The notes under the pieces are model-generated. The model made no database searches. It saw only the letters and a list, made by a program, of their open reading frames with translations, and was not told where the DNA came from. The position numbers and the translations under genes were made by a program. A DNA stretch of 64,000 nt from Siphonodentalium dalli (taxonomy: Eukaryota > Mollusca > Scaphopoda > Gadilida > Siphonodentaliidae), in NCBI GenBank assembly GCA_032622095.1, contig CP136063.1, positions 12,813,814 through 12,877,813 on the forward strand, in the 5' to 3' direction. Position 1 is the stretch's first letter; every line of letters begins with the position of its first letter. Positions 1 to 64,000 of this stretch are shown piece by piece.

Positions 1-38
1 TGGGTGGTCTCATGGTCATTCAGGTTAGCGTCTCCCAT
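1..38 (-). CDS. Probable N-terminus of a C2H2 zinc-finger gene running off the left edge
   Basis: On the minus strand an ATG at 38-36 opens a frame MGDANLNDHETT that runs off the window. The 13-finger gene at the other end of the window starts with the same three residues (MGDINTTVPETV), and both starts have a similar upstream context (…CG before ATGGGAGA). I infer that this is the first part of a sister zinc-finger gene whose fingers lie to the left of the window. No finger is visible here, so the call rests only on this short match of start and leader. Confidence 0.3.
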   Translation of the reverse strand, partial: MGDANLNDHETT

Positions 39-1090
39 CGTGTGTAATTGTAAGATAGTCCTGAACAAATCCGCTGTATATCTCGTCACGGTGAAGTGGC
101 TATATCTGTATATATAGAGACAATCTGACTTAATTAGAATCGAATTCCATTAGCACAAACTGGATGTCAATAGTTAATGGTGGAGATTTGGAATCATTCA
201 GAGCGGATCCGGGATAACTAAATTAGCGCTCATTACACCGTCCTGCAAAAACCAGATTGGGATCTCCGACGTACATGTATATGATATACATGTGTAGATT
301 GGAATCTCGGACGTATATGATACAGATTGGTATCTCGGACGCATATGGTACAAGTGAAGACACAGTGTAACTGTAAATAATACAGTTCACGTTAATGAAG
401 GAACACGCATCGATCGAACAAAAGACGGTGGAATAAACGTGCGTCTTAATATGTGGTTGTCTATATAAGCACCATTCACGAAACGATAGATGAATACACA
501 GCCTACATGTGAGTCTGCACCAACACGCGCAGGTTGAGAGTCACGACATCTTCAAATAGGAAATAAAGTACAATGTCGTTCAATTGTTTGGATACTTTAG
601 CGAATACAGACAAGATGCTGTGAAATTAGGTTTCTGATCAATGAGAGATAATTCAATCTGAAGTAACCGGAACCAGAGACGGCGATAAGTTTGTGCCGGA
701 AAGTGAACCGGAACTCTCGGCTCGAGAATAACAGACGATAACGACAGATACAAGAACTGAAACAGAAACCAAATTGAACACATCGTAAATTTGAATTCTT
801 ATTGCTGTTGCTATTTTCATTATTAACGTTGTTTCGTACATAGGCAATCTGATTTTGTGACGTCACCATTTTTATACATAATACGAGGCAAGCTGCACAC
901 AGCGCCATCTACGCTATGATGCATCATATATGGCGCTAGATGAATACGAGGAACAGTTGTTTGAGATCTCATGATAACTCGTATGTGGTACTATATGTGA
1001 CCCGCCATATCAAATCCAGTCGGAAGTCGAGATTTTGTTTACCCTGTGCCAATGCATTCTCGTATATATGCGAGTCGACCATACACTCTT
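39..1090. other. Non-coding stretch
   Basis: No convincing gene. Around 250-350 a motif of about 34 bp (gattgg-atct-cggacg-tatatg) occurs three times with drift. Small overlapping frames at 580-908 show no domain or splice signals I can defend. Confidence 0.5.
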
Positions 1091-1577
1091 TAAAAAATAG
1101 GTACTTCAGAGTACCTACGTAGGTACTAAGCTTTGTCCCAGGGGGAGTACCACTGTCGGGTACTCTGGGGTACCAAAAGTGGTACTATGGAGTACCAAAA
1201 GTTTAGGTACTCTGGAGTACCAAATGTTTAGGTACTCTGGAGTACCAAAAGTGGTACTCTGGAGTACCATAAGTGGTACTCTGGAGTACCAAAAGTTTAG
1301 GTACTCTAGAGTACCAAAATGATTGGTACTCTGAATTACCTTATAAATATTTAGATTCTATCCGGGCATTGTGCATATAATACCCACTCTGCCTTTATGT
1401 CACCGAATTCATGACGCACACGACATGAAGTACCAAGAAATACACGCTTTCTTGACACACCCATTTTATTATATGAAGTACCGAATATAAAGACAGGTAC
1501 TCTGAAGTATTTAGGTACTATGCATAGTACCTAGCAATTTGGTACTCCAGAGTACCAAACATATAGGTACTAAGTGG
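1090..1577. repeat. Array of GGTACTCTGGAGTACC palindromes
   Basis: A near-perfect palindrome of about 16 bp, GGTACTCTGGAGTACC, recurs roughly ten times with short linkers (aaaagt, aaaagttta), densest at 1,150-1,340. Degenerate forms continue to about 1,570. The array is non-coding and of unknown function. Confidence 0.8.
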
Positions 1578-1885
1578 AGAACCTGCCCAGATACCAAGCA
1601 CTCGAAATTACGAAACATGGCCGACGGCAAATTTAACAATGTGGCAATTTAGATTCCGAATGAACCTATGGCGTTTAAACATTGAATAAAGTACAAAACC
1701 ACTCCATTACATAGTGATAATGAAATAATCCGAATTATACATGCATTACTTTTATTAGTATAGAACCTTGATCGTGATTTTGTACTTAAATCAAAGTTTA
1801 AGATCTCGATTTCAGGATTCCCTGTTCCCTGCATGTGTAGTAAAATTGGTCTGAATGTCCAAAAATAATTTCTTAATTTGTGTGC
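1578..1885. other. Spacer without recognisable feature
   Basis: AT-rich sequence with no gene or repeat that I can support. Confidence 0.4.
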
Positions 1886-3240
1886 AATAATAAATCAAAC
1901 ATCTTGGAACTGGTCTGGATGAAACACCGATCGATCTAGAATAGCCCGATAAATAAAAAAACTACCTTGCGATAAATCGCAAACCTTTGCGATTCGCAAA
2001 CAACTTTGCAACAAGTGCCGGTATATATCAGATTTAGTGTAAAGGTTTTCGATTTATTACAAAATGTTTGCGATTAATCGCAATCGTTTGTGATTTATCG
2101 CAGATATATTTTCATGCATTGGCTTTAATGGACTTGAATCGTATAAATATAAATATAATCCGACAACTTCAACAGGTCTGGGTAAACCACCAATCGATCT
2201 ATAATAGCATGGTTGGGCTAAAATAGACCGATCGTTCTTTGGCAGCAAGCATGCATGTGGTATAAGGCGAGCAAACCTTCGCGATAAATCACAAAACAAC
2301 ATTGCGAAAAATTACAAACACTTTGCGATAACGCGCAAACCTTTACGATAAATCTCAGACATCTTTACGAGGACTCTCAGACTGCGTACTGGGTGATTAA
2401 ATTTTGCGAATTATCGCAAACATGTTTGAGATTTGTGGCAAATTTTTTGGTGCTAAAAATATCTTAATTTGTGTGTAAACATTATAAATCAGCCATCTTA
2501 AACAGGTCTCAGTGAACAACCTATCAATTTATAATTGAACGGTCGGGCTAAAATAGACCGATCAGTCATTCACAGCCAGATTCAAGAATGTTCAGAGAAG
2601 CAAAACTTTGCGAAAAATCACAAACACCTTCGTGATAACACGCAAACCATTACAATAAATCTCAAACATCTTTACGATAAATCTCAGACTACGTACTCTG
2701 TGAATAAATTTTTGTATCTATCGCAAAGATGTTTGAGATTTGTCGCAAAGATTTTTTGGCACTAATGGGCTTCTGTGAATATTATAAATCAGAAATATTA
2801 AACAGGTCTGAGTGAACCTATCAATCTATGCCCGGTCGGACTAAAATAGACCGATCAGTCATTCACAGCCAAATGCATGAGTGATGAGGGAGCAAATCTT
2901 TGCGATAAATCACAAACACTTTTGTGATAACACACAAACCTTTACGATAAATCTCAAAGATCTTTACGATAACTCTCAGACTACGTACTGGGCGATTATA
3001 TTCTGCGATTTATCGCAAAGATGTTTGAGATTTGTCGCAAAGGCTTTTTGCCGATAATGGGCTTCTGTGAACATTATAAATCAGACATCTTAACAGGTCT
3101 GAGTGAACAACCTATCAATCTATAATTGCCCGGACATGCTAAAATAGACTGATCGGTCATTCACAGCCAATGGAACAAATCTTTGCGAAAACTCCCAAAC
3201 CTTTGTAAATAGTGTGCGATAAGCAAAATACTCAAAATTG
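1886..3240. repeat. About 300 bp tandem repeat rich in GCGATAAATCGC
   Basis: The segment reading roughly aacaggtctgagtgaac, then cctatcaatctataat, then gctaaaatagaccgatc, recurs near 1,905 (partial), 2,172, 2,500, 2,801 and 3,093, so the period is about 290-330 bp. Each unit also carries many variants of the palindromic TTTGCGATAAATCGCAAA. Copies are diverged. No coding potential. Confidence 0.75.
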
Positions 3241-3769
3241 GGGAGACCATTACGGTAACTTTGGTTAATTAACGGTTGTTTGAAAAATACCGCTATAGCG
3301 CTCACTAGTCCTCGCTACAAGGAGATGTTGAATGGGTTACCAGAATTATTATCACTCTCCAAAAAAAATTGCCACGGTGTTCAGTGTTTTGTTTATCGTA
3401 CACTTCCAATGCGCTGTATGAGTAAATGAACAAATACTAAGATACATGTAACACAAAGAGAGTTTAATGTATTTAATATATGATAAAGTTTGGTAAAGCC
3501 ATAGCTAATAAATTATTCTCCATTCGCATCTATGCGTCAATAAGTCAACACTTGGCATTGCCTGATCACCAGAGCCATATACCGGTAATGTAGAATTTCG
3601 CTAATATGGTTTCCAGTTACAGTGTATGGATGAGGTTATTTCCTAGCAAAGCGGAAATGGCCGAATCGCTCAGAATGATAACCACACATGTAGCCAGACA
3701 TGTTTTGATAAGAACATGAAGCATCTGGACATTGGAATGGTCTACATGTTCATGTATGTATACAGCTAA
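3241..3769. other. Non-coding stretch
   Basis: Low-complexity AT-rich DNA; no gene or structured repeat seen. Confidence 0.4.
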
Positions 3770-4130
3770 GCTCTAATTGACCACCCCCCCTTAACGACAT
3801 TGGCCACCGATATTACGAGTAGTTGCGAATGATGGTCAGTGACCAACTTTGAATGTTAATTAAATCATAAACAAATTATTAATTGAAATATTGTTTTGTG
3901 TATAGTTAATATGGTGCATGGCGCTGATGAAAAGGTGGACTGGGTGCTTACAAGGTGTCCATGTGATAAATTAGTGCGAAGTACAGTGGTCGCAAAATAT
4001 TATACTGTAAGATTATCTGCGGTTGCCACATATCAACCACTTGACCATGGTTGAACGGCGGTATGGTATAACCGATGTCATTAATGCCCTACAACCTTGT
4101 TAAAGTGGGGGGGGGGTGATCAATTAGAGC
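3770..4130. mobile_element. Small inverted-repeat element (MITE) with C/G-tract termini
   Basis: The left end GCTCTAATTGACCACC runs into a C7 tract. The right end is its reverse complement, G-tract then GGTGATCAATTAGAGC. The terminal inverted repeat is therefore about 21 bp around a 361 bp body with no open frame. The target duplication is unclear (TA-like). A non-autonomous DNA transposon is the simplest reading. Confidence 0.55.
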
Positions 4131-4977
4131 ATAGCGGTAGTACGTTACTAAAAGCTTGCGATTGCGATTGATTCAGTTATAACGTGGAGCCCAGAATTGG
4201 ATCCATATCTCCGAGATTATCCACCATTCCATAAATATATCAGAACAGTATCACAGCATCACAGGCGTTTCGATCGAAAGAATAGCAGACTCCGTAACTG
4301 GGCGACATATGTCATGGCGACATGGTTCTCAAATCACGTTTCGATGAAAATTGAAGAATATTATCTGTCGTCCTTTGCACAGGTACTTGTACGTTATACC
4401 CATCAAACTTGTTGAACTGTGACGTCATGACTCTGACTAATTTCTACAGAATCGGATGTCTCGTAATCATAGTCACCAGTGGTTGACGCTTGTGAGTTAA
4501 TTCAGGTTTATAATGTTGTGAAACTTAAGTATCTGTCTTTTGTAATTCACAATACTTTTGTGTTGTGCATGTAACACCACTGCACTCAATGACTTTTCAA
4601 TTCGGTCTGGTTCGGTTCACCGAAAATTTGCTCTTTCAATAATGTAAACGCCCGTTATTTTTTCGGAGGTTATATATCATCTTGTCCCGTCCATGTACAA
4701 CCATAATCCACAGAGTGCTGACAATATTCCAGGTTATTGAGAAGCCAGTTAGGTCCAATTTCACACACAAAAAATATGTTGATGAATTTCAGAGAAGTTA
4801 CTTCCCTAATCTTAAATCCACCCAGCGAGCGAACAACGTACCTAGACACTGGCATGATACTAAGGCGTGTAAGCCGACTCCGACACCAACATAAAATGTC
4901 TAAGTCTGAGGTTTGTTTGTCTCTTCGTCCATGTTTATATACTGTGAAAAATCTCAATCGTCTCAACTTGAAGTGAT
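4131..4977. other. Non-coding stretch
   Basis: Short overlapping frames on both strands at 4,670-4,976 show no family motif. I see no gene here. Confidence 0.4.
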
Positions 4978-5240
4978 GAACGCCGCCATTTTATCGAGAT
5001 CGGCTAGTACCAAAATAATTATATCACGTGATGCCATCACATGGGTAACACTTGGGTACCGAGATCGCGCTAGTGCCAAATTAATTATCACGTGATGCCA
5101 TCACGTGGCTAACATTTGGGTTCCGAGAGTGGATAATACCAACATACGTGGTACTATATCAATATTTATTACCAAATTCTTCTCGGTACCCGTTGGTCTG
5201 GTACTAACAGACATATTGGCACTACCTTAGTACCTATATG
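4978..5240. repeat. Two-copy ~65 bp repeat centred on CACGTGATGCCATCACGTG, plus GGTAC motifs
   Basis: Two adjacent copies (about 4,995-5,060 and 5,062-5,125) share gagatcg-gctagt-ccaaa-taatta followed by a palindrome close to CACGTGATGCCATCACGTG, then a gggtaccgaga-like end. GGTACC-type motifs follow up to 5,240. The motif contains CACGTG (E-box type) half sites, but nothing else indicates regulation. Confidence 0.6.
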
Positions 5241-6508
5241 GCTTGTTATTTCTAAGTGTGTAGGTCGCCTCGCATATATAAGAGAATGCATTGGCCTAAA
5301 TATATGCACAGTAGAGTATTAGTGCAATATAATGCTATATCATGTGATGGAATGTAAAACATATGGAAACTTATTCATTGTAGATGATGACCCATATACA
5401 CATAATTATGATTTCTAAACTATAAATAATGCTAAATTGTAATTCTTTTTTCAGTACTATCACTATATTAATACAGTTTTGTTGTGAATATAACTTCTGA
5501 AATATAATATGAATGTCAATGTGAATATATTGACCATAACTTGTGATAAAGTGTAAATTAGATGCAAGTATATTGTAGGTCCTGACCCATATACACATAT
5601 TGATAATTACTGAATCCATCTAAATTAACAATCTTTAAAAAAAATCTATATTGCTATCAAGATACATGAATAGTTATGTTATGAATATGTTCAACATCTG
5701 TATACCTAACAAACTACCTAATGGAAATATGATGCCAAACTATCATCTTGCATATATTGAATTCACTTACCTACACGCAGAATATCTATGATAAATATGC
5801 ATAATTATGTCATGTAATAATCCCCATCCTTTCAATCTACCTACCTATATAGAATAGGAATATGGGAAAATGTTAATTGGAAACACTACCTAAATATTAT
5901 GTTATACTGAGATAGAATCCGTATATATATATGCTAACATCTCCCCACATATGTAACATTTATAATTGTTATGAAAAAAAATCATATCCCCACCATGGTT
6001 CAAGATGAACATGGAGTAATGTTAATTGAATTAGATACATGTAGATGGTAAAATATATTCAATAGCATATACAGCTAACACAAAGCATATATATGTACCC
6101 TTTCATAAAAATTCATAAAAGTTGTATGGTTAACTGTCATGACATATTCTTCACCCCACACAAAAGGAATATGGATAAATATTAATTGGATATCTCTATA
6201 TCTGTATAAGTATACATACTTGTAACTTATTACAATGATCTGAAACGCCCACTTGTCAGCTTTTACAAATAACAATAACACACCACTTATATGTATACAC
6301 GCATGCATCATTTATGGACCACTTCGGTGGAATAACAAGAAAAATCCAAGATGTATAAGTATCCACATGAAAATGTTGTGCACCCGCGTTCAAAAATGTC
6401 AGCCTTAAGCCCCATATTTATATCATTTTGCTACTGCGGTATCAAACTAGCTAACAAACTCTCGCAAAAATTTAATTATGATATACTAAAGACAACAACG
6501 TCATATAT
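5241..6508. other. AT-rich non-coding stretch
   Basis: No gene seen. The phrase gacccatatacacat occurs at about 5,389 and 5,583, which suggests an old duplication of roughly 195 bp. The rest is AT-rich single-copy DNA. Confidence 0.4.
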
Positions 6509-6509
6509 A

Positions 6510-7947
6510 CAGGTCTGGCACTTTTGCCAATTGCTGTATGTACGCCAATCGGCGTATATACATGTATGGACCTATATTTTTGTTATGCGTAAAAATTGGA
6601 GCGTGGAATCCGTTGTGTAGAATTGCGCCAGGTGCTCAAAGATTACCCAACAGTAAAGATGGTGAGTTGAATTAGAGAAACACACTATATAAAAGCGGTC
6701 CCAGCGTACATCTGGTACCTTTTTTTGCCATGCAAATATTTCACATGCATAATAAAAAGTTTAGTAATAAATGTATCGATATAACACAAAACTACACAAT
6801 TGCTGCTCGCATGTAGATGGACATGTTCATTGTAAACTTGGTCATAATTCTCAACAGCAGCCATTTGTAAAAATACATACCGCATTGAATAAATGCACGG
6901 GCACATAATTCACCCTTGATAAGAAAGATTATGATGTATGGAAACCTGAAATGACAAAAAAATTAACTCTCGTTAGCAAAACAAGAAATGCAGCTAAAAA
7001 CTGCGCACATAATTTGGATTTTACTTTATAAATCATTGACCACTGGGGGGATCAAGGGGTGTGGATGGGGACTACTACTTCGGAAATTGCTCGCAATAAG
7101 ACGCACCGTCAAAAGAGCTACAGTGCCCAGTCATTAAGCTGCAGTCCACTTCAGGCAGAAACGTTGTTCACGTGCAGTTATTTTGATGACATAGATATAT
7201 AAAGAGTTCACAGAGAAGTTGAGATCAGTATTGAAGGTAATAATACAATTATATCAAAAACATTTACGCAAGCAGTGTGTTGAACATGAAAAATAAAGTT
7301 TATATGAACATATTGTCTTTGCTTACAACACAGTCACTGGACATAAACAGCTTATCTGGATAATTAATTGACTAAATACAAGCCCTAGTGGTGGATTTTG
7401 GTTTAGCTAGGGACGCGGATGGTGGTGCTATTCCAAAGACAAGCCCCAGTGGTGGAGCCTGGATTAGCGAGGGACGCGGAGGGTGGTGCTATTCCAAAGA
7501 CAAGCCCCAGTAGTGGAGTCTGGATTAGCTAGGGACGCGGAGGGTGGTGCTATTCCAAAGACAAGCCCCAGTGGTGGAGTCTGGATTAGCTAGGGACGCG
7601 GAGGGTGGTGCTATTCCAAAGACAAGCCCCAGTGGTGGAGTCTGGATTAGCTAGGGACGCGGAGGGTGGTGCTATTCCAAAGACAAGCCCCAGTGGTGGA
7701 GTCTGGATTAGCTAGGGACGCGGAGTGTGGTGCTATTCCAAAGACAAGCCCCAGTGGTGGAGTCTGGATTAGCTAGGGACGCGGAGGGTGGTGCTATTCC
7801 AAAGACAAGCCCCAGTGGTGGAGTCTGGATTAGCTAGGAACGCGGAGGGGTGGTGCTATTCCAAAAAGACAAGCGATGTGGTGGAGTCTGCATTAGCTAG
7901 GAACGCGGAGGGGTGGTGCTATTCCAAAAGACAAGCGATGTGTTTTG
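6510..7947 (+). mobile_element. Left-end fragment of the 9.1 kb TIR element
   Basis: From CAGGTCTGGCACTTTTGC at 6,510 the sequence matches the left end of the element at 40,176 almost base for base through the terminal repeat, the AT-rich leader and the 61 bp tandem array. The match stops at 7,947, just after gacaagcgatgtgttttg. Beyond that point the large element continues into its first gene, while this copy enters the unrelated ~160 bp repeat. No genes and no right terminal repeat are present, so the copy is truncated and presumably immobile alone. It has fewer 61 bp units than the full copy and an extra ~18 bp near 7,156. Confidence 0.85.
7377..7947 (+). repeat. 61 bp tandem array (left subterminal repeat, truncated copy)
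   Basis: About nine contiguous 61 bp units, each starting gacaagccccagtggtgg and ending gtggtgctattccaaa. The last units are degenerate (gacaagcgatgtg variant). Units abut without spacers. Confidence 0.9.
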
Positions 7948-8255
7948 CCATGTTTTTTTGCATAACTAAATTCTTTGGCGCGGGCTACAGGTTGTAGATT
8001 TAGTTGGATCTTAATGAAATTTGTCATGGGTCTTAACAATGACATGTAAATGGGAACGAGTCCTTTTGGGGTCATTCAGCTAAAAAACATGGCCGCCAGC
8101 AGCCATCTTGGATTCTACTCTTTGCATGACTAAATCCTTTGGCGCGGGCTACAATTCGTAGCTTAGGTCAGATCTTCATGAAATTTATCCTGGATGTTAA
8201 CAATGACATGTAGTTGGGAACAAGTTCTTTTGGAATCATTGGCCAAACAAGAAAT
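7948..8255. repeat. Copies of a dispersed ~160 bp tandem repeat
   Basis: Two units of a repeat recognisable by ctttggcgcgggctaca, catgaaatttgtcat, gttaacaatgacatgta and aacatggccgccagc. The same family occurs at 12,300-13,095, once in each 3.1 kb unit, and at 33,285-33,870. Confidence 0.8.
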
Positions 8256-8601
8256 TCAATTAATTGAGGAAAAACACCCACCGTCCTGAGTGGTATTGAT
8301 AAGCTATTGGGGGGGGGGGGGTCTACCACTTCGCATGCAAAATAACACGAATGACACCAACAGCTTGGATGTGAGAATAATCCACCATATATGGTAGATA
8401 TTCAACCAGACTGTGCTTAAGTTTCTCAATTGGTGACTGATGTACATATACAGTACACACAAATAGTAATAACAATTAACGTTGTGATTTTGAAATTAAC
8501 CATGCTAGAATATTGACGGTAAGTTGGTATTAACTACTACGGGCATAATAATAGTACTATTCTTTTATAATATATGTGGGCATGATGTATGGAAATATTA
8601 A

Positions 8602-9071
8602 AGGTACTCAATCCGATAAAACTCATCTCAATTACTATTTCAATGGCTTCGGGGGTCAAAAATATTTGATTCGAGTCGAGGAAGTCACCCATCAAAGCTC
8701 AGATTTGTTAGATATCGATTTTAGAAATCTATTATTTTTCATTATCGGGAATTCTTTCTGGCCCAGAAGACATTCAAAATTGCGTACCCTGATTATAGAG
8801 TTATCCATCCTTGTCTGTTTGAATAGAGTTTTGGCGTAAAATCTCGAGCAGGTAACCAAATTGACGGCAGTTATTAGTACTCATCTCGAGCAATTAACAA
8901 ATTTCAAAAATCAATATCTAATAACTCTGAGCTTTGTTTGATGGTTTCCTCGACTCGAATCAAATATATTTTACCCCCAAAGCCAAAGAAATAGTAATAT
9001 AGGACCCTCTGATCGGATTGTTGTTGTTGGAATCTGTTGAGATGGGGACCCTCTTTTCGGATTGAGTATCT
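8602..9071. mobile_element. TTAA-flanked MITE with long inverted ends
   Basis: Flanked by TTAA at 8,598-8,601 and 9,072-9,075. The ends are AGGTACTCAATCCGA and the reverse complement of AGATACTCAATCCGA. An inverted match with gaps continues inward for about 130-170 bp (shared inner phrase ttgattcgagtcgagga). The right arm carries an extra segment near 9,005-9,055. No coding capacity. TTAA target duplications are typical of the piggyBac superfamily, which is an inference here. Confidence 0.7.
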
Positions 9072-9139
9072 TTAAAGGACAAACCAATAGTTACAATACA
9101 ATTATAACTGGTTTTTTTTAAATTAAGAGCAAGAAGAGC

Positions 9140-9560
9140 TAATTGTGCTTAAGCACAATAAGGGATATTCCTTATTGCGCTTATAAGCTCAATAAGGGAA
9201 TCTCTATTGTGCTTAAGCGCGTAAGGGAATATTTAATTGCGCTTAAGCGCAATGAAGAATATTCAAATTTCGCTGATAAAGCCTAATAATGAATATCTTA
9301 TTAAAGAATAATATATTATATATAGTACATAAACTCCTTATAATACAGATGGTGTAGTCCATCTCCATTCTCCATGGCACAATGGGTGGAACAAATATAG
9401 GATTATTCTACTATTTGCAGAAGGGTGATCTAATGAGAGATATATTAATTGTGTTTAAGTGGAATGGGAAGTAATTGCGGTTAAGCATAATAAGGAATGT
9501 CTTATTGCATTCCCATTGGGCTTAAGCGCAATTAGAGATTCCTTAAGTTATTGCGGTTAA
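9140..9560. repeat. Scattered TTGCGCTTAAGCGCAA palindromes
   Basis: Variants of the 16 bp palindrome ttgcgcttaagcgcaa occur at about 9,147, 9,211, 9,236 and 9,517, with half sites between. Non-coding. Confidence 0.6.
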
Positions 9561-9938
9561 TCAAAATTGTCTATTAAATGTCAATTTTGATTCCTATAGA
9601 GATCATCAATGATGTCTATGCGCAAGGGCGACGTGCCAATCTTCTCTATTGGTATTCCAATTGTTGGCTCATCAAATATGCACATATGCTTAAGATACAG
9701 TCGCGCATGAAGCGCGCTCCCGTAAGTCGGGTTTTGGATCCCAGTTAATGAAAATATTATTGAAATAATCGGTTTTCCACAATAAACAACCATATATTCA
9801 ATATACATGTTTTGGAGCAGAATTAGGCAGTCCATAGTGGACGCCATCATGGAATTTATTTTTTTTGGTTTAATTTTCACACATATTTATTAGTTATGTG
9901 GATGAAGTTCTAATTAAACCACACATCCTTATATTGGT
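9561..9938. other. Spacer without gene
   Basis: A minus-strand frame of 99 codons (9,581-9,880) shows no family motif, and I do not call it a gene. Confidence 0.35.
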
Positions 9939-9940
9939 TA

Positions 9941-10069
9941 CAGTAATGCCCAAAGTAATTGACCACTTAACCACATCAGAATTATTGGTAATTTTTCAGG
10001 ATTTAAAATCCTGAAAAATTACCAATAATTATGCTGTGGTTAAGTGGTCAATTACTTTGGACATTACTG
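9941..10069. mobile_element. 129 bp near-perfect palindromic element, copy 1
   Basis: The whole 129 bp folds on itself: the arm cagtaatgcccaaagtaa…ggtaatttttcagg meets its complement around a centre gatttaaaatc. TA flanks both sides (9,939-9,940 and 10,070-10,071), as expected of Tc1/mariner-type MITEs. No coding capacity. Confidence 0.75.
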
Positions 10070-10115
10070 TACGAGGATTGAGTTATCATTACACCTCAAA
10101 TCCTTATATTGGTTA

Positions 10116-10244
10116 CAGTAATGCCCAAAGTAATTGACCACTTAACCACAGCAGAATTATGGGTATTTTTTCAGCATTTAAAATCCTGACAAATTACCCA
10201 TTATTATGCTGTGGTTAAGTGGTCAATTACTTTGTACTTTACTG
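10116..10244. mobile_element. 129 bp palindromic element, copy 2
   Basis: Same size and arms as copy 1 and exactly 175 bp downstream. The 46 bp linker (tgaggattgagttatcat…) is shared with the next interval, so the element and linker were multiplied together. Confidence 0.75.
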
Positions 10245-10290
10245 TATGAGGATTGAGTTATCATTACACCTCAAATCCTTATATTGGTTA

Positions 10291-10419
10291 CAGTAATGCC
10301 CAAAGTAATTGACCACTTAACCACAGAAGAATTATGGGTATTTTTTCAGCATTTAAAATCCTGACAAATTACCAATAATTATGCTGTGGTTAAGTGGTCA
10401 ATTACTTTGGACATTACTG
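10291..10419. mobile_element. 129 bp palindromic element, copy 3
   Basis: Third copy at the same 175 bp period, flanked by TA. The arms differ from each other at only a few positions. Confidence 0.75.
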
Positions 10420-10439
10420 TATGAGGATGGAGTTAAACC

Positions 10440-11085
10440 TCACATGAGTGTGTTGGGGATTTGGACCTTGACTTGGGACATTTTGTTTTTAACGCGACAA
10501 ATGCGCATACACCTTATACACAAAATTCTTATGTAACCAGAGTTTTTCTTGGATAATATGAGTTTGAAGCCTGCTTACATTTCAAAATGTCGTCAGTTTT
10601 ATATTGTCTGCAGCGGAAATTATCTATCTCTATAGATAGCACCAGGATTATATAGAAAGGAATAGCAATTGATATACGTATACGGTATACTATAGTAATA
10701 CCATAGACAAATAAGTACAAGTATCACATGATAAAATATTACGTAACGTGACTATACCGATGAAAAAAATAAATAAATTGGACCGGGATTAGAGGTTGGG
10801 TTGGTTATATGTTGATAATTGGATATGGAATTCATACCGATGAAACGATACAAATTAGTGGAGCGATAAAGACCAATGTTGACATTTAGTCAGGCTACGC
10901 GGGAGAAAATAGGGGTTGATACGATAGACCGAAATAAATTTGTCGGGTGATAATGACCAATGTTGACATATAAAGTAACGCGACTGTACTGTCGGATAAT
11001 TATCAGGTGTAACCGGTCAAATATGGACTCTATTGACCAATTTAGAACAGCTCAGAAAACATTGGCAGGGCCCTAAAATTTATTT
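10440..11085. other. Non-coding stretch with weak internal repeats
   Basis: The phrases gaccaatgttgacat and taccgatgaa recur two or three times between 10,755 and 10,980. No gene seen. Confidence 0.4.
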
Positions 11086-11089
11086 AACA

Positions 11090-11625
11090 CCGCATTTGCC
11101 ATTAAAATCGATTTATATCGATAAAACTGTCATTTTTCAAAATTTTAAGCTGAGACTTGGAGTGTGTTGGTGGGATACCTACATATTCCTAAAATGACAG
11201 AGTACAGCACGTAATTATGTTTTAGATGGAAGAAATGAATTTTTTTCAATGATAAAATTTAACATGGAATTTACCATTAACATCGATTTATGTCGATAAA
11301 ACTGTCTTTTTTCAAACCTTTAGGCTGAGACTTGGTGCATGTGCGTGGGATACATATATGTTCCTAAAATGACAGAGTCCATCGCGTAATTATGTTTTAG
11401 ATGGAAGAAATTGAATTTTTTTCGATGATAAATTTTAACAATACCATGGAATTGTCCAATTCAAATCTATTTATGTCGATAAAACTGTTATTTTTCAAAA
11501 ATTTAAGCTGAGACTAGGTGTTTCTGCGTGGAATACCTATATATTCCGAAAACGGCAGGGTTAAGCACGTAATTATCTTTTAGGTGGAAGAAATTGATTT
11601 GTTTCGATGATAAAAATCCAGCGTA
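11090..11625. repeat. ~180 bp tandem repeat, three units
   Basis: Three consecutive units share atcgatttat-tcgataaaactgt, aagctgagact and cacgtaattatgtttta at about 11,105, 11,283 and 11,465. Diverged; non-coding. Confidence 0.75.
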
Positions 11626-12295
11626 AAATAATCGCCAATGGAGGCTTCGCTTCGCATGGTTGGCAATTATCACGATACACAGGGAACACTTTGACGTTCG
11701 TACTCATATTTCACCAATTTTTGTACCTGGCTTTCCAATCCTAAGTTTCAAGGGGAAATGTCTAATTTTACTCTATTTGTCGTTATATACATATTATACA
11801 TATTTATCACACCATTTATTATTCATTTTCATAAAAAAAAAAAAAGAAGCCGAAGATGACATGTTTAAACTGTTTGAAGCACGAATTTGGCGATAACTTA
11901 TCAGAGTACGTTATACTTGTGATAGTTACGTTACGCACACGTGTTCGAATATCCTATTGCGATAATCGCTTAACCCTTCAGTTTTCAACGGCATTTCAAT
12001 TGGTTGAAATTAAAATTTCTCAAGTTCCAGCTCAACACGAATCTAGTGACCTAATTGGTAGAAATACTTTAGCAGTAATTCTTAGTTTTATAAGTCATAA
12101 CTCTAATTTGATTGACGATACGAGCTCAACATCATAATATGTCACTGTTTATGGCGGTGTTATCCAAACGTGTGCTTTGATAATGGTTATAATTTTATTT
12201 TGCGATCAAACGTCAGTGCAGCCCAGCAGAAACGCATAGGCACTAGTTCAATTCAGCAGAAACGCATAAGTCCTACGATTATAGTACACCCACTG
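11626..12295. other. Non-coding stretch
   Basis: Two overlapping plus frames (11,660-11,896 and 11,856-12,137) lack recognisable motifs and cross a poly-A run. I see no supported gene. Confidence 0.35.
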
Positions 12296-12299
12296 AACG

Positions 12300-13095
12300 C
12301 GCTTCGCGCGTTGGTCAGTGGGTGAAAAACATGGCCGCTGGCGGCCATCTTGGATTTCAAAATTAATAGATTGGTGCGGTCTACAGGTCGTACTGTTCGT
12401 CTGATCATTATGAAATTTGTCATAGATGTTAATATTGACATGCAGATGGGAACGAGTTATTTTGGGGTCGCTAGGCCAAAAAACATGGCCACCAGTAGCC
12501 ATCCAGGATTTTATTCTTTGCTTGACTAAATCCTTTGGCACGGGCCACAGGTCATAGCTTTGGTCGGATCTTCATGAAATTTGTCATAGATGTTAACAAT
12601 GACGTGTAGTTGGGAACAAGTTATTTTTGAATCATCGGCCAAAAAACATGGCCGATGGCGGCCATGTTGGATTTCAAAATTAATAGATTGGCGCGGTCTA
12701 CAGGTCGTACTGTTCGTCTGATCATTATGAAATTTGTCATAGATGTTAATATTGACATGTACATGTAGATGGGAACGATTCCTTTTGGGGTCATTCGCCC
12801 AAAAAACATGGTCGCCAGCAGCCATCTTGTATTTTACTCTTTGCATGATTAAATCCTTTGGCGTGGGCTACAGGTCGTACCGGTACCTTTGGTCTGATCT
12901 TTGTGAAATTTGTCATGAATGTTGACATTGACATGTAGTTGGGGATGAGTCATTTGGGGTTATTCGGCCAAAAGCATGGCCGCCAGCAGCCATCTTGGAT
13001 TTTACTATTTGCATGATTAAATCCTTTGGCGCGGGCTACAGGTCGGATCTTCATGAAATTTATCATGGATGTTAACAATATCATGTAGATGGGTC
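12300..13095. repeat. Main block of the dispersed ~160 bp tandem repeat
   Basis: Five units with spacing about 150-175 bp, judged from atgaaatttgtcat at 12,411, 12,572, 12,728, 12,903 and 13,054. Each carries cggccaaaaaacatggcc-like and agccatcttggatttt phrases. Small minus frames in this block are shadows of the repeat. Confidence 0.8.
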
Positions 13096-13371
13096 TCAAA
13101 CCAACTTGAAGCTGCATGTGTATACATATTCAAATATATGGCATACATGTGAACATTTAAATATTGAATAAAACACTACATGACACATACTATGTTGATT
13201 CCTATGCTTGATCTACATGTACTATAACATTTTTAACTATAGTTGATGTTTTGCTCAGTTTCCACTGTGCTATTATTAACTTTCAATGGAATTTTTCCCC
13301 TGCACTATTATTTGGGCCTGCACTTTTATTTGGAGCCCGAGAGTACCGGTAGGAGCACTATCAACAGACAT

Positions 13372-16300
13372 GGTGTGTGTATCTGTATATATACATGTAT
13401 AGAGGTTATCACCACATATGTTAGGGGTACAGCTACTTTTTCCAAAAACCAGGCATGCTAGGTTGGGTGTACTGGCTACCTCCAGACAATAGGATGTAGT
13501 CGTCACAATACAAGTAAGGTATAATGGCGGTAGTATGGGTAAAATTCTTATAAAAGTTAGTGACATCAATTTCGTACCAAGTTTATAGCCAAATTTATGA
13601 AAATGTGGTATGTGAATAATAAATAACATACTTAAGCATGAAGTAAGTTTGATCTTTCATCAATCTTAATGTCTATTTCTACTGTGTTTATCAAGTAATA
13701 CTTTCCCCACAACACAAGTTGGCATTTTATGTCAATTCGGTCGAGGTAATTCAATATTTCTGCAGCTGGGTAAAAAATATCAAAATAAAAAAAAATAAAA
13801 AAAATTCCCTACCTACCTACCCTAATTTTTTCAATCCGTTATCGGAAACATACAATCTTTTTTTTTTTTGGCCTTAACAATTTGATCGAATCAACCTGGT
13901 TATCAGGTGGGATCTCATAATACCAAATAAAAAATTAACATAGAGATTAGTACTATAAATAGTAATTACTAACTTAATAGACATTGTGTCTGTACTACAT
14001 GTAGTATATTATGTATGTGTCTTACTTGAATTTTATAAAATAACCAATTATATGAATTAGAGTGATAATATTAAGTCTCATTTCAAGCAGGATAAGCATA
14101 ATCCATTGAACCAAAAGATATCTGACAATGACTTACAGGTATAAGCATTTCCAGTCCATACATATATACAAATTTCCAAAGTTATGCTTGAGAAACTTGA
14201 TCAAATTGACCTCTAAGTAAAATTCAAAATACTGACTCAAAGTGCCCAAGATTAGCTCTAAATGCAATGGGTTATCAAATTTTTTCCAGTGGAAGAGCCC
14301 CCACCATCAGCCCCCACCATCAGCAGGGGATCACCCCTCCCAAACCTTCCTCCACTCAGGCCTTCAGTATATGCCTTCGGCATATCATTGCCCAAAATCA
14401 GGTGTCCCCGACTGACCCCAGTTGTCGCCAGACCATATGGGAAATATTAGGATTATCAAAGACTATATTAGTATATAGACTAGTATATATGTAAATATTA
14501 AAGCATATGTAAGACTGAATTGGAGTTTCTAGTGCCCCTGTCAGTCATCTGGGTTAACCTGATTGGGGCTAAGAAGTGCATAGTTTGGGTTATTGACAAG
14601 TATTATACAGTTATTTTTAAACATACTGAAAAAAAAAAGTTAACAAAAAAAAAAAAGTTAAGCCTACTTACCTACCCTAATTTTTTCAGCTCGTTAGCGG
14701 AAATAAATGTATTTTTTTTTTAGGCCTAGTCATAGTAAATTGTTTTGGAATCACAAATTTAATTATGGGCAGAGCCTGGCTGAAGTGCTATTTTGTGGCG
14801 AGTCATACTCGTCTTCGAGCTACTGATGCCATGTTATCATGTATGCATGTTGCTATTGACGGTTTGTATATTGAAAGGATGAAACTGCTCGTAACCCTCA
14901 TTGTAACATTTCACACCAGGTTCTGTTCACAAATCAAATTCAACAATTGATTCCAATGTAATTTATTTTCATACAAAATATTTTGGAACTAGAATTTCTT
15001 GATCAAATGTCAAATTACATGCTCTCGAGATAAAAGGAATATCATAAATAGGCTATACATATGACCATTAATTTTCAGCAAAACATCCACCCTGTATTAA
15101 CTATGATCCTTATTTGGGTGTGTACTATGTTTATTTAATTTCACTCACCAGCCTCATCTGCAAGTTGTGCCCTCAGATCATCGCAGGACCAAGTGTATGG
15201 GACTCATAATGGAAGTGTACAAGTTTCTGTCAAAACTTGGCCAAATCACTTGTCAGTCTTGTCTGATTATGACTCTGCATGTGGATTGTGAAAAGCATGA
15301 ACATAATCCATCCGGCCCACACTATTATTTAGATCTGTACTTTTATTCAATTTGGGGAATTATTCCACCCCATGGTAGTAGTTGGTACCATACTATTATC
15401 TGGTGTTTGTATATTTGTGTGTGATGTAATGACATGTAATATATGTAATATATCATAATATCATTCCCAGACAACTGTGGTATATGTTGGAATTATGGAC
15501 ACCACTTTGTCAGAAGTTAATATATAATGGAACTTCATTTCTGCCTAAATGGATTATATACCGGTATGAGTACGGATATGCCCTATATTTTAGGCTATAA
15601 GCTACAACAAACATGAAGTTCCAGGCACCACGACCATATGCACATTGGGAATAACTGTAGGGCCTATACTTATATTGTATCACCTGCTTGTGTCTTATAT
15701 TTGACCTATATATGCCTACATTTATATATGCTGAACAGTTTATTGTCTTACAGTATTTAGCATCATTGCCTTAGACCAAATACATCGTGTACATGTATCA
15801 TCTTATTTGACGAATTCATCCGTGTAGATACTAATGATACAAGCTGTGAAGCTAGCATGCTGTGAATATGTTCGTTATTTATATGTACTACATGTATATA
15901 TGTTTCATTAAAACCACGCACCCAAGTTGACTCAACATGTATATATAGCCCACGTACATGTATAACCACACACAAGTCGATCGCAGCCATACCGGCCACC
16001 GCGTAATCATGCATACATACCAGGTATATGTAAGTGTGGGAATATGTGTATATACCCAAACACAGCAAAGGCCACACCTGTCATGTCCAGATAACATGGA
16101 TGGTTTTGATACTTTATTACAATAATACAAGTCACATTGTTTATGCCTACATTGGATAATCACCCAAAACGTATAGCAAGGAAGGGTTACACCGCTTATT
16201 ATCAATGGGGGAAATGCAGTAACGCTATGACGTTATATTCCACGATCCCACCAGAAACATGGCGGCCCGGCTCCAGTCGGATTTCATAGCGTCATGACGT

Positions 16301-16490
16301 AAGTCAACCTTCCCTTTGTTTACGTTCCCTGGCGCGAGCTACAGGTCATAGCTTTGGTCGGATCTTCATGAAATTTGTCATAGATGTTAATAATGACGTG
16401 TAGTTGGGAACAAGTTATTTTGGATTCATCGGCCAAAAAACATGGCCGATGGCGGCCATGTTGGATTTCAAAATATATACATGTAATATG
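13372..16490. repeat. Tandem unit 1 (~3.12 kb, empty site)
   Basis: From about 13,372 the sequence repeats 3,122 bp later (gaggttatcaccacatatg at 13,404 and again near 16,526). This unit lacks the 5.35 kb transposon; the empty site reads gcctacttacctaccc at about 14,662. The unit holds no gene I recognise. It contains two direct copies of a ~75 bp segment (13,795-13,870 and 14,640-14,720) and one unit of the ~160 bp repeat near 16,330-16,470. Confidence 0.85.
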
Positions 16491-17790
16491 TATATGTGTA
16501 TCTGTATATACATGTAATGTATAGAGGTTATCACCACATATGTTAGGGGTACAGCTACTTTTTCCAAAAACCAGGCATGCTAGGTTGGGTGTACTGGCTA
16601 CCTCCAGACAATAGGATGTAGTCGTCACAATACAAGTAAGGTATAATGGCGGTATTATGGGTAAAATTCCTATAAAAGTTAGTGACATCAATTTCGTACC
16701 AAGTTTATAGCCAAATTTATGAAAATGTGGTATGTGAATAATAAATAACATACTTAAGCATGAAGTAAGTTTGATCTTTCATCAATCTTAATGTCTATTT
16801 CCACTGTGTTTATCAAGTAATACTTTCCCCACAACACAAGTTGGCATTTTATGTCAATTCGGTCGAGGTAATTCAATATTTCTGCAGCTGGGTAAAAAAT
16901 ATCAAAATAAAAAAAAATAAAAAAAATTCCCTACCTACCTACCCTAATTTTTTCACTCCGTTATCGTAAACATACAATCTTTTTTTTGTTTGGCCTTAAC
17001 AATTTGATCGAATCAACCTGGTTATCAGGTGGGATCTCATAATACCAAATGAAAAATTAACATAGAGATTAGTACTATAAATAGTAATTACTAACTTAAT
17101 AGTCATTGTTTCTGTACTACATGTAGTATATTATGTATGTGTCTTACTTGAATTTTATAAAATAGCCAATTATATGAATTAGAGTGATAATAGTAAGTCT
17201 CATTTCAAGCAGGATAAGCATAATCCATTGAACCAAAAGATATCTGACAATGACTTACAGGTATAAGCATTTCCAATCCATACATATATAAAAATTTCCA
17301 GAGTTATGCTTGAGAAACTTGATCAAATTGACCTCTCAGTAAATTTCAAAATACTGACTCAAAGTGCCCAAGATTAGCTCTAATGCAATGGGTTATCAAA
17401 ATAATTTTTCCAGCGGAAGAGCCCCCACCATCAGCCACCACCATCAGCAGGGGGTCACCCCTCCCAAACCTTCCTCCACTCAGGCCTTCAGTATATGCCT
17501 TCGGCATATCATTGCCCAAAATCAGGTGTCCCCGACTGACCCCAGTTGTCGCCACACCATATGGGAAATATTAGGATTATCAAAGACTATATTAGTATAT
17601 AGACTAGTATATATGTAAATATTAAAGCATATGTAAGACTGAATTGGAGTTTCTAGTGCCCCTGTCAGTCATCTGGGTTAACCTGATTGGGGCTAAGAAG
17701 TGCATAGTTTGGGTTATTGACAAGTATTATACAGTTATTTTTAAACATACTGAAAAAAAAAGTTTTAAAAAAAAAGGTAAGCCTACCTAC

Positions 17791-18742
17791 TAGTCCAGAC
17801 GCCAGGATTTTTTTTTTAGATTCTGTTCAACCGGCCACCAAGAAAATTTCCGCCTATTGCCTGTTGTGGGGAACTACATTGTGGTTGATGTAAGGGTGGA
17901 TATAATTTCTGAAAGTGTTGCAAATTTTTTTTATTCATGGTTTTTGATTGAATAAAGCTTAAAATAACCATAAACTGATATTTCAAACTACAGATGACAC
18001 TTTATGTCATATTGGCATTATTTCCATTTAAAATGTTAGGAATAGAGATATTATTTCACATCGCCATACAAGATTTTGGAAAATAAATACTATTTTCGAA
18101 AAATAAATTATTTAAGTGCGTTTTTTGGGCAAATATTTGCTTTCGTTTCAATTTATTTCTGAAACTGATAGCACACAGCTTGTAATTTCGCTAGTTAAAT
18201 CCGAATGTTAAGGCGTAATAATTTTCTACGACAAACTGGGAAGTCAAATTGCCAGAAAAAAACTCTGGATAATGCCTTGAATGACTATTTTTTGTAAAAA
18301 ATATAAACCTCCCCCCTAAAATTAGAAAATTGTCATTTTTGGCAGTTTTGATCATAAGACGCTTGTTATGTAATATCACAATGGAAATACACCAGTACCC
18401 GATCTTACCGTTGTCACAATGTCAACGGAGGGTCAAATTAGTACCGAGTTGTAGTTTAAGCTAAACCTAGTGATTGCATATAAATATTCAAGACGGCATC
18501 CATCATTCAATAAGTGAAATCAGACCATACGGATGTGATCATATTATATTTAGTTGCAGGACATAAAGCTCAAGTTTGAACCACTTCTGAATGTCTAAAA
18601 GTTCATACAGCAACTGAAAAAGTTAACTGCCATAGTTTTGTAAGGTGATATAATCCTGAGTTGTAAGAATTTACATTCACAACAAGCACTGAAATGGCAA
18701 TATAATCATTTTGTTTTTTGGGAAAAATTTAATTTTTCGCCA
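17791..18742 (+). repeat. Left terminal inverted repeat, copy A
   Basis: Pairs with 22,188-23,139 in inverted orientation. Shared landmarks are caaccgg-caccaagaaa, aatactattttcgaaaa, cctcccccctaaaatt and the inner limit tttttcgcca. The arms differ by scattered substitutions and small indels, so they have aged separately. Confidence 0.85.
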
Positions 18743-18814
18743 CTAAGTAAAATAACATGTGCAAATAGTAATTGGTACGAAATAAAACTAGTTGGGTATG
18801 CTATAAACTGTTCT

Positions 18815-21800
18815 CATCGCTCACTTCTCCGTCACTCGTACAGTTATTGTCACACATTTATTGATCGCAGCCACTTGCATCGGTGCATTGAACATCCTCT
18901 TTCCTACAACGTCAACGTCATGTACTGCAATCGGACTTGCACTTGCATATGTTGAGTTCGAGAACGACAGTCGGAGCTGGAGCGAGTGACATCATCTCCG
19001 GAACAAGGTGCCCATTATAATTATTAAGTATCCAGCCATTTGGGTCGTGGTAATGTCAGCAACAACATTGGGAAAAGAGCATGAGTCCATATATACGTTC
19101 GATAGTTAACGCGTTTTGGGTGGGAATTGAATGAGTCCATGGTCGGTGGCAGTTTGTCCCTTCTCGCGTTCTTCGTAGCGCAAGTCATCCAGGGATGTCG
19201 AATCACGGTTGGAATAAACAAAAGAAACAAGAGACACAAATGTTTCCCTCATATGGTTCGGAATGCGAGTCGGGTCCTCCCCCGTCTGCGTAAACTCCGG
19301 GATCAGTTCTGGGTGATCTTTCAATGTTCTGAACCATTTCAATTTCCTAATAGAACTGAATGCGTTTGTCGAATCGCATCCGCTCAATTCATGAACTGCT
19401 GGAATAATCAGTGACATGTCCTTGCCCACAACCTTTGCAAATCATGTACTGGGATATATCGACGTCGTTTGCCATTACCAGTTAGGAAGAATAACTCGTA
19501 TACCCAGTAGTACACAAAACATTGGGCACATCGCCAGAACGTCTGAGTCACCACTCCAAACAATGAATATTTCAACTTGCAGTTCACATGCTGCATGCCC
19601 CATGTGTACGAACATTCTTGAGTCAAGTTTATTCGCGTTCGGACTCAAGATACCCAGACCAACCGCAACCATCCTTTGATAAAAACATTACTTTCTTTGA
19701 ATCTGGAAATCCACCCGCAAGAAACACTTGCTGGCCATGCGACAATAACAATGGTATCTTTAGGGACCAATTATTGGATAAGAAGTTGACCATGTTTATT
19801 TTGTGAAGTTCTGTTCGAGTCATGCATTCCATTCATTTCCAAAGTTTGCAACGCAACTGAGGATTTTGAATGGGGCGTGATATAGAATCGGTTTAGAGCT
19901 GCAGACTGGCAACACAAATCCCAATATTTACCACAGTCCATATTTATGGATTGTTTTATGGCCATAACATGCCAAACTTCAGAGAAAGACTGGCATGTGT
20001 CTTTCGGAAAAACGACAAATGCTATATGCAGTTTCTTCTCGAACATTAGTCTCGGCTCCGCTACATTGACTATGGCCCCACCGGGCGTAGTTTACATGTT
20101 TACACATGAAATCCAGGGGAATCATTTCTGCTGGTGTCCCAATTTCATACAACACATTATCATGGTCAATTGGATGCGGCGGTTCAATGTGTTCTTCATT
20201 GCAACTATGCCAGTCTAAAACGACTTCCACCTCAACTGTCCAAATGTTTTGTTCATCAGCTTATGCAAACGAAATCCACGGTTATACGATTTTCCGCATA
20301 CAATCCGGTTTAAATTGGCGCCACCATGCACCCAGCTTCTATAACAATGTCTTCGAAGCCACTTCATAGCTCTGTACATCCCTACCATCGTCGTTATCAA
20401 ATTCATCAGGGTTCCTCCATTCAATCATATGAGCCTTGCAGTATGTTGCTTCGTCGTATGCTACATAAGACCAATTATGTCCTAGAGTCCTGAACAAATT
20501 CTGAAATCGTTTCGTCGTTGTAAATACTGTTTCAAAATCAGTCGCTGAACCAGGAACCATCGGACAACATCCAATGTTAGTCTTCGTCACGTTCATTCGA
20601 TTAGTGACACTAGCATGATATACACTCCAGCCAGGAACATATCCCCGATTTACCTCTCTCAAAATGTACATCGAATAACTTAGTCGGTATTGTGTAAGAG
20701 AACATAGCTTTTGTCTCATGTATGCATGTTCTTTGGATCACACGTTGAACCAACGGATGCGCATTTTCCAGTTAGATGCACTGGGCCCTGGTTGGCGTTC
20801 ATCCTTCTTTGGAATCACACCGAAGCAAACCTACTGAGATCAGCTGCCTGATAGCACACCATATTCACCACGTCGTGGTTATATCCACCTACAGATGCTG
20901 TCGCTGCCCCATATGTCATATTGGTTGGCACTGTCAATCCGTCTCTCTCAATTTGTTCAAAACATGTGTAGTACTGGACGTTAACTGCAGTTCCTTGAGG
21001 ATAGCCCTGGTGTTTGATGCGACATTGATGGCATTCTGTATATTAAGGGATTTACTGATCGCGAGTTCAGGTTTAGTCCGTGATTTATCAATAAAACACA
21101 CTTTGTCAGAGTAATTCAGTTCAATCTTTTCCTTCAGTTTCTGTGTAGTGTAGACCTTGCTACACTTCGGTTTGCCTATTTGTCGTAATATGTCCAGGAA
21201 CTTTGATAGTAGATGATCCATATCATATGTGACACCTTTTTCAAAGTCCGGGAGAATACACCCATCAAATGTTCCAGTGCAACACCGTGTGGGGTAATCG
21301 TGTTACTGGAGGTGGTGGTCTCCAGCAGATATTTACTATGACACAACCTGTGATGTCTTGCCTCAAGTGCTATCAACTTCGAAAAGTCAAACCAAACACG
21401 CCGTTGCATCATGTCATCCTCCTTTTCCTTCGCACATCGTTCGGTAGTTTCGCAAGATGTAAATGTACTGACCCGAACTAATGTCTTTACTCCCAAGTGA
21501 GACAACTTTGAGCATATAAGACATCTAGTTTTGAAGTCGAAATATTCTCTTGTAACTTGTGGATTTGTCTGATCAACAGTCGTGGATGTGGGCTGTTTGA
21601 CTAATCTGAGTTCCGAAGAACTTGTGAAACTGGAGATTGGAGAAACAACTCTTATGCAAACTTATGTTGATATCTTTAAGGTCAATTCCATATTCTTCAT
21701 ATGATGATCGACGAACACCCAGAGCAACTGAAAACGATTCCAAACAAGAATCGGAAGCTTTTCGCAGATTCTCGTCTTTTAATTTCTGACATACTAAACA

Positions 21801-21908
21801 CCGTTTGAAATTCAACGAAAGTTTACACTTTTTGGCAACGGGTATTAATTTGAGAGCACTCGTCTCCATTTCAATTGAGTCACTGTAATCTCCAGTTAAA
21901 TGCAGCAA
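18815..21908 (-). pseudogene. Broken transposon gene with PIN/XPG-nuclease-like motifs, copy A
   Basis: Minus-strand frames in the right order make one decayed protein of roughly 900-1,000 residues. 21,908-21,573 has a Cys-rich start (CLVCQKLKDEN). 21,505-21,176 has a VRVSTFTSCE and ALEARHHRLCH block. 21,221-20,934 has CFIDKSRTKPEL. 20,719-20,339 has GCCPMVPGSATDFETV and IEWRNPDEF. 20,424-20,215 has GKSYNRGFRLHKL. About 19,832-19,475 has FLAGGFPDS, DSRMFVHMGHAA and IVWSGDSDVLAM. 19,429-19,106 has HELSGCDSTNAF. Near 18,850-18,960 lies a CKCKSDCS-type cysteine tail. The DSDVL box followed about 50 residues later by GCDST resembles the XPG-I and helix-hairpin GCD motifs of PIN/FEN nucleases. I recall a multicopy invertebrate family with this order but no name. 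Frameshifts and stops separate the blocks, so the gene is dead. Confidence 0.7.
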
Positions 21909-22187
21909 ATTATTAAGGTTTGATACCAGGAATTTTCCGGAAAATTACAAAGCGGGCACTATCAGTTAGAAAACATTAATCAATCGAACGCTGATTTTAG
22001 CCCTAAAAATGCACTTCATTGAGTATTTTTCGAAATCAGTATAACTATTAGAGCTCGTGTTGTAGCTACGACATATGGAATCTTTATTTTAACATAATGA
22101 TGATTAGTAATGCCATAAAGCCATAACTTGTCATAGCTAGTTCGAGTTTTCGGTTTATGGTTATTTTAAGCGGATAACGATGAATGA

Positions 22188-23139
22188 TGGCGAAAAATAA
22201 CTTTTTCACACAACAAAATAATATTGCCAGTTAAGTGCTTGTACATGTAAATTCCTATAACTCAGGATTATATTACTTTACGAAACTATGAAAGTTAACT
22301 TTTTTCAGTTGCTGTATGAACTTCTAGACATACAAAAGTTGTTCAAACTTGGGTTTTAAGTCCTGCAACTAAATATAAATTGATCACATCCGTGTGGTCT
22401 GATTTCGCTTATTGGATGTAGAAGCCGTCTTTAATATTTATATGTAATCCAAAGGTTTGGTTTAAAGCTACATCTCGGTACTAACTTGACCCTCCGGTGA
22501 CATTGTGAACACGGTAATATCGGGTACGGGTGTATTTCCATTGTAATATTACAGAACAAGCGTCTTTTTAACGAAACTGCAAAAAATGACAATTTTTCTA
22601 ATTTTAGGGGGGAGGGTTATATTTTTTACAAACAATAATCATTAGAGGCACTATCTGAAGTTTGTATCTGGCAATTTGACTTCCCAGTTCATTGTAGAAA
22701 TTTATTATGCTTTGACACAAGGAATTCATTATGGAGATTACAAGCTGTGCGCCATCAGTTTCAGAAATTAATTGAAACGAAAGCAAATATTTGCCAAAAA
22801 AAACCCTTAAATATTTTTTTTCGAAAATAGTATTTATTTTCCAAAATCTTGTGTGGCGATGTGGAATAATATATCTATTACTAAGACTTTGAAGGAAAAT
22901 AATGCCAAAATGACATAAACTGTCATCTGTAGTTTGAGTTTTCAGTTTATGGTAATTTTAGGCTTAATTCAATTAAAAACCATGAATAGAAAAAAATTGC
23001 AACACTTTCAGAAATTACATCCACCCTTGCATGGACCACACTGTAGTCCCCCACAACAAGCAACACGTGGAAATTTTCTTGGTGACCGGTTGAACTAACT
23101 CCTAAAATAGAGCCCTTTTCAGACTTGGCGTCTGGACTA
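22188..23139 (-). repeat. Right terminal inverted repeat, copy A
   Basis: Reverse-complement partner of 17,791-18,742, starting tggcgaaaaataac and ending ggcgtctggacta. Confidence 0.85.
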
Positions 23140-26100
23140 TACCTACCCTAATTTGTTTTCAGCTCATTAGCGGAAATAAATGTATTTTTTTTTTAGGCCT
23201 AGTCATAGTAAATTGTTTTGGAATCACAAATTTAATTATGGGCAGAGCCTGGTTGAAGTGCTATTTTGTGGCGAGTCATACTCGTCTTCGAGCTACTGAT
23301 GCCATGTTATCATGTATGCATGTTGCTATTGACGGTTTGTATATTGAAAGGATGAAACTGCTCGTAACCCTCATTGTAACATTTCACACCAGGTTCTGTT
23401 CACAAATCAAATTCAACAATTGATTCCAATGTAATTTATTTTCATACAAAATATTTTGGAACTAGAATTTCTTGATCAAATGTCAAATTACATGCTCTCG
23501 AGATAAAAGGAATATCATAAATAGGCTATACATATGACCATTAATTTTCAGCAAAACATCCACCCTGTATTAACTATGATCCTTATTTGGGTGTGTACTA
23601 TGTTTATTTAATTTCACTCACCAGCCTCATCTGCAAGTTGTGCCCTCAGATCATCGCAGGACCAAGTGTATGGGACTCATAATGGAAGTGTACAAGTTTC
23701 TGTCAAAACTTGGCCAAATCACTTGTCAGTCTTGTCTGATTATGACTCTGCATGTGGATTGTGAAAAGCATGAACATAATCCATCCGGCCCACACTATTA
23801 TTTAGATCTGTACTTTTATTCAATTTGGGGAATTATTCCACCCCATGGTAGTAGTTGGTACCATACTATTATCTGGTGTTTGTATATTTGTGTGTGATGT
23901 AATGACATGTAATATATGTAATATATCATAATATCATTCCCAGACAACTGTGGTATATGTTGGAATTATGGACACCACTTTGTCAGAAGTTAATATATAA
24001 TGGAACTTCATTTCTGCCTAAATGGATTATATACCGGTATGAGTACGGATATGCCCTATATTTTAGGCTATAAGCTACAACAAACATGAAGTTCCAGGCA
24101 CCACGACCATATGCACAGTGGGAATAACTGTAGGGCCTATACTTATATTGTATCACCTGCTTGTGTCTTATATTTGACCTATATATGCCTACATTTATAT
24201 ATGCTGAACAGTTTATTGTCTTACAGTATTTAGCATCATTGCCTTAGACCAAATACATCGTGTACATGTATCATCTTATTTGACGAATTCATCCGTGTAG
24301 ATACTAATGATACAAGCTGTGAAGCTAGCATGCTGTGAATATGTTCGTTATTTATATGTACTACATGTATATATGTTTCATTAAAACCACCCACCCAAGT
24401 TGACTCAACATGTATATATAGCCCACGTACATGTATAACCACACACAAGTCGATCGCAGCCATACCGGCCACCGCGTAATCATGCATACATACCAGGTAT
24501 ATGTAAGTGTGGGAATATGTGTATATACCCAAACACAGCAAAGGCCACACCTGTCATGTCCAGATAACATGGATGGTTTTGATACTTTATTACAATAATA
24601 CAAGTCACATTGTTTATGCCTACATTGGATAATCACCCAAAACGTATAGCAAGGAAGGGTTACACCGCTTATTATCAATGGGGGAAATGCAGTAACGCTA
24701 TGACGTTATATTCCACGATCCCACCAGAAACATGGCGGCCCGGCTCCAGTCGGATTTCATAGCGTCATGACGTAAGTCAACCTTCCCTTTGTTTACGTTC
24801 CCTGGCGCGAGCTACAGGTCATAGCTTTGGTCGGATCTTCATGAAATTTGTCATAGATGTTAATAATGACGTGTAGTTGGGAACAAGTTATTTTGAATTC
24901 ATCGGCCAAAAAACATGGCCGATGGCGGCCATGTTGGATTTCAAAATATATACATGTAATATGTATATGTGTAACTGTATATACATGTAATGTATAGAGG
25001 TTATCACCACATATGTTAGGGGTACAGCTACTTTTTCCAAAAACCAGGCATGCTAGGTTGGGTGTACTGGCTACCTCCAGACAATAGGATGTAGTCGTCA
25101 CAATACAAGTAAGGTATAATGGCGGTATTATGGGTAAAATTCCTATAAAAGTTAGTGACATCAATTTCGTACCAAGTTTATAGCCAAATTTATGAAAATG
25201 TGGTATGTGAATAATAAATAACATACTTAAGCATGAAGTAAGTTTGATCTTTCATCAATCTTAATGTCTATTTCCACTGTGTTTATCAAGTAATACTTTC
25301 CCCACAACACAAGTTGGCATTTTATGTCAATTCGGTCGAGGTAATTCAATATTTCTGCAGCTGGGTAAAAAATATCAAAATAAAAAAAAATAAAAAAAAT
25401 TCCCTACCTACCTACCCTAATTTTTTCACTCCGTTATCGTAAACACACAATCTTTTTTTGTTTGGCCTTAACAATTTGATCGAATCAACCTGGTTATCAG
25501 GTGGGATCTCATAATACCAAATGAAAAATTAACATAGAGATTAGTACTATAAATAGTAATTACTAACTTAATAGTCATTGTTTCTGTACTACATGTAGTA
25601 TATTATGTATGTGTCTTACTTGAATTTTATAAAATAGCCAATTATATGAATTAGAGTGATAATAGTAAGTCTCATTTCAAGCAGGATAAGCATAATCCAT
25701 TGAACCAAAAGATATCTGACAATGACTTACAGGTATAAGCATTTCCAATCCATACATATATAAAAATTTCCAGAGTTATGCTTGAGAAACTTGATCAAAT
25801 TGACCTCTCAGTAAATTTCAAAATACTGACTCAAAGTGCCCAAGATTAGCTCTAATGCAATGGGTTATCAAAATAATTTTTCCAGCGGAAGAGCCCCCAC
25901 CATCAGCCACCACCATCAGCAGGGGGTCACCCCTCCCAAACCTTCCTCCACTCAGGCCTTCAGTATATGCCTTCGGCATATCATTGCCCAAAATCAGGTG
26001 TCCCCGACTGACCCCAGTTGTCGCCACACCATATGGGAAATATTAGGATTATCAAAGACTATATTAGTATATAGACTAGTATATATGTAAATATTAAAGC

Positions 26101-26261
26101 ATATGTAAGACTGAATTGGAGTTTCTAGTGCCCCTGTCAGTCATCTGGGTTAACCTGATTGGGGCTAAGAAGTGCATAGTTTGGGTTATTGACAAGTATT
26201 ATACAGTTATTTTTAAACATACTGAAAAAAAAAGTTTAAAAAAAAAGGTAAGCCTACCTAC

Positions 26262-27214
26262 TAGTCCAGACGCCAGGATTTTTTTTTTAGATTCTGTTCA
26301 ACCGGCCACCAAGAAAATTTCCGCCTATTGCCTGTTGTGGGGAACTACATTGTGGTTGATGTAAGGGTGGATATAATTTCTGAAAGTGTTGCAAATTTTT
26401 TTTATTCATGGTTTTTGATTGAATAAAGCTTAAAATAACCATAAACTGATATTTCAAACTACAGATGACACTTTATGTCATATTGGCATTATTTCCATTT
26501 AAAATGTTAGGAATAGAGATATTATTTCACATCGCCATACAAGATTTTGGAAAATAAATACTATTTTCGAAAAATAAATTATTTAAGTGCGTTTTTTGGG
26601 CAAATATTTGCTTTCGTTTCAATTTATTTCTGAAACTGATAGCACACAGCTTGTAATTTCGCTAGTTAAATCCGAATGTTAAGGCGTAATAATTTTCTAC
26701 GACAAACTGGGAAGTCAAATTGCCAGAAAAAAACTCTGGATAATGCCTTGAATGACTATTTTTTGTAAAAAATATAAACCTCCCCCCTAAAATTAGAAAA
26801 TTGTCATTTTTGGCAGTTTTGATCATAAGACGCTTGTTATGTAATATCACAATGGAAATACACCAGTACCCGATCTTACCGTTGTCACAATGTCAACGGA
26901 GGGTCAAATTAGTACCGAGTTGTAGCTTTAAGCTAAACCTAGTGATTGCATATAAATATTCAAGACGGCATCCATCATTCAATAAGTGAAATCAGACCAT
27001 ACGGATGTGATCATATTATATTTAGTTGCAGGACATAAAGCTCAAGTTTGAACCACTTCTGAATGTCTAAAAGTTCATACAGCAACTGAAAAAGTTAACT
27101 GCCATAGTTTTGTAAGGTGATATAATCCTGAGTTGTAAGAATTTACATTCACAACAAGCACTGAAATGGCAATATAATCATTTTGTTTTTTGGGAAAAAT
27201 TTAATTTTTCGCCA
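26262..27214 (+). repeat. Left terminal inverted repeat, copy B
   Basis: Starts TAGTCCAGACGCC and ends tttttcgcca. Nearly identical to the left arm of copy A. Confidence 0.85.
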
Positions 27215-27286
27215 CTAAGTAAAATAACATGTGCAAATAGTAATTGGTACGAAATAAAACTAGTTGGGTATGCTATAAACTGTTCT

Positions 27287-30200
27287 CATCGCTCACTTCT
27301 CCGTCACTCGTACAGTTATTGTCACACATTTATTGATCGCAGCCACTTGCATCGGTGCATTGAACATCCTCTTTCCTACAACGTCAACGTCATGTACTGC
27401 AATCGGACTTGCACTTGCATATGTTGAGTTCGAGAACGACAGTCGGAGCTGGAGCGAGTGACATCATCTCCGGAACAAGGTGCCCATTATAATTATTAAG
27501 TATCCAGCCATTTGGGTCGTGGTAATGTCAGCAACAACATTGGGAAAAGAGCATGAGTCCATATATACGTTCGATAGTTAACGCGTTTTGGGTGGGAATT
27601 GAATGAGTCCATGGTCGGTGGCAGTTTGTCCCTTCTCGCGTTCTTCGTAGCGCAAGTCATCCAGGGATGTCGAATCACGGTTGGAATAAACAAAAGAAAC
27701 AAGAGACACAAATGTTTCCCTCATATGGTTCGGAATGCGAGTCGGGTCCTCCCCCGTCTGCGTAAACTCCGGGATCAGTTCTGGGTGATCTTTCAATGTT
27801 CTGAACCATTTCAATTTCCTAATAGAACTGAATGCGTTTGTCGAATCGCATCCGCTCAATTCATGAACTGCTGGAATAATCAGTGACATGTCCTTGCCCA
27901 CAACCTTTGCAAATCATGTACTGGGATATATCGACGTCGTTTGCCATTACCAGTTAGGAAGAATAACTCGTATACCCAGTAGTACACAAAACATTGGGCA
28001 CATCGCCAGAACGTCTGAGTCACCACTCCAAACAATGAATATTTCAACTTGCAGTTCACATGCTGCATGCCCCATGTGTACGAACATTCTTGAGTCAAGT
28101 TTATTCGCGTTCGGACTCAAGATACCCAGACCAACCGCAACCATCCTTTGATAAAAACATTACTTTCTTTGAATCTGGAAATCCACCCGCAAGAAACACT
28201 TGCTGGCCATGCGACAATAACAATGGTATCTTTAGGGACCAATTATTGGATAAGAAGTTGACCATGTTTATTTTGTGAAGTTCTGTTCGAGTCATGCATT
28301 CCATTCATTTCCAAAGTTTGCAACGCAACTGAGGATTTTGAATGGGGCGTGATATAGAATCGGTTTAGAGCTGCAGACTGGCAACACAAATCCCAATATT
28401 TACCACAGTCCATATTTATGGATTGTTTTATGGCCATAACATGCCAAACTTCAGAGAAAGACTGGCATGTGTCTTTCGGAAAAACGACAAATGCTATATG
28501 CAGTTTCTTCTCGAACATTAGTCTCGGCTCCGCTACATTGACTATGGCCCCACCGGGCGTAGTTTACATGTTTACACATGAAATCCAGGGGAATCATTTC
28601 TGCTGGTGTCCCAATTTCATACAACACATTATCATGGTCAATTGGATGCGGCGGTTCAATGTGTTCTTCATTGCAACTATGCCAGTCTAAAACGACTTCC
28701 ACCTCAACTGTCCAAATGTTTTGTTCATCAGCTTATGCAAACGAAATCCACGGTTATACGATTTTCCGCATACAATCCGGTTTAAATTGGCGCCACCATG
28801 CACCCAGCTTCTATAACAATGTCTTCGAAGCCACTTCATAGCTCTGTACATCCCTACCATCGTCGTTATCAAATTCATCAGGGTTCCTCCATTCAATCAT
28901 ATGAGCCTTGCAGTATGTTGCTTCGTCGTATGCTACATAAGACCAATTATGTCCTAGAGTCCTGAACAAATTCTGAAATCGTTTCGTCGTTGTAAATACT
29001 GTTTCAAAATCAGTCGCTGAACCAGGAACCATCGGACAACATCCAATGTTAGTCTTCGTCACGTTCATTCGATTAGTGACACTAGCATGATATACACTCC
29101 AGCCAGGAACATATCCCCGATTTACCTCTCTCAAAATGTACATCGAATAACTTAGTCGGTATTGTGTAAGAGAACATAGCTTTTGTCTCATGTATGCATG
29201 TTCTTTGGATCACACGTTGAACCAACGGATGCGCATTTTCCAGTTAGATGCACTGGGCCCTGGTTGGCGTTCATCCTTCTTTGGAATCACACCGAAGCAA
29301 ACCTACTGAGATCAGCTGCCTGATAGCACACCATATTCACCACGTCGTGGTTATATCCACCTACAGATGCTGTCGCTGCCCCATATGTCATATTGGTTGG
29401 CACTGTCAATCCGTCTCTCTCAATTTGTTCAAAACATGTGTAGTACTGGACGTTAACTGCAGTTCCTTGAGGATAGCCCTGGTGTTTGATGCGACATTGA
29501 TGGCATTCTGTATATTAAGGGATTTACTGATCGCGAGTTCAGGTTTAGTCCGTGATTTATCAATAAAACACACTTTGTCAGAGTAATTCAGTTCAATCTT
29601 TTCCTTCAGTTTCTGTGTAGTGTAGACCTTGCTACACTTCGGTTTGCCTATTTGTCGTAATATGTCCAGGAACTTTGATAGTAGATGATCCATATCATAT
29701 GTGACACCTTTTTCAAAGTCCGGGAGAATACACCCATCAAATGTTCCAGTGCAACACCGTGTGGGGTAATCGTGTTACTGGAGGTGGTGGTCTCCAGCAG
29801 ATATTTACTATGACACAACCTGTGATGTCTTGCCTCAAGTGCTATCAACTTCGAAAAGTCAAACCAAACACGCCGTTGCATCATGTCATCCTCCTTTTCC
29901 TTCGCACATCGTTCGGTAATTTCGCAAGATGTAAATGTACTGACCCGAACTAATGTCTTTACTCCCAAGTGAGACAACTTTGAGCATATAAGACATCTAG
30001 TTTTGAAGTCGAAATATTCTCTTGTAACTTGTGGATTTGTCTGATCAGCAGTCGTGGATGTGGGCTGTTTGACTAATCTGAGATCCGAAGAACTTGTGAA
30101 ACTGGAGATTGGAGAAACAACTCTTATGCAAACTTATGTTGATATCTTTAAGGTCAATTCCATATTCTTCATATGATGATCGACGAACACCCAGAGCAAC

Positions 30201-30380
30201 TGAAAACGATTCCAAACAAGAATCGGAAGCTTTTCGCAGATTCTCGTCTTTTAATTTCTGACATACTAAACACCGTTTGAAATTCAACGAAAGTTTACAC
30301 TTTTTGGCAACGGGTATTAATTTGAGAGCACTCGTCTCCATTTCAATTGAGTCACTGTAATCTCCAGTTAAATGCAGCAA
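27287..30380 (-). pseudogene. Broken PIN/XPG-like transposon gene, copy B
   Basis: Same series of minus-strand blocks as copy A, 8,472 bp later: N-terminal Cys block at 30,380-30,045, ALEARHHRLCH at 29,977-29,648, CFIDKSRTKPEL at 29,693-29,406, IEWRNPDEF at 29,191-28,811, IVWSGDSDVLAM at about 28,144-27,947 and HELSGCDSTNAF at 27,901-27,578. Frameshifts fall at the same places as in copy A, so the gene was already dead when the unit duplicated. Few residues differ (for example SCEITER here against SCETTER, and FFGSQ against FFGTQ). Confidence 0.7.
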
Positions 30381-30659
30381 ATTATTAAGGTTTGATACCA
30401 GGAATTTTCCGGAAAATTACAAAGCAGGCACTATCAGTTAGAAAACATTAATCAATCGAACGCTGATTTTAGCCCTAAAAATGCACTTCATTGAGTATTT
30501 TTCGAAATCAGTATAACTATTAGAGCTCGTGTTGTAGCTACGACATATGGAATCTTTATTTTAACATAATGATGATTAGTAATGCCATAAAGCCATAACT
30601 TGTCATAGCTAGTTCGAGTTTTCGGTTTATGGTTATTTTAAGCGGATAACGATGAATGA

Positions 30660-31611
30660 TGGCGAAAAATAACTTTTTCACACAACAAAATAATATTGCC
30701 AGTTAAGTGCTTGTACATGTAAATTCCTATAACTCAGGATTATATTACTTTACGAAACTATGAAAGTTAACTTTTTTCAGTTGCTGTATGAACTTCTAGA
30801 CATACAAAAGTTGTTCAAACTTGGGTTTTAAGTCCTGCAACTAAATATAAATTGATCACATCCGTGTGGTCTGATTTCGCTTATTGGATGTAGAAGCCGT
30901 CTTTAATATTTATATGTAATCCAAAGGTTTGGTTTAAAGCTACATCTCGGTACTAACTTGACCCTCCGGTGACATTGTGAACACGGTAATATCGGGTACG
31001 GGTGTATTTCCATTGTAATATTACAGAACAAGCGTCTTTTTAACGAAACTGCAAAAAATGACAATTTTTCTAATTTTAGGGGGGAGGGTTATATTTTTTA
31101 CAAACAATAATCATTAGAGGCACTATCTGAAGTTTGTATCTGGCAATTTGACTTCCCAGTTCATTGTAGAAATTTATTATGCTTTGACACAAGGAATTCA
31201 TTATGGAGATTACAAGCTGTGTGCCATCAGTTTCAGAAATTAATTGAAACGAAAGCAAATATTTGCCAAAAAAAACCCTTAAATATTTTTTTTCGAAAAT
31301 AGTATTTATTTTCCAAAATCTTGTGTGGCGATGTGGAATAATATATCTATTACTAAGACTTTGAAGGAAAATAATGCCAAAATGACATAAACTGTCATCT
31401 GTAGTTTGAGTTTTCAGTTTATGGTAATTTTAGGCTTAATTCAATTAAAAACCATGAATAGAAAAAAATTGCAACACTTTCAGAAATTACATCCACCCTT
31501 GCATGGACCACACTGTAGTCCCCCACAACAGGCAACACGTGGAAATTTTCTTGGTGACCGGTTGAACTAACTCCTAAAATAGAGCCCTTTTCAGACTTGG
31601 CGTCTGGACTA
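30660..31611 (-). repeat. Right terminal inverted repeat, copy B
   Basis: Reverse-complement partner of 26,262-27,214; ends ggcgtctggacta. Confidence 0.85.
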
Positions 31612-33284
31612 TACCTACCCTAATTTGTTTTCAGCTCATTAGCGGAAATAAATGTATTTTTTTTTTAGGCCTAGTCATAGTAAATTGTTTTGGAATCACA
31701 AATTTAATTATGGGCAGAGCCTGGTTGAAGTGCTATTTTGTGGCGAGTCATACTCGTCTTCGAGCTACTGATGCCATGTTATAATGTATGCATGGTGCTA
31801 TTAACGGTTTGTATATTGAAATGGTGAAATTGCTCGTAACCCTCTTTGTAACATTTCACACCAGGTTCTGTTCACAAATCAAATTCAACAATTGATTCCA
31901 ATGTAATTTATTTTCATACAAAATATTTTGGAACTAGAATTTCTTGATCACATGTCAAATTACATGCTCTCGAGATAAAAGGAATATCATAAATAGGCTG
32001 TACATATGTCCATTAATTTTCAGCAAAACATCCACCCTGTATTAACTATGATCCTTATTTGGGTGTGTACTATGTTTATTTAATTTCACTCACCAGCCTC
32101 ACCTGCAAGATGTGCCCTCAGATCATCTCAGGACCAAGTGTATGGGACTCATAATGGAAGTGTACAAGTTTCTGTCAAAACTTGGCCAAATCACTTGTCA
32201 GTCTTGTCTGATTATGACTCTGCATGTGGATTGTGAAAAGCATGAACATAATCCATCCGGCCCACACTATTATTTAGATCTGTACTTTTATTCAATTTGG
32301 GGAATTATTCCACCCCATGGTAGTAGTTGGTACCATACTATTATCTGGTGTTTGTATATTTGTGTGTGATGTAATGACATGTAATATATGTAATATATCA
32401 TAATATCATTCCCAGACAACTGTGGTATATGTTGGAATTATGGACACCACTTTGTCAGCAGTTAATATATAATGGAACTTCATTTCTGCCTAAATGGATT
32501 ATATACCGGTATGAGTACGGATATGCCCTATATTTTAGGCTATAAACTACAACAAACATGAAGTTCCAGGCACCACGACCATATGCACAGTGGGAATAAC
32601 TGTAGGGCCTATACTTATATTGTATCACCTGCTTGTGTCTTATATTTGACCTATATATGCCTACATTTATATATGCTGAACAGTTTATTATCTTGCAGTA
32701 TTTAGCATCAGTGCCTTAGACCAAATACATCGTGTACATGTATCATCTTATTTGACGAATTCATCCGTGTAGATACTAATGATACAAGCTGTGAAGCTAG
32801 CATGCTGTGAATATGTTCGTTATTTATATGTACTACATGTATATATGTTTCATTAAAACCACCCACCCAAGTTGACTCAACATGTATATATAGCCCACGT
32901 ACATGTATAACCACACACAAGTCGATCGCAGCCATACCGGCCACCGCGTAATCATGCATACATACCAGGTATATGTAAGTGTGGAAATATGTGTATATAC
33001 CCAAACACAGCAAAGGCCACACCTGTCATTTCCAGATAACATGGATGGTTTTGATACTTTATTACAATAATACAAGTCACATTGTTTATGCCTACATTGG
33101 ATAATCACCCAAAACGTATAGCAAGGAAGGGGTACATCGCTTATTATCAATGGGGGAAATGCAGTAACGCTATGACGTTATATTCCACGATCCCACCAGA
33201 AACATGGCGGCCCGGCTCCAGTCGGATTTCATAGCGTCATGACGTAAGTCAACCTTCCCTTTGTTTACGTTCCCTGGCGCGAGC

Positions 33285-33870
33285 TACAGGTCATAGCTTT
33301 GGTCGGATCTTCATGAAATTTGTCATGGATGTTAACAATTACATTTAGATGGGAACGAGTCCTTTTGGGGTCATTCGGCCAAAAACATGGCCGCCAACAG
33401 CCATCTTGGGTTTTTCTCTTTGCAATGACTAAATCCTTTGGCACAGGTTACAGATCGTACCTTTGGTCAGATAAATATGAAATTTGTCATGGCTATTGAC
33501 ATTGACATGTAGATGCGAACGAGTCATTTTGGGGTCGTTTGACCAAAAACATGGCCGCCAGCGGTCATCTTGGATTTCATAATTCAATCCATTAGCACGG
33601 GCTACAGGTCGTATCTTTTGTCGGATCTTCATTAAAATTGTCATGGATGTTAAAATTGACATGTAGATGGGAAACGAGCCATCTTGTATTTTACTCTTTA
33701 GACGACTAAATCCTTTGACACAGGCTACAGGTCGTATCTTTTGTCGGATCATCATGAAATTTGTGATGGATGTTAACAATGACATGTAAATGGGAAGGAG
33801 TCTTTTTGGTTCATTTGGCAAATAAAACATGGCTGTCGTGGCCATCTTGGATTTTAATCTTTGCATAACT
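33285..33870. repeat. ~160 bp tandem repeat block after unit 3
   Basis: Four diverged units (atgaaatttgtcat-type phrase near 33,313, 33,477, 33,632 and 33,755). The 150-codon minus frame at 33,429-33,881 is a by-product of the repeat, since the period keeps the frame open. Confidence 0.75.
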
Positions 33871-34719
33871 AGGCCTTTCAACTTTCTACATTCCTAATCG
33901 CTCCATTGACAGTAACACGTGAAATTATTCCCATTCCAAATTGAGCTACAGTGTCATAAATACATTTCAGTCAATTCACATTTACATGTAAACCAATTTC
34001 ATCATTGTTTTCTTCATTAAAGGAAATTGCAAAATCATCGTTGATTCCATCATATCAACATTTCATTATCAACTGGGTGGTTGCTCCATTACGCGTCACA
34101 TACGATCATATTACACGCTCGGAACACGGGCTCCACTGGCCGCTATGGAGAATCACCACAGCATAACGCCTGAACATTAAATGTTATGATTAAGCATTAC
34201 AACTGTAGCGCACAAAGAGGCCTGATCTACACAGCGATATGGTATGCGATTTTCTTGTTATCCTGTTCCCTCTTTTGGTGGTTCTAGAGCTCTCGAACGA
34301 TATAACACAATCCCATAACAGACGTGAGCATGTTCAATAATTTAGTTTGTAATTCCAGGAACTATTATCTCGCGTTATTAAAGTGTCCAAAGGAGGTTGT
34401 ATTTCAGTTGTAAATTGAATGACTTATTATTCTGTAGCACGTGCATAATAATATTATTCTAACTGGGACAATGACTCGTGAAATTATGCAGAATCGGTGT
34501 CTTGTTGTATGACATTCTTAATTTATCATTATTGATAATCGACTATAAAATTACAAAAAGGAGACTGAACCTTTTGGCACCAGGAACATTGCGAATTGGA
34601 AGTTTGACATAGGACTGTACTTCCAAAGAAGAGGACAAATAGACCAACTATTTTCCGTTGTAACTGATACATTTGTCACGTCCCCCCATTTTGAGGAAAT
34701 ATACATGTTGCCATGTTAC
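33871..34719. other. Non-coding stretch
   Basis: No gene, array or inverted repeat that I can support. Confidence 0.4.
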
Positions 34720-35405
34720 TGGGCTGACAGAACGTCTTCAGACACATATCTTGTCACCAGTGTGGATTCTCTTATATATTGTAAGACTCACGGTCACGGC
34801 GAACTTCTTCTAACAAACGTCGCACCTATAAGGTCGGTCACCAGTGTGGATCGTCAGGTTGACGGACAGACTGGGAACAACATTGCATACTCGTATGATT
34901 GACCACCTATGTGTGTTATCATATGCTTAGGCAATGAACCGTACTAACTAAATACTTTTATGGTACACATCACACGTCTATGGGCGATTGACTGTGTGAT
35001 TTCTCTTGTGTTGGTATGATTGGGGGCTATTCAAACCACGTCATACTCGTATGGTCGATCACCTGAGTGGAATCTTTTGTCATGGAACTGGACTCACTAA
35101 GTGCCTTTTGGTACAAGTCACGCGTGTATGGGCGATTGACTGTGTGATTTATCTTGTGTTGGTATGATTGGAGGCTATTCAAAGCACGTCACACTCGTAT
35201 GGTCGATCACCTGTGTGGAATCTTTTGTCACGGAACCGGACTCACTAAGTGCCTTTTGGTACACGTCACACGTGTATGGGCGATTGACTGTGTGATTTAT
35301 CTTGTGTGGGCATGACTGAAAGCTATTCAAACCATGTCACACTCGTATGGGCGATGGCCACTATGGATTATCGGGTTGACTTTGTCATGAAAATCGTTCA
35401 GCGCC
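34720..35405 (-). pseudogene. Eroded C2H2 zinc-finger array
   Basis: A period of about 168 bp (two fingers) is visible, for example in repeated gtgtatgggcgattgactgtg. Read on minus it gives finger remnants such as RPYECDM followed by AFSH, and YTCDVYQKALSESG preceded by HTVNRP. The second Cys and the His pairs are often lost, and stops interrupt every frame. The remnant continues the theme of the arrays at 37.3 and 62.8 kb but belongs to a finger subtype with RPYxCD linkers. Confidence 0.5.
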
Positions 35406-35409
35406 CGTC

Positions 35410-35660
35410 AAAATGTATTGAGTCAGTTTACTTCAAAAGCTGTAATTTTTTTATTACAAAAGTGGAGACCTAGTTTTTTAACTACAAAAGCTTGCGTTTT
35501 TTACTCCAAAAGCGGAGACCTCACATTACTACAAAAGCTGGCGATTTTATTACAAAAGCGGTGAGTTACTTCAAAAGCTGGCGTTGTTTACTTCAAAAGT
35601 GGAATCCTACTTCAAAAGTGGTAATTACTTCAAAAGCTTGCGTAACACCAGGACTCACCA
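35410..35660. repeat. Short tandem array of ttacttcaaaagctgg variants
   Basis: About ten degenerate units of 20-35 bp, each with (t)tactncaaaagc/tgg. Non-coding simple array. Confidence 0.7.
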
Positions 35661-36281
35661 CCAGTTTCATCAGATGAAGACTGTGACGAATCGCTTGGAT
35701 GTCGCTTACGACAATATGGAACTCAGGTAGCGAAAAGCAAATACTCAAATATCATCATCATTCTAGTTGATTTCTTTGGCCTAGAAAACATGGGTCTGTG
35801 GATAAAAATTATGTTTTCGATGAAAATATGGGTAAAAATTGGGATTTTTGGTGGCCATCTTGAAAAATGCGGAAAACCAGTTTCCGGTTGGTCAAATTCA
35901 ATTCCCATTAGCTTCAATGGATTCTTTGACCCTGAAAACATGGTATAGACATCAACATTAGGTGCATCATAACCTGAGATACAAGAAAAGATAATTGTTC
36001 GCGGCGGCCGTTTTGAAAAATGGCGGGAAACCGGTTTCCATCCCTACATATTTCTTGGTAACATGCCTAGTCTTATTCAGAAAGGTTTAACGAACAATAT
36101 GATACCAATCTAGTGGGGGTTGCATGGGGGTGTTTCTAGCCCACGTACTGTACGAGTTCATCACCAAATCGTTATAATATGGTTAGGCACACAATTGTGG
36201 ACATGCAGTTGGAATTTCAGGGTGGGTGCCCAACTGAACATTTTCTTTGTTGAAACATGTCGCACAAAAAATGGTAAACAG
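35661..36281. other. Non-coding stretch
   Basis: Two diverged phrases (tttctttggcctagaaaacatgg and ttctttgaccctgaaaacatgg) suggest an old ~180 bp duplication at 35,755-35,945. No gene seen. Confidence 0.4.
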
Positions 36282-36285
36282 TTAA

Positions 36286-36815
36286 AGGTGGATTATCTCT
36301 TTGTAAACATGTATTATATAGTTACCAGGGTATAAAATATTAGATTTGAATCGAAGACTCCTGTCCGGAAATGCTTCTTCTATCGATTAATATTAATTTT
36401 ATTTCGAATAGTTTCTGTTCTAAAAAGGTGTGTTCGTTTCAGCTAACGAACAATAGTGGTTACTGTTAACAGAGACCAGAAATTTTATTTAACAATTTTG
36501 TCACAAATAACCGTTAATTATACTTATTACCGCTTATATATGTGGAACAAAACAATACAAACAACCAATCTGTGACATTTGACTTTCGTTGCGTAGCCGC
36601 AGGAACAGACCAGTGCTCTATATCGCAATATGGTATCATCCGAATGGTCTGTTCTAAAAATAGTAACAAGAACGGTCCCGATTTAATATTCGCAATAAAA
36701 TCAATACTAATTGATTCTAATTGAAGCTTTTCCGGACAGGGGTCTTCAGTTCATATCTATTATTTTATACCGACGCAACTATTTAAAATTTGTTATTTAA
36801 AGAGATAATCCATCT
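36286..36815. mobile_element. TTAA-flanked MITE family 'GGTGGATTATC', complete copy
   Basis: Flanked by TTAA at 36,282-36,285 and 36,816-36,819. Ends are AGGTGGATTATCTCTTT and AAAGAGATAATCCATCT. Longer subterminal inverted similarity includes tccggaaatgcttc and gaagcttttccgga. 530 bp, no coding capacity. At least five more full or partial copies lie at 56.0-62.5 kb. Confidence 0.75.
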
Positions 36816-36819
36816 TTAA

Positions 36820-37285
36820 ATTTGTGTTGTGCATTATTTTGGCATGATGTGCTGTTTCAAAACAAGTTTGTCTTTGATAACTAGTCAGTACAGAAATATT
36901 TGTAAGTCCCGTACTCCTCGGATTTCCGGTATTTTAATTTTGTTTTTTTTCGGAGTTGCGAACTTATTTACAATGAATGTTTCCTGATTGTTGGGAAATG
37001 GCCCCATGTTACAGTGATTATCCCTCTATCTGGCAGAACCCCCCGAGGTACATCGATGTCACTGGGTTTATCATCCCATGAGCTTCTACCAAATGATATG
37101 CGCGGAATCGATGCTGAATAGAAATCGAGCAAGGCCTTCCAATCATAAAGTTCATAGTTACAAAGATTCATTACTCCCCCTTTTTCCGCTCTGTCTCAGA
37201 ATCTAAGATTGTTTCTAATTATCCTGTGACGAACACATTAAATGTCAGAAATTCCATTTGGAGGGATGTACATGTATGAGGGCTT
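36820..37285. other. Spacer; one unassigned minus frame
   Basis: A minus frame at 37,171-36,968 reads like protein (contains RISFGRSSWDDKPSD) but matches nothing I know and may be a relic. No gene is called. Confidence 0.3.
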
Positions 37286-37288
37286 ATT

Positions 37289-39174
<1,886 letters not shown>

Positions 39175-39490
39175 GGCGTGGCTACTTTCTTCTTTCTTTT
39201 TCTCTCTCTCTCCCTCTCGCTCACTTACTATACTTACACTCGCCCCCTTCCTATACGCGCAACCACTCTTGCAACATAACAACTGGCGTGACTTCTTTCT
39301 TCTCTCTCTTGCACTCATCCTATACACACTACTGACGTGACACTTTCATCTCTCTCTCGTTCCCTCTCTCTCTCTCACTCGCCGCTTCCTATACGCTCAC
39401 CACTCTTACAACATTACTACTGGCAAGCCTTCTTTTTTCTATCTCTCTCTATATACACTCATATCTCTCGCGCGCTCGCTCTCTTCCACA
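39175..39490. repeat. Pyrimidine-rich (CT) low-complexity tract
   Basis: Runs of tctctctct interspersed with a degenerate phrase actggcgtgacttctttctt, repeated three to four times. The minus frames here are low-complexity artefacts. Confidence 0.7.
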
Positions 39491-40170
39491 CTATCGTGTG
39501 GTAGAGCACAGGGTGGGTCTTTAGTGAACCATGTCGCTATATCACAAACATTTATGGGCTCTGAGTCTAAACATCTGGCAGGGTCTATGAAAACACTAAG
39601 CCTGCCTTAAAAGTCTTCATCATGCATTTAATCGAATACTCAAGCAATACCGAACAGAACACATCCAACAAGCATCACAACATGGATGACATCACAACAC
39701 ATCTATATAGACAGCTTGACAGCAACATCACATCGAGCATCAAACATCAGTCGAGAGATGTCCAACGAGAAAAGGACCCTGGTGAACAAATACATAGATT
39801 GTAGTTGCTACCAAAATATATATCCAGAATGGATATAAATAAATATGTGAAATGTGATTCTGTCAAAATACAACTTCCCTATTGTCGATATAAACAACTA
39901 TTTGACACAATCCCAACTGTGACGAACAGTTAGAAATAAACCTACATGCTAGTATAAAAGGGAGATTATAAACGCAGCGTGCGATTTCCACATCCCTAAA
40001 CTATTGGGCAAATATATATTGCAAATGTGACGTAATTCTAAACTTCCAAAACGAAGATAATAGTATTATTAAAAACATTATAATAACGGGTAAAACCATA
40101 TAACAGAATATAACATACCACACTGGACAATCATAGGTCAGATGTCATAACGTAGTATTCATCTTATACT
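39491..40170. other. Spacer without gene
   Basis: No supported feature; flanks the large element on its left. Confidence 0.4.
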
Positions 40171-40175
40171 TTATA

Positions 40176-40229
40176 CAGGTCTGGCACTTTTGCCAATTGC
40201 TGTATGTACGCCAATCGGCGTATATACCT
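40176..40229 (+). repeat. Left 54 bp terminal inverted repeat
   Basis: Identical to the reverse complement of 49,213-49,266. The inner half contains the palindrome ACGCCAATCGGCGT. Confidence 0.9.
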
Positions 40230-41025
40230 GTATGGACCTATATTTTTGTTATGCGTAAAAATTGGAGCGTGGAAACCGTTGTGTAGAATTGCGCCAGGTG
40301 CTCAAAGATTACCCAACAGTCAAGATGGTGAGTTGAATTAGAGAAACACACTATATAAAAGCGGTCCCAGCGTACATCTGGTACCTTTTTTTGCCATGCA
40401 AATATTTCACATGCATAATAAAAAGTTTAGTAATAAATGTATCGATATAACACAAAACTACACAATTGCTTCTCGCATGTAGATGGAAATGTTCATTTGT
40501 AAACTTGGTCATAATTCTCAACAGCAGCCATTTGTAAAAATACATACCGCATTGAATAAATGCACGCGCACAGAATGCACCCTTGATAAGAAAGATTATG
40601 ATGTATGGAAACCTGAAATGACAAAAAAATTAACTCTCGTTAGCAAAACAAGAAATGCAGCTAAAAACTGCGCACGGAATTTGGATTTTACTTTATAAAT
40701 CATTGACCACTGGGGGGATCAAGGGGTGTGGATGGGGACTGCTACTTCAGAAATTGCTCGCAATAAGACGCACCGTCAAAAACGCTACAGTGCCCAGTCA
40801 TTAAGCTACAGTCCACTTCACGTGAAGTTATTTTGATGACATAGATATATAAAGAGTTCACAGAGAAGTTGAGATCAGTATTGAAGGTAATAATACAATT
40901 ATATCAAAACTATTTACGCAAGCAGTGTGTTGAACATGAAAAATAAAGTTTATATGAACATATTGTCTTTGCTTACAACACAGTCACTGGACATAAACAG
41001 CTTATCTGGAGAATGAATTGACTAA

Positions 41026-41717
41026 ACACAAGCCCTAGTGGTGGATTTTGGTTTAGATAGGGACGTGGAGGGTGCTGCTATTCCAAAGACAAGCCCCAGT
41101 GGTGGAGTCTGGATTAGCTAGGGACGCGGAGGGTGGTGCTATTCCAAAGACAAGCCCCAGTGGTGGAGTCTGGATTAGCTAGGGACGCGTAGGGTGGTGC
41201 TATTCCAAAGACAAGCCCCAGTGGTGGAGTCTAGATTAGCTAGGGACGCGGAGGGTGGTGCTATTCCAAAGACAAGCCCCAGTGGCGGAGTCTGGATTAG
41301 CTAGGGACGCGGAGGGTGGTGCTATTCCAAAGACAAGCCCCGGTGGTGGAGTCTGGATTAGCTAGGGACGCGGAGGGTGGTGCTATTCCAAAGACAAGCC
41401 CCAGTGGTGGAGTCTGGATTAGCTAGGGACGCGGAGGGTGGTGCTATTCCAAAGACAAGCCCCAGTGGTGGAGTCTGGATTAGCTAGGGACGCGGAGGGT
41501 GGTGCTATTCCAAAGACAAGCCCCAGTGGTGGAGTCTGGATTAGCTAGGGACGCGGAGGGTGGTGCTATTCCAAAGACAAGCCCCGGTGGTGGAGTCTGG
41601 ATTAGCTAGGGACGCGGAGGGTGGTGCTATTCCAAAGACAAGCCCCGGTGGTGGAGTCTGGATTAGCTAGGAACGCGGAGGGGTGGTGCTATTCAAAAAG
41701 ACAAGCGATGTGTTTTG
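41026..41717 (+). repeat. 61 bp subterminal tandem array (left)
   Basis: Eleven abutting units starting gacaagccccagtggtgg. The first (acaagccctag) and last (aagcgatgtg) are divergent in the same way as in the copy at 7.4-7.9 kb. No spacers. Confidence 0.9.
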
Positions 41718-41793
41718 TTTACTTTCCAATGACAAATAACTTCTTAAAAAATGGTAACAACTCTAGGCAAAAGTAACATTCATTTAATTACAG

Positions 41794-44186
41794 GGCAGAC
41801 GAGGGAAACAAGCATACAACCCAGGCCGAAATTTTCCAAACCAGCCGTGTACTGCCAATGTACATCACACAGGCCCCATACCAAATGAGTATGTTGAGGA
41901 CAGCAAGGCACGAGCCAAGTCGCACCATTCAAGACGGACAACACTTTTTCAAGGGGTGAGATGTTAAACCGTTATCGTTACATTATCATTGATGCTACGT
42001 ATATTGGTGCTGATTGTCGTGTAGTGCTATAATAAAAACGTTTTCGGTTGTAATATACATACCGCATGCCAGTATTGCAGCCATGTCCTGTGATGCCGTC
42101 TGCCTCAATATGTTAATAGAATCCACCAATTCGGTGTGGAACTCCACCATAACCGCTTTTCTGTCGAGACGGATCCCGCTCAACCACCTGGCGTTAAAGG
42201 ACTCAGACTCTTGTTGGTAACCAGCGGCACCTAAGGACTGGATAGCAGATGTTATCTCTCGACTCAGGTCGACTTTCTTCAGTGACAGTAGTCTTTCTTT
42301 TTCGTTTTGCTCGAAAACTGTGATAGGAAGCAATCGTGATGTGTATGATATGGAGTTCGTTTTGATACAGGTATCGATGTAATGTATAATATTTTGCTGT
42401 GAGGAACGGTGGAAATCGAGTAGTGATGGATTAAGTTCTTTCCCTGATAAAGTGGTATGCAATGAAGATTTCTGAGGATTGTCCAGGTAATGAGAATTTC
42501 GAAGAGTCTGTCGCCATCGGAAAATTTCCCTTCCCAAGTCTGTCCTACGAATTCGTGTCGTCTTTCGTTGCGGTGGGTTGACCATCACTGGTTGAGTTGG
42601 ATCGTCGTCTTCCGAGTCTTGGGAATCATCGGTATCATCATCACTCAGATCATACTGAGTGTCAGTATGAATGCCACCGACAACGGTGTGGTGCAGCTGA
42701 AATAAAAGAAATTTATCTATATTTTCAGTGTTACGATATCGCCATCAAAACAGGCGCACAGGTGTTCATAATAGTTTCGTCAGAGTCCGGATACACTGTC
42801 CATGCAGGGACAGATCATTTTCTGGATTTGTTTAAGGTAAGAACAAAATGTCACACCAACTTGCATCCATACTCTATGGAACGCAACAAAATCAACATTC
42901 ATTACTGATATTTACACTCAATCGAGTCAACTGGCAGATTAAAAGAGTTTTAAGCGTCTATTTCCAACGTTATTATCGTGGCTCGGAGCAAGTTGCGTCT
43001 ACAATAAAATGGATGCAAGTTGGGGTCAGCGCGCGACGTCATGTGACGTAATTTCGACCAACCAACATCCTGCTTTCATGTTCCACAACGCGAATGCATG
43101 TTTGAGTGTAAATATAATTCTATGGTGCCGTTTTATATTTTCCAGGAAGTTATCCCAGAATACAGCAGCGTGAACTCAATTCCAGTTGGCGTCCCACTGG
43201 AAACAGGCAATTTGGAGACTACTGACAGCACGGCGACGACATCCCAGACGACCAACATGACGACAACCGACGCGACTACTGACAGCACGGCGACGACATC
43301 CCAGACGACCAACATGACGACAACCGACGCGACTACTGACAGCACGGCAACGACATCCCAGACGACCAACATGACGACAACCGACGCGACTACTGACAGC
43401 ACGGCGACGACATCCCAGACGACCAACATGACGACAACCGACGCAACTACTGACAGCACGGCGACGACATCCCAGACGACCAACATGACGACAACCGACG
43501 CGACTACTGACAGCACGGCGACGACATCCCAGACGACCAACATGACGACAACCGACGCGACTACTGACAGCACGGCGACGACATCCCAGACGACCAACAT
43601 GACGACAACCGACGCGACTATAGACAGCACGACAACGACAACCGACAGCACGACGACAACCCACACGACCGATGACATACTGACTATGGCGACTGTGACA
43701 GTAACGACGAGCGAGACTTTGGACGAGATGGTATCGACTGCGACGATGACTGGACGTACAGGCACGACGGAAACAACTGATGACATTGTGACGGCCAACA
43801 CTAGTGGTATCATCCTAAGTCCGTCGGCCAACTTGAGGAGAGTGGCTGACAGTAAGATTCAGGCTCCTACGGGCCTGATTGGCATTTCCTCCTGTAGGAT
43901 GTGCAACCTGAACTATGCATCAGAGGAAGATCTCGAACTAAATAGCTGGTGGGTAGGTTGCGATGAGGCAACGTGTGACTATTGGGCTCACGCGGTGTGC
44001 GTCGGTATAAGCTGCGACGAGGAGGTGTACGATGGCAATTTCAAGTGTGCGGAACATTCTGAGCCCACTTCGAGTAAGCGGAAGTGCCCCAGCTCAGGAA
44101 GAGGTCGTGGTCGTGGTCGAGGGCGCGGTTCCGGTAGTAAAAAACCGCGTGGGTGTGGGCGTGGTTCAAAACGCGGAGTATGTTGA
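41794..44186 (+). CDS. Spliced gene: MADS/SRF-like segment + Thr-rich repeats + PHD finger
   Basis: Three exons read in phase. Exon 41,794-41,955 follows tttaattacag and ends before gtgaga. Exon 42,729-42,836 (36 codons) follows atattttcag and ends before gtaaga. Exon 43,146-44,186 follows tattttccag. The second exon reads CYDIAIKTGAQVFIIVSSES…, close to the AYELSTLTGTQVLLLVASET part of the SRF MADS box. The end of the first exon (SRRTTLFQ) resembles the RRYTTFSK stretch before it, but the basic KRKTGIMKK helix start is absent. The last exon has seven 19-residue repeats (TTDSTATTSQTTNMTTTDA), a PHD-type finger (CRMC…WVGCDEATCDYWAHAVC…FKCAEH) and an RG-repeat basic tail. A nuclear chromatin or DNA-binding role is inferred. 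The first coding exon with the ATG was not found. Confidence 0.65.
42063..42696 (-). CDS. Acidic-N-terminus protein nested antisense in the first intron of the MADS/PHD gene
   Basis: A minus-strand exon begins at 42,696 after a good acceptor (cttttatttcag) and stays open to 41,995. A donor at 42,062 (GCG before GTATGT) suggests the exon ends at 42,063. The product opens with an acidic run (DLSDDDTDDSQDSEDDD), then a basic patch (QRKTTRIRR), then about 170 mixed, probably helical residues (LGREIFRWRQTL, FNARWLSGIRLDRKAVM, VEFHTELVDSINILRQ). I do not recognise the family. It lies wholly inside the plus-strand intron 41,956-42,728. The neighbouring exons on either side are unknown, so the real start and stop may lie elsewhere in the element. 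Confidence 0.5.
43219..43620 (+). repeat. 57 bp coding minisatellite (seven units)
   Basis: Seven near-identical 57 bp units inside the PHD gene encode a 19-residue Thr/Ser-rich repeat. The length is a multiple of three, so unit gain or loss keeps the frame. The long hydrophobic and Arg/Cys minus frames here are shadows. Confidence 0.9.
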
Positions 44187-45263
44187 ATATGATTACATGT
44201 ATTGTTAATGTTATCCTATTTCCAATAATAATAATTATGTTTTCACGACATAATATGTAGTTACACTCTGACTCAATTGTATTATTTGCCATTCCATGTA
44301 ATCAGGTGAGATAAACGATGAAGTCAGAAGTGTCAGAAATCGGTGCATGTTATATGGTTGGTCCAATTAAAAAAACGGTTAGTAAATTTGACATGTTAGT
44401 ATGTTGGTCAGAAGTTTGGAGATACTGAAATGACATGAGGTGTACTCATACACATAGGAGGAACTCTGGCTAAATAACAACAAGAAACAAGGTCCATGTT
44501 TGGCAAATATTATACTCTCACCCACCATGGAGGTTTAATGATAACTCCATAAAACTTAATAAAGGAGGTATAATAATAACTCCTGATATACCCCTCCCCA
44601 ATACCAGAGGACGTATAAAATAACCTCATTATGCACTGGAGGTTTAATGATAACTCCAAATAACCGATACAAAAGGGTCCTAATTGCGTCAAAATGACTT
44701 GAATGCGCCATTATGATTAATCGGCCACTAATGTAAACCATGTCTTCTCGAACAACAGCCTCTTGGGATATCGGTTGGGATGATGCTGCTGAAACAGCAT
44801 CATCACAACCGATACCCTAAGATGTTTTGGGCTGAGAAGGCTTGGTCTGCCACTAATGGTGATATAACTGAATGCAAAGATAATTAATGTTGTGCTGCAA
44901 CGTTTATTTTTCGGTTTTGTCAGCTGTTTATGATTCCACTCCCGGAATAGTTGTCGATATAACTTTTTTACACACAATATCGTCCCCAGTGATGTGGCGA
45001 AGTTCTGACACTATGTATATCATTTATGATTATAATTTTCGTTATCTTCTCCCAATTCAATCGCGCACTTGTATTCGGTGCTGTCAACATTATGTGCCAA
45101 TGGATATTTAACAGGATTAAGACACATCGTAAATTAAGTTTTTGTTCTGTGAACGTCATCAACCTGGAATTTGTCTGGTTGCGTCGTGTGTTAGTCAAAA
45201 TTACCCAAAGTGACCGATATTACACTGCATGATAGATGATTATGTATGTTAATGTGATCTCAA
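44187..45263. other. Intergenic space between the convergent genes
   Basis: Separates the stop of the PHD gene from the stop of the DUF6589-like gene. It contains the phrase ggaggt-taat-ataactcc three times (44,530-44,660) and the hairpin at 44,761-44,822. No gene. Confidence 0.6.
44761..44822. repeat. 28 bp-arm hairpin between convergent genes
   Basis: Left arm tcttgggatatcggttgg… (44,761-44,788) pairs at 25 of 28 positions with 44,795-44,822 around the six-base loop ctgaaa. Weaker pairing extends about 25-30 bp further out. It could be a transcription or RNA-processing signal, a small-RNA hairpin or a relic palindrome. Confidence 0.7.
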
Positions 45264-47402
45264 TTATTGCGGTAACCGATGATTGGTGCATGATGATTTG
45301 TGTTGTGCGTGCAGATCCGTGAATTTAGGCTCTGTTACTATATTTACCGACTGAAGGAGGTCGACCGATCTAGTGGCTCTCAACCAACGCCTTTCATTCG
45401 GCAGTCCGGGCGGGAGACACATCTTGACTCTGCGATTTTTACTCTCCAAGATGAAGTCACCTCCTTCGTGTTGAGACGCGTTGCCCGACATGGTCATTGT
45501 TGTATGTCTCTTCAGGAAATCGGCGACTTTGGGTGGTGCTTGGAGATTTAGTAGCCGATCTCTCATTATGATTTCCTGGTAGTGTGGCATATTGAGGGAA
45601 TAAACCAGCGGGGCAAATTTTGCGTGTGCAGAGTCCATGGCATGGTGGTTATTGCGGCGGACTGCTGCTCTATATAGATGTAGTGCGAAGGTGTATACAA
45701 AAACAGCATCCGCCATAAAGATATAGTTTCTACTCTTCACAGTCTGCAGCCATTTGAAGTATCCCTCCAGTGTTGGACGCACGTCTCTCTGTTTGCATTG
45801 GCGGCAGTATGGCAACAAGAGCTCGTCCGTCGTACCCTCTAACAGAATCTGAACCATTTGCCAGCCTTTATGATGATCGTATACGGCTTGACAACATGCG
45901 AGGGCTTTAGGTGATGTGAACCCGAGCATCTTCGCCATATCCACAAGCACGACATCCCACAGCAACCTGAACAAACCTTTAACCATGTTCATTTCCATGT
46001 GCCCGACGCCCGGCAGTGGTAGTAGATTGCCGAACGTCCTGTGCTGCAATGCAGATGTGCTGTCGGCTGTCGTCTTGTGCTCTGCTTTCATGTGGATGAT
46101 GAAGTTGTTTATGCCACGAATTTCTGATGTACATCTCGGGCACGTGAAGGTACTCTCTATAAGTTTACATACCAACAGATATGGACAGCCATCGCAGCCA
46201 ACAATAGTCCAATTCCGTTCTTGCAAACTTATGTCCTGCAGATGTTTGAGAACTTTGTTGGTCGACTGAAACGAACACGGGTTCGTCATCATTGGGTCGC
46301 TGAGCTGTGCAGATGGTGGGGTGGTTGGATGTATCGAAGGCACGAAGGCGTATGGATCGATGGCGGATGAGGGTGAGGGGAAATGAGGTTTCCCCTTAGC
46401 GTCGAAAGTCACCTGTTTGCTAGCCGAAGGAAGCTGCCTGGCTTCAGTTAGAACCTGCGCAGTGTCAGCGTCCACGTCGTCTATCAGCACATCGTGTTCT
46501 ACCCGTAAGCTGTTGAACACCTTGGAAAGCCGTTCCGTAATATAGATGTTGCGGTAATTCCGGAATACTTCCGGATGTCCATTGTAGAGGGATAGAGGTG
46601 TTGCGTTGGTGGAGTTCAACCATCCCACAGGTGACAAAGTTGGCTGCATCTGCAAATCCATTGCTGGGTCTGGAATCAGGTGTAATATGTTGGTGGTTAC
46701 ACTGAGCTGCGGCTTTGCATCAGCAACCATCCGCCAACGTCTGCAAATGACTTGGTTGTTGTCGAAAAAAGTTACTATATCACTACTTTCTGGACATCCT
46801 AATGCAATCTCCGATCGGGCGTTGAACCAATTCAAGACGGTGGTATAGCCTGGTGACGGATGTACAGCTGAGTTCAGATTACAGACTGTCTTACTAGATG
46901 TTATGAAGTAGCTGATTAACGCGATGGTATACGATAAGCGTCCTACGTGGTGTAAATTTCTGCAATGATATATCTCTTCAATGGCCATCATTAGCGACTT
47001 TAGTTTTTTCTCGTTCACACAATTGTCCACGTTAATACCCGACGCACCTTCGAGGAATTTTACCAATACTTTGTTGGAATTTGATATCCATGACTTTGGT
47101 GACTGGCCTTTCCATGTCTCAAGGTCCATTGTACAACAGCTTCTGCTAACAGATTCTTGGAAAATCTCTCTGCTTATGGCATTGCCTATGGCTGTTGAAA
47201 TGTGTGCAAGCTCATCATTGGTATACATATCTCGGTTGATAGCATTGACAATACTGTCGACATCGGGGTATTGCTCAGTATCTGTTATCGGTCCGGGAAT
47301 TTCATTAGTGGAGGGTATCACCGGTATTAATATGTCCGTAGCATACTGGCTACATGCTGTGCAGATATTCCCTCTCTTAGCAGTTGTCTTAGTTAGAAGG
47401 TA
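45264..47402 (-). CDS. DUF6589-like protein, probable transposition-associated protein
   Basis: One uninterrupted minus frame of about 710 codons; a 685-residue part starts at a GTG (47,321), so the true start is upstream. A likely first exon has ATG at 47,536-47,534 just after ttttttacag and begins MPKRKQKLECSC. Numbering from 47,321, motifs are: TFFDNNQVICRRW (184-196), GCDGCPYLLVC (375-385), a C2H2-like knuckle CPRC…HMKAEH (394-415), LPLPGVGHMEMNM (434-446), DHHKGWQMVQILLEGTTDE (482-500), AKFAPLVYSLNMPHYQEI (567-584) and GEGGDFILE then LPPGLPNERRW (619-646). I recall this motif series as the DUF6589-type family, multicopy in cnidarians and molluscs and suspected of transposon origin. Its place between perfect TIRs makes it the best transposase candidate here; catalytic residues are not established. 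Confidence 0.7.
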   Translation of the reverse strand, partial: YLLTKTTAKRGNICTACSQYATDILIPVIPSTNEIPGPITDTEQYPDVDSIVNAINRDMYTNDELAHISTAIGNAISREIFQESVSRSCCTMDLETWKGQSPKSWISNSNKVLVKFLEGASGINVDNCVNEKKLKSLMMAIEEIYHCRNLHHVGRLSYTIALISYFITSSKTVCNLNSAVHPSPGYTTVLNWFNARSEIALGCPESSDIVTFFDNNQVICRRWRMVADAKPQLSVTTNILHLIPDPAMDLQMQPTLSPVGWLNSTNATPLSLYNGHPEVFRNYRNIYITERLSKVFNSLRVEHDVLIDDVDADTAQVLTEARQLPSASKQVTFDAKGKPHFPSPSSAIDPYAFVPSIHPTTPPSAQLSDPMMTNPCSFQSTNKVLKHLQDISLQERNWTIVGCDGCPYLLVCKLIESTFTCPRCTSEIRGINNFIIHMKAEHKTTADSTSALQHRTFGNLLPLPGVGHMEMNMVKGLFRLLWDVVLVDMAKMLGFTSPKALACCQAVYDHHKGWQMVQILLEGTTDELLLPYCRQCKQRDVRPTLEGYFKWLQTVKSRNYIFMADAVFVYTFALHLYRAAVRRNNHHAMDSAHAKFAPLVYSLNMPHYQEIIMRDRLLNLQAPPKVADFLKRHTTMTMSGNASQHEGGDFILESKNRRVKMCLPPGLPNERRWLRATRSVDLLQSVNIVTEPKFTDLHAQHKSSCTNHRLPQ

Positions 47403-47759
47403 TTAGTTTGCAAGGTAGTTATTATTGATTGACGGATTCGCTTTGCAGCTATCGTTTCCACCTTATACTCTTTGCCTGCTGCTATTTGGGTGTGTTGCAG
47501 ACAGCTGCACTCCAGCTTCTGCTTTCTTTTCGGCATTGTGTTCTGTAAAAAAATATTGTTTTTGAGCTTTGTGTCACCTGCGCAACGCTACGGTCATATC
47601 TTACAACCGGGTATATGTACGTCATGGTTCCTTTGTTGCTACATGATTTTGGAACAAGTGTTGCTTGCATTGATCAATGCCGCTCTCAAACTATATCAGG
47701 GTATTGGTAATTCAAATACCTAATCAAGGGAATATGCGTGCCCACTTAACTAGGCGAAG

Positions 47760-48745
47760 TTGTGCAAGGTAATCGGCGTATATATACTCCGACTGGGGGT
47801 TGTCGAAATTGAATTTGATACGTGTACATATCAATTGTATACACGGCGAACGATGTATATACGCCGATTGACGTATTTACTTCGACTGAGAGAGTTGTCG
47901 CACTTGAATTTGAGACGTGTAGATATCAATTGTATATACAGCGATCGAGGTATATACGCCGATTGATTATATGCTCCGACTGAGAGAGTTGTCGCACTTG
48001 AATTTGAGACGTGTAGATATCAATTGTATATACGGCGATCGAGGTATATACGCCGATTGATTATATGCTCCGACTGAGAGAGTTGTCGCACTTGAATTTG
48101 AGACGTGTAGATATCAATTGTATATACGGCGATCGAGGTATATACGCCGATTGATTATATGCTCCGACTGAGAGAGTTGTCGCACTTGAATTTGAGACGT
48201 GTAGATATCAATTGTATATACGGCGATCGAGGTATATACGCCGATTGATTATATGCTCCGACTGAGAGAGTTGTCGCACTTGAATTTGAGACGTGTAGAT
48301 ATCAATTGTATATACGGCGATCGAGGTATATACGGCGATTGACTATATGATTAGACTGGGAGAGTTGTCCGACTTGAATTTGCTACTTGTGGAGTCTATC
48401 AATTGCATATATATACGGCGATCGAGGTATATACGGCGATTGACTATATGATTAGACTGGGAGAGTTGTCCGACTTGAATTTGCTACTTGTAGAGTCTAT
48501 CAATTGCATATATAGGGGCCTATACGGCGATCGAGGTATATACGGCGATTGACTATATGATTAGACTGGGAGAGTTGTCCGACTTGAATTTGCTACTTGT
48601 AGAGTCTATCAATTGCATATATATACGGCGATCGAGGTATATACGGTGATTGACTATATGATTAGACTGGGAGAGTTGTCCGACTTGAATTTGCGACTTG
48701 CAGATATCAATTGTATACGGCGATCGAGGTATATACGCCGATTGG
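47760..48745. repeat. 94-106 bp subterminal tandem array (right)
   Basis: About ten units. Four to five proximal ones have a 94 bp period (cgatcgaggtatatacgcc…); four to five distal ones are about 100-106 bp (…tatacggcgattgactat). Every unit contains ggtatatacgccgattg or a one-base variant. That phrase is also the inner part of the terminal inverted repeat, suggesting iterated binding sites. Confidence 0.9.
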
Positions 48746-49212
48746 GGAATGTATCGGGCTTGAAATTGAGAAATTGACCTATGTTTTTGTCGAATCGGCT
48801 TTCCGTACGTTGAGAAAACCTACTGTGTAAGCAATTTACTTAATAAAACATTTTCCTACCTGTTTTGGCCAATCAACGACGAGTCTCTTATTCACTGCTG
48901 GTTACAGCTATGGCCGCTTCTTGCTGAGCTGCTGTCAAGATGCTCTTTGGAATCTGTCAATTTGGTAATAATAACGTTTTATCACACATTCGGGTCAGCG
49001 TGCATATGAAAACACCTTGTCAACGAACAGTCGATTCACTTCGCCGCATGAAAGTTCCCTTTTTCCCTACGTATTTTGCGTCTAGTTGTGATTATGAACC
49101 TGCACACTAAGCCTCGAACTAGACGACGTGTTGCGGAAATTCATGGTTATTGCAAATTTCCCATAAAACTGAGCTGATATGTGATGCGTCTATCAATTTT
49201 ATATGTCGATAG
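48746..49212. other. Spacer between the right array and the right TIR
   Basis: No gene. Ends with gtcgatagaggtatat, which leads into the terminal repeat. Confidence 0.5.
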
Positions 49213-49266
49213 AGGTATATACGCCGATTGGCGTACATACAGCAATTGGCAAAAGTGCCAGACCTG
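49213..49266 (-). repeat. Right 54 bp terminal inverted repeat
   Basis: Reverse complement of 40,176-40,229 with no mismatch. Followed by TTATA at 49,267-49,271. Confidence 0.9.
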
Positions 49267-49399
49267 TTATAAGTGAATTATTCAAGGCATTTGAATAATT
49301 TACGATAAACACTGAGTGTCAACAAGACTAACGATGTACACTACTCGAACGCTAATTGTCAACTGAAAAGCGCGGCAAATAAGCTTACATGTGATTGGC

Positions 49400-49719
49400 T
49401 AAGACACCTTAGTGTCCGACAGTTAGGTCTCAAGTTTGGGCGCAAACATAGACAGAGAATAGACTTAAGTGGGTGAGAATTTGGGCGTAGATAGAGATAC
49501 GAAATAGCAAAATAGAGTTCAGGAATCGAACTGGGAAGGGAAAATGTAAAGAACGGAATAGAGCGGAATGGAACGAAATGAACCGAGTACGCGGAATGAA
49601 ATGACAATGCAGCTATAAAATGTATATGAGTGGGTTAGGTATAATAACTTAGTTAGTATACATGTGTAGCATGTAATAAAGGCATATACTGCTTTTGTAT
49701 ATAAAATAGCACTGTCACA
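49400..49719 (-). mobile_element. Putative 3' LTR of the minus-strand gypsy element (inner boundary only)
   Basis: On minus, a purine-rich CAACAGAGGGGCGAG (about 49,734-49,720) is followed by TGTGACAGTGC. That is the usual order of polypurine tract then LTR 5' end (TG). It lies downstream of the integrase frame. The outer LTR end is not identified, so the lower coordinate is a placeholder. No second LTR is seen to confirm it. Confidence 0.4.
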
Positions 49720-49734
49720 CTCGCCCCTCTGTTG

Positions 49735-50428
49735 ACAAAATGACTCCCTAGTCATTTAAACAAATACTGAAAGGAAATGTCGCTAATAGACATGACTTTC
49801 AATCTCTGCAACTGATAATTGAAAATTATCATCTATAAGATTCTCATACACAGATATAATCTTGACACCAACCTATCTTCAAAGCTGAAATCAAATATCA
49901 GCATTATATAACTGCAACTTAATCAACTGAACTGACTCTTCACTATCTGTCGTAGACAGTAAACAATGGGAATATATCACACAATACCGCTGAAATGAAA
50001 TCATCACTGATTTACACTGGCGGTCCTATCTGAGAACTTCAATCATGAATACACAACAATCAACACAAATATGTTAAAATCATAATCATATATAGAAAGG
50101 AACACTTTATCACCTCACAGAGTATATAACAAAACAAATAGAATTCCTTGAAAACTGGTACCTCATATGAGTCGTAGCTGTACACTGGATCGTCAGCTGG
50201 AATAACTGGAAATATTTCTGATTGTACGAAGATGATAAGTGATTCCTAACAATACATAATATCAATACATAATTTATAAAAGAATCAATTTTAAAAACAA
50301 GAACATGGTATGCATTACTAACACAACAGGACAATGCCTATGTCCAATGTATACACACACCATTGAAACTGACATATCGGTAATATGGAATCACTGAATA
50401 TAAGTGAACTGAACTGAAAATGAAAATC
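49735..50428. other. Non-coding 3' part of the gypsy element
   Basis: Lies between the stop of the last integrase frame and the polypurine tract. No gene seen. Confidence 0.4.
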
Positions 50429-53341
50429 TTATTCATCCAAGATAGTTTTCAAAATAGACTGAAAAACATCTGGAGAAACCTTGGTGCAAATCTGATCTTG
50501 CATCAGCTTACGAAAAAGCTGATTCTTATACTCATCTTTTCCATCTGGAATGGGCTGAATGGTATTAGATACATAGTCACCCATCCATGATGGAGGCTTC
50601 TTTGCTCTGCTAGATTTCCTAGGTACTGGTTTTGGTATGGATTCTGAAAGAGAAATTATTTCTCTATCTCCACTCTGACTACTACTCGAGGCACCATCAT
50701 CACCTGAAACATTCGCTTTCGCACCATCAACAACAACAGTATCTTCTGCAATAGGTGCTAAAGGTACACGGGTAATATCAACAACTTCATCATTATTCTC
50801 ATCAGCCTCATCGTTGCTATCACCTGTGGAATGAAGTTCAAGCTGACCTGTCGAATCCTGTGTAGCTGAAATATCAACAATATTACTGTCATCACCGACA
50901 TCAGTTCTAACTTCCCTGAACTCATCTATTTGAGTGCGGTCGTCACCACAGGAAGAATAAATACCACCAGCTTCCAATCTCGCAGGAAAGTCGTCACCCC
51001 GACGAGATGGAGCTGAAATGTCCACTGCATTAGGAGCAGATTTAATACCTGCAACGCTCTGTGGAACAAAACAAATTACCGACTCTTCATCTGAACCATC
51101 TATATGGTCTGAACCATTAATCACGAACTTCATCACGTGAAGTATCACTACCAGTACCTGGAATATGACGTTTCCGCACCTTAGGCTCCGGTGGCCGTAC
51201 AGGTGGGATAAGAGGATATACAATTGGGGCATCAGCATCTCTCTGTTCAAGAGAAGATTTAAGGGCTGTGTCGTCAACTGAAAAGTCAAAGGGTAAAGAA
51301 CCAATAGGCAACAAGTGGTTCCTATGTAAAGTTCTTTGCTTTCCGCTGTCATCTTCTAAATTAAAAACAGAATGTCAGAATTGGGTTGAGATTTAACAGT
51401 ATAAACTTCAGAATCATATGTATCTGCCAACTTATGTCTGCCTTCAAAAGCTAATGTCTTTACTAAGACTCTGTCACCTACATGTATAGTTGCACCACGA
51501 AGCTTTCGATTATAATATTTGGCATTTCCACTCTGAGCACCAGACATAGATTTGGATGCTAATCTGTAAGAATCAGAAAGTCTCTGTCTAAGGTCTGAAA
51601 CATAATCACAATAAGTTTGATCAGAATCAGGTTTATTCGGACCAAAATAAAACATCAAGAGGTAACCGTGGTTCTCTTCCGAACATCAACCGAAAGGGAG
51701 CAAAACCAGTAGTTTCATGCCTAGTGCAATTGTAAGCATGAACAAGAGGACCTATGTGAGATTTCCAATCATGTTTCTGGTCAGGATTAAGAGTACCTAA
51801 CATACTAATAAGTGTGCGATTAAATCGCTCTGTAACACCATTCCCCATCGGATGATAAGGAGTAGTTCGGGACTCCTTGATGCTGCAAAGCTGGCAAAGT
51901 TCAGAAATAAGTTGAGATTCAAAATTAGCACATTGGTCACTATGAATACGTTGAGGATAACCATAATGAATAAAGTAATTGTTAAACAATACATCAGCAG
52001 TAGTCTGTGCAGTCATGTTCCTTGTAGGATAAGCCTGTGCATATTTAGTAAAATGATCTTTCATAACAAGAACATATTGATAACCACCTTTAGAACAATC
52101 AAGAGTAAGAAAATCAATACAAACAAGTTCAAGAGGTTGAGAAGTAGTAATGGATACCAAAGGGGCTCTGCAATTCGGATTAGTTTTCACTCGAAGACAT
52201 CTATGACAATGTTTTATCCAATCATCGACAGCACTGTCAATACCTGGAAAATAAACTCTTTCTTTCACAAGTGAAACTGTTCTGTCACGACCTGGATGTC
52301 CTATATCATTATGTAATTATTTAAGAACAAAATAAATCTATGAATGTGGTAAAACAAGCTGAGTGGTGGTTTTACCATTAAAAGTGGACTCTCTATAAAG
52401 AACTCCTCGCTGCAACCTAAGCTTAGAAAAATGTCTTAAAAATGCTGAATGAAGCTTAGACGGGGGAAGGGACTTTCTCTTTGGGCAACTATTTCTTCTT
52501 ACGACTGACAACCATACGGACAATACATCATCTCTTTCCTGCAATCTTCTCCAATCCTTATAATTCATTTCATCAAGATCATGACCTACATCATCTTGAA
52601 CAGAATTTAAAACATCAGTGCTGCAACATAAACTTTCAACAAAAGGTTGTTGAACCTGTAATGAATTACAAATAACTTGCACTGAATCATTTGTAATAAT
52701 ATCTGGAGGAGGTGTAACCAACCTGGATAAGGCATCTGCATCGGTATTAGATTTACCGGGTCTGTAAACAATATCAAATTTAAAAGAACCTAAGGCTGAT
52801 AACCATCTCTGTCCAGTGGCATTTAATTTGGCTGAAGTTAAAACATAAGTTAAAGGATTGTTATCAGTATACACTACAAAATAATTACCATATAAATAGT
52901 CATAAACTTCTCTGTAACTGCCCACTTTAAAGCTAAACATTCTAACTTATGTGCCAGGTAATTCTTTTCTGCTGCTGTGGTTCCTCGGCTGCCATAATCA
53001 ATAACTCTCCTTACGCCATCCTCTTGGTAAAGGACACAATCTAAACCATGGCGGGACGCATCAGTATGGACTTCAAAGGGCCTATTGTAATCAGGGTAAC
53101 CTAAAATGGGGGGATTAGAAAGACGATCTTTCAAAGTATCAAATGCAGACTGCTGCTCATGCTCCCATTTCCCTGTAAAAGAGGATTTAACCTTGTTCTT
53201 TGGCTTCTTTGAGTTTGTAGGGGGAAGTAAATCTGTCAAGAGCTTAGCAATCCTGGAAAAATTTGGACAATATTTTCTATAATAACCTGCAAAGCCAAGA
53301 AATGATCGCAACTGATCAGAGTTCTTGGGAACTGGGTGCAT
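50429..53341 (-). pseudogene. Ty3/gypsy-type pol, 5'-truncated: RT end, RNase H, integrase
   Basis: Minus-strand order: end of RT (LRSFLGFAGYYRKYCPNF, about 53,315-53,260), RNase H with VHTDASRHG, LECLALKW, VVYTDNNPLTY and ADALSR (53,060-52,735), integrase zinc region (LHNDIGHPG then CHRC), integrase core with CIDFLTLD, HSDQCANFES and NGVTERFNRT as D, D, E (about 52,160-51,800), then GDRVLVK-type and SRAKKPPSW C-terminal pieces down to 50,429. Frames shift near 52,900, 51,650, 51,355 and 51,115, and a stop lies near 52,318, so it is dead. Protease, most of RT and any gag are missing: the copy ends at about 53,331 where transposon-remnant sequence begins. Confidence 0.85.
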
Positions 53342-53417
53342 GGTGGCGCCACTTTAAGTCGTATAACCGTGGAGTTCGTTTGCATAAGCTGATGAACAAA
53401 ACATTTGGACAGTTGAG

Positions 53418-54168
53418 GTGGAAGTCGTTTTAGACTGGCTTAGTTGCAACGAAGATCACATTGAACCGCCGCATCCAATTGACCATGATGTGTTGCATGA
53501 AACTGGGACACCAGCAGAAATGATTCCTCTGGATTTCATGTGTAAACATGTAAACTACGCCCTGTGGGGCCATAGTCAATGTAGCGGAGTCGAGACTAAT
53601 GTTCGAGAAGAGACTGCATATAGCATTTGTCGTTTTTCCGAAAGACCCATGCCAGCCTTTCTCTGAAGTTTGGCATGTTATGGCCATAAAACAATCCATA
53701 AATATGGACTGTGGTAAATATCGGGATTTGTGTTGCCAGTCTGCAGCTCTAAACCGGTTCTATATCACGCCCCATTCAAAATCCTCAGTTGCGTTGCAAA
53801 CTTTGGAAATGAGTGGAATGCATGACTCGAACAGAACTTCCCAAAATAAACATTGTCAACTTGTTATCCAATAATTGGTCCCTAAAGATACCATTGTTAT
53901 TGTCGCATGACCAGAAAGTGTTTCTTGCGGGTGGATTTCCAGATTCAAAGAAAGTAATGTTTTTTATCAAAGGATGGTTGCGGTTGGTCTGGGTATCTTG
54001 AGTCCGACCGCGAAGAAACTTCACTCAAGAATGTTCGTACACATGGGGCATGCTGCAAGTGAACTGCAAGTTGAAATATTCATTGTTTGGAGTGGTGACT
54101 CAGACGTTCTGGCGATGTGTCCAATGTTTTGTGTACTACTGGGCATACAAGAGTTATTCTACCCATAG
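53418..54168 (+). pseudogene. Fragment of the PIN/XPG-like transposon gene
   Basis: Plus-strand fragment matching the middle of the broken genes at 17.8-23.1 and 26.3-31.6 kb: EPPHPIDHD and AEMIPLDFMC blocks (53,418-53,666), WHVMAIKQSINMDCGKY (53,599-53,874), FLAGGFPDS (53,813-54,001) and VWSGDSDVLAM (53,974-54,168). It is cut by the transposon terminus before the GCDST motif. Frames shift between the blocks, and it has its own substitutions (for example RPMPAFL against RHMPVFL), so it is an independent older copy. Confidence 0.7.
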
Positions 54169-55214
54169 TCCAGACGCCAGGATTTTTTTCTTAGATTCTG
54201 TTCAACCGGCCACCAAGAAAATTTCCGCCTATTGCCTGTTGTGGGGAACTACATTGCGGTTCATGTAAAGGTGGATGTAATTTCTGAAAGTGTTGCAAAA
54301 TTTTTTTATTCATGGTTTTTTATTGAATAAAGCTTAAAATAACCATAAACTGATATTTCAAACTATAGATGACACTTTATGTCATATTGGCATTGTTTCC
54401 CTTTAAAATGTTAGGAATAGAGATATTATTTCACATCGCCACACAAGATTTTGGAAAATAAATACTATTTTCGAAAAAAAAAAATTATTTAAGTGCATTT
54501 TTTGGGCAAATATTTGCTTTCGTTTCAATTTATATCTGAAACTGATAGCACACAGCTTGTAATTTCGCTAGTTAAATCCGAATGTTAAAGCGTAATAATT
54601 TTCTACGACAAACTGGGAAGTCAAATTATCAGAAAAAAACTCTGGATAATGCCTCGAATGACTATTTTTTGTAAAAAATATAAACCTCCCCCCTAAAATT
54701 AGAAAAATGTCATTTTTGGCAGTTTTGATCATAAGATGCTTATGTAATATCACAATGGAAATACACCAGTATCCGATCTTACCGTTGTCACAATGTCAAC
54801 GGAGGGTCAAATTAGTACCGAGTTGTAGCTTTAAGCTAAACCTAGTGATTGCATATACATATTCAAGAAGGCCTCCATCATTCAATAAGTGAAATCAGAC
54901 CATACGGATGTGATCATATTATATTTAGTTGCAGGACATAAAGATCAAGTTTGAACAACTTCTGAATGTCTAAAAGTTCATACAGCAACTGAAAAAGTTA
55001 ACTGCCATAGTTTTGTAAGGTGATATAATCCTGAGTTGTAAGAATTTACATTCACAACAAGCACTGAAATGGCAATATAATCATTTTGTTTTTTGAGAAA
55101 AATTTAATTTTTCGGCACTAAGTAAAATAACATGTGCAAATAGTAATTACGAAATACAACTAGTTGGGTATGCTATAAACGTTTCTCATCGCTCACTCCT
55201 CCGTCACTCGTACA

Positions 55215-55834
55215 CAGGGTCCGCGCTGGACTGAAATTAACTTTTGCCAAATAATTTGCAAAATGAAAATATTTTTTGCCAAATTATATTAGAATTTGCC
55301 AAATGTTATCCCTGATAGTATAATTTTCTGCAACCTTGATTGAGTTTTTTATGTTTCGACACTCGCGGTTTGAACGACGTTTGATATCGATACTAGTAGG
55401 AAAGCAGTTAGTTAATAATTATACTCGCATCTCTATTGTGGTTTATCATACAACAATAAACCAATGAACAAACAATAAAATGATAAAAGAGTTGCTTCAT
55501 CAGAAGGGAACATCACAAGAGGATTAGCTACGTAAACACCACCAACAAACTAAATATTGATAATCCCTCCACCCATCGATAATACTGTTACCAGATTAAC
55601 TGCATATTAATGGAGGTGTTAACTTTTCCAAAACCATATAAAACACCACTAAAATAATTATATTGTTATAGTTTCCTAAAATGAAATGAATGGTATTGGT
55701 TGACCGATATTTTTCAACTTTATTGAGGAATTAATAAGTGACTTGCCAAAACCTTTGCCAAATGAAAATATGTTTTGCCAAATGTGAATTATTTTTCGCA
55801 TTGGCAAATTTGGCAAGTGGCAGCGCGAACCCTG
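55215..55834. mobile_element. 620 bp hAT-like MITE with 8 bp target duplication
   Basis: The ends CAGGGTCCGCGCTG and the reverse complement of CAGCGCGAACCCTG match at 13 of 14 positions. CTCGTACA is duplicated on both sides (55,207-55,214 and 55,835-55,842). The uninterrupted target is present at about 18,836 and 27,308 in the complete transposons, so boundaries are certain. An 8 bp duplication with CAGGG ends is characteristic of the hAT superfamily. The interior repeats ttgccaaat near both ends and has no transposase. Confidence 0.85.
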
Positions 55835-56003
55835 CTCGTACATTTATTGTCACACAGTTATTGATCGCAGCCACATGCATCGGTGCATTGGACATCCTCT
55901 TTCCTACACCGGCAACGTCATGTACTGCAATCGGACTTGCACTTGCATATGGTGAGTTCGAGAACGGCAGTCAGAGCTGGAACGTCTGAGTCCACACACT
56001 TAA

Positions 56004-56493
56004 AGATGGATTATCTCTTTAAATAACAAATTTTAAATAGTTGCGTGGGTATAAAATAATAGATATGAACTGAAGACCTATGCCCGGAAAAGCTTCTATC
56101 AATTAATATTGATTTTATTTCGAATATTAAATTGGGCCCATTTATGTTACTATTTTTAGAACCGACCATTCGGATGAGACCGTATTGCGATATATAGCAC
56201 TGGGCTGTTCCTACGGCTACGCAACGAATGTCAAATGTCACAGATTGGTTGTTTGTTTTGTTTTGTTCCACATATATAAGCGATGATTATAATTAACGTT
56301 TTTTTGTTGTGACAAAATTGCACAATATAATTTCTGGTCTCTGTTAACAGTAACCACTATTGTTCGTTAGCTGAACAAACACACCTTTTTAGACCAGAAA
56401 ATATTCGAAATAAAATTAATATTAATCGATAGAAGCATTTCCGGACAGGAGTCTTCGATTCAAATCTAATATTTTATACCCCGGTAACTATTT
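56004..56493. mobile_element. GGTGGATTATC-family MITE, right end missing
   Basis: Starts after TTAA (56,000-56,003) as AGATGGATTATCTCTTT and follows the family in reverse relative to 36,286-36,815. It stops at ggtaactatttaa without its last ~35 bp. Confidence 0.65.
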
Positions 56494-56497
56494 AATA

Positions 56498-57259
56498 GTG
56501 ACAAGACGGACTGGTCCTACCAAGCTCGATTCTGGTGAATACGATTATCAATTTGGACCTAATGATCATCGACTTCCGGCAGTAGAATGGCTATCAATAA
56601 AAGACACTGGAATTCCAGATCACTGGCCTATGGTTTTAAAAGTTACCGTTCCCGTGAAGGCAACATCTGCACAATCTAAACTGCTTGGAGATAGCAACAG
56701 TGGCAGTGGTGGATACGGTGCATCCAGTTGTGTGTATGGTTGCTCATCTGGTGAAAACTACGATGTAAGCTCTAGTGGATATGGTGATTCATCGGATAGT
56801 TACAGTGGTCCAGACAATGATGGATATGTTGGTTCAATCGGTGGCCCGTCGGGACGATATGCGATACAGTCAATTTGTTCTGGAGGTCAGTATGCAGGCA
56901 ATGGAGGATCATCTGGTGATACCGCATGTGGTGACGCTTATGTGGACACAAGTGGCGGTGGGTGTGGCGATGGCTACGGGACTAGATGTGGAAGTGCTAA
57001 TGGTGGTGGCGCAAAGGAGACTTCAGGCTCCCAACACAGATACAAAATCACAGTCGTGATGGTGAGGGCAGCGGCTACAGTGGTGGAAGCAACTCCTGTG
57101 ACTGTGGATGCAGTAGTGAAGCCAGTGGATCTTCACAAGATGGTTCTAAGATCATCACAATTCGGAACTCAGCTAATGTCTGCTACTTATTCCTATCCAA
57201 GACAGGACAAAGCAATTAAGTCGCGGCGGGAGTGTATCACAAGTGATACAGTTCAATAG
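56498..57259 (+). CDS. Gly/Ser/Tyr-rich hypothetical frame
   Basis: A 253-codon plus frame opening at a GTG right after a MITE end. The first ~55 residues are mixed (GEYDYQFGPNDHRLPAVEW). About 110 residues follow rich in Gly, Ser, Tyr, Asp and Cys (SGYGDSSDSYSGPDNDGYVG). Near 57,045 the Gly/Ser/Cys-rich reading moves to another frame (GSGYSGGSNSCDCGCSS), so the last third of this frame is probably out of phase and the gene broken or spliced. I do not recognise it. It could be an exon of a secreted structural protein or a low-complexity relic; a gag role for the downstream gypsy copy is not supported by any zinc knuckle. Confidence 0.35.
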   Translation: MTRRTGPTKLDSGEYDYQFGPNDHRLPAVEWLSIKDTGIPDHWPMVLKVTVPVKATSAQSKLLGDSNSGSGGYGASSCVYGCSSGENYDVSSSGYGDSSDSYSGPDNDGYVGSIGGPSGRYAIQSICSGGQYAGNGGSSGDTACGDAYVDTSGGGCGDGYGTRCGSANGGGAKETSGSQHRYKITVVMVRAAATVVEATPVTVDAVVKPVDLHKMVLRSSQFGTQLMSATYSYPRQDKAIKSRRECITSDTVQ

Positions 57260-58267
57260 AGGCTGTTGATGCAGGATACCAACTATTTAGATTTTAGTTT
57301 AGTGAACTGAATTGAACAGTTGATCGGACAGATTAGTAGAACTTTGATTGATAAATTACATGTTTATGCATATATATATCCCGCTAACGTGTATGTTCAC
57401 TTTATTATTTTCATCTGCAAGTTGTGCTATTAATAATTATTGAGTATTATGCCTTGTATGTATATGTATTGTTGATTTAATCTGCATGGGATCTATTCGT
57501 TGTATACTGTATAACCAGTTTAATCGACTTTTGGTCAATTCTTTTGGATGTTGTACCTATTTGCTACGGATATGTAATTGTTTTCTGTTTCCTATTTGGA
57601 CATATTTTCTTTCTGATATGTTTCGTATGCCTTTGTGTGAGTTATGCATTTGTGTGTGAGATAGGTATTCTCATTGTGACCATTTGCATGATACATAGTT
57701 TACGTGTGTTTCATGCTACTTTCATTCTTCTCAACTTTCAATGATCATGTTAACATCTCTCGTTCTCTAACTCATGTGCATGTCTTATCTAATTTCTCAA
57801 CATCTCATTTTCACATCTCTATCTACTTATAATGTATCGTATATGGCATCTCTACTTCATTTATATTCATCATTCGTCTGCATTCTCTATTCATACTCTA
57901 CGTTTAGCTTCACCTTTCTCACTACTTCATCTCGGATATCATTCACTGACTTCATCTCGTCCACTGCTTACATATCACCTTCATATAACGCCCATTTGCA
58001 TGTGAGATACGATTTGTTATGTTTCAATTGGTGCATTTAAGCTTATTTCATAATATTTGGTTGTTTGGTCGGCACTGTTTTATTAATGGTATTGTTCGGA
58101 CTCGGATTATTGGATTGTAATATTTTCTTTTCTTTTCTTTATCAGGTTGAAATAAATAATTATCCAACCTTGGCGTTCAGATATATACACGCGATACAAG
58201 GATAGATCCCGAAGATTTATTAACAAATCACAATTTGTTAATGATTCAAGTAAAGAACATTGTATAA
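57260..58267. other. AT-rich stretch upstream of the plus-strand pol
   Basis: Pyrimidine-rich around 57,740-57,960. No gag, primer-binding site or LTR recognisable. Short plus frames here are low complexity. Confidence 0.4.
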
Positions 58268-59960
58268 ATGGAAATGCTACAGTCAGATATTATTGCTTCA
58301 GGTTACAATACTAAGGCTCTTGTTGATACAGGTTCGACTTGCTCCACAATTTGCGAGCAATTGTACAGCACTTTCTTGAAACATATTCCTTTGCAGCCCT
58401 TGTCTGTTATACTTACTATAGAGTGTGCTGATGGCAAGAAACTTCCTTATCTTGGATATGTTCAGTGTCCTATTACAGTTCCTTCTTTAGGACAAGACTC
58501 CAGTAAAGAGTTCATTTTTCTTGTAGTGCCAAACAGTTCTTATAACATGTCAGTGCCAGTTTTGCTAGGAACTAATATTCTTTCAGAACTCATGCAGTTG
58601 TGCAAAGATGCAGATGGCATTTAGATGCATGATTTCAGGGAGAAGGAACTTTCTAAACACAACTTTGTTCTAGGTCATGTAAAGTCTGCTGAGAATACTC
58701 ATGTTATTCTCCATCCTAATACTAAGAAAGTTGTTACTGGTTTTATTGATCATAAGATTCCTTACCAACCCACATGTGCTATGTTGCAGCCTCTTCCCGA
58801 TGATGAGCGGTTCAACTTTTTAGAGATAGATCCATATATTGTGAAATATGATTTCAAGAGCACCGATACTGTTCACTTGTCAAATATTTCTTCTAGGACT
58901 ATTAGTATAGCACCCAACTCTGTTATTTGTCAGGTACAGCCAGTCTCTGTTGAGCAAGATATTGAAACCTCCCAGGTTCAGAGACTACCTCTTCATTTCT
59001 TGATAAAACTACTATTGATGTGTCTTCTCTTGATGATGTAAAGGATATATCTGTTGCATTGAATCTCATCAAAGAGTTTTCAGATGTTTTTTCACTGCAT
59101 GATCTTGACTTAGGTTTTTACAGTGCAGTTAAGCATAGGATCGACATGTATGATTCTACGCCTTTCAGTGATCGTCCGAGACGTATACCTCCAAGCATGA
59201 TTGGTGAAGTGAGAAATCATCTTCACCAGTTGTTAGCTGCCGGCATTATACGCCGATTCCACAGTCCATATTCTTCTAATGTTGTTTTAGTTAGGAAGAA
59301 GGGTTCAAATGAGCTTCACATGTGTACAGACTTTAGAATTTTAAATAAACGCACTATTCAAGATAATTATGCACTCCTAGGCCTGAAGATCGTTTTGATT
59401 ACTTAACAGGTGCCAAGCATTACTCAGTTCTCGACCTCAAATTTGGTTTTCATCAATTGGAGATTGCAGAGGAGCACAAGGAGAGAACAGCTTTTACTGT
59501 TAGAGGTCTAGGATTCTATGAATATAATAGATTAGCATTTGGTTTGAATAATAGTCCTTCTAGCTTTTAGAAAATGATGGAAGACTGCCTCGATGGTCTT
59601 AACAGGAATATATGTAATAGTTATGTTGACGTCATCGTATGGTAAATATTTGTTCCAGAGATGTTGGAGCGACTTAGACTTGTTTGTGACAGGCTCAGAG
59701 AATGCAGTTTGAAACTGGCCCCAGCAAAATGTAAATTTTTCATGCGCCACGTCTCATATGTAGGCCATGTAGTTTCAGAGAAAAGTATCGAGAAAGATCC
59801 TGCAAAAGTTCTAAAGATCAATTGCGATCATTTCTTGGCTTTGCAGGTTACTACAGAAAATATTGTCCTAATTTTTCAAGGATTGCTAAGCCCTTGACAG
59901 ATTTACTTCGCCCTAAAAATACAAAGAAGCCAAAGAACAAGGTTAACTCCTCTTTTACAG
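58268..59960 (+). pseudogene. Ty3/gypsy-type pol, 3'-truncated: protease and RT
   Basis: The aspartic protease is visible as ALVDTGSTCSTI followed by VPVLLGTNIL (58,268-58,624). A stop separates it from the next frame (58,625-59,041). RT starts in 59,020-59,406 (FSDRPRRIPPSM, AAGIIRRFHSPYSS, LHMCTDFRILNKRT) and continues in other frames (SVLDLKFGFHQLEIAEE, AFGLNNSPSS then a stop, YVDVIVW where YVDD is expected). The copy ends with LRSFLGFAGYYRKYCPNF at 59,822-59,960, directly against a MITE fragment. Frameshifts near 59,035 and 59,390, stops at 58,622 and 59,568 and the damaged YVDD box mean it is inactive. Confidence 0.8.
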
Positions 59961-60122
59961 GTTTGTTAGCTGAACAAACACACCTTTTTAGACCAGAAAA
60001 TATTCGAAATAAAATTAATATTAATCGATAGAAGCATTTCCGGACAGGAGTCTTCAATTCAAATCCAATATTTTATAGCCCGGTAACTGTATAATACTTG
60101 TTTACAAAGAGATAATCCACCT
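59961..60122. mobile_element. GGTGGATTATC-family MITE fragment
   Basis: Begins inside the family at ttagctgaacaaacac and ends at the terminus gagataatccacct before TTAA (60,123-60,126). It abuts the broken pol copy. Confidence 0.65.
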
Positions 60123-60126
60123 TTAA

Positions 60127-61325
60127 CTTTTAGTTTTAGTAAGATAATACCAGTTAAAGGATTACACCAATTTATTTTTTGTCTGCTGTTGTCGATGCCT
60201 GCTGATCCACTGAGCAAGTTGCCGAAAATATCTTTGTGATAGGCTGCCTATAACTGAAGTTATGACGATTCATGCTACTGAATATTTCTTTATGGGTTAT
60301 ATGCAGTCTGAATCGTTAATCCTCTTTCATGGGACGTCACACGAGGGACTATTGATTGTTTATACAGAAATCCCGGGAGCTGAATACTTGAACATATATA
60401 ATTTTTTACCCGGGAAATATTACTATGTAGGTCCCTTTGGCATCGTATGTCCTGCAAGGGCGCTAACAATTAAATAAAATAATGATATACCCAACATGGT
60501 TGCAATCTGGTCGGCGAAGATTGACCCATAGAGTGCTATGAAGTGCCGTTGAGCTCGGGCTAATTAAAGGAGCATATGTGATCAATAAAGAGCGTTACCT
60601 GTGTAGGAAAATGTGAACAGATGGGTCACTTGGCCAGAGGGGTGGCATGGGATAGGCACATTGAAAATAAAATATTAATTACTTACCTTTGACATCAATG
60701 ACTTAAAATGAGACTAATATATTATATGATCAATATAGATCTTTTATTATCATTTCAGAAGATATCTGGGGAAATTTATGGGCGATTTTCAAATAAAAGT
60801 TTAACACCTTTATCTCGATTCCATATATGATCTGTATGAAAACAACGCGACACGCATGTCTTTCAATTCATGAAGATTACAAGCCCTGTGATACAAGCCC
60901 CATGATACAAGCCCCATGATATATTTTGATTATAGTTCCACACTAACAAACATTTAAATTGTACCAAAATAAAACAAAATGACTGCCTAACATAACGATT
61001 TTACGGTGATCTTGTTTCCTTACGTTATGAATCCTGGATATCTCAGATTCCCTGAAATTACGACTGACCTGCTTTGTACACGGAATTACGATTTGGGTCC
61101 ATTCTTTTGATGGCCGGTTGTGTATGGAATGTAAATAGCAACCATTCCTCGACATAATGTTTATAAATGTGAATCTTACTTGGTGGGAATATATACACTG
61201 ATGTTGATAATAATTAAACCCAGCGACAAATACACTCATGCAAGTGCTTTAGCTTTGGTTCCTTAATTACACTAACATATGATCATATTAACCAAGTTTC
61301 ACATATAGTATATATAGCTTACTTC
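60127..61325. other. Non-coding stretch
   Basis: A 71-codon plus frame at 60,262-60,477 has protein-like composition but no motif. Three near-copies of gatacaagcccca occur at about 60,890-60,920. Nothing else seen. Confidence 0.4.
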
Positions 61326-61329
61326 TTAA

Positions 61330-61846
61330 AGGTGGATTATCTCTTTGTTAACATGCAATATATAGTTACCGGGGTATAAAATATTAGATTTGAATCGAAG
61401 ACTTCTGTCCGGAAATGCTTCTATCGATTAATATTCATTTTATTTCGAATATTTTCTGGTCTAAAAAGGTGTTTGTTCAGCTAACGAACAATAGTGGTTA
61501 CTGTTAAGAGACCAGAAATTTTATTGTACAATTTTGACACAAATAAACGTTAATTATACTCATTATCGCTTATATCTGTGGAACAAAACAATACACAAAT
61601 TCAATCTGGGACATTTGACTTTTCGGTGCGTAGCCATAGGAACAGCCCAGTGCTCTATATAGCAATATGGTATCACCCGAATGGTCTGTTCTAAAAATAG
61701 TAACATAAACGGTCCCGATTTAATATTCGAAATAAAATCAATATTAATTGATAGAAGCTTTTCCGGACAGGGGTCTTCAGTTCATATCTATTATTTTATA
61801 CCCACGCAACTATTTATAACTTGTTATTTAAAGAGATAATCCATCT
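61330..61846. mobile_element. GGTGGATTATC-family MITE, complete copy
   Basis: TTAA at 61,326-61,329 and 61,847-61,850. Ends AGGTGGATTATCTCTTT and AAAGAGATAATCCATCT; 517 bp, highly similar to 36,286-36,815. Confidence 0.75.
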
Positions 61847-61850
61847 TTAA

Positions 61851-62099
61851 AGGTGGATTATCTCTTTGTAATTAATTAACGTTTGTGACAAAATTGTTAC
61901 ATAAAATGTCTGGTCTCTGTTAACGGTAACCACTATTGTTCGTTAGCTGAACAAGCGCACCTTTTAAGACAAGAAAATATTCGAAATAAAATTAATATTA
62001 ATCGATAGAAGCATTTCCGGACAGGAGTCTTCGATTCAAATCTAATATTTCTACCCCCGGTAACTATATAATACATGTTTACAAAGAGATAATCCACTT
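61851..62099. mobile_element. GGTGGATTATC-family MITE, short version sharing a TTAA
   Basis: Starts immediately after the TTAA that ends the previous copy and closes at gagataatccactt before TTAA (62,100-62,103). Only 249 bp, internally deleted. Confidence 0.7.
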
Positions 62100-62259
62100 T
62101 TAAATATAATTCCATAATTAAGTATATATAAAACATCTGTATTGATATGGAGGAATAAACAATGTAATTCAAGTCAAATATATTTGCTGAAACACGCATT
62201 CTGATTGGCCGATAATTTTTAACTTTCACTTATTCTCTGGTATGAATTGTTTTATATAA

Positions 62260-62835
62260 AGTGATCTCACCGATTAAATTATTTCCCACACATATCACAA
62301 TCATAATGCCCAGCAATTATCTTATGTTCGATCAAGTTGTTGCTGCAAGAGAACGGATTCCCCGCACCCGAATGGTATGTTCTAAAAATAGTAACATAAA
62401 CGGGCCCGATTTAATATTCGAAATAAAAGCAATATTAATTGATACAAGCTTTTCCGGACATAGGTCTTCAGTTCATATCTATTATTTTATACCCACGCAA
62501 CTATTTAAAATTTGTTATTTAAAGAGATAATCCATCTTTAAGTTATCGCTGCAAGAGAACGGATTCCCCGCACATATCGCATTGATACGGGCGACCTCTG
62601 ATATGAATTGTTTTATATAAAGTGATCTCCCTGATTAAATGATTTCCCGCACATATCACAATCCTAAAGCCCGGCGATTTCCAGTGTGAATGGTCTTATG
62701 TTCGATTAAGTTATTGCTCAAACGAATTGCTTCCCCGGACATATCGCATTGACACGGGCGATCTCCGGTATGAACAGTTTTGAATACAGTCAAGTGGCCT
62801 GACTGACTACATATTTTCGGGCATATATCACAACG
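62260..62835 (-). pseudogene. Decayed 3' continuation of the zinc-finger array, split by a MITE fragment
   Basis: Past the stop of the 13-finger frame, minus-strand finger remnants continue: RCDICPKICSQSGHLTVF, then TGDRPCQCDMSGEA with NNLIEHKTIHTG, then further RDxGCCDMCG-like pieces to about 62,270. Key Cys and His residues are lost. A MITE fragment (62,363-62,537) splits the relic, and the phrase gctgcaagagaacggattcc is present on both sides of it. Confidence 0.6.
62363..62537. mobile_element. GGTGGATTATC-family MITE fragment inside the finger relic
   Basis: Runs from ccgaatggtatgttc to the terminus gataatccatct before TTAA (62,538-62,541). The other terminus is missing. Confidence 0.65.
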
Positions 62836-63984
62836 TTAAGGCTTATCTCCGGCATGTATTCTCGTATGTGTCACCAAGATGTCCGATCGATTAAATGAGT
62901 TCCCGCATATATCACAATGATAGGGCTTATCACCTGTGTGGATTCTATTATGTCTCGTCAAGTCGCTTGATTGAATAAATGATTTCCCGCATATGTCACA
63001 ATGGTAAGGCTTATCTCCGGTGTGGATTCTTGTATGTGTCGCCAAACCTTGCGACTGATTAAATGATTTCCCGCATATATCACACCGGTGAGGCTTAACC
63101 CCAGTGTGGATTCTCTTATGCGTCAACAAATCCCTCGATCGAATAAATGATTTCCCACATATATCACAATCGTAAGGCTTATCGCCTGTGTGGACTACCT
63201 TATGTTTCACCAAGTTGCTTAACTGATTATATGATTTCCCGCATATATCACAATGGTAAGGCGTATCTCCTGTGTGGATTATCTTATGAGTCACCAAGTT
63301 GGTCAATTGAGTGAACGATTTCCCGCATATATCACAACGGTAAGGCTTATCTCCTGTGTGGATTCTCGTATGTGTCACCAAGACACTGGAATGACTAAAC
63401 GATTTCCCGCATATACCACAATGGTAAGGCTTATCTCCGGTGTGGATTATCTTATGCGACACCAAGTTGCCTGATTGATTAAATGATTTCCCACATATAT
63501 CACAATGGTAAGGCTTATCTCCGGTGTGGATTCTCTTGTGTGTCACCAAGTCGCTCGAACCATTAAATGATTTCCCGCAGATATCACAATGGTAAGGCTT
63601 ATCTCCGGTGTGGATTCTCTTATGAGTCTCAAAGTTGCTCGACTGAGTGAACGATTTCCCGCATATATCACAATGATAAGGCTTGTCTCCTATGTGAATT
63701 TTCTTGTGTTTAAACAAGTAGCTTGATTGATTAAACGATTTCCCGCATATATCACAACGGTGATACGTATCTCTGGTGTGGATTCTCTTATGTGCCACCA
63801 AGTTGCTGGATTGATTAAATGATTTTCCGCATATATCACAACAGTAAGGCTTATCTCCAGTGTGGACTCTCTTATGTCTCGCCAAGCTGTCTGATCGAGT
63901 GAACGATTTTCCGCATACTTCACAACTGTGACGTCTATTCCCCGTCTGGACGGTCTCGGGTACAGTCGTGTTAATATCTCCCAT
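62836..63984 (-). CDS. C2H2 zinc-finger protein with 13 tandem fingers
   Basis: One open minus frame of 382 codons. A short leader (MGDINTTVPETVQTGNRR, 18 residues) is followed by 13 consecutive 28-residue fingers of the form [21 protein letters not shown] with TGDKPY linkers. No KRAB, BTB, ZAD or SCAN domain lies before them. All Cys2His2 ligands appear intact. Residues at the base-contacting helix positions vary between fingers (for example TRSDSLAR, NQSSNLVA, NGSSDLVT, TQLTNLVT), as expected of a sequence-specific DNA-binding protein in the nucleus. The frame stops after GDKP where a tyrosine codon would be expected (TAA), and decayed fingers follow. The ancestral protein was therefore longer, and the present end may be either functional or the start of decay. 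Confidence 0.8.
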   Translation of the reverse strand: MGDINTTVPETVQTGNRRHSCEVCGKSFTRSDSLARHKRVHTGDKPYCCDICGKSFNQSSNLVAHKRIHTRDTYHRCDICGKSFNQSSYLFKHKKIHIGDKPYHCDICGKSFTQSSNFETHKRIHTGDKPYHCDICGKSFNGSSDLVTHKRIHTGDKPYHCDICGKSFNQSGNLVSHKIIHTGDKPYHCGICGKSFSHSSVLVTHTRIHTGDKPYRCDICGKSFTQLTNLVTHKIIHTGDTPYHCDICGKSYNQLSNLVKHKVVHTGDKPYDCDICGKSFIRSRDLLTHKRIHTGVKPHRCDICGKSFNQSQGLATHTRIHTGDKPYHCDICGKSFIQSSDLTRHNRIHTGDKPYHCDICGNSFNRSDILVTHTRIHAGDKP

Positions 63985-64000
63985 CGCGTAGAATTGTTCT

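Follow-up and report, generated by a model that had tools for sequence, protein, structure and literature searches.

Is the 9.1 kb segment at 40176-49266 of the window (the whole 64,000-nucleotide stretch of Siphonodentalium dalli DNA analysed here) a DNA transposon, and which of its genes would move it? In our reading, it is very probably a copy of a cut-and-paste transposon of a superfamily unmatched to the described ones, with its DUF6589-like protein as the transposase. The segment is bounded by perfect 54 bp inverted ends. The original prediction had pointed to these identical ends, to TTATA on both flanks and to subterminal arrays at both sides, and all of these were confirmed (Table 1): the ends are exact reverse complements, TTATA lies directly outside each of them, and the arrays consist of a 61 bp minisatellite on the left and of 94/101 bp units at 47781-48744 on the right.

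Table 1. Features of the element and of a truncated relative, in window coordinates.
Feature	Position	Strand	Remark
Truncated second copy	6510..7947	+	Retains only the left end and its 61 bp array, at 95.7% identity
Left target site duplication, TTATA	40171..40175		Directly outside left end
Left terminal inverted repeat, 54 bp, perfect	40176..40229	+	Starts CAGGTCTGGCA; recurs genome-wide
Left subterminal 61 bp minisatellite	41024..41706		Also in truncated copy at 7374-7936
Gene A exon 1, start of MADS-like region	41794..41955	+	Splice sites inferred; start codon not located
DUF6589-like gene, last detected exon	41995..42696	-	3' limit is stop 41995-41997 or donor near 42063
Gene A exon 2, second half of MADS-like domain	42729..42836	+	Splicing inferred
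Gene A exon 3	43146..44186	+	Thr-rich 57 bp repeats 43217-43640; C-terminal PHD-like finger ~43893-44051
DUF6589-like gene, main exon	45348..47536	-	ATG at 47536; donor GTAAAT at 45347
Right subterminal array of iterated TIR-like motifs	47770..48744		Candidate transposase binding sites
Right terminal inverted repeat, 54 bp	49213..49266	-	Exact reverse complement of left
Right target site duplication, TTATA	49267..49271		

Allowing up to 3 mismatches, the window has three matches to the initial 19 bp of the end, whereas 100 shuffles predict 0.00. With the same tolerance, the 16-mer CAATCGGCGTATATAC from the inner terminal inverted repeat (TIR) has 34 matches against 0.54 expected, 28 in the right array, 4 in the two TIRs and 2 at the left end of the truncated copy (6536-6561). 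The right array is built from this inner TIR motif. We rejected a satellite array alone as the explanation of the locus, since both arrays are internal to the element and TIR motifs recur in the right-hand one. A viral origin was also rejected; a scan of viral contigs gave 58 pattern matches with no relative among them.

Other copies were sought in the host assembly, which spans 2.2 Gb in 9 contigs. Paired ends of the window family recur in it (40 of 49 candidates scored) at a spacing of 7.6-9.1 kb, and of 21.6 kb in a single copy that contains other DNA. Counted over the window family and two sister families described below (F705 and F765), 18 of 23 paired copies are flanked by an exact 5 bp target site duplication (TSD). 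In the window family, the duplication is exact in six of ten pairs (TTATA, ATATA, GTAAA, ATAGA, TTTAA, and TTTAT), two others match at four of five positions, one pair has none (L034), and one is ambiguous. It is exact in 6/7 pairs of F705, where the pair at C3:38403537 has none, and in 6/6 pairs examined of F765. For the first 15 pairs without L036-L038, 13 of them exact, a base-composition model puts the probability by chance at about 3e-36. Position 2 is T in 18/18 exact duplications, as read. Small relatives with one clear end missing (L044-L046 and L050) were left out of the pair count, and further possible pairs among the matches listed, such as on C6 around 68.04 Mb, lie outside the 23. 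The shuffle counts, the paired ends across the assembly and the 5 bp duplications together exclude a chance inverted repeat.

The original prediction had proposed looking for paired ends with varying 5 bp duplications and for empty sites. The former are the pairs above, and the latter were found for a copy on C1. Its flanks, joined with one TSD, align without gaps over 120/120 positions to two paralogous places (97% and 95% identity), and the filled locus splits the same query into 1-60 and 56-120 with an overlap of exactly 5. Both places are empty sites of the C1 insertion, where the 5 bp occurs once. When the joined flanks of 11 copies were compared with the copy sequences in hand, no empty site was seen, and the one match was the copy itself. 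Deletion has produced non-autonomous derivatives of 1.6 kb (L036 and L037) and 917 bp; L068 and L069 did not contain both ends of a short derivative. The main claim, that this TIR element is a DNA transposon, thus holds on the grounds by which class II TIR transposons are recognized: paired TIRs at several loci, a TSD of fixed length and variable sequence, and empty sites for one insertion. The window element is one copy of a real, multi-copy TIR transposon family.

The gene content differs from the original prediction of three intact genes with no broken frames. The window copy has a one-base deletion near 47403, about 45 codons into the DUF6589-like gene, called against all six other copies comparable there (L031-L035 and L039); past the deletion, a 712 aa frame stays open. 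The supposed third gene, a 249 aa ORF (41995-42744, minus strand), most likely represents the DUF6589-like gene's C-terminal exon. It is homologous to the C-terminal region of the Tegillarca protein P0010 (E 1e-7, single comparison), F705 carries a homologous exon at the same place, and the splice donor after the main exon has the same position in all three families. We therefore rejected three separate genes in favor of two interleaved ones on opposite strands. Against this reading, the F765 candidate for the C-terminal exon matched P0010 at E 0.085, which is not significant, and P0010 itself is labelled a low-quality gene model. The last detected exon had no Pfam match.

Both genes are under purifying selection. 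Across all three ORFs, dN/dS against L035 is 0.18-0.28, with 0.21 for the main exon (also against L047), 0.28 for the last detected exon (0.20 against L047), and 0.18 for gene A exon 3. In gene A exon 1, the substitutions against L035 are in excess at third positions (12 vs 6 and 2). The DUF6589-like frame is broken in every one of the seven long window-family copies inspected, so the window family may be inactive.

Gene A would encode a protein with a MADS-like and a PHD-like part. The predicted splice product of exons 1 and 2 and the start of exon 3 matched Pfam SRF-TF (E 3.5e-6) at 26.8 bits, above the cut-off of 26, and the MADS-like region matched SRF chains 1hbx and 1k6o (E 8.5e-4 and 1.1e-3) and MCM1 1mnm (E 0.036) in the PDB. 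Exon 1 is conserved, at E 4e-6 in F705 and at E 3e-5 and 3e-4 in F765. The finger in the window matched Pfam PHD at E 0.057, and PHD exons lie at the corresponding place in F705 (E 1.5e-4) and F765 (E 7e-5). We call it PHD-like because its scores of 13.9, 22.2, and 23.2 bits in the window, F705, and F765 are under the curated Pfam cut-off of 24, though the Cys/His pattern is kept in all three. The gene A protein is probably an accessory factor that would bind the ends and/or tether integration to marked chromatin.

Searching the genome with the DUF6589-like protein revealed many further families, two of which were dissected. F705 is 7380 bp long, with two copies 99.8% identical and a perfect TIR of 241 bp; F765 is 8.3-8.4 kb long, with copies about 98.8% identical and a perfect TIR of 197 bp. 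The terminal CAGGTC(T/G)GGCA is common to the window element, F705, and F765, while their TIRs otherwise share no DNA, and F705 and F765 have weak DNA similarity to the window element inside the DUF6589-like gene. All three families contain the DUF6589-like gene and an antisense gene for the MADS-like/PHD-finger protein. Thus, in two families besides that of the window, DUF6589-like genes are enclosed by CAGGTC ends and 5 bp duplications, and the gene is associated with CAGGTC-type ends in three families. The F765 pair at C3:40231184-40239585 had no DUF6589-like match inside, among the 63 of 621 candidates scored. With the F705 end alone as query, a first look at the genome listed 1275 candidates, of which 40 were scored. 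In a further family, F669, no CAGGTC end was found in 2 kb upstream (L078), although this upstream DNA matches F765 near element positions 1430-1565 at 86-88%, so the end of F669 would lie outside the 2 kb examined. It had been claimed that the window copy defines the element. The element is real, but this copy is frame-broken and does not alone define the group, because the anatomy is the same in F705 and F765, which are less damaged.

The role of the DUF6589-like protein as transposase candidate, put forward in the original prediction, is well supported because of the association with CAGGTC ends in further families and the purifying selection. Candidate catalytic residues are the Asp in FFDNNQ, the Asp in VGCDG, and the Glu in GHMEMN. 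In L051 numbering, D240 and D420 are invariant in 13/13 aligned proteins and E485 is present in 12/13, the exception being P0010, which is without that region. In L054, a copy of F765, the position of the candidate Glu is occupied by Ala, and E542 is also near-invariant and could be the third catalytic residue. The invariant Asp and near-invariant Glu residues suggest an RNase H/DDE transposase. This chemistry is a reading of motifs, because a PDB search with a single DUF6589-like protein gave no transposase (best E 0.85) and one with the profile gave 0 matches.

Pfam DUF6589 (PF20231), whose function is listed as unknown, has matches at E <= 0.1 in seven of the 13 relatives aligned, the strongest at 2.9e-8, and P0007-P0009 carry PF20231 as a precomputed annotation. 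The matches of the window protein (E 5.9e-4, 19.1 bits) and the F705 protein (E 1.3e-3, 18 bits) are below the curated cut-off of 27, and F765 had no match. In the genome, the window protein has at least 92 matches (63 of 621 candidates scored) and the Pfam model at least 90 places. Since the two share no place among the matches listed, the subgroup here is taken as a distinct DUF6589 branch; its proteins also add a C-terminal exon beyond the Pfam match. DUF6589-like relatives are present in bivalves, and DUF6589 proteins are common in mushrooms.

Could the element belong to an already described superfamily that was not recognized here, such as Academ, Ginger2, or an unclassified Repbase/Dfam entry? 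We consider this unlikely. The 4-5 bp TSD of Ginger2 is compatible with 5 bp, but its transposase is integrase-like, and the 13 proteins had no integrase-family match and no transposase family of any kind at E <= 0.1 in Pfam. Academ has a TSD of 3-4 bp and an XPG-like domain. The TSD is 8 bp in Zisupton, 7 bp in Kyakuja, 0-4 bp in PHIS, 3 bp in Zator, and 8 bp in Merlin, and Kolobok duplicates TTAA and has RR..YY termini, all different from the 5 bp TSD and CA..TG termini of this element. Kolobok and Zisupton/KDZ are, like it, DNA transposons with accessory genes in some lineages; no protein similarity was found. CACTA/EnSpm shares the CA..TG termini, and En/Spm also has subterminal iterated motifs, but the TSD there is 3 bp and Pfam gave no transposase similarity. 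DUF6589 was absent from the literature found, where the strings PF20231 and IPR046496 occurred only in papers unrelated by title and were taken as coincidence. A new DNA-transposon superfamily, set apart by the Pfam and PDB searches and by published descriptions of TSDs and termini, appears to be the best reading.

A highly diverged lineage of CMCT (CACTA/EnSpm-Mirage-Chapaev-Transib), the clade that gave RAG1, seems quite improbable as an alternative. Its characteristic C(2)C and H(3-4)H pair between the second D and the E appears as CxxC...H(4)H between D420 and E485 in four of the 13 proteins (window, F705, P0004, and P0009), but is missing from eight (F765, P0001-P0003, and P0005-P0008), and P0010 is without the region. 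Where present, the pair resembles a compact C2H2 finger, with a Pfam zf-C2H2 match in 1/13 proteins, and is without the long insertion of RAG1. The termini are CAGG rather than the CAC of Transib, and the DUF6589-like proteins had no match to RAG1 or Transib/CMCT transposases in Pfam and PDB sequence searches. The CAGG..CCTG termini and 5 bp TSDs, on the other side, are inside the CMCT range of CA..TG termini and 2-5 bp TSDs given in section 3.1.6 of PMC12730594. The PHD-bearing partner gene likewise resembles TransibSU, which PMC4411706 describes as carrying RAG1L and a Kelch-PHD RAG2L with 5 bp TSDs. However, the ends here are CAGGTC, gene A has a MADS-like segment with no Kelch match in the pieces scanned, and the two genes are interleaved on opposite strands.

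The DUF6589-like gene might instead be a passenger, with the recombinase being the MADS/PHD protein or the product of an unseen gene, or acting in trans. Its catalysis is read from residues, and gene A is likewise conserved and selected. However, only MADS-like and PHD-like parts, neither a known nuclease, were seen in gene A, and besides gene A, the DUF6589-like protein with its invariant acidic residues was the only one found conserved in all three families. We regard a passenger role as very unlikely.

With the DUF6589-like protein as the transposase, it would recognize the CAGGTC ends and the iterated motifs in the TIR and right subterminal array, excise the element, and insert it into a target through cuts staggered by 5 bp, usually at N-T-N-W-N. 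Gap filling at the staggered joints would produce the 5 bp duplication. The MADS-like (SRF-type) and PHD protein may bind the ends and/or tether integration to chromatin with a histone mark. We lean slightly toward a wider interpretation, made less likely by the lack of shared places among the two sets of matches listed, in which DUF6589 as a whole would be an unrecognized transposase superfamily, with the branch here distinguished by 5 bp TSDs, CAGGTC ends, and an antisense MADS-PHD partner, and in which a recombinase and a PHD reader would have been paired independently, in parallel to RAG1-RAG2. If the DUF6589-like protein is the transposase, DNA transposition would become the function of one branch within a Pfam family of unknown function, and repeats otherwise annotated as uncharacterized genes would be explained as transposons. 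Confirmation would add one superfamily to the 20 with a DDD/E transposase counted for Repbase in the introduction of PMC9587614. The PHD-bearing partner would also make chromatin-guided integration, an old question for RAG2, testable in an independent system.

The truncated copy of the window family had been overlooked in the original prediction. No right end was found for it within the window, and it retains the left end together with the 61 bp array.

The 9.1 kb element of Siphonodentalium dalli at 40176-49266 is a discrete element, with 5 bp duplications, empty sites for one insertion, deletion derivatives, and sister families carrying the same gene pair. As originally predicted, its two 54 bp ends are perfect inverted copies of each other, and TTATA adjoins it on both sides. 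Allowing up to 3 mismatches, the window has three occurrences of the 19 bp from the end tip, where 100 shuffles gave 0.00, and the third lies in a truncated second copy, which shares a 61 bp minisatellite with the element and for which no right end was found within the window. The predicted subterminal arrays were also observed, namely this minisatellite and a right array of 94 and 101 bp units composed of an inner-TIR motif. The motif CAATCGGCGTATATAC has 34 matches in the window (up to 3 mismatches; 0.54 expected), 28 in the right array, 4 across the two TIRs, and 2 in the truncated copy, with no others.

A 101 bp end query against the host's assembly of 2.227 Gb in 9 contigs found at least 40 matches (40 of 49 candidates scored). 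Ten paired copies of the window family were compared, and six show exact 5 bp duplications: TTATA in the window copy, ATATA (L031), GTAAA (L032), ATAGA (L033), TTTAA (L035), and TTTAT (L039-L041). The search for paired ends elsewhere in the assembly, suggested with the original prediction, was thus successful, with differing duplications. Two 1.6 kb deletion derivatives (L036, L037), in two places, have a common right flank and duplications agreeing at 4 of 5 bases; the flanks of L034 show no duplication, and those of L038 are ambiguous. The small relatives L044-L046 and L050 were excluded from the count because one clear end is missing. Long copies measure 7.6-9.1 kb, except for one that reaches 21.6 kb and encloses other DNA. 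In BLAST comparisons with the window copy, most blocks of L031-L034 and L039 have about 92-98% identity and most of those of L035 about 84-92%; L047, which is decayed, is a relative at close to 78%. At C6:182.2-182.4 Mb and 168.5 Mb (L010, L011, L025, L027, L042, L043, L048, L049), several window-family ends are unpaired or inverted, which suggests rearranged or segmentally duplicated copies; some have flanks in common.

For the empty-site query, 60 bp from each side of L031, the C1 copy, were joined with a single duplication into a 120-mer. It is intact, without gaps, at C6:69957872 (97%) and C3:23291153 (95%), with further lower-identity matches elsewhere in the assembly. At the filled locus it matches in two parts, positions 1-60 and positions 56-120, which overlap by exactly 5 bases. 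Empty sites, also proposed for checking, therefore exist for this one insertion; the joined flanks of 11 copies gave none among the sequences extracted for analysis.

The 712 aa DUF6589-like frame matches at least 92 places in the assembly (63 of 621 candidates scored), many at 32-53% identity, and the sets with equal scores look like recent multiplication. Two copies each were extracted of the families F705 (L051 and L052, 99.8% identity across 7380 bp, TIRs perfect over 241 bp) and F765 (L053 and L054, about 98.8% across 8.3-8.4 kb, TIRs perfect over 197 bp). Both start with CAGGTC(T/G)GGCA and carry the complement at the other end. DNA similarity among whole elements of the three families is restricted to the DUF6589-like gene, and their first 250 bp show a single notable between-family match, the 11 bp at the tips of the window element and F705. 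Duplications are exact in 6 of 7 F705 pairs (TTGGA, GTTTC, TTAAC, GTATA, ATGAA, CTCAT), the flanks at C3:38403537 showing none, and in all 6 extracted F765 pairs (GTAAA, ATAAT, TTAAT, TTAAA, GTAAA, ATGGA). Of the 7 F705 pairs, 6 enclose a DUF6589-like match, the remaining one being a 917 bp derivative; of the 6 F765 pairs, 5 do so. Together, 18 of 23 pairs in the three families have an exact 5 bp duplication (18 of 20 without three doubtful small ones); the chance probability for 13 exact among the first 15 pairs is about 3e-36. Position 2 of the target is T in 18 of 18 exact duplications as read (13 of 13 by script, the others by eye). A possible oriented target preference is only a lead because orientation was not standardised across families. 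Position 4 is A in 11 of 18. The F705 end gave 1275 first-look candidates, and 20 of the 40 scored have about 93% identity, suggesting a large population of ends; the F765 end gave 125 candidates (40 scored). For F669, another family with this gene, no CAGGTC end was found within 2 kb upstream of the gene.

The window copy was predicted to have no broken frames, but its DUF6589-like frame has a one-base deletion near 47403 compared with the six copies comparable there. Those six have breaks of their own elsewhere in the frame, and the 705 aa frame of L051 and L052 remains open. The original prediction also counted three genes. The supposed third gene most likely continues the DUF6589-like gene as its following exon: it aligns with the C-terminal region of P0010, a predicted Tegillarca granosa DUF6589-like protein (E 1e-7, a single comparison with a sequence labelled low quality), a homologous exon is present in F705 in the same orientation, and a donor (GTAAG/GTAAAT) follows the main exon at the equivalent position in all three families, all of which argues against a separate gene. 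The weak point of the one-gene reading is F765, whose candidate C-terminal exon does not match P0010 significantly (E 0.085).

Gene A is a MADS-like/PHD-like gene. When its exons 1 and 2 and the beginning of exon 3 are translated together, the product scores 26.8 bits against Pfam SRF-TF (E 3.5e-6; cut-off 26) and also matches SRF structures (E 8.5e-4). The PHD-like finger at the end of exon 3 gives only a weak match when taken alone (E 0.057), but its counterparts in F705 (E 1.5e-4) and F765 (E 7e-5) and an alignment support it; all three fingers fall under the Pfam cut-off. Conservation of exon 1 extends to F705 (E 4e-6) and to both F765 copies (E 3e-5 and 3e-4), and F765 has a weak exon-2-like match (E 0.06-0.12). 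The exons lie on opposite strands at such positions that the C-terminal exon of the transposase candidate would be inside a gene A intron, and gene A exons 2-3 inside an intron of the transposase candidate. This interleaved order also appears in F705 and, with reservation over its C-terminal exon, in F765.

Coordinates of features in the window
Feature	Position	Strand	Remarks
Truncated second copy	6510-7947		95.7% identity
84 bp tandem array	37408-38645	minus	14.8 units; encodes C2H2 zinc fingers
Left TIR	40176-40229		54 bp
Gene A exon 1	41794-41955	opposite to DUF6589-like gene	splice sites inferred
Gene A exon 2	42729-42836	opposite to DUF6589-like gene	splice sites inferred
Gene A exon 3	43146-44186	opposite to DUF6589-like gene	splice sites inferred
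DUF6589-like main exon	ATG 47536 to donor 45347	minus
Right TIR	49213-49266		54 bp
84 bp tandem array	62821-63925		13.2 units; unit similar to 37408-38645 array

Against L035, dN/dS is 0.21 for the main exon, 0.28 for the C-terminal exon, and 0.18 for gene A exon 3. The first two exons give 0.21 and 0.20 against L047, and values against closer copies lie between 0 and 0.48. Differences from L035 are concentrated at third codon positions. These results place both genes under purifying selection between lineages. Three measured non-coding stretches diverge from L035 by 0.055-0.096, below synonymous sites (dS 0.21-0.32), possibly because coding DNA has undergone CpG decay or because subterminal DNA is constrained.

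Homologues of the DUF6589-like protein occur in Saccostrea cucullata, S. echinata, and Tegillarca granosa, among others, and three have PF20231 in precomputed annotation. All 13 aligned sequences have D240 (FFDNNQ; L051 numbering) and D420 (GCDG). Twelve of them have E485 (PGxGHxE), P0010 being without that region, and E542 is likewise nearly invariant. We read this D...D...E order after strand-like stretches as fitting an RNase H-fold transposase. PDB searches by single sequence and by profile found no match, and the proposed comparison with transposase families was negative: a Pfam scan of the 13 relatives found no such family and matched DUF6589 in 7 (best E 2.9e-8). The canonical Pfam DUF6589 model matches at least 90 places in the assembly (102 of 196 candidates scored), 90 of 90 above cut-off, and none of 14 control genomes. 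Because none of these 90 is shared with the 92 window-protein places among the matches listed, the elements here read as a branch distinct from canonical DUF6589. Canonical genes form near-equal-score groups, such as four 397 aa frames spread over C4, C5, and C6, a pattern that further mobile families would be expected to show.

We propose that the DUF6589-like protein would bind the TIRs and iterated subterminal motifs, cut at CAGGTC, and insert the element through cuts staggered by 5 bp, and that the MADS-PHD protein would be a partner for end binding or chromatin targeting. The element may work like Transib; the RAG1-RAG2-like TransibSU is also described with a transposase, a PHD protein, and 5 bp duplications (PMC4411706). 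The CMCT clade, described as CACTA, Mirage, Chapaev, Transib, Plavaka, ESTA, and Lanisha, agrees with the element in termini and duplication length as described (PMC12730594). We do not place the element in CMCT because the signature C(2)C...H(3-4)H is present in only 4 of 13 DUF6589-like proteins and missing from F765, and no sequence similarity to the clade was found in Pfam and PDB searches. By description, the duplication differs in Zisupton (8 bp), Kyakuja (7 bp), PHIS (0-4), Zator (3), Merlin (8), and Kolobok (TTAA). The name DUF6589 was not found in a literature of 5.39 million papers. Judged by title, PF20231/IPR046496 gave only four unrelated papers, CAGGTC with transposons a single one on a citrus MITE, and MADS/PHD with transposons nothing relevant. 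The chief limit on any claim of novelty is that the comparison covered Pfam, PDB, and this literature but not Repbase or Dfam.

Just right of the transposon, minus-strand frames at 50429-53353 appear integrase-like and reverse transcriptase/RNase H-like by eye and resemble a Gypsy-type retroelement that has been broken; a Pfam scan of one of them, 50432-51355, gave no match. The window also contains a large tandem duplication (14666-33393), in which 14666-24921 and 23136-33393 share 99.5% identity across 10.3 kb at an offset of about 8.47 kb, with inverted repeats of about 0.9 kb and about 86% identity inside.
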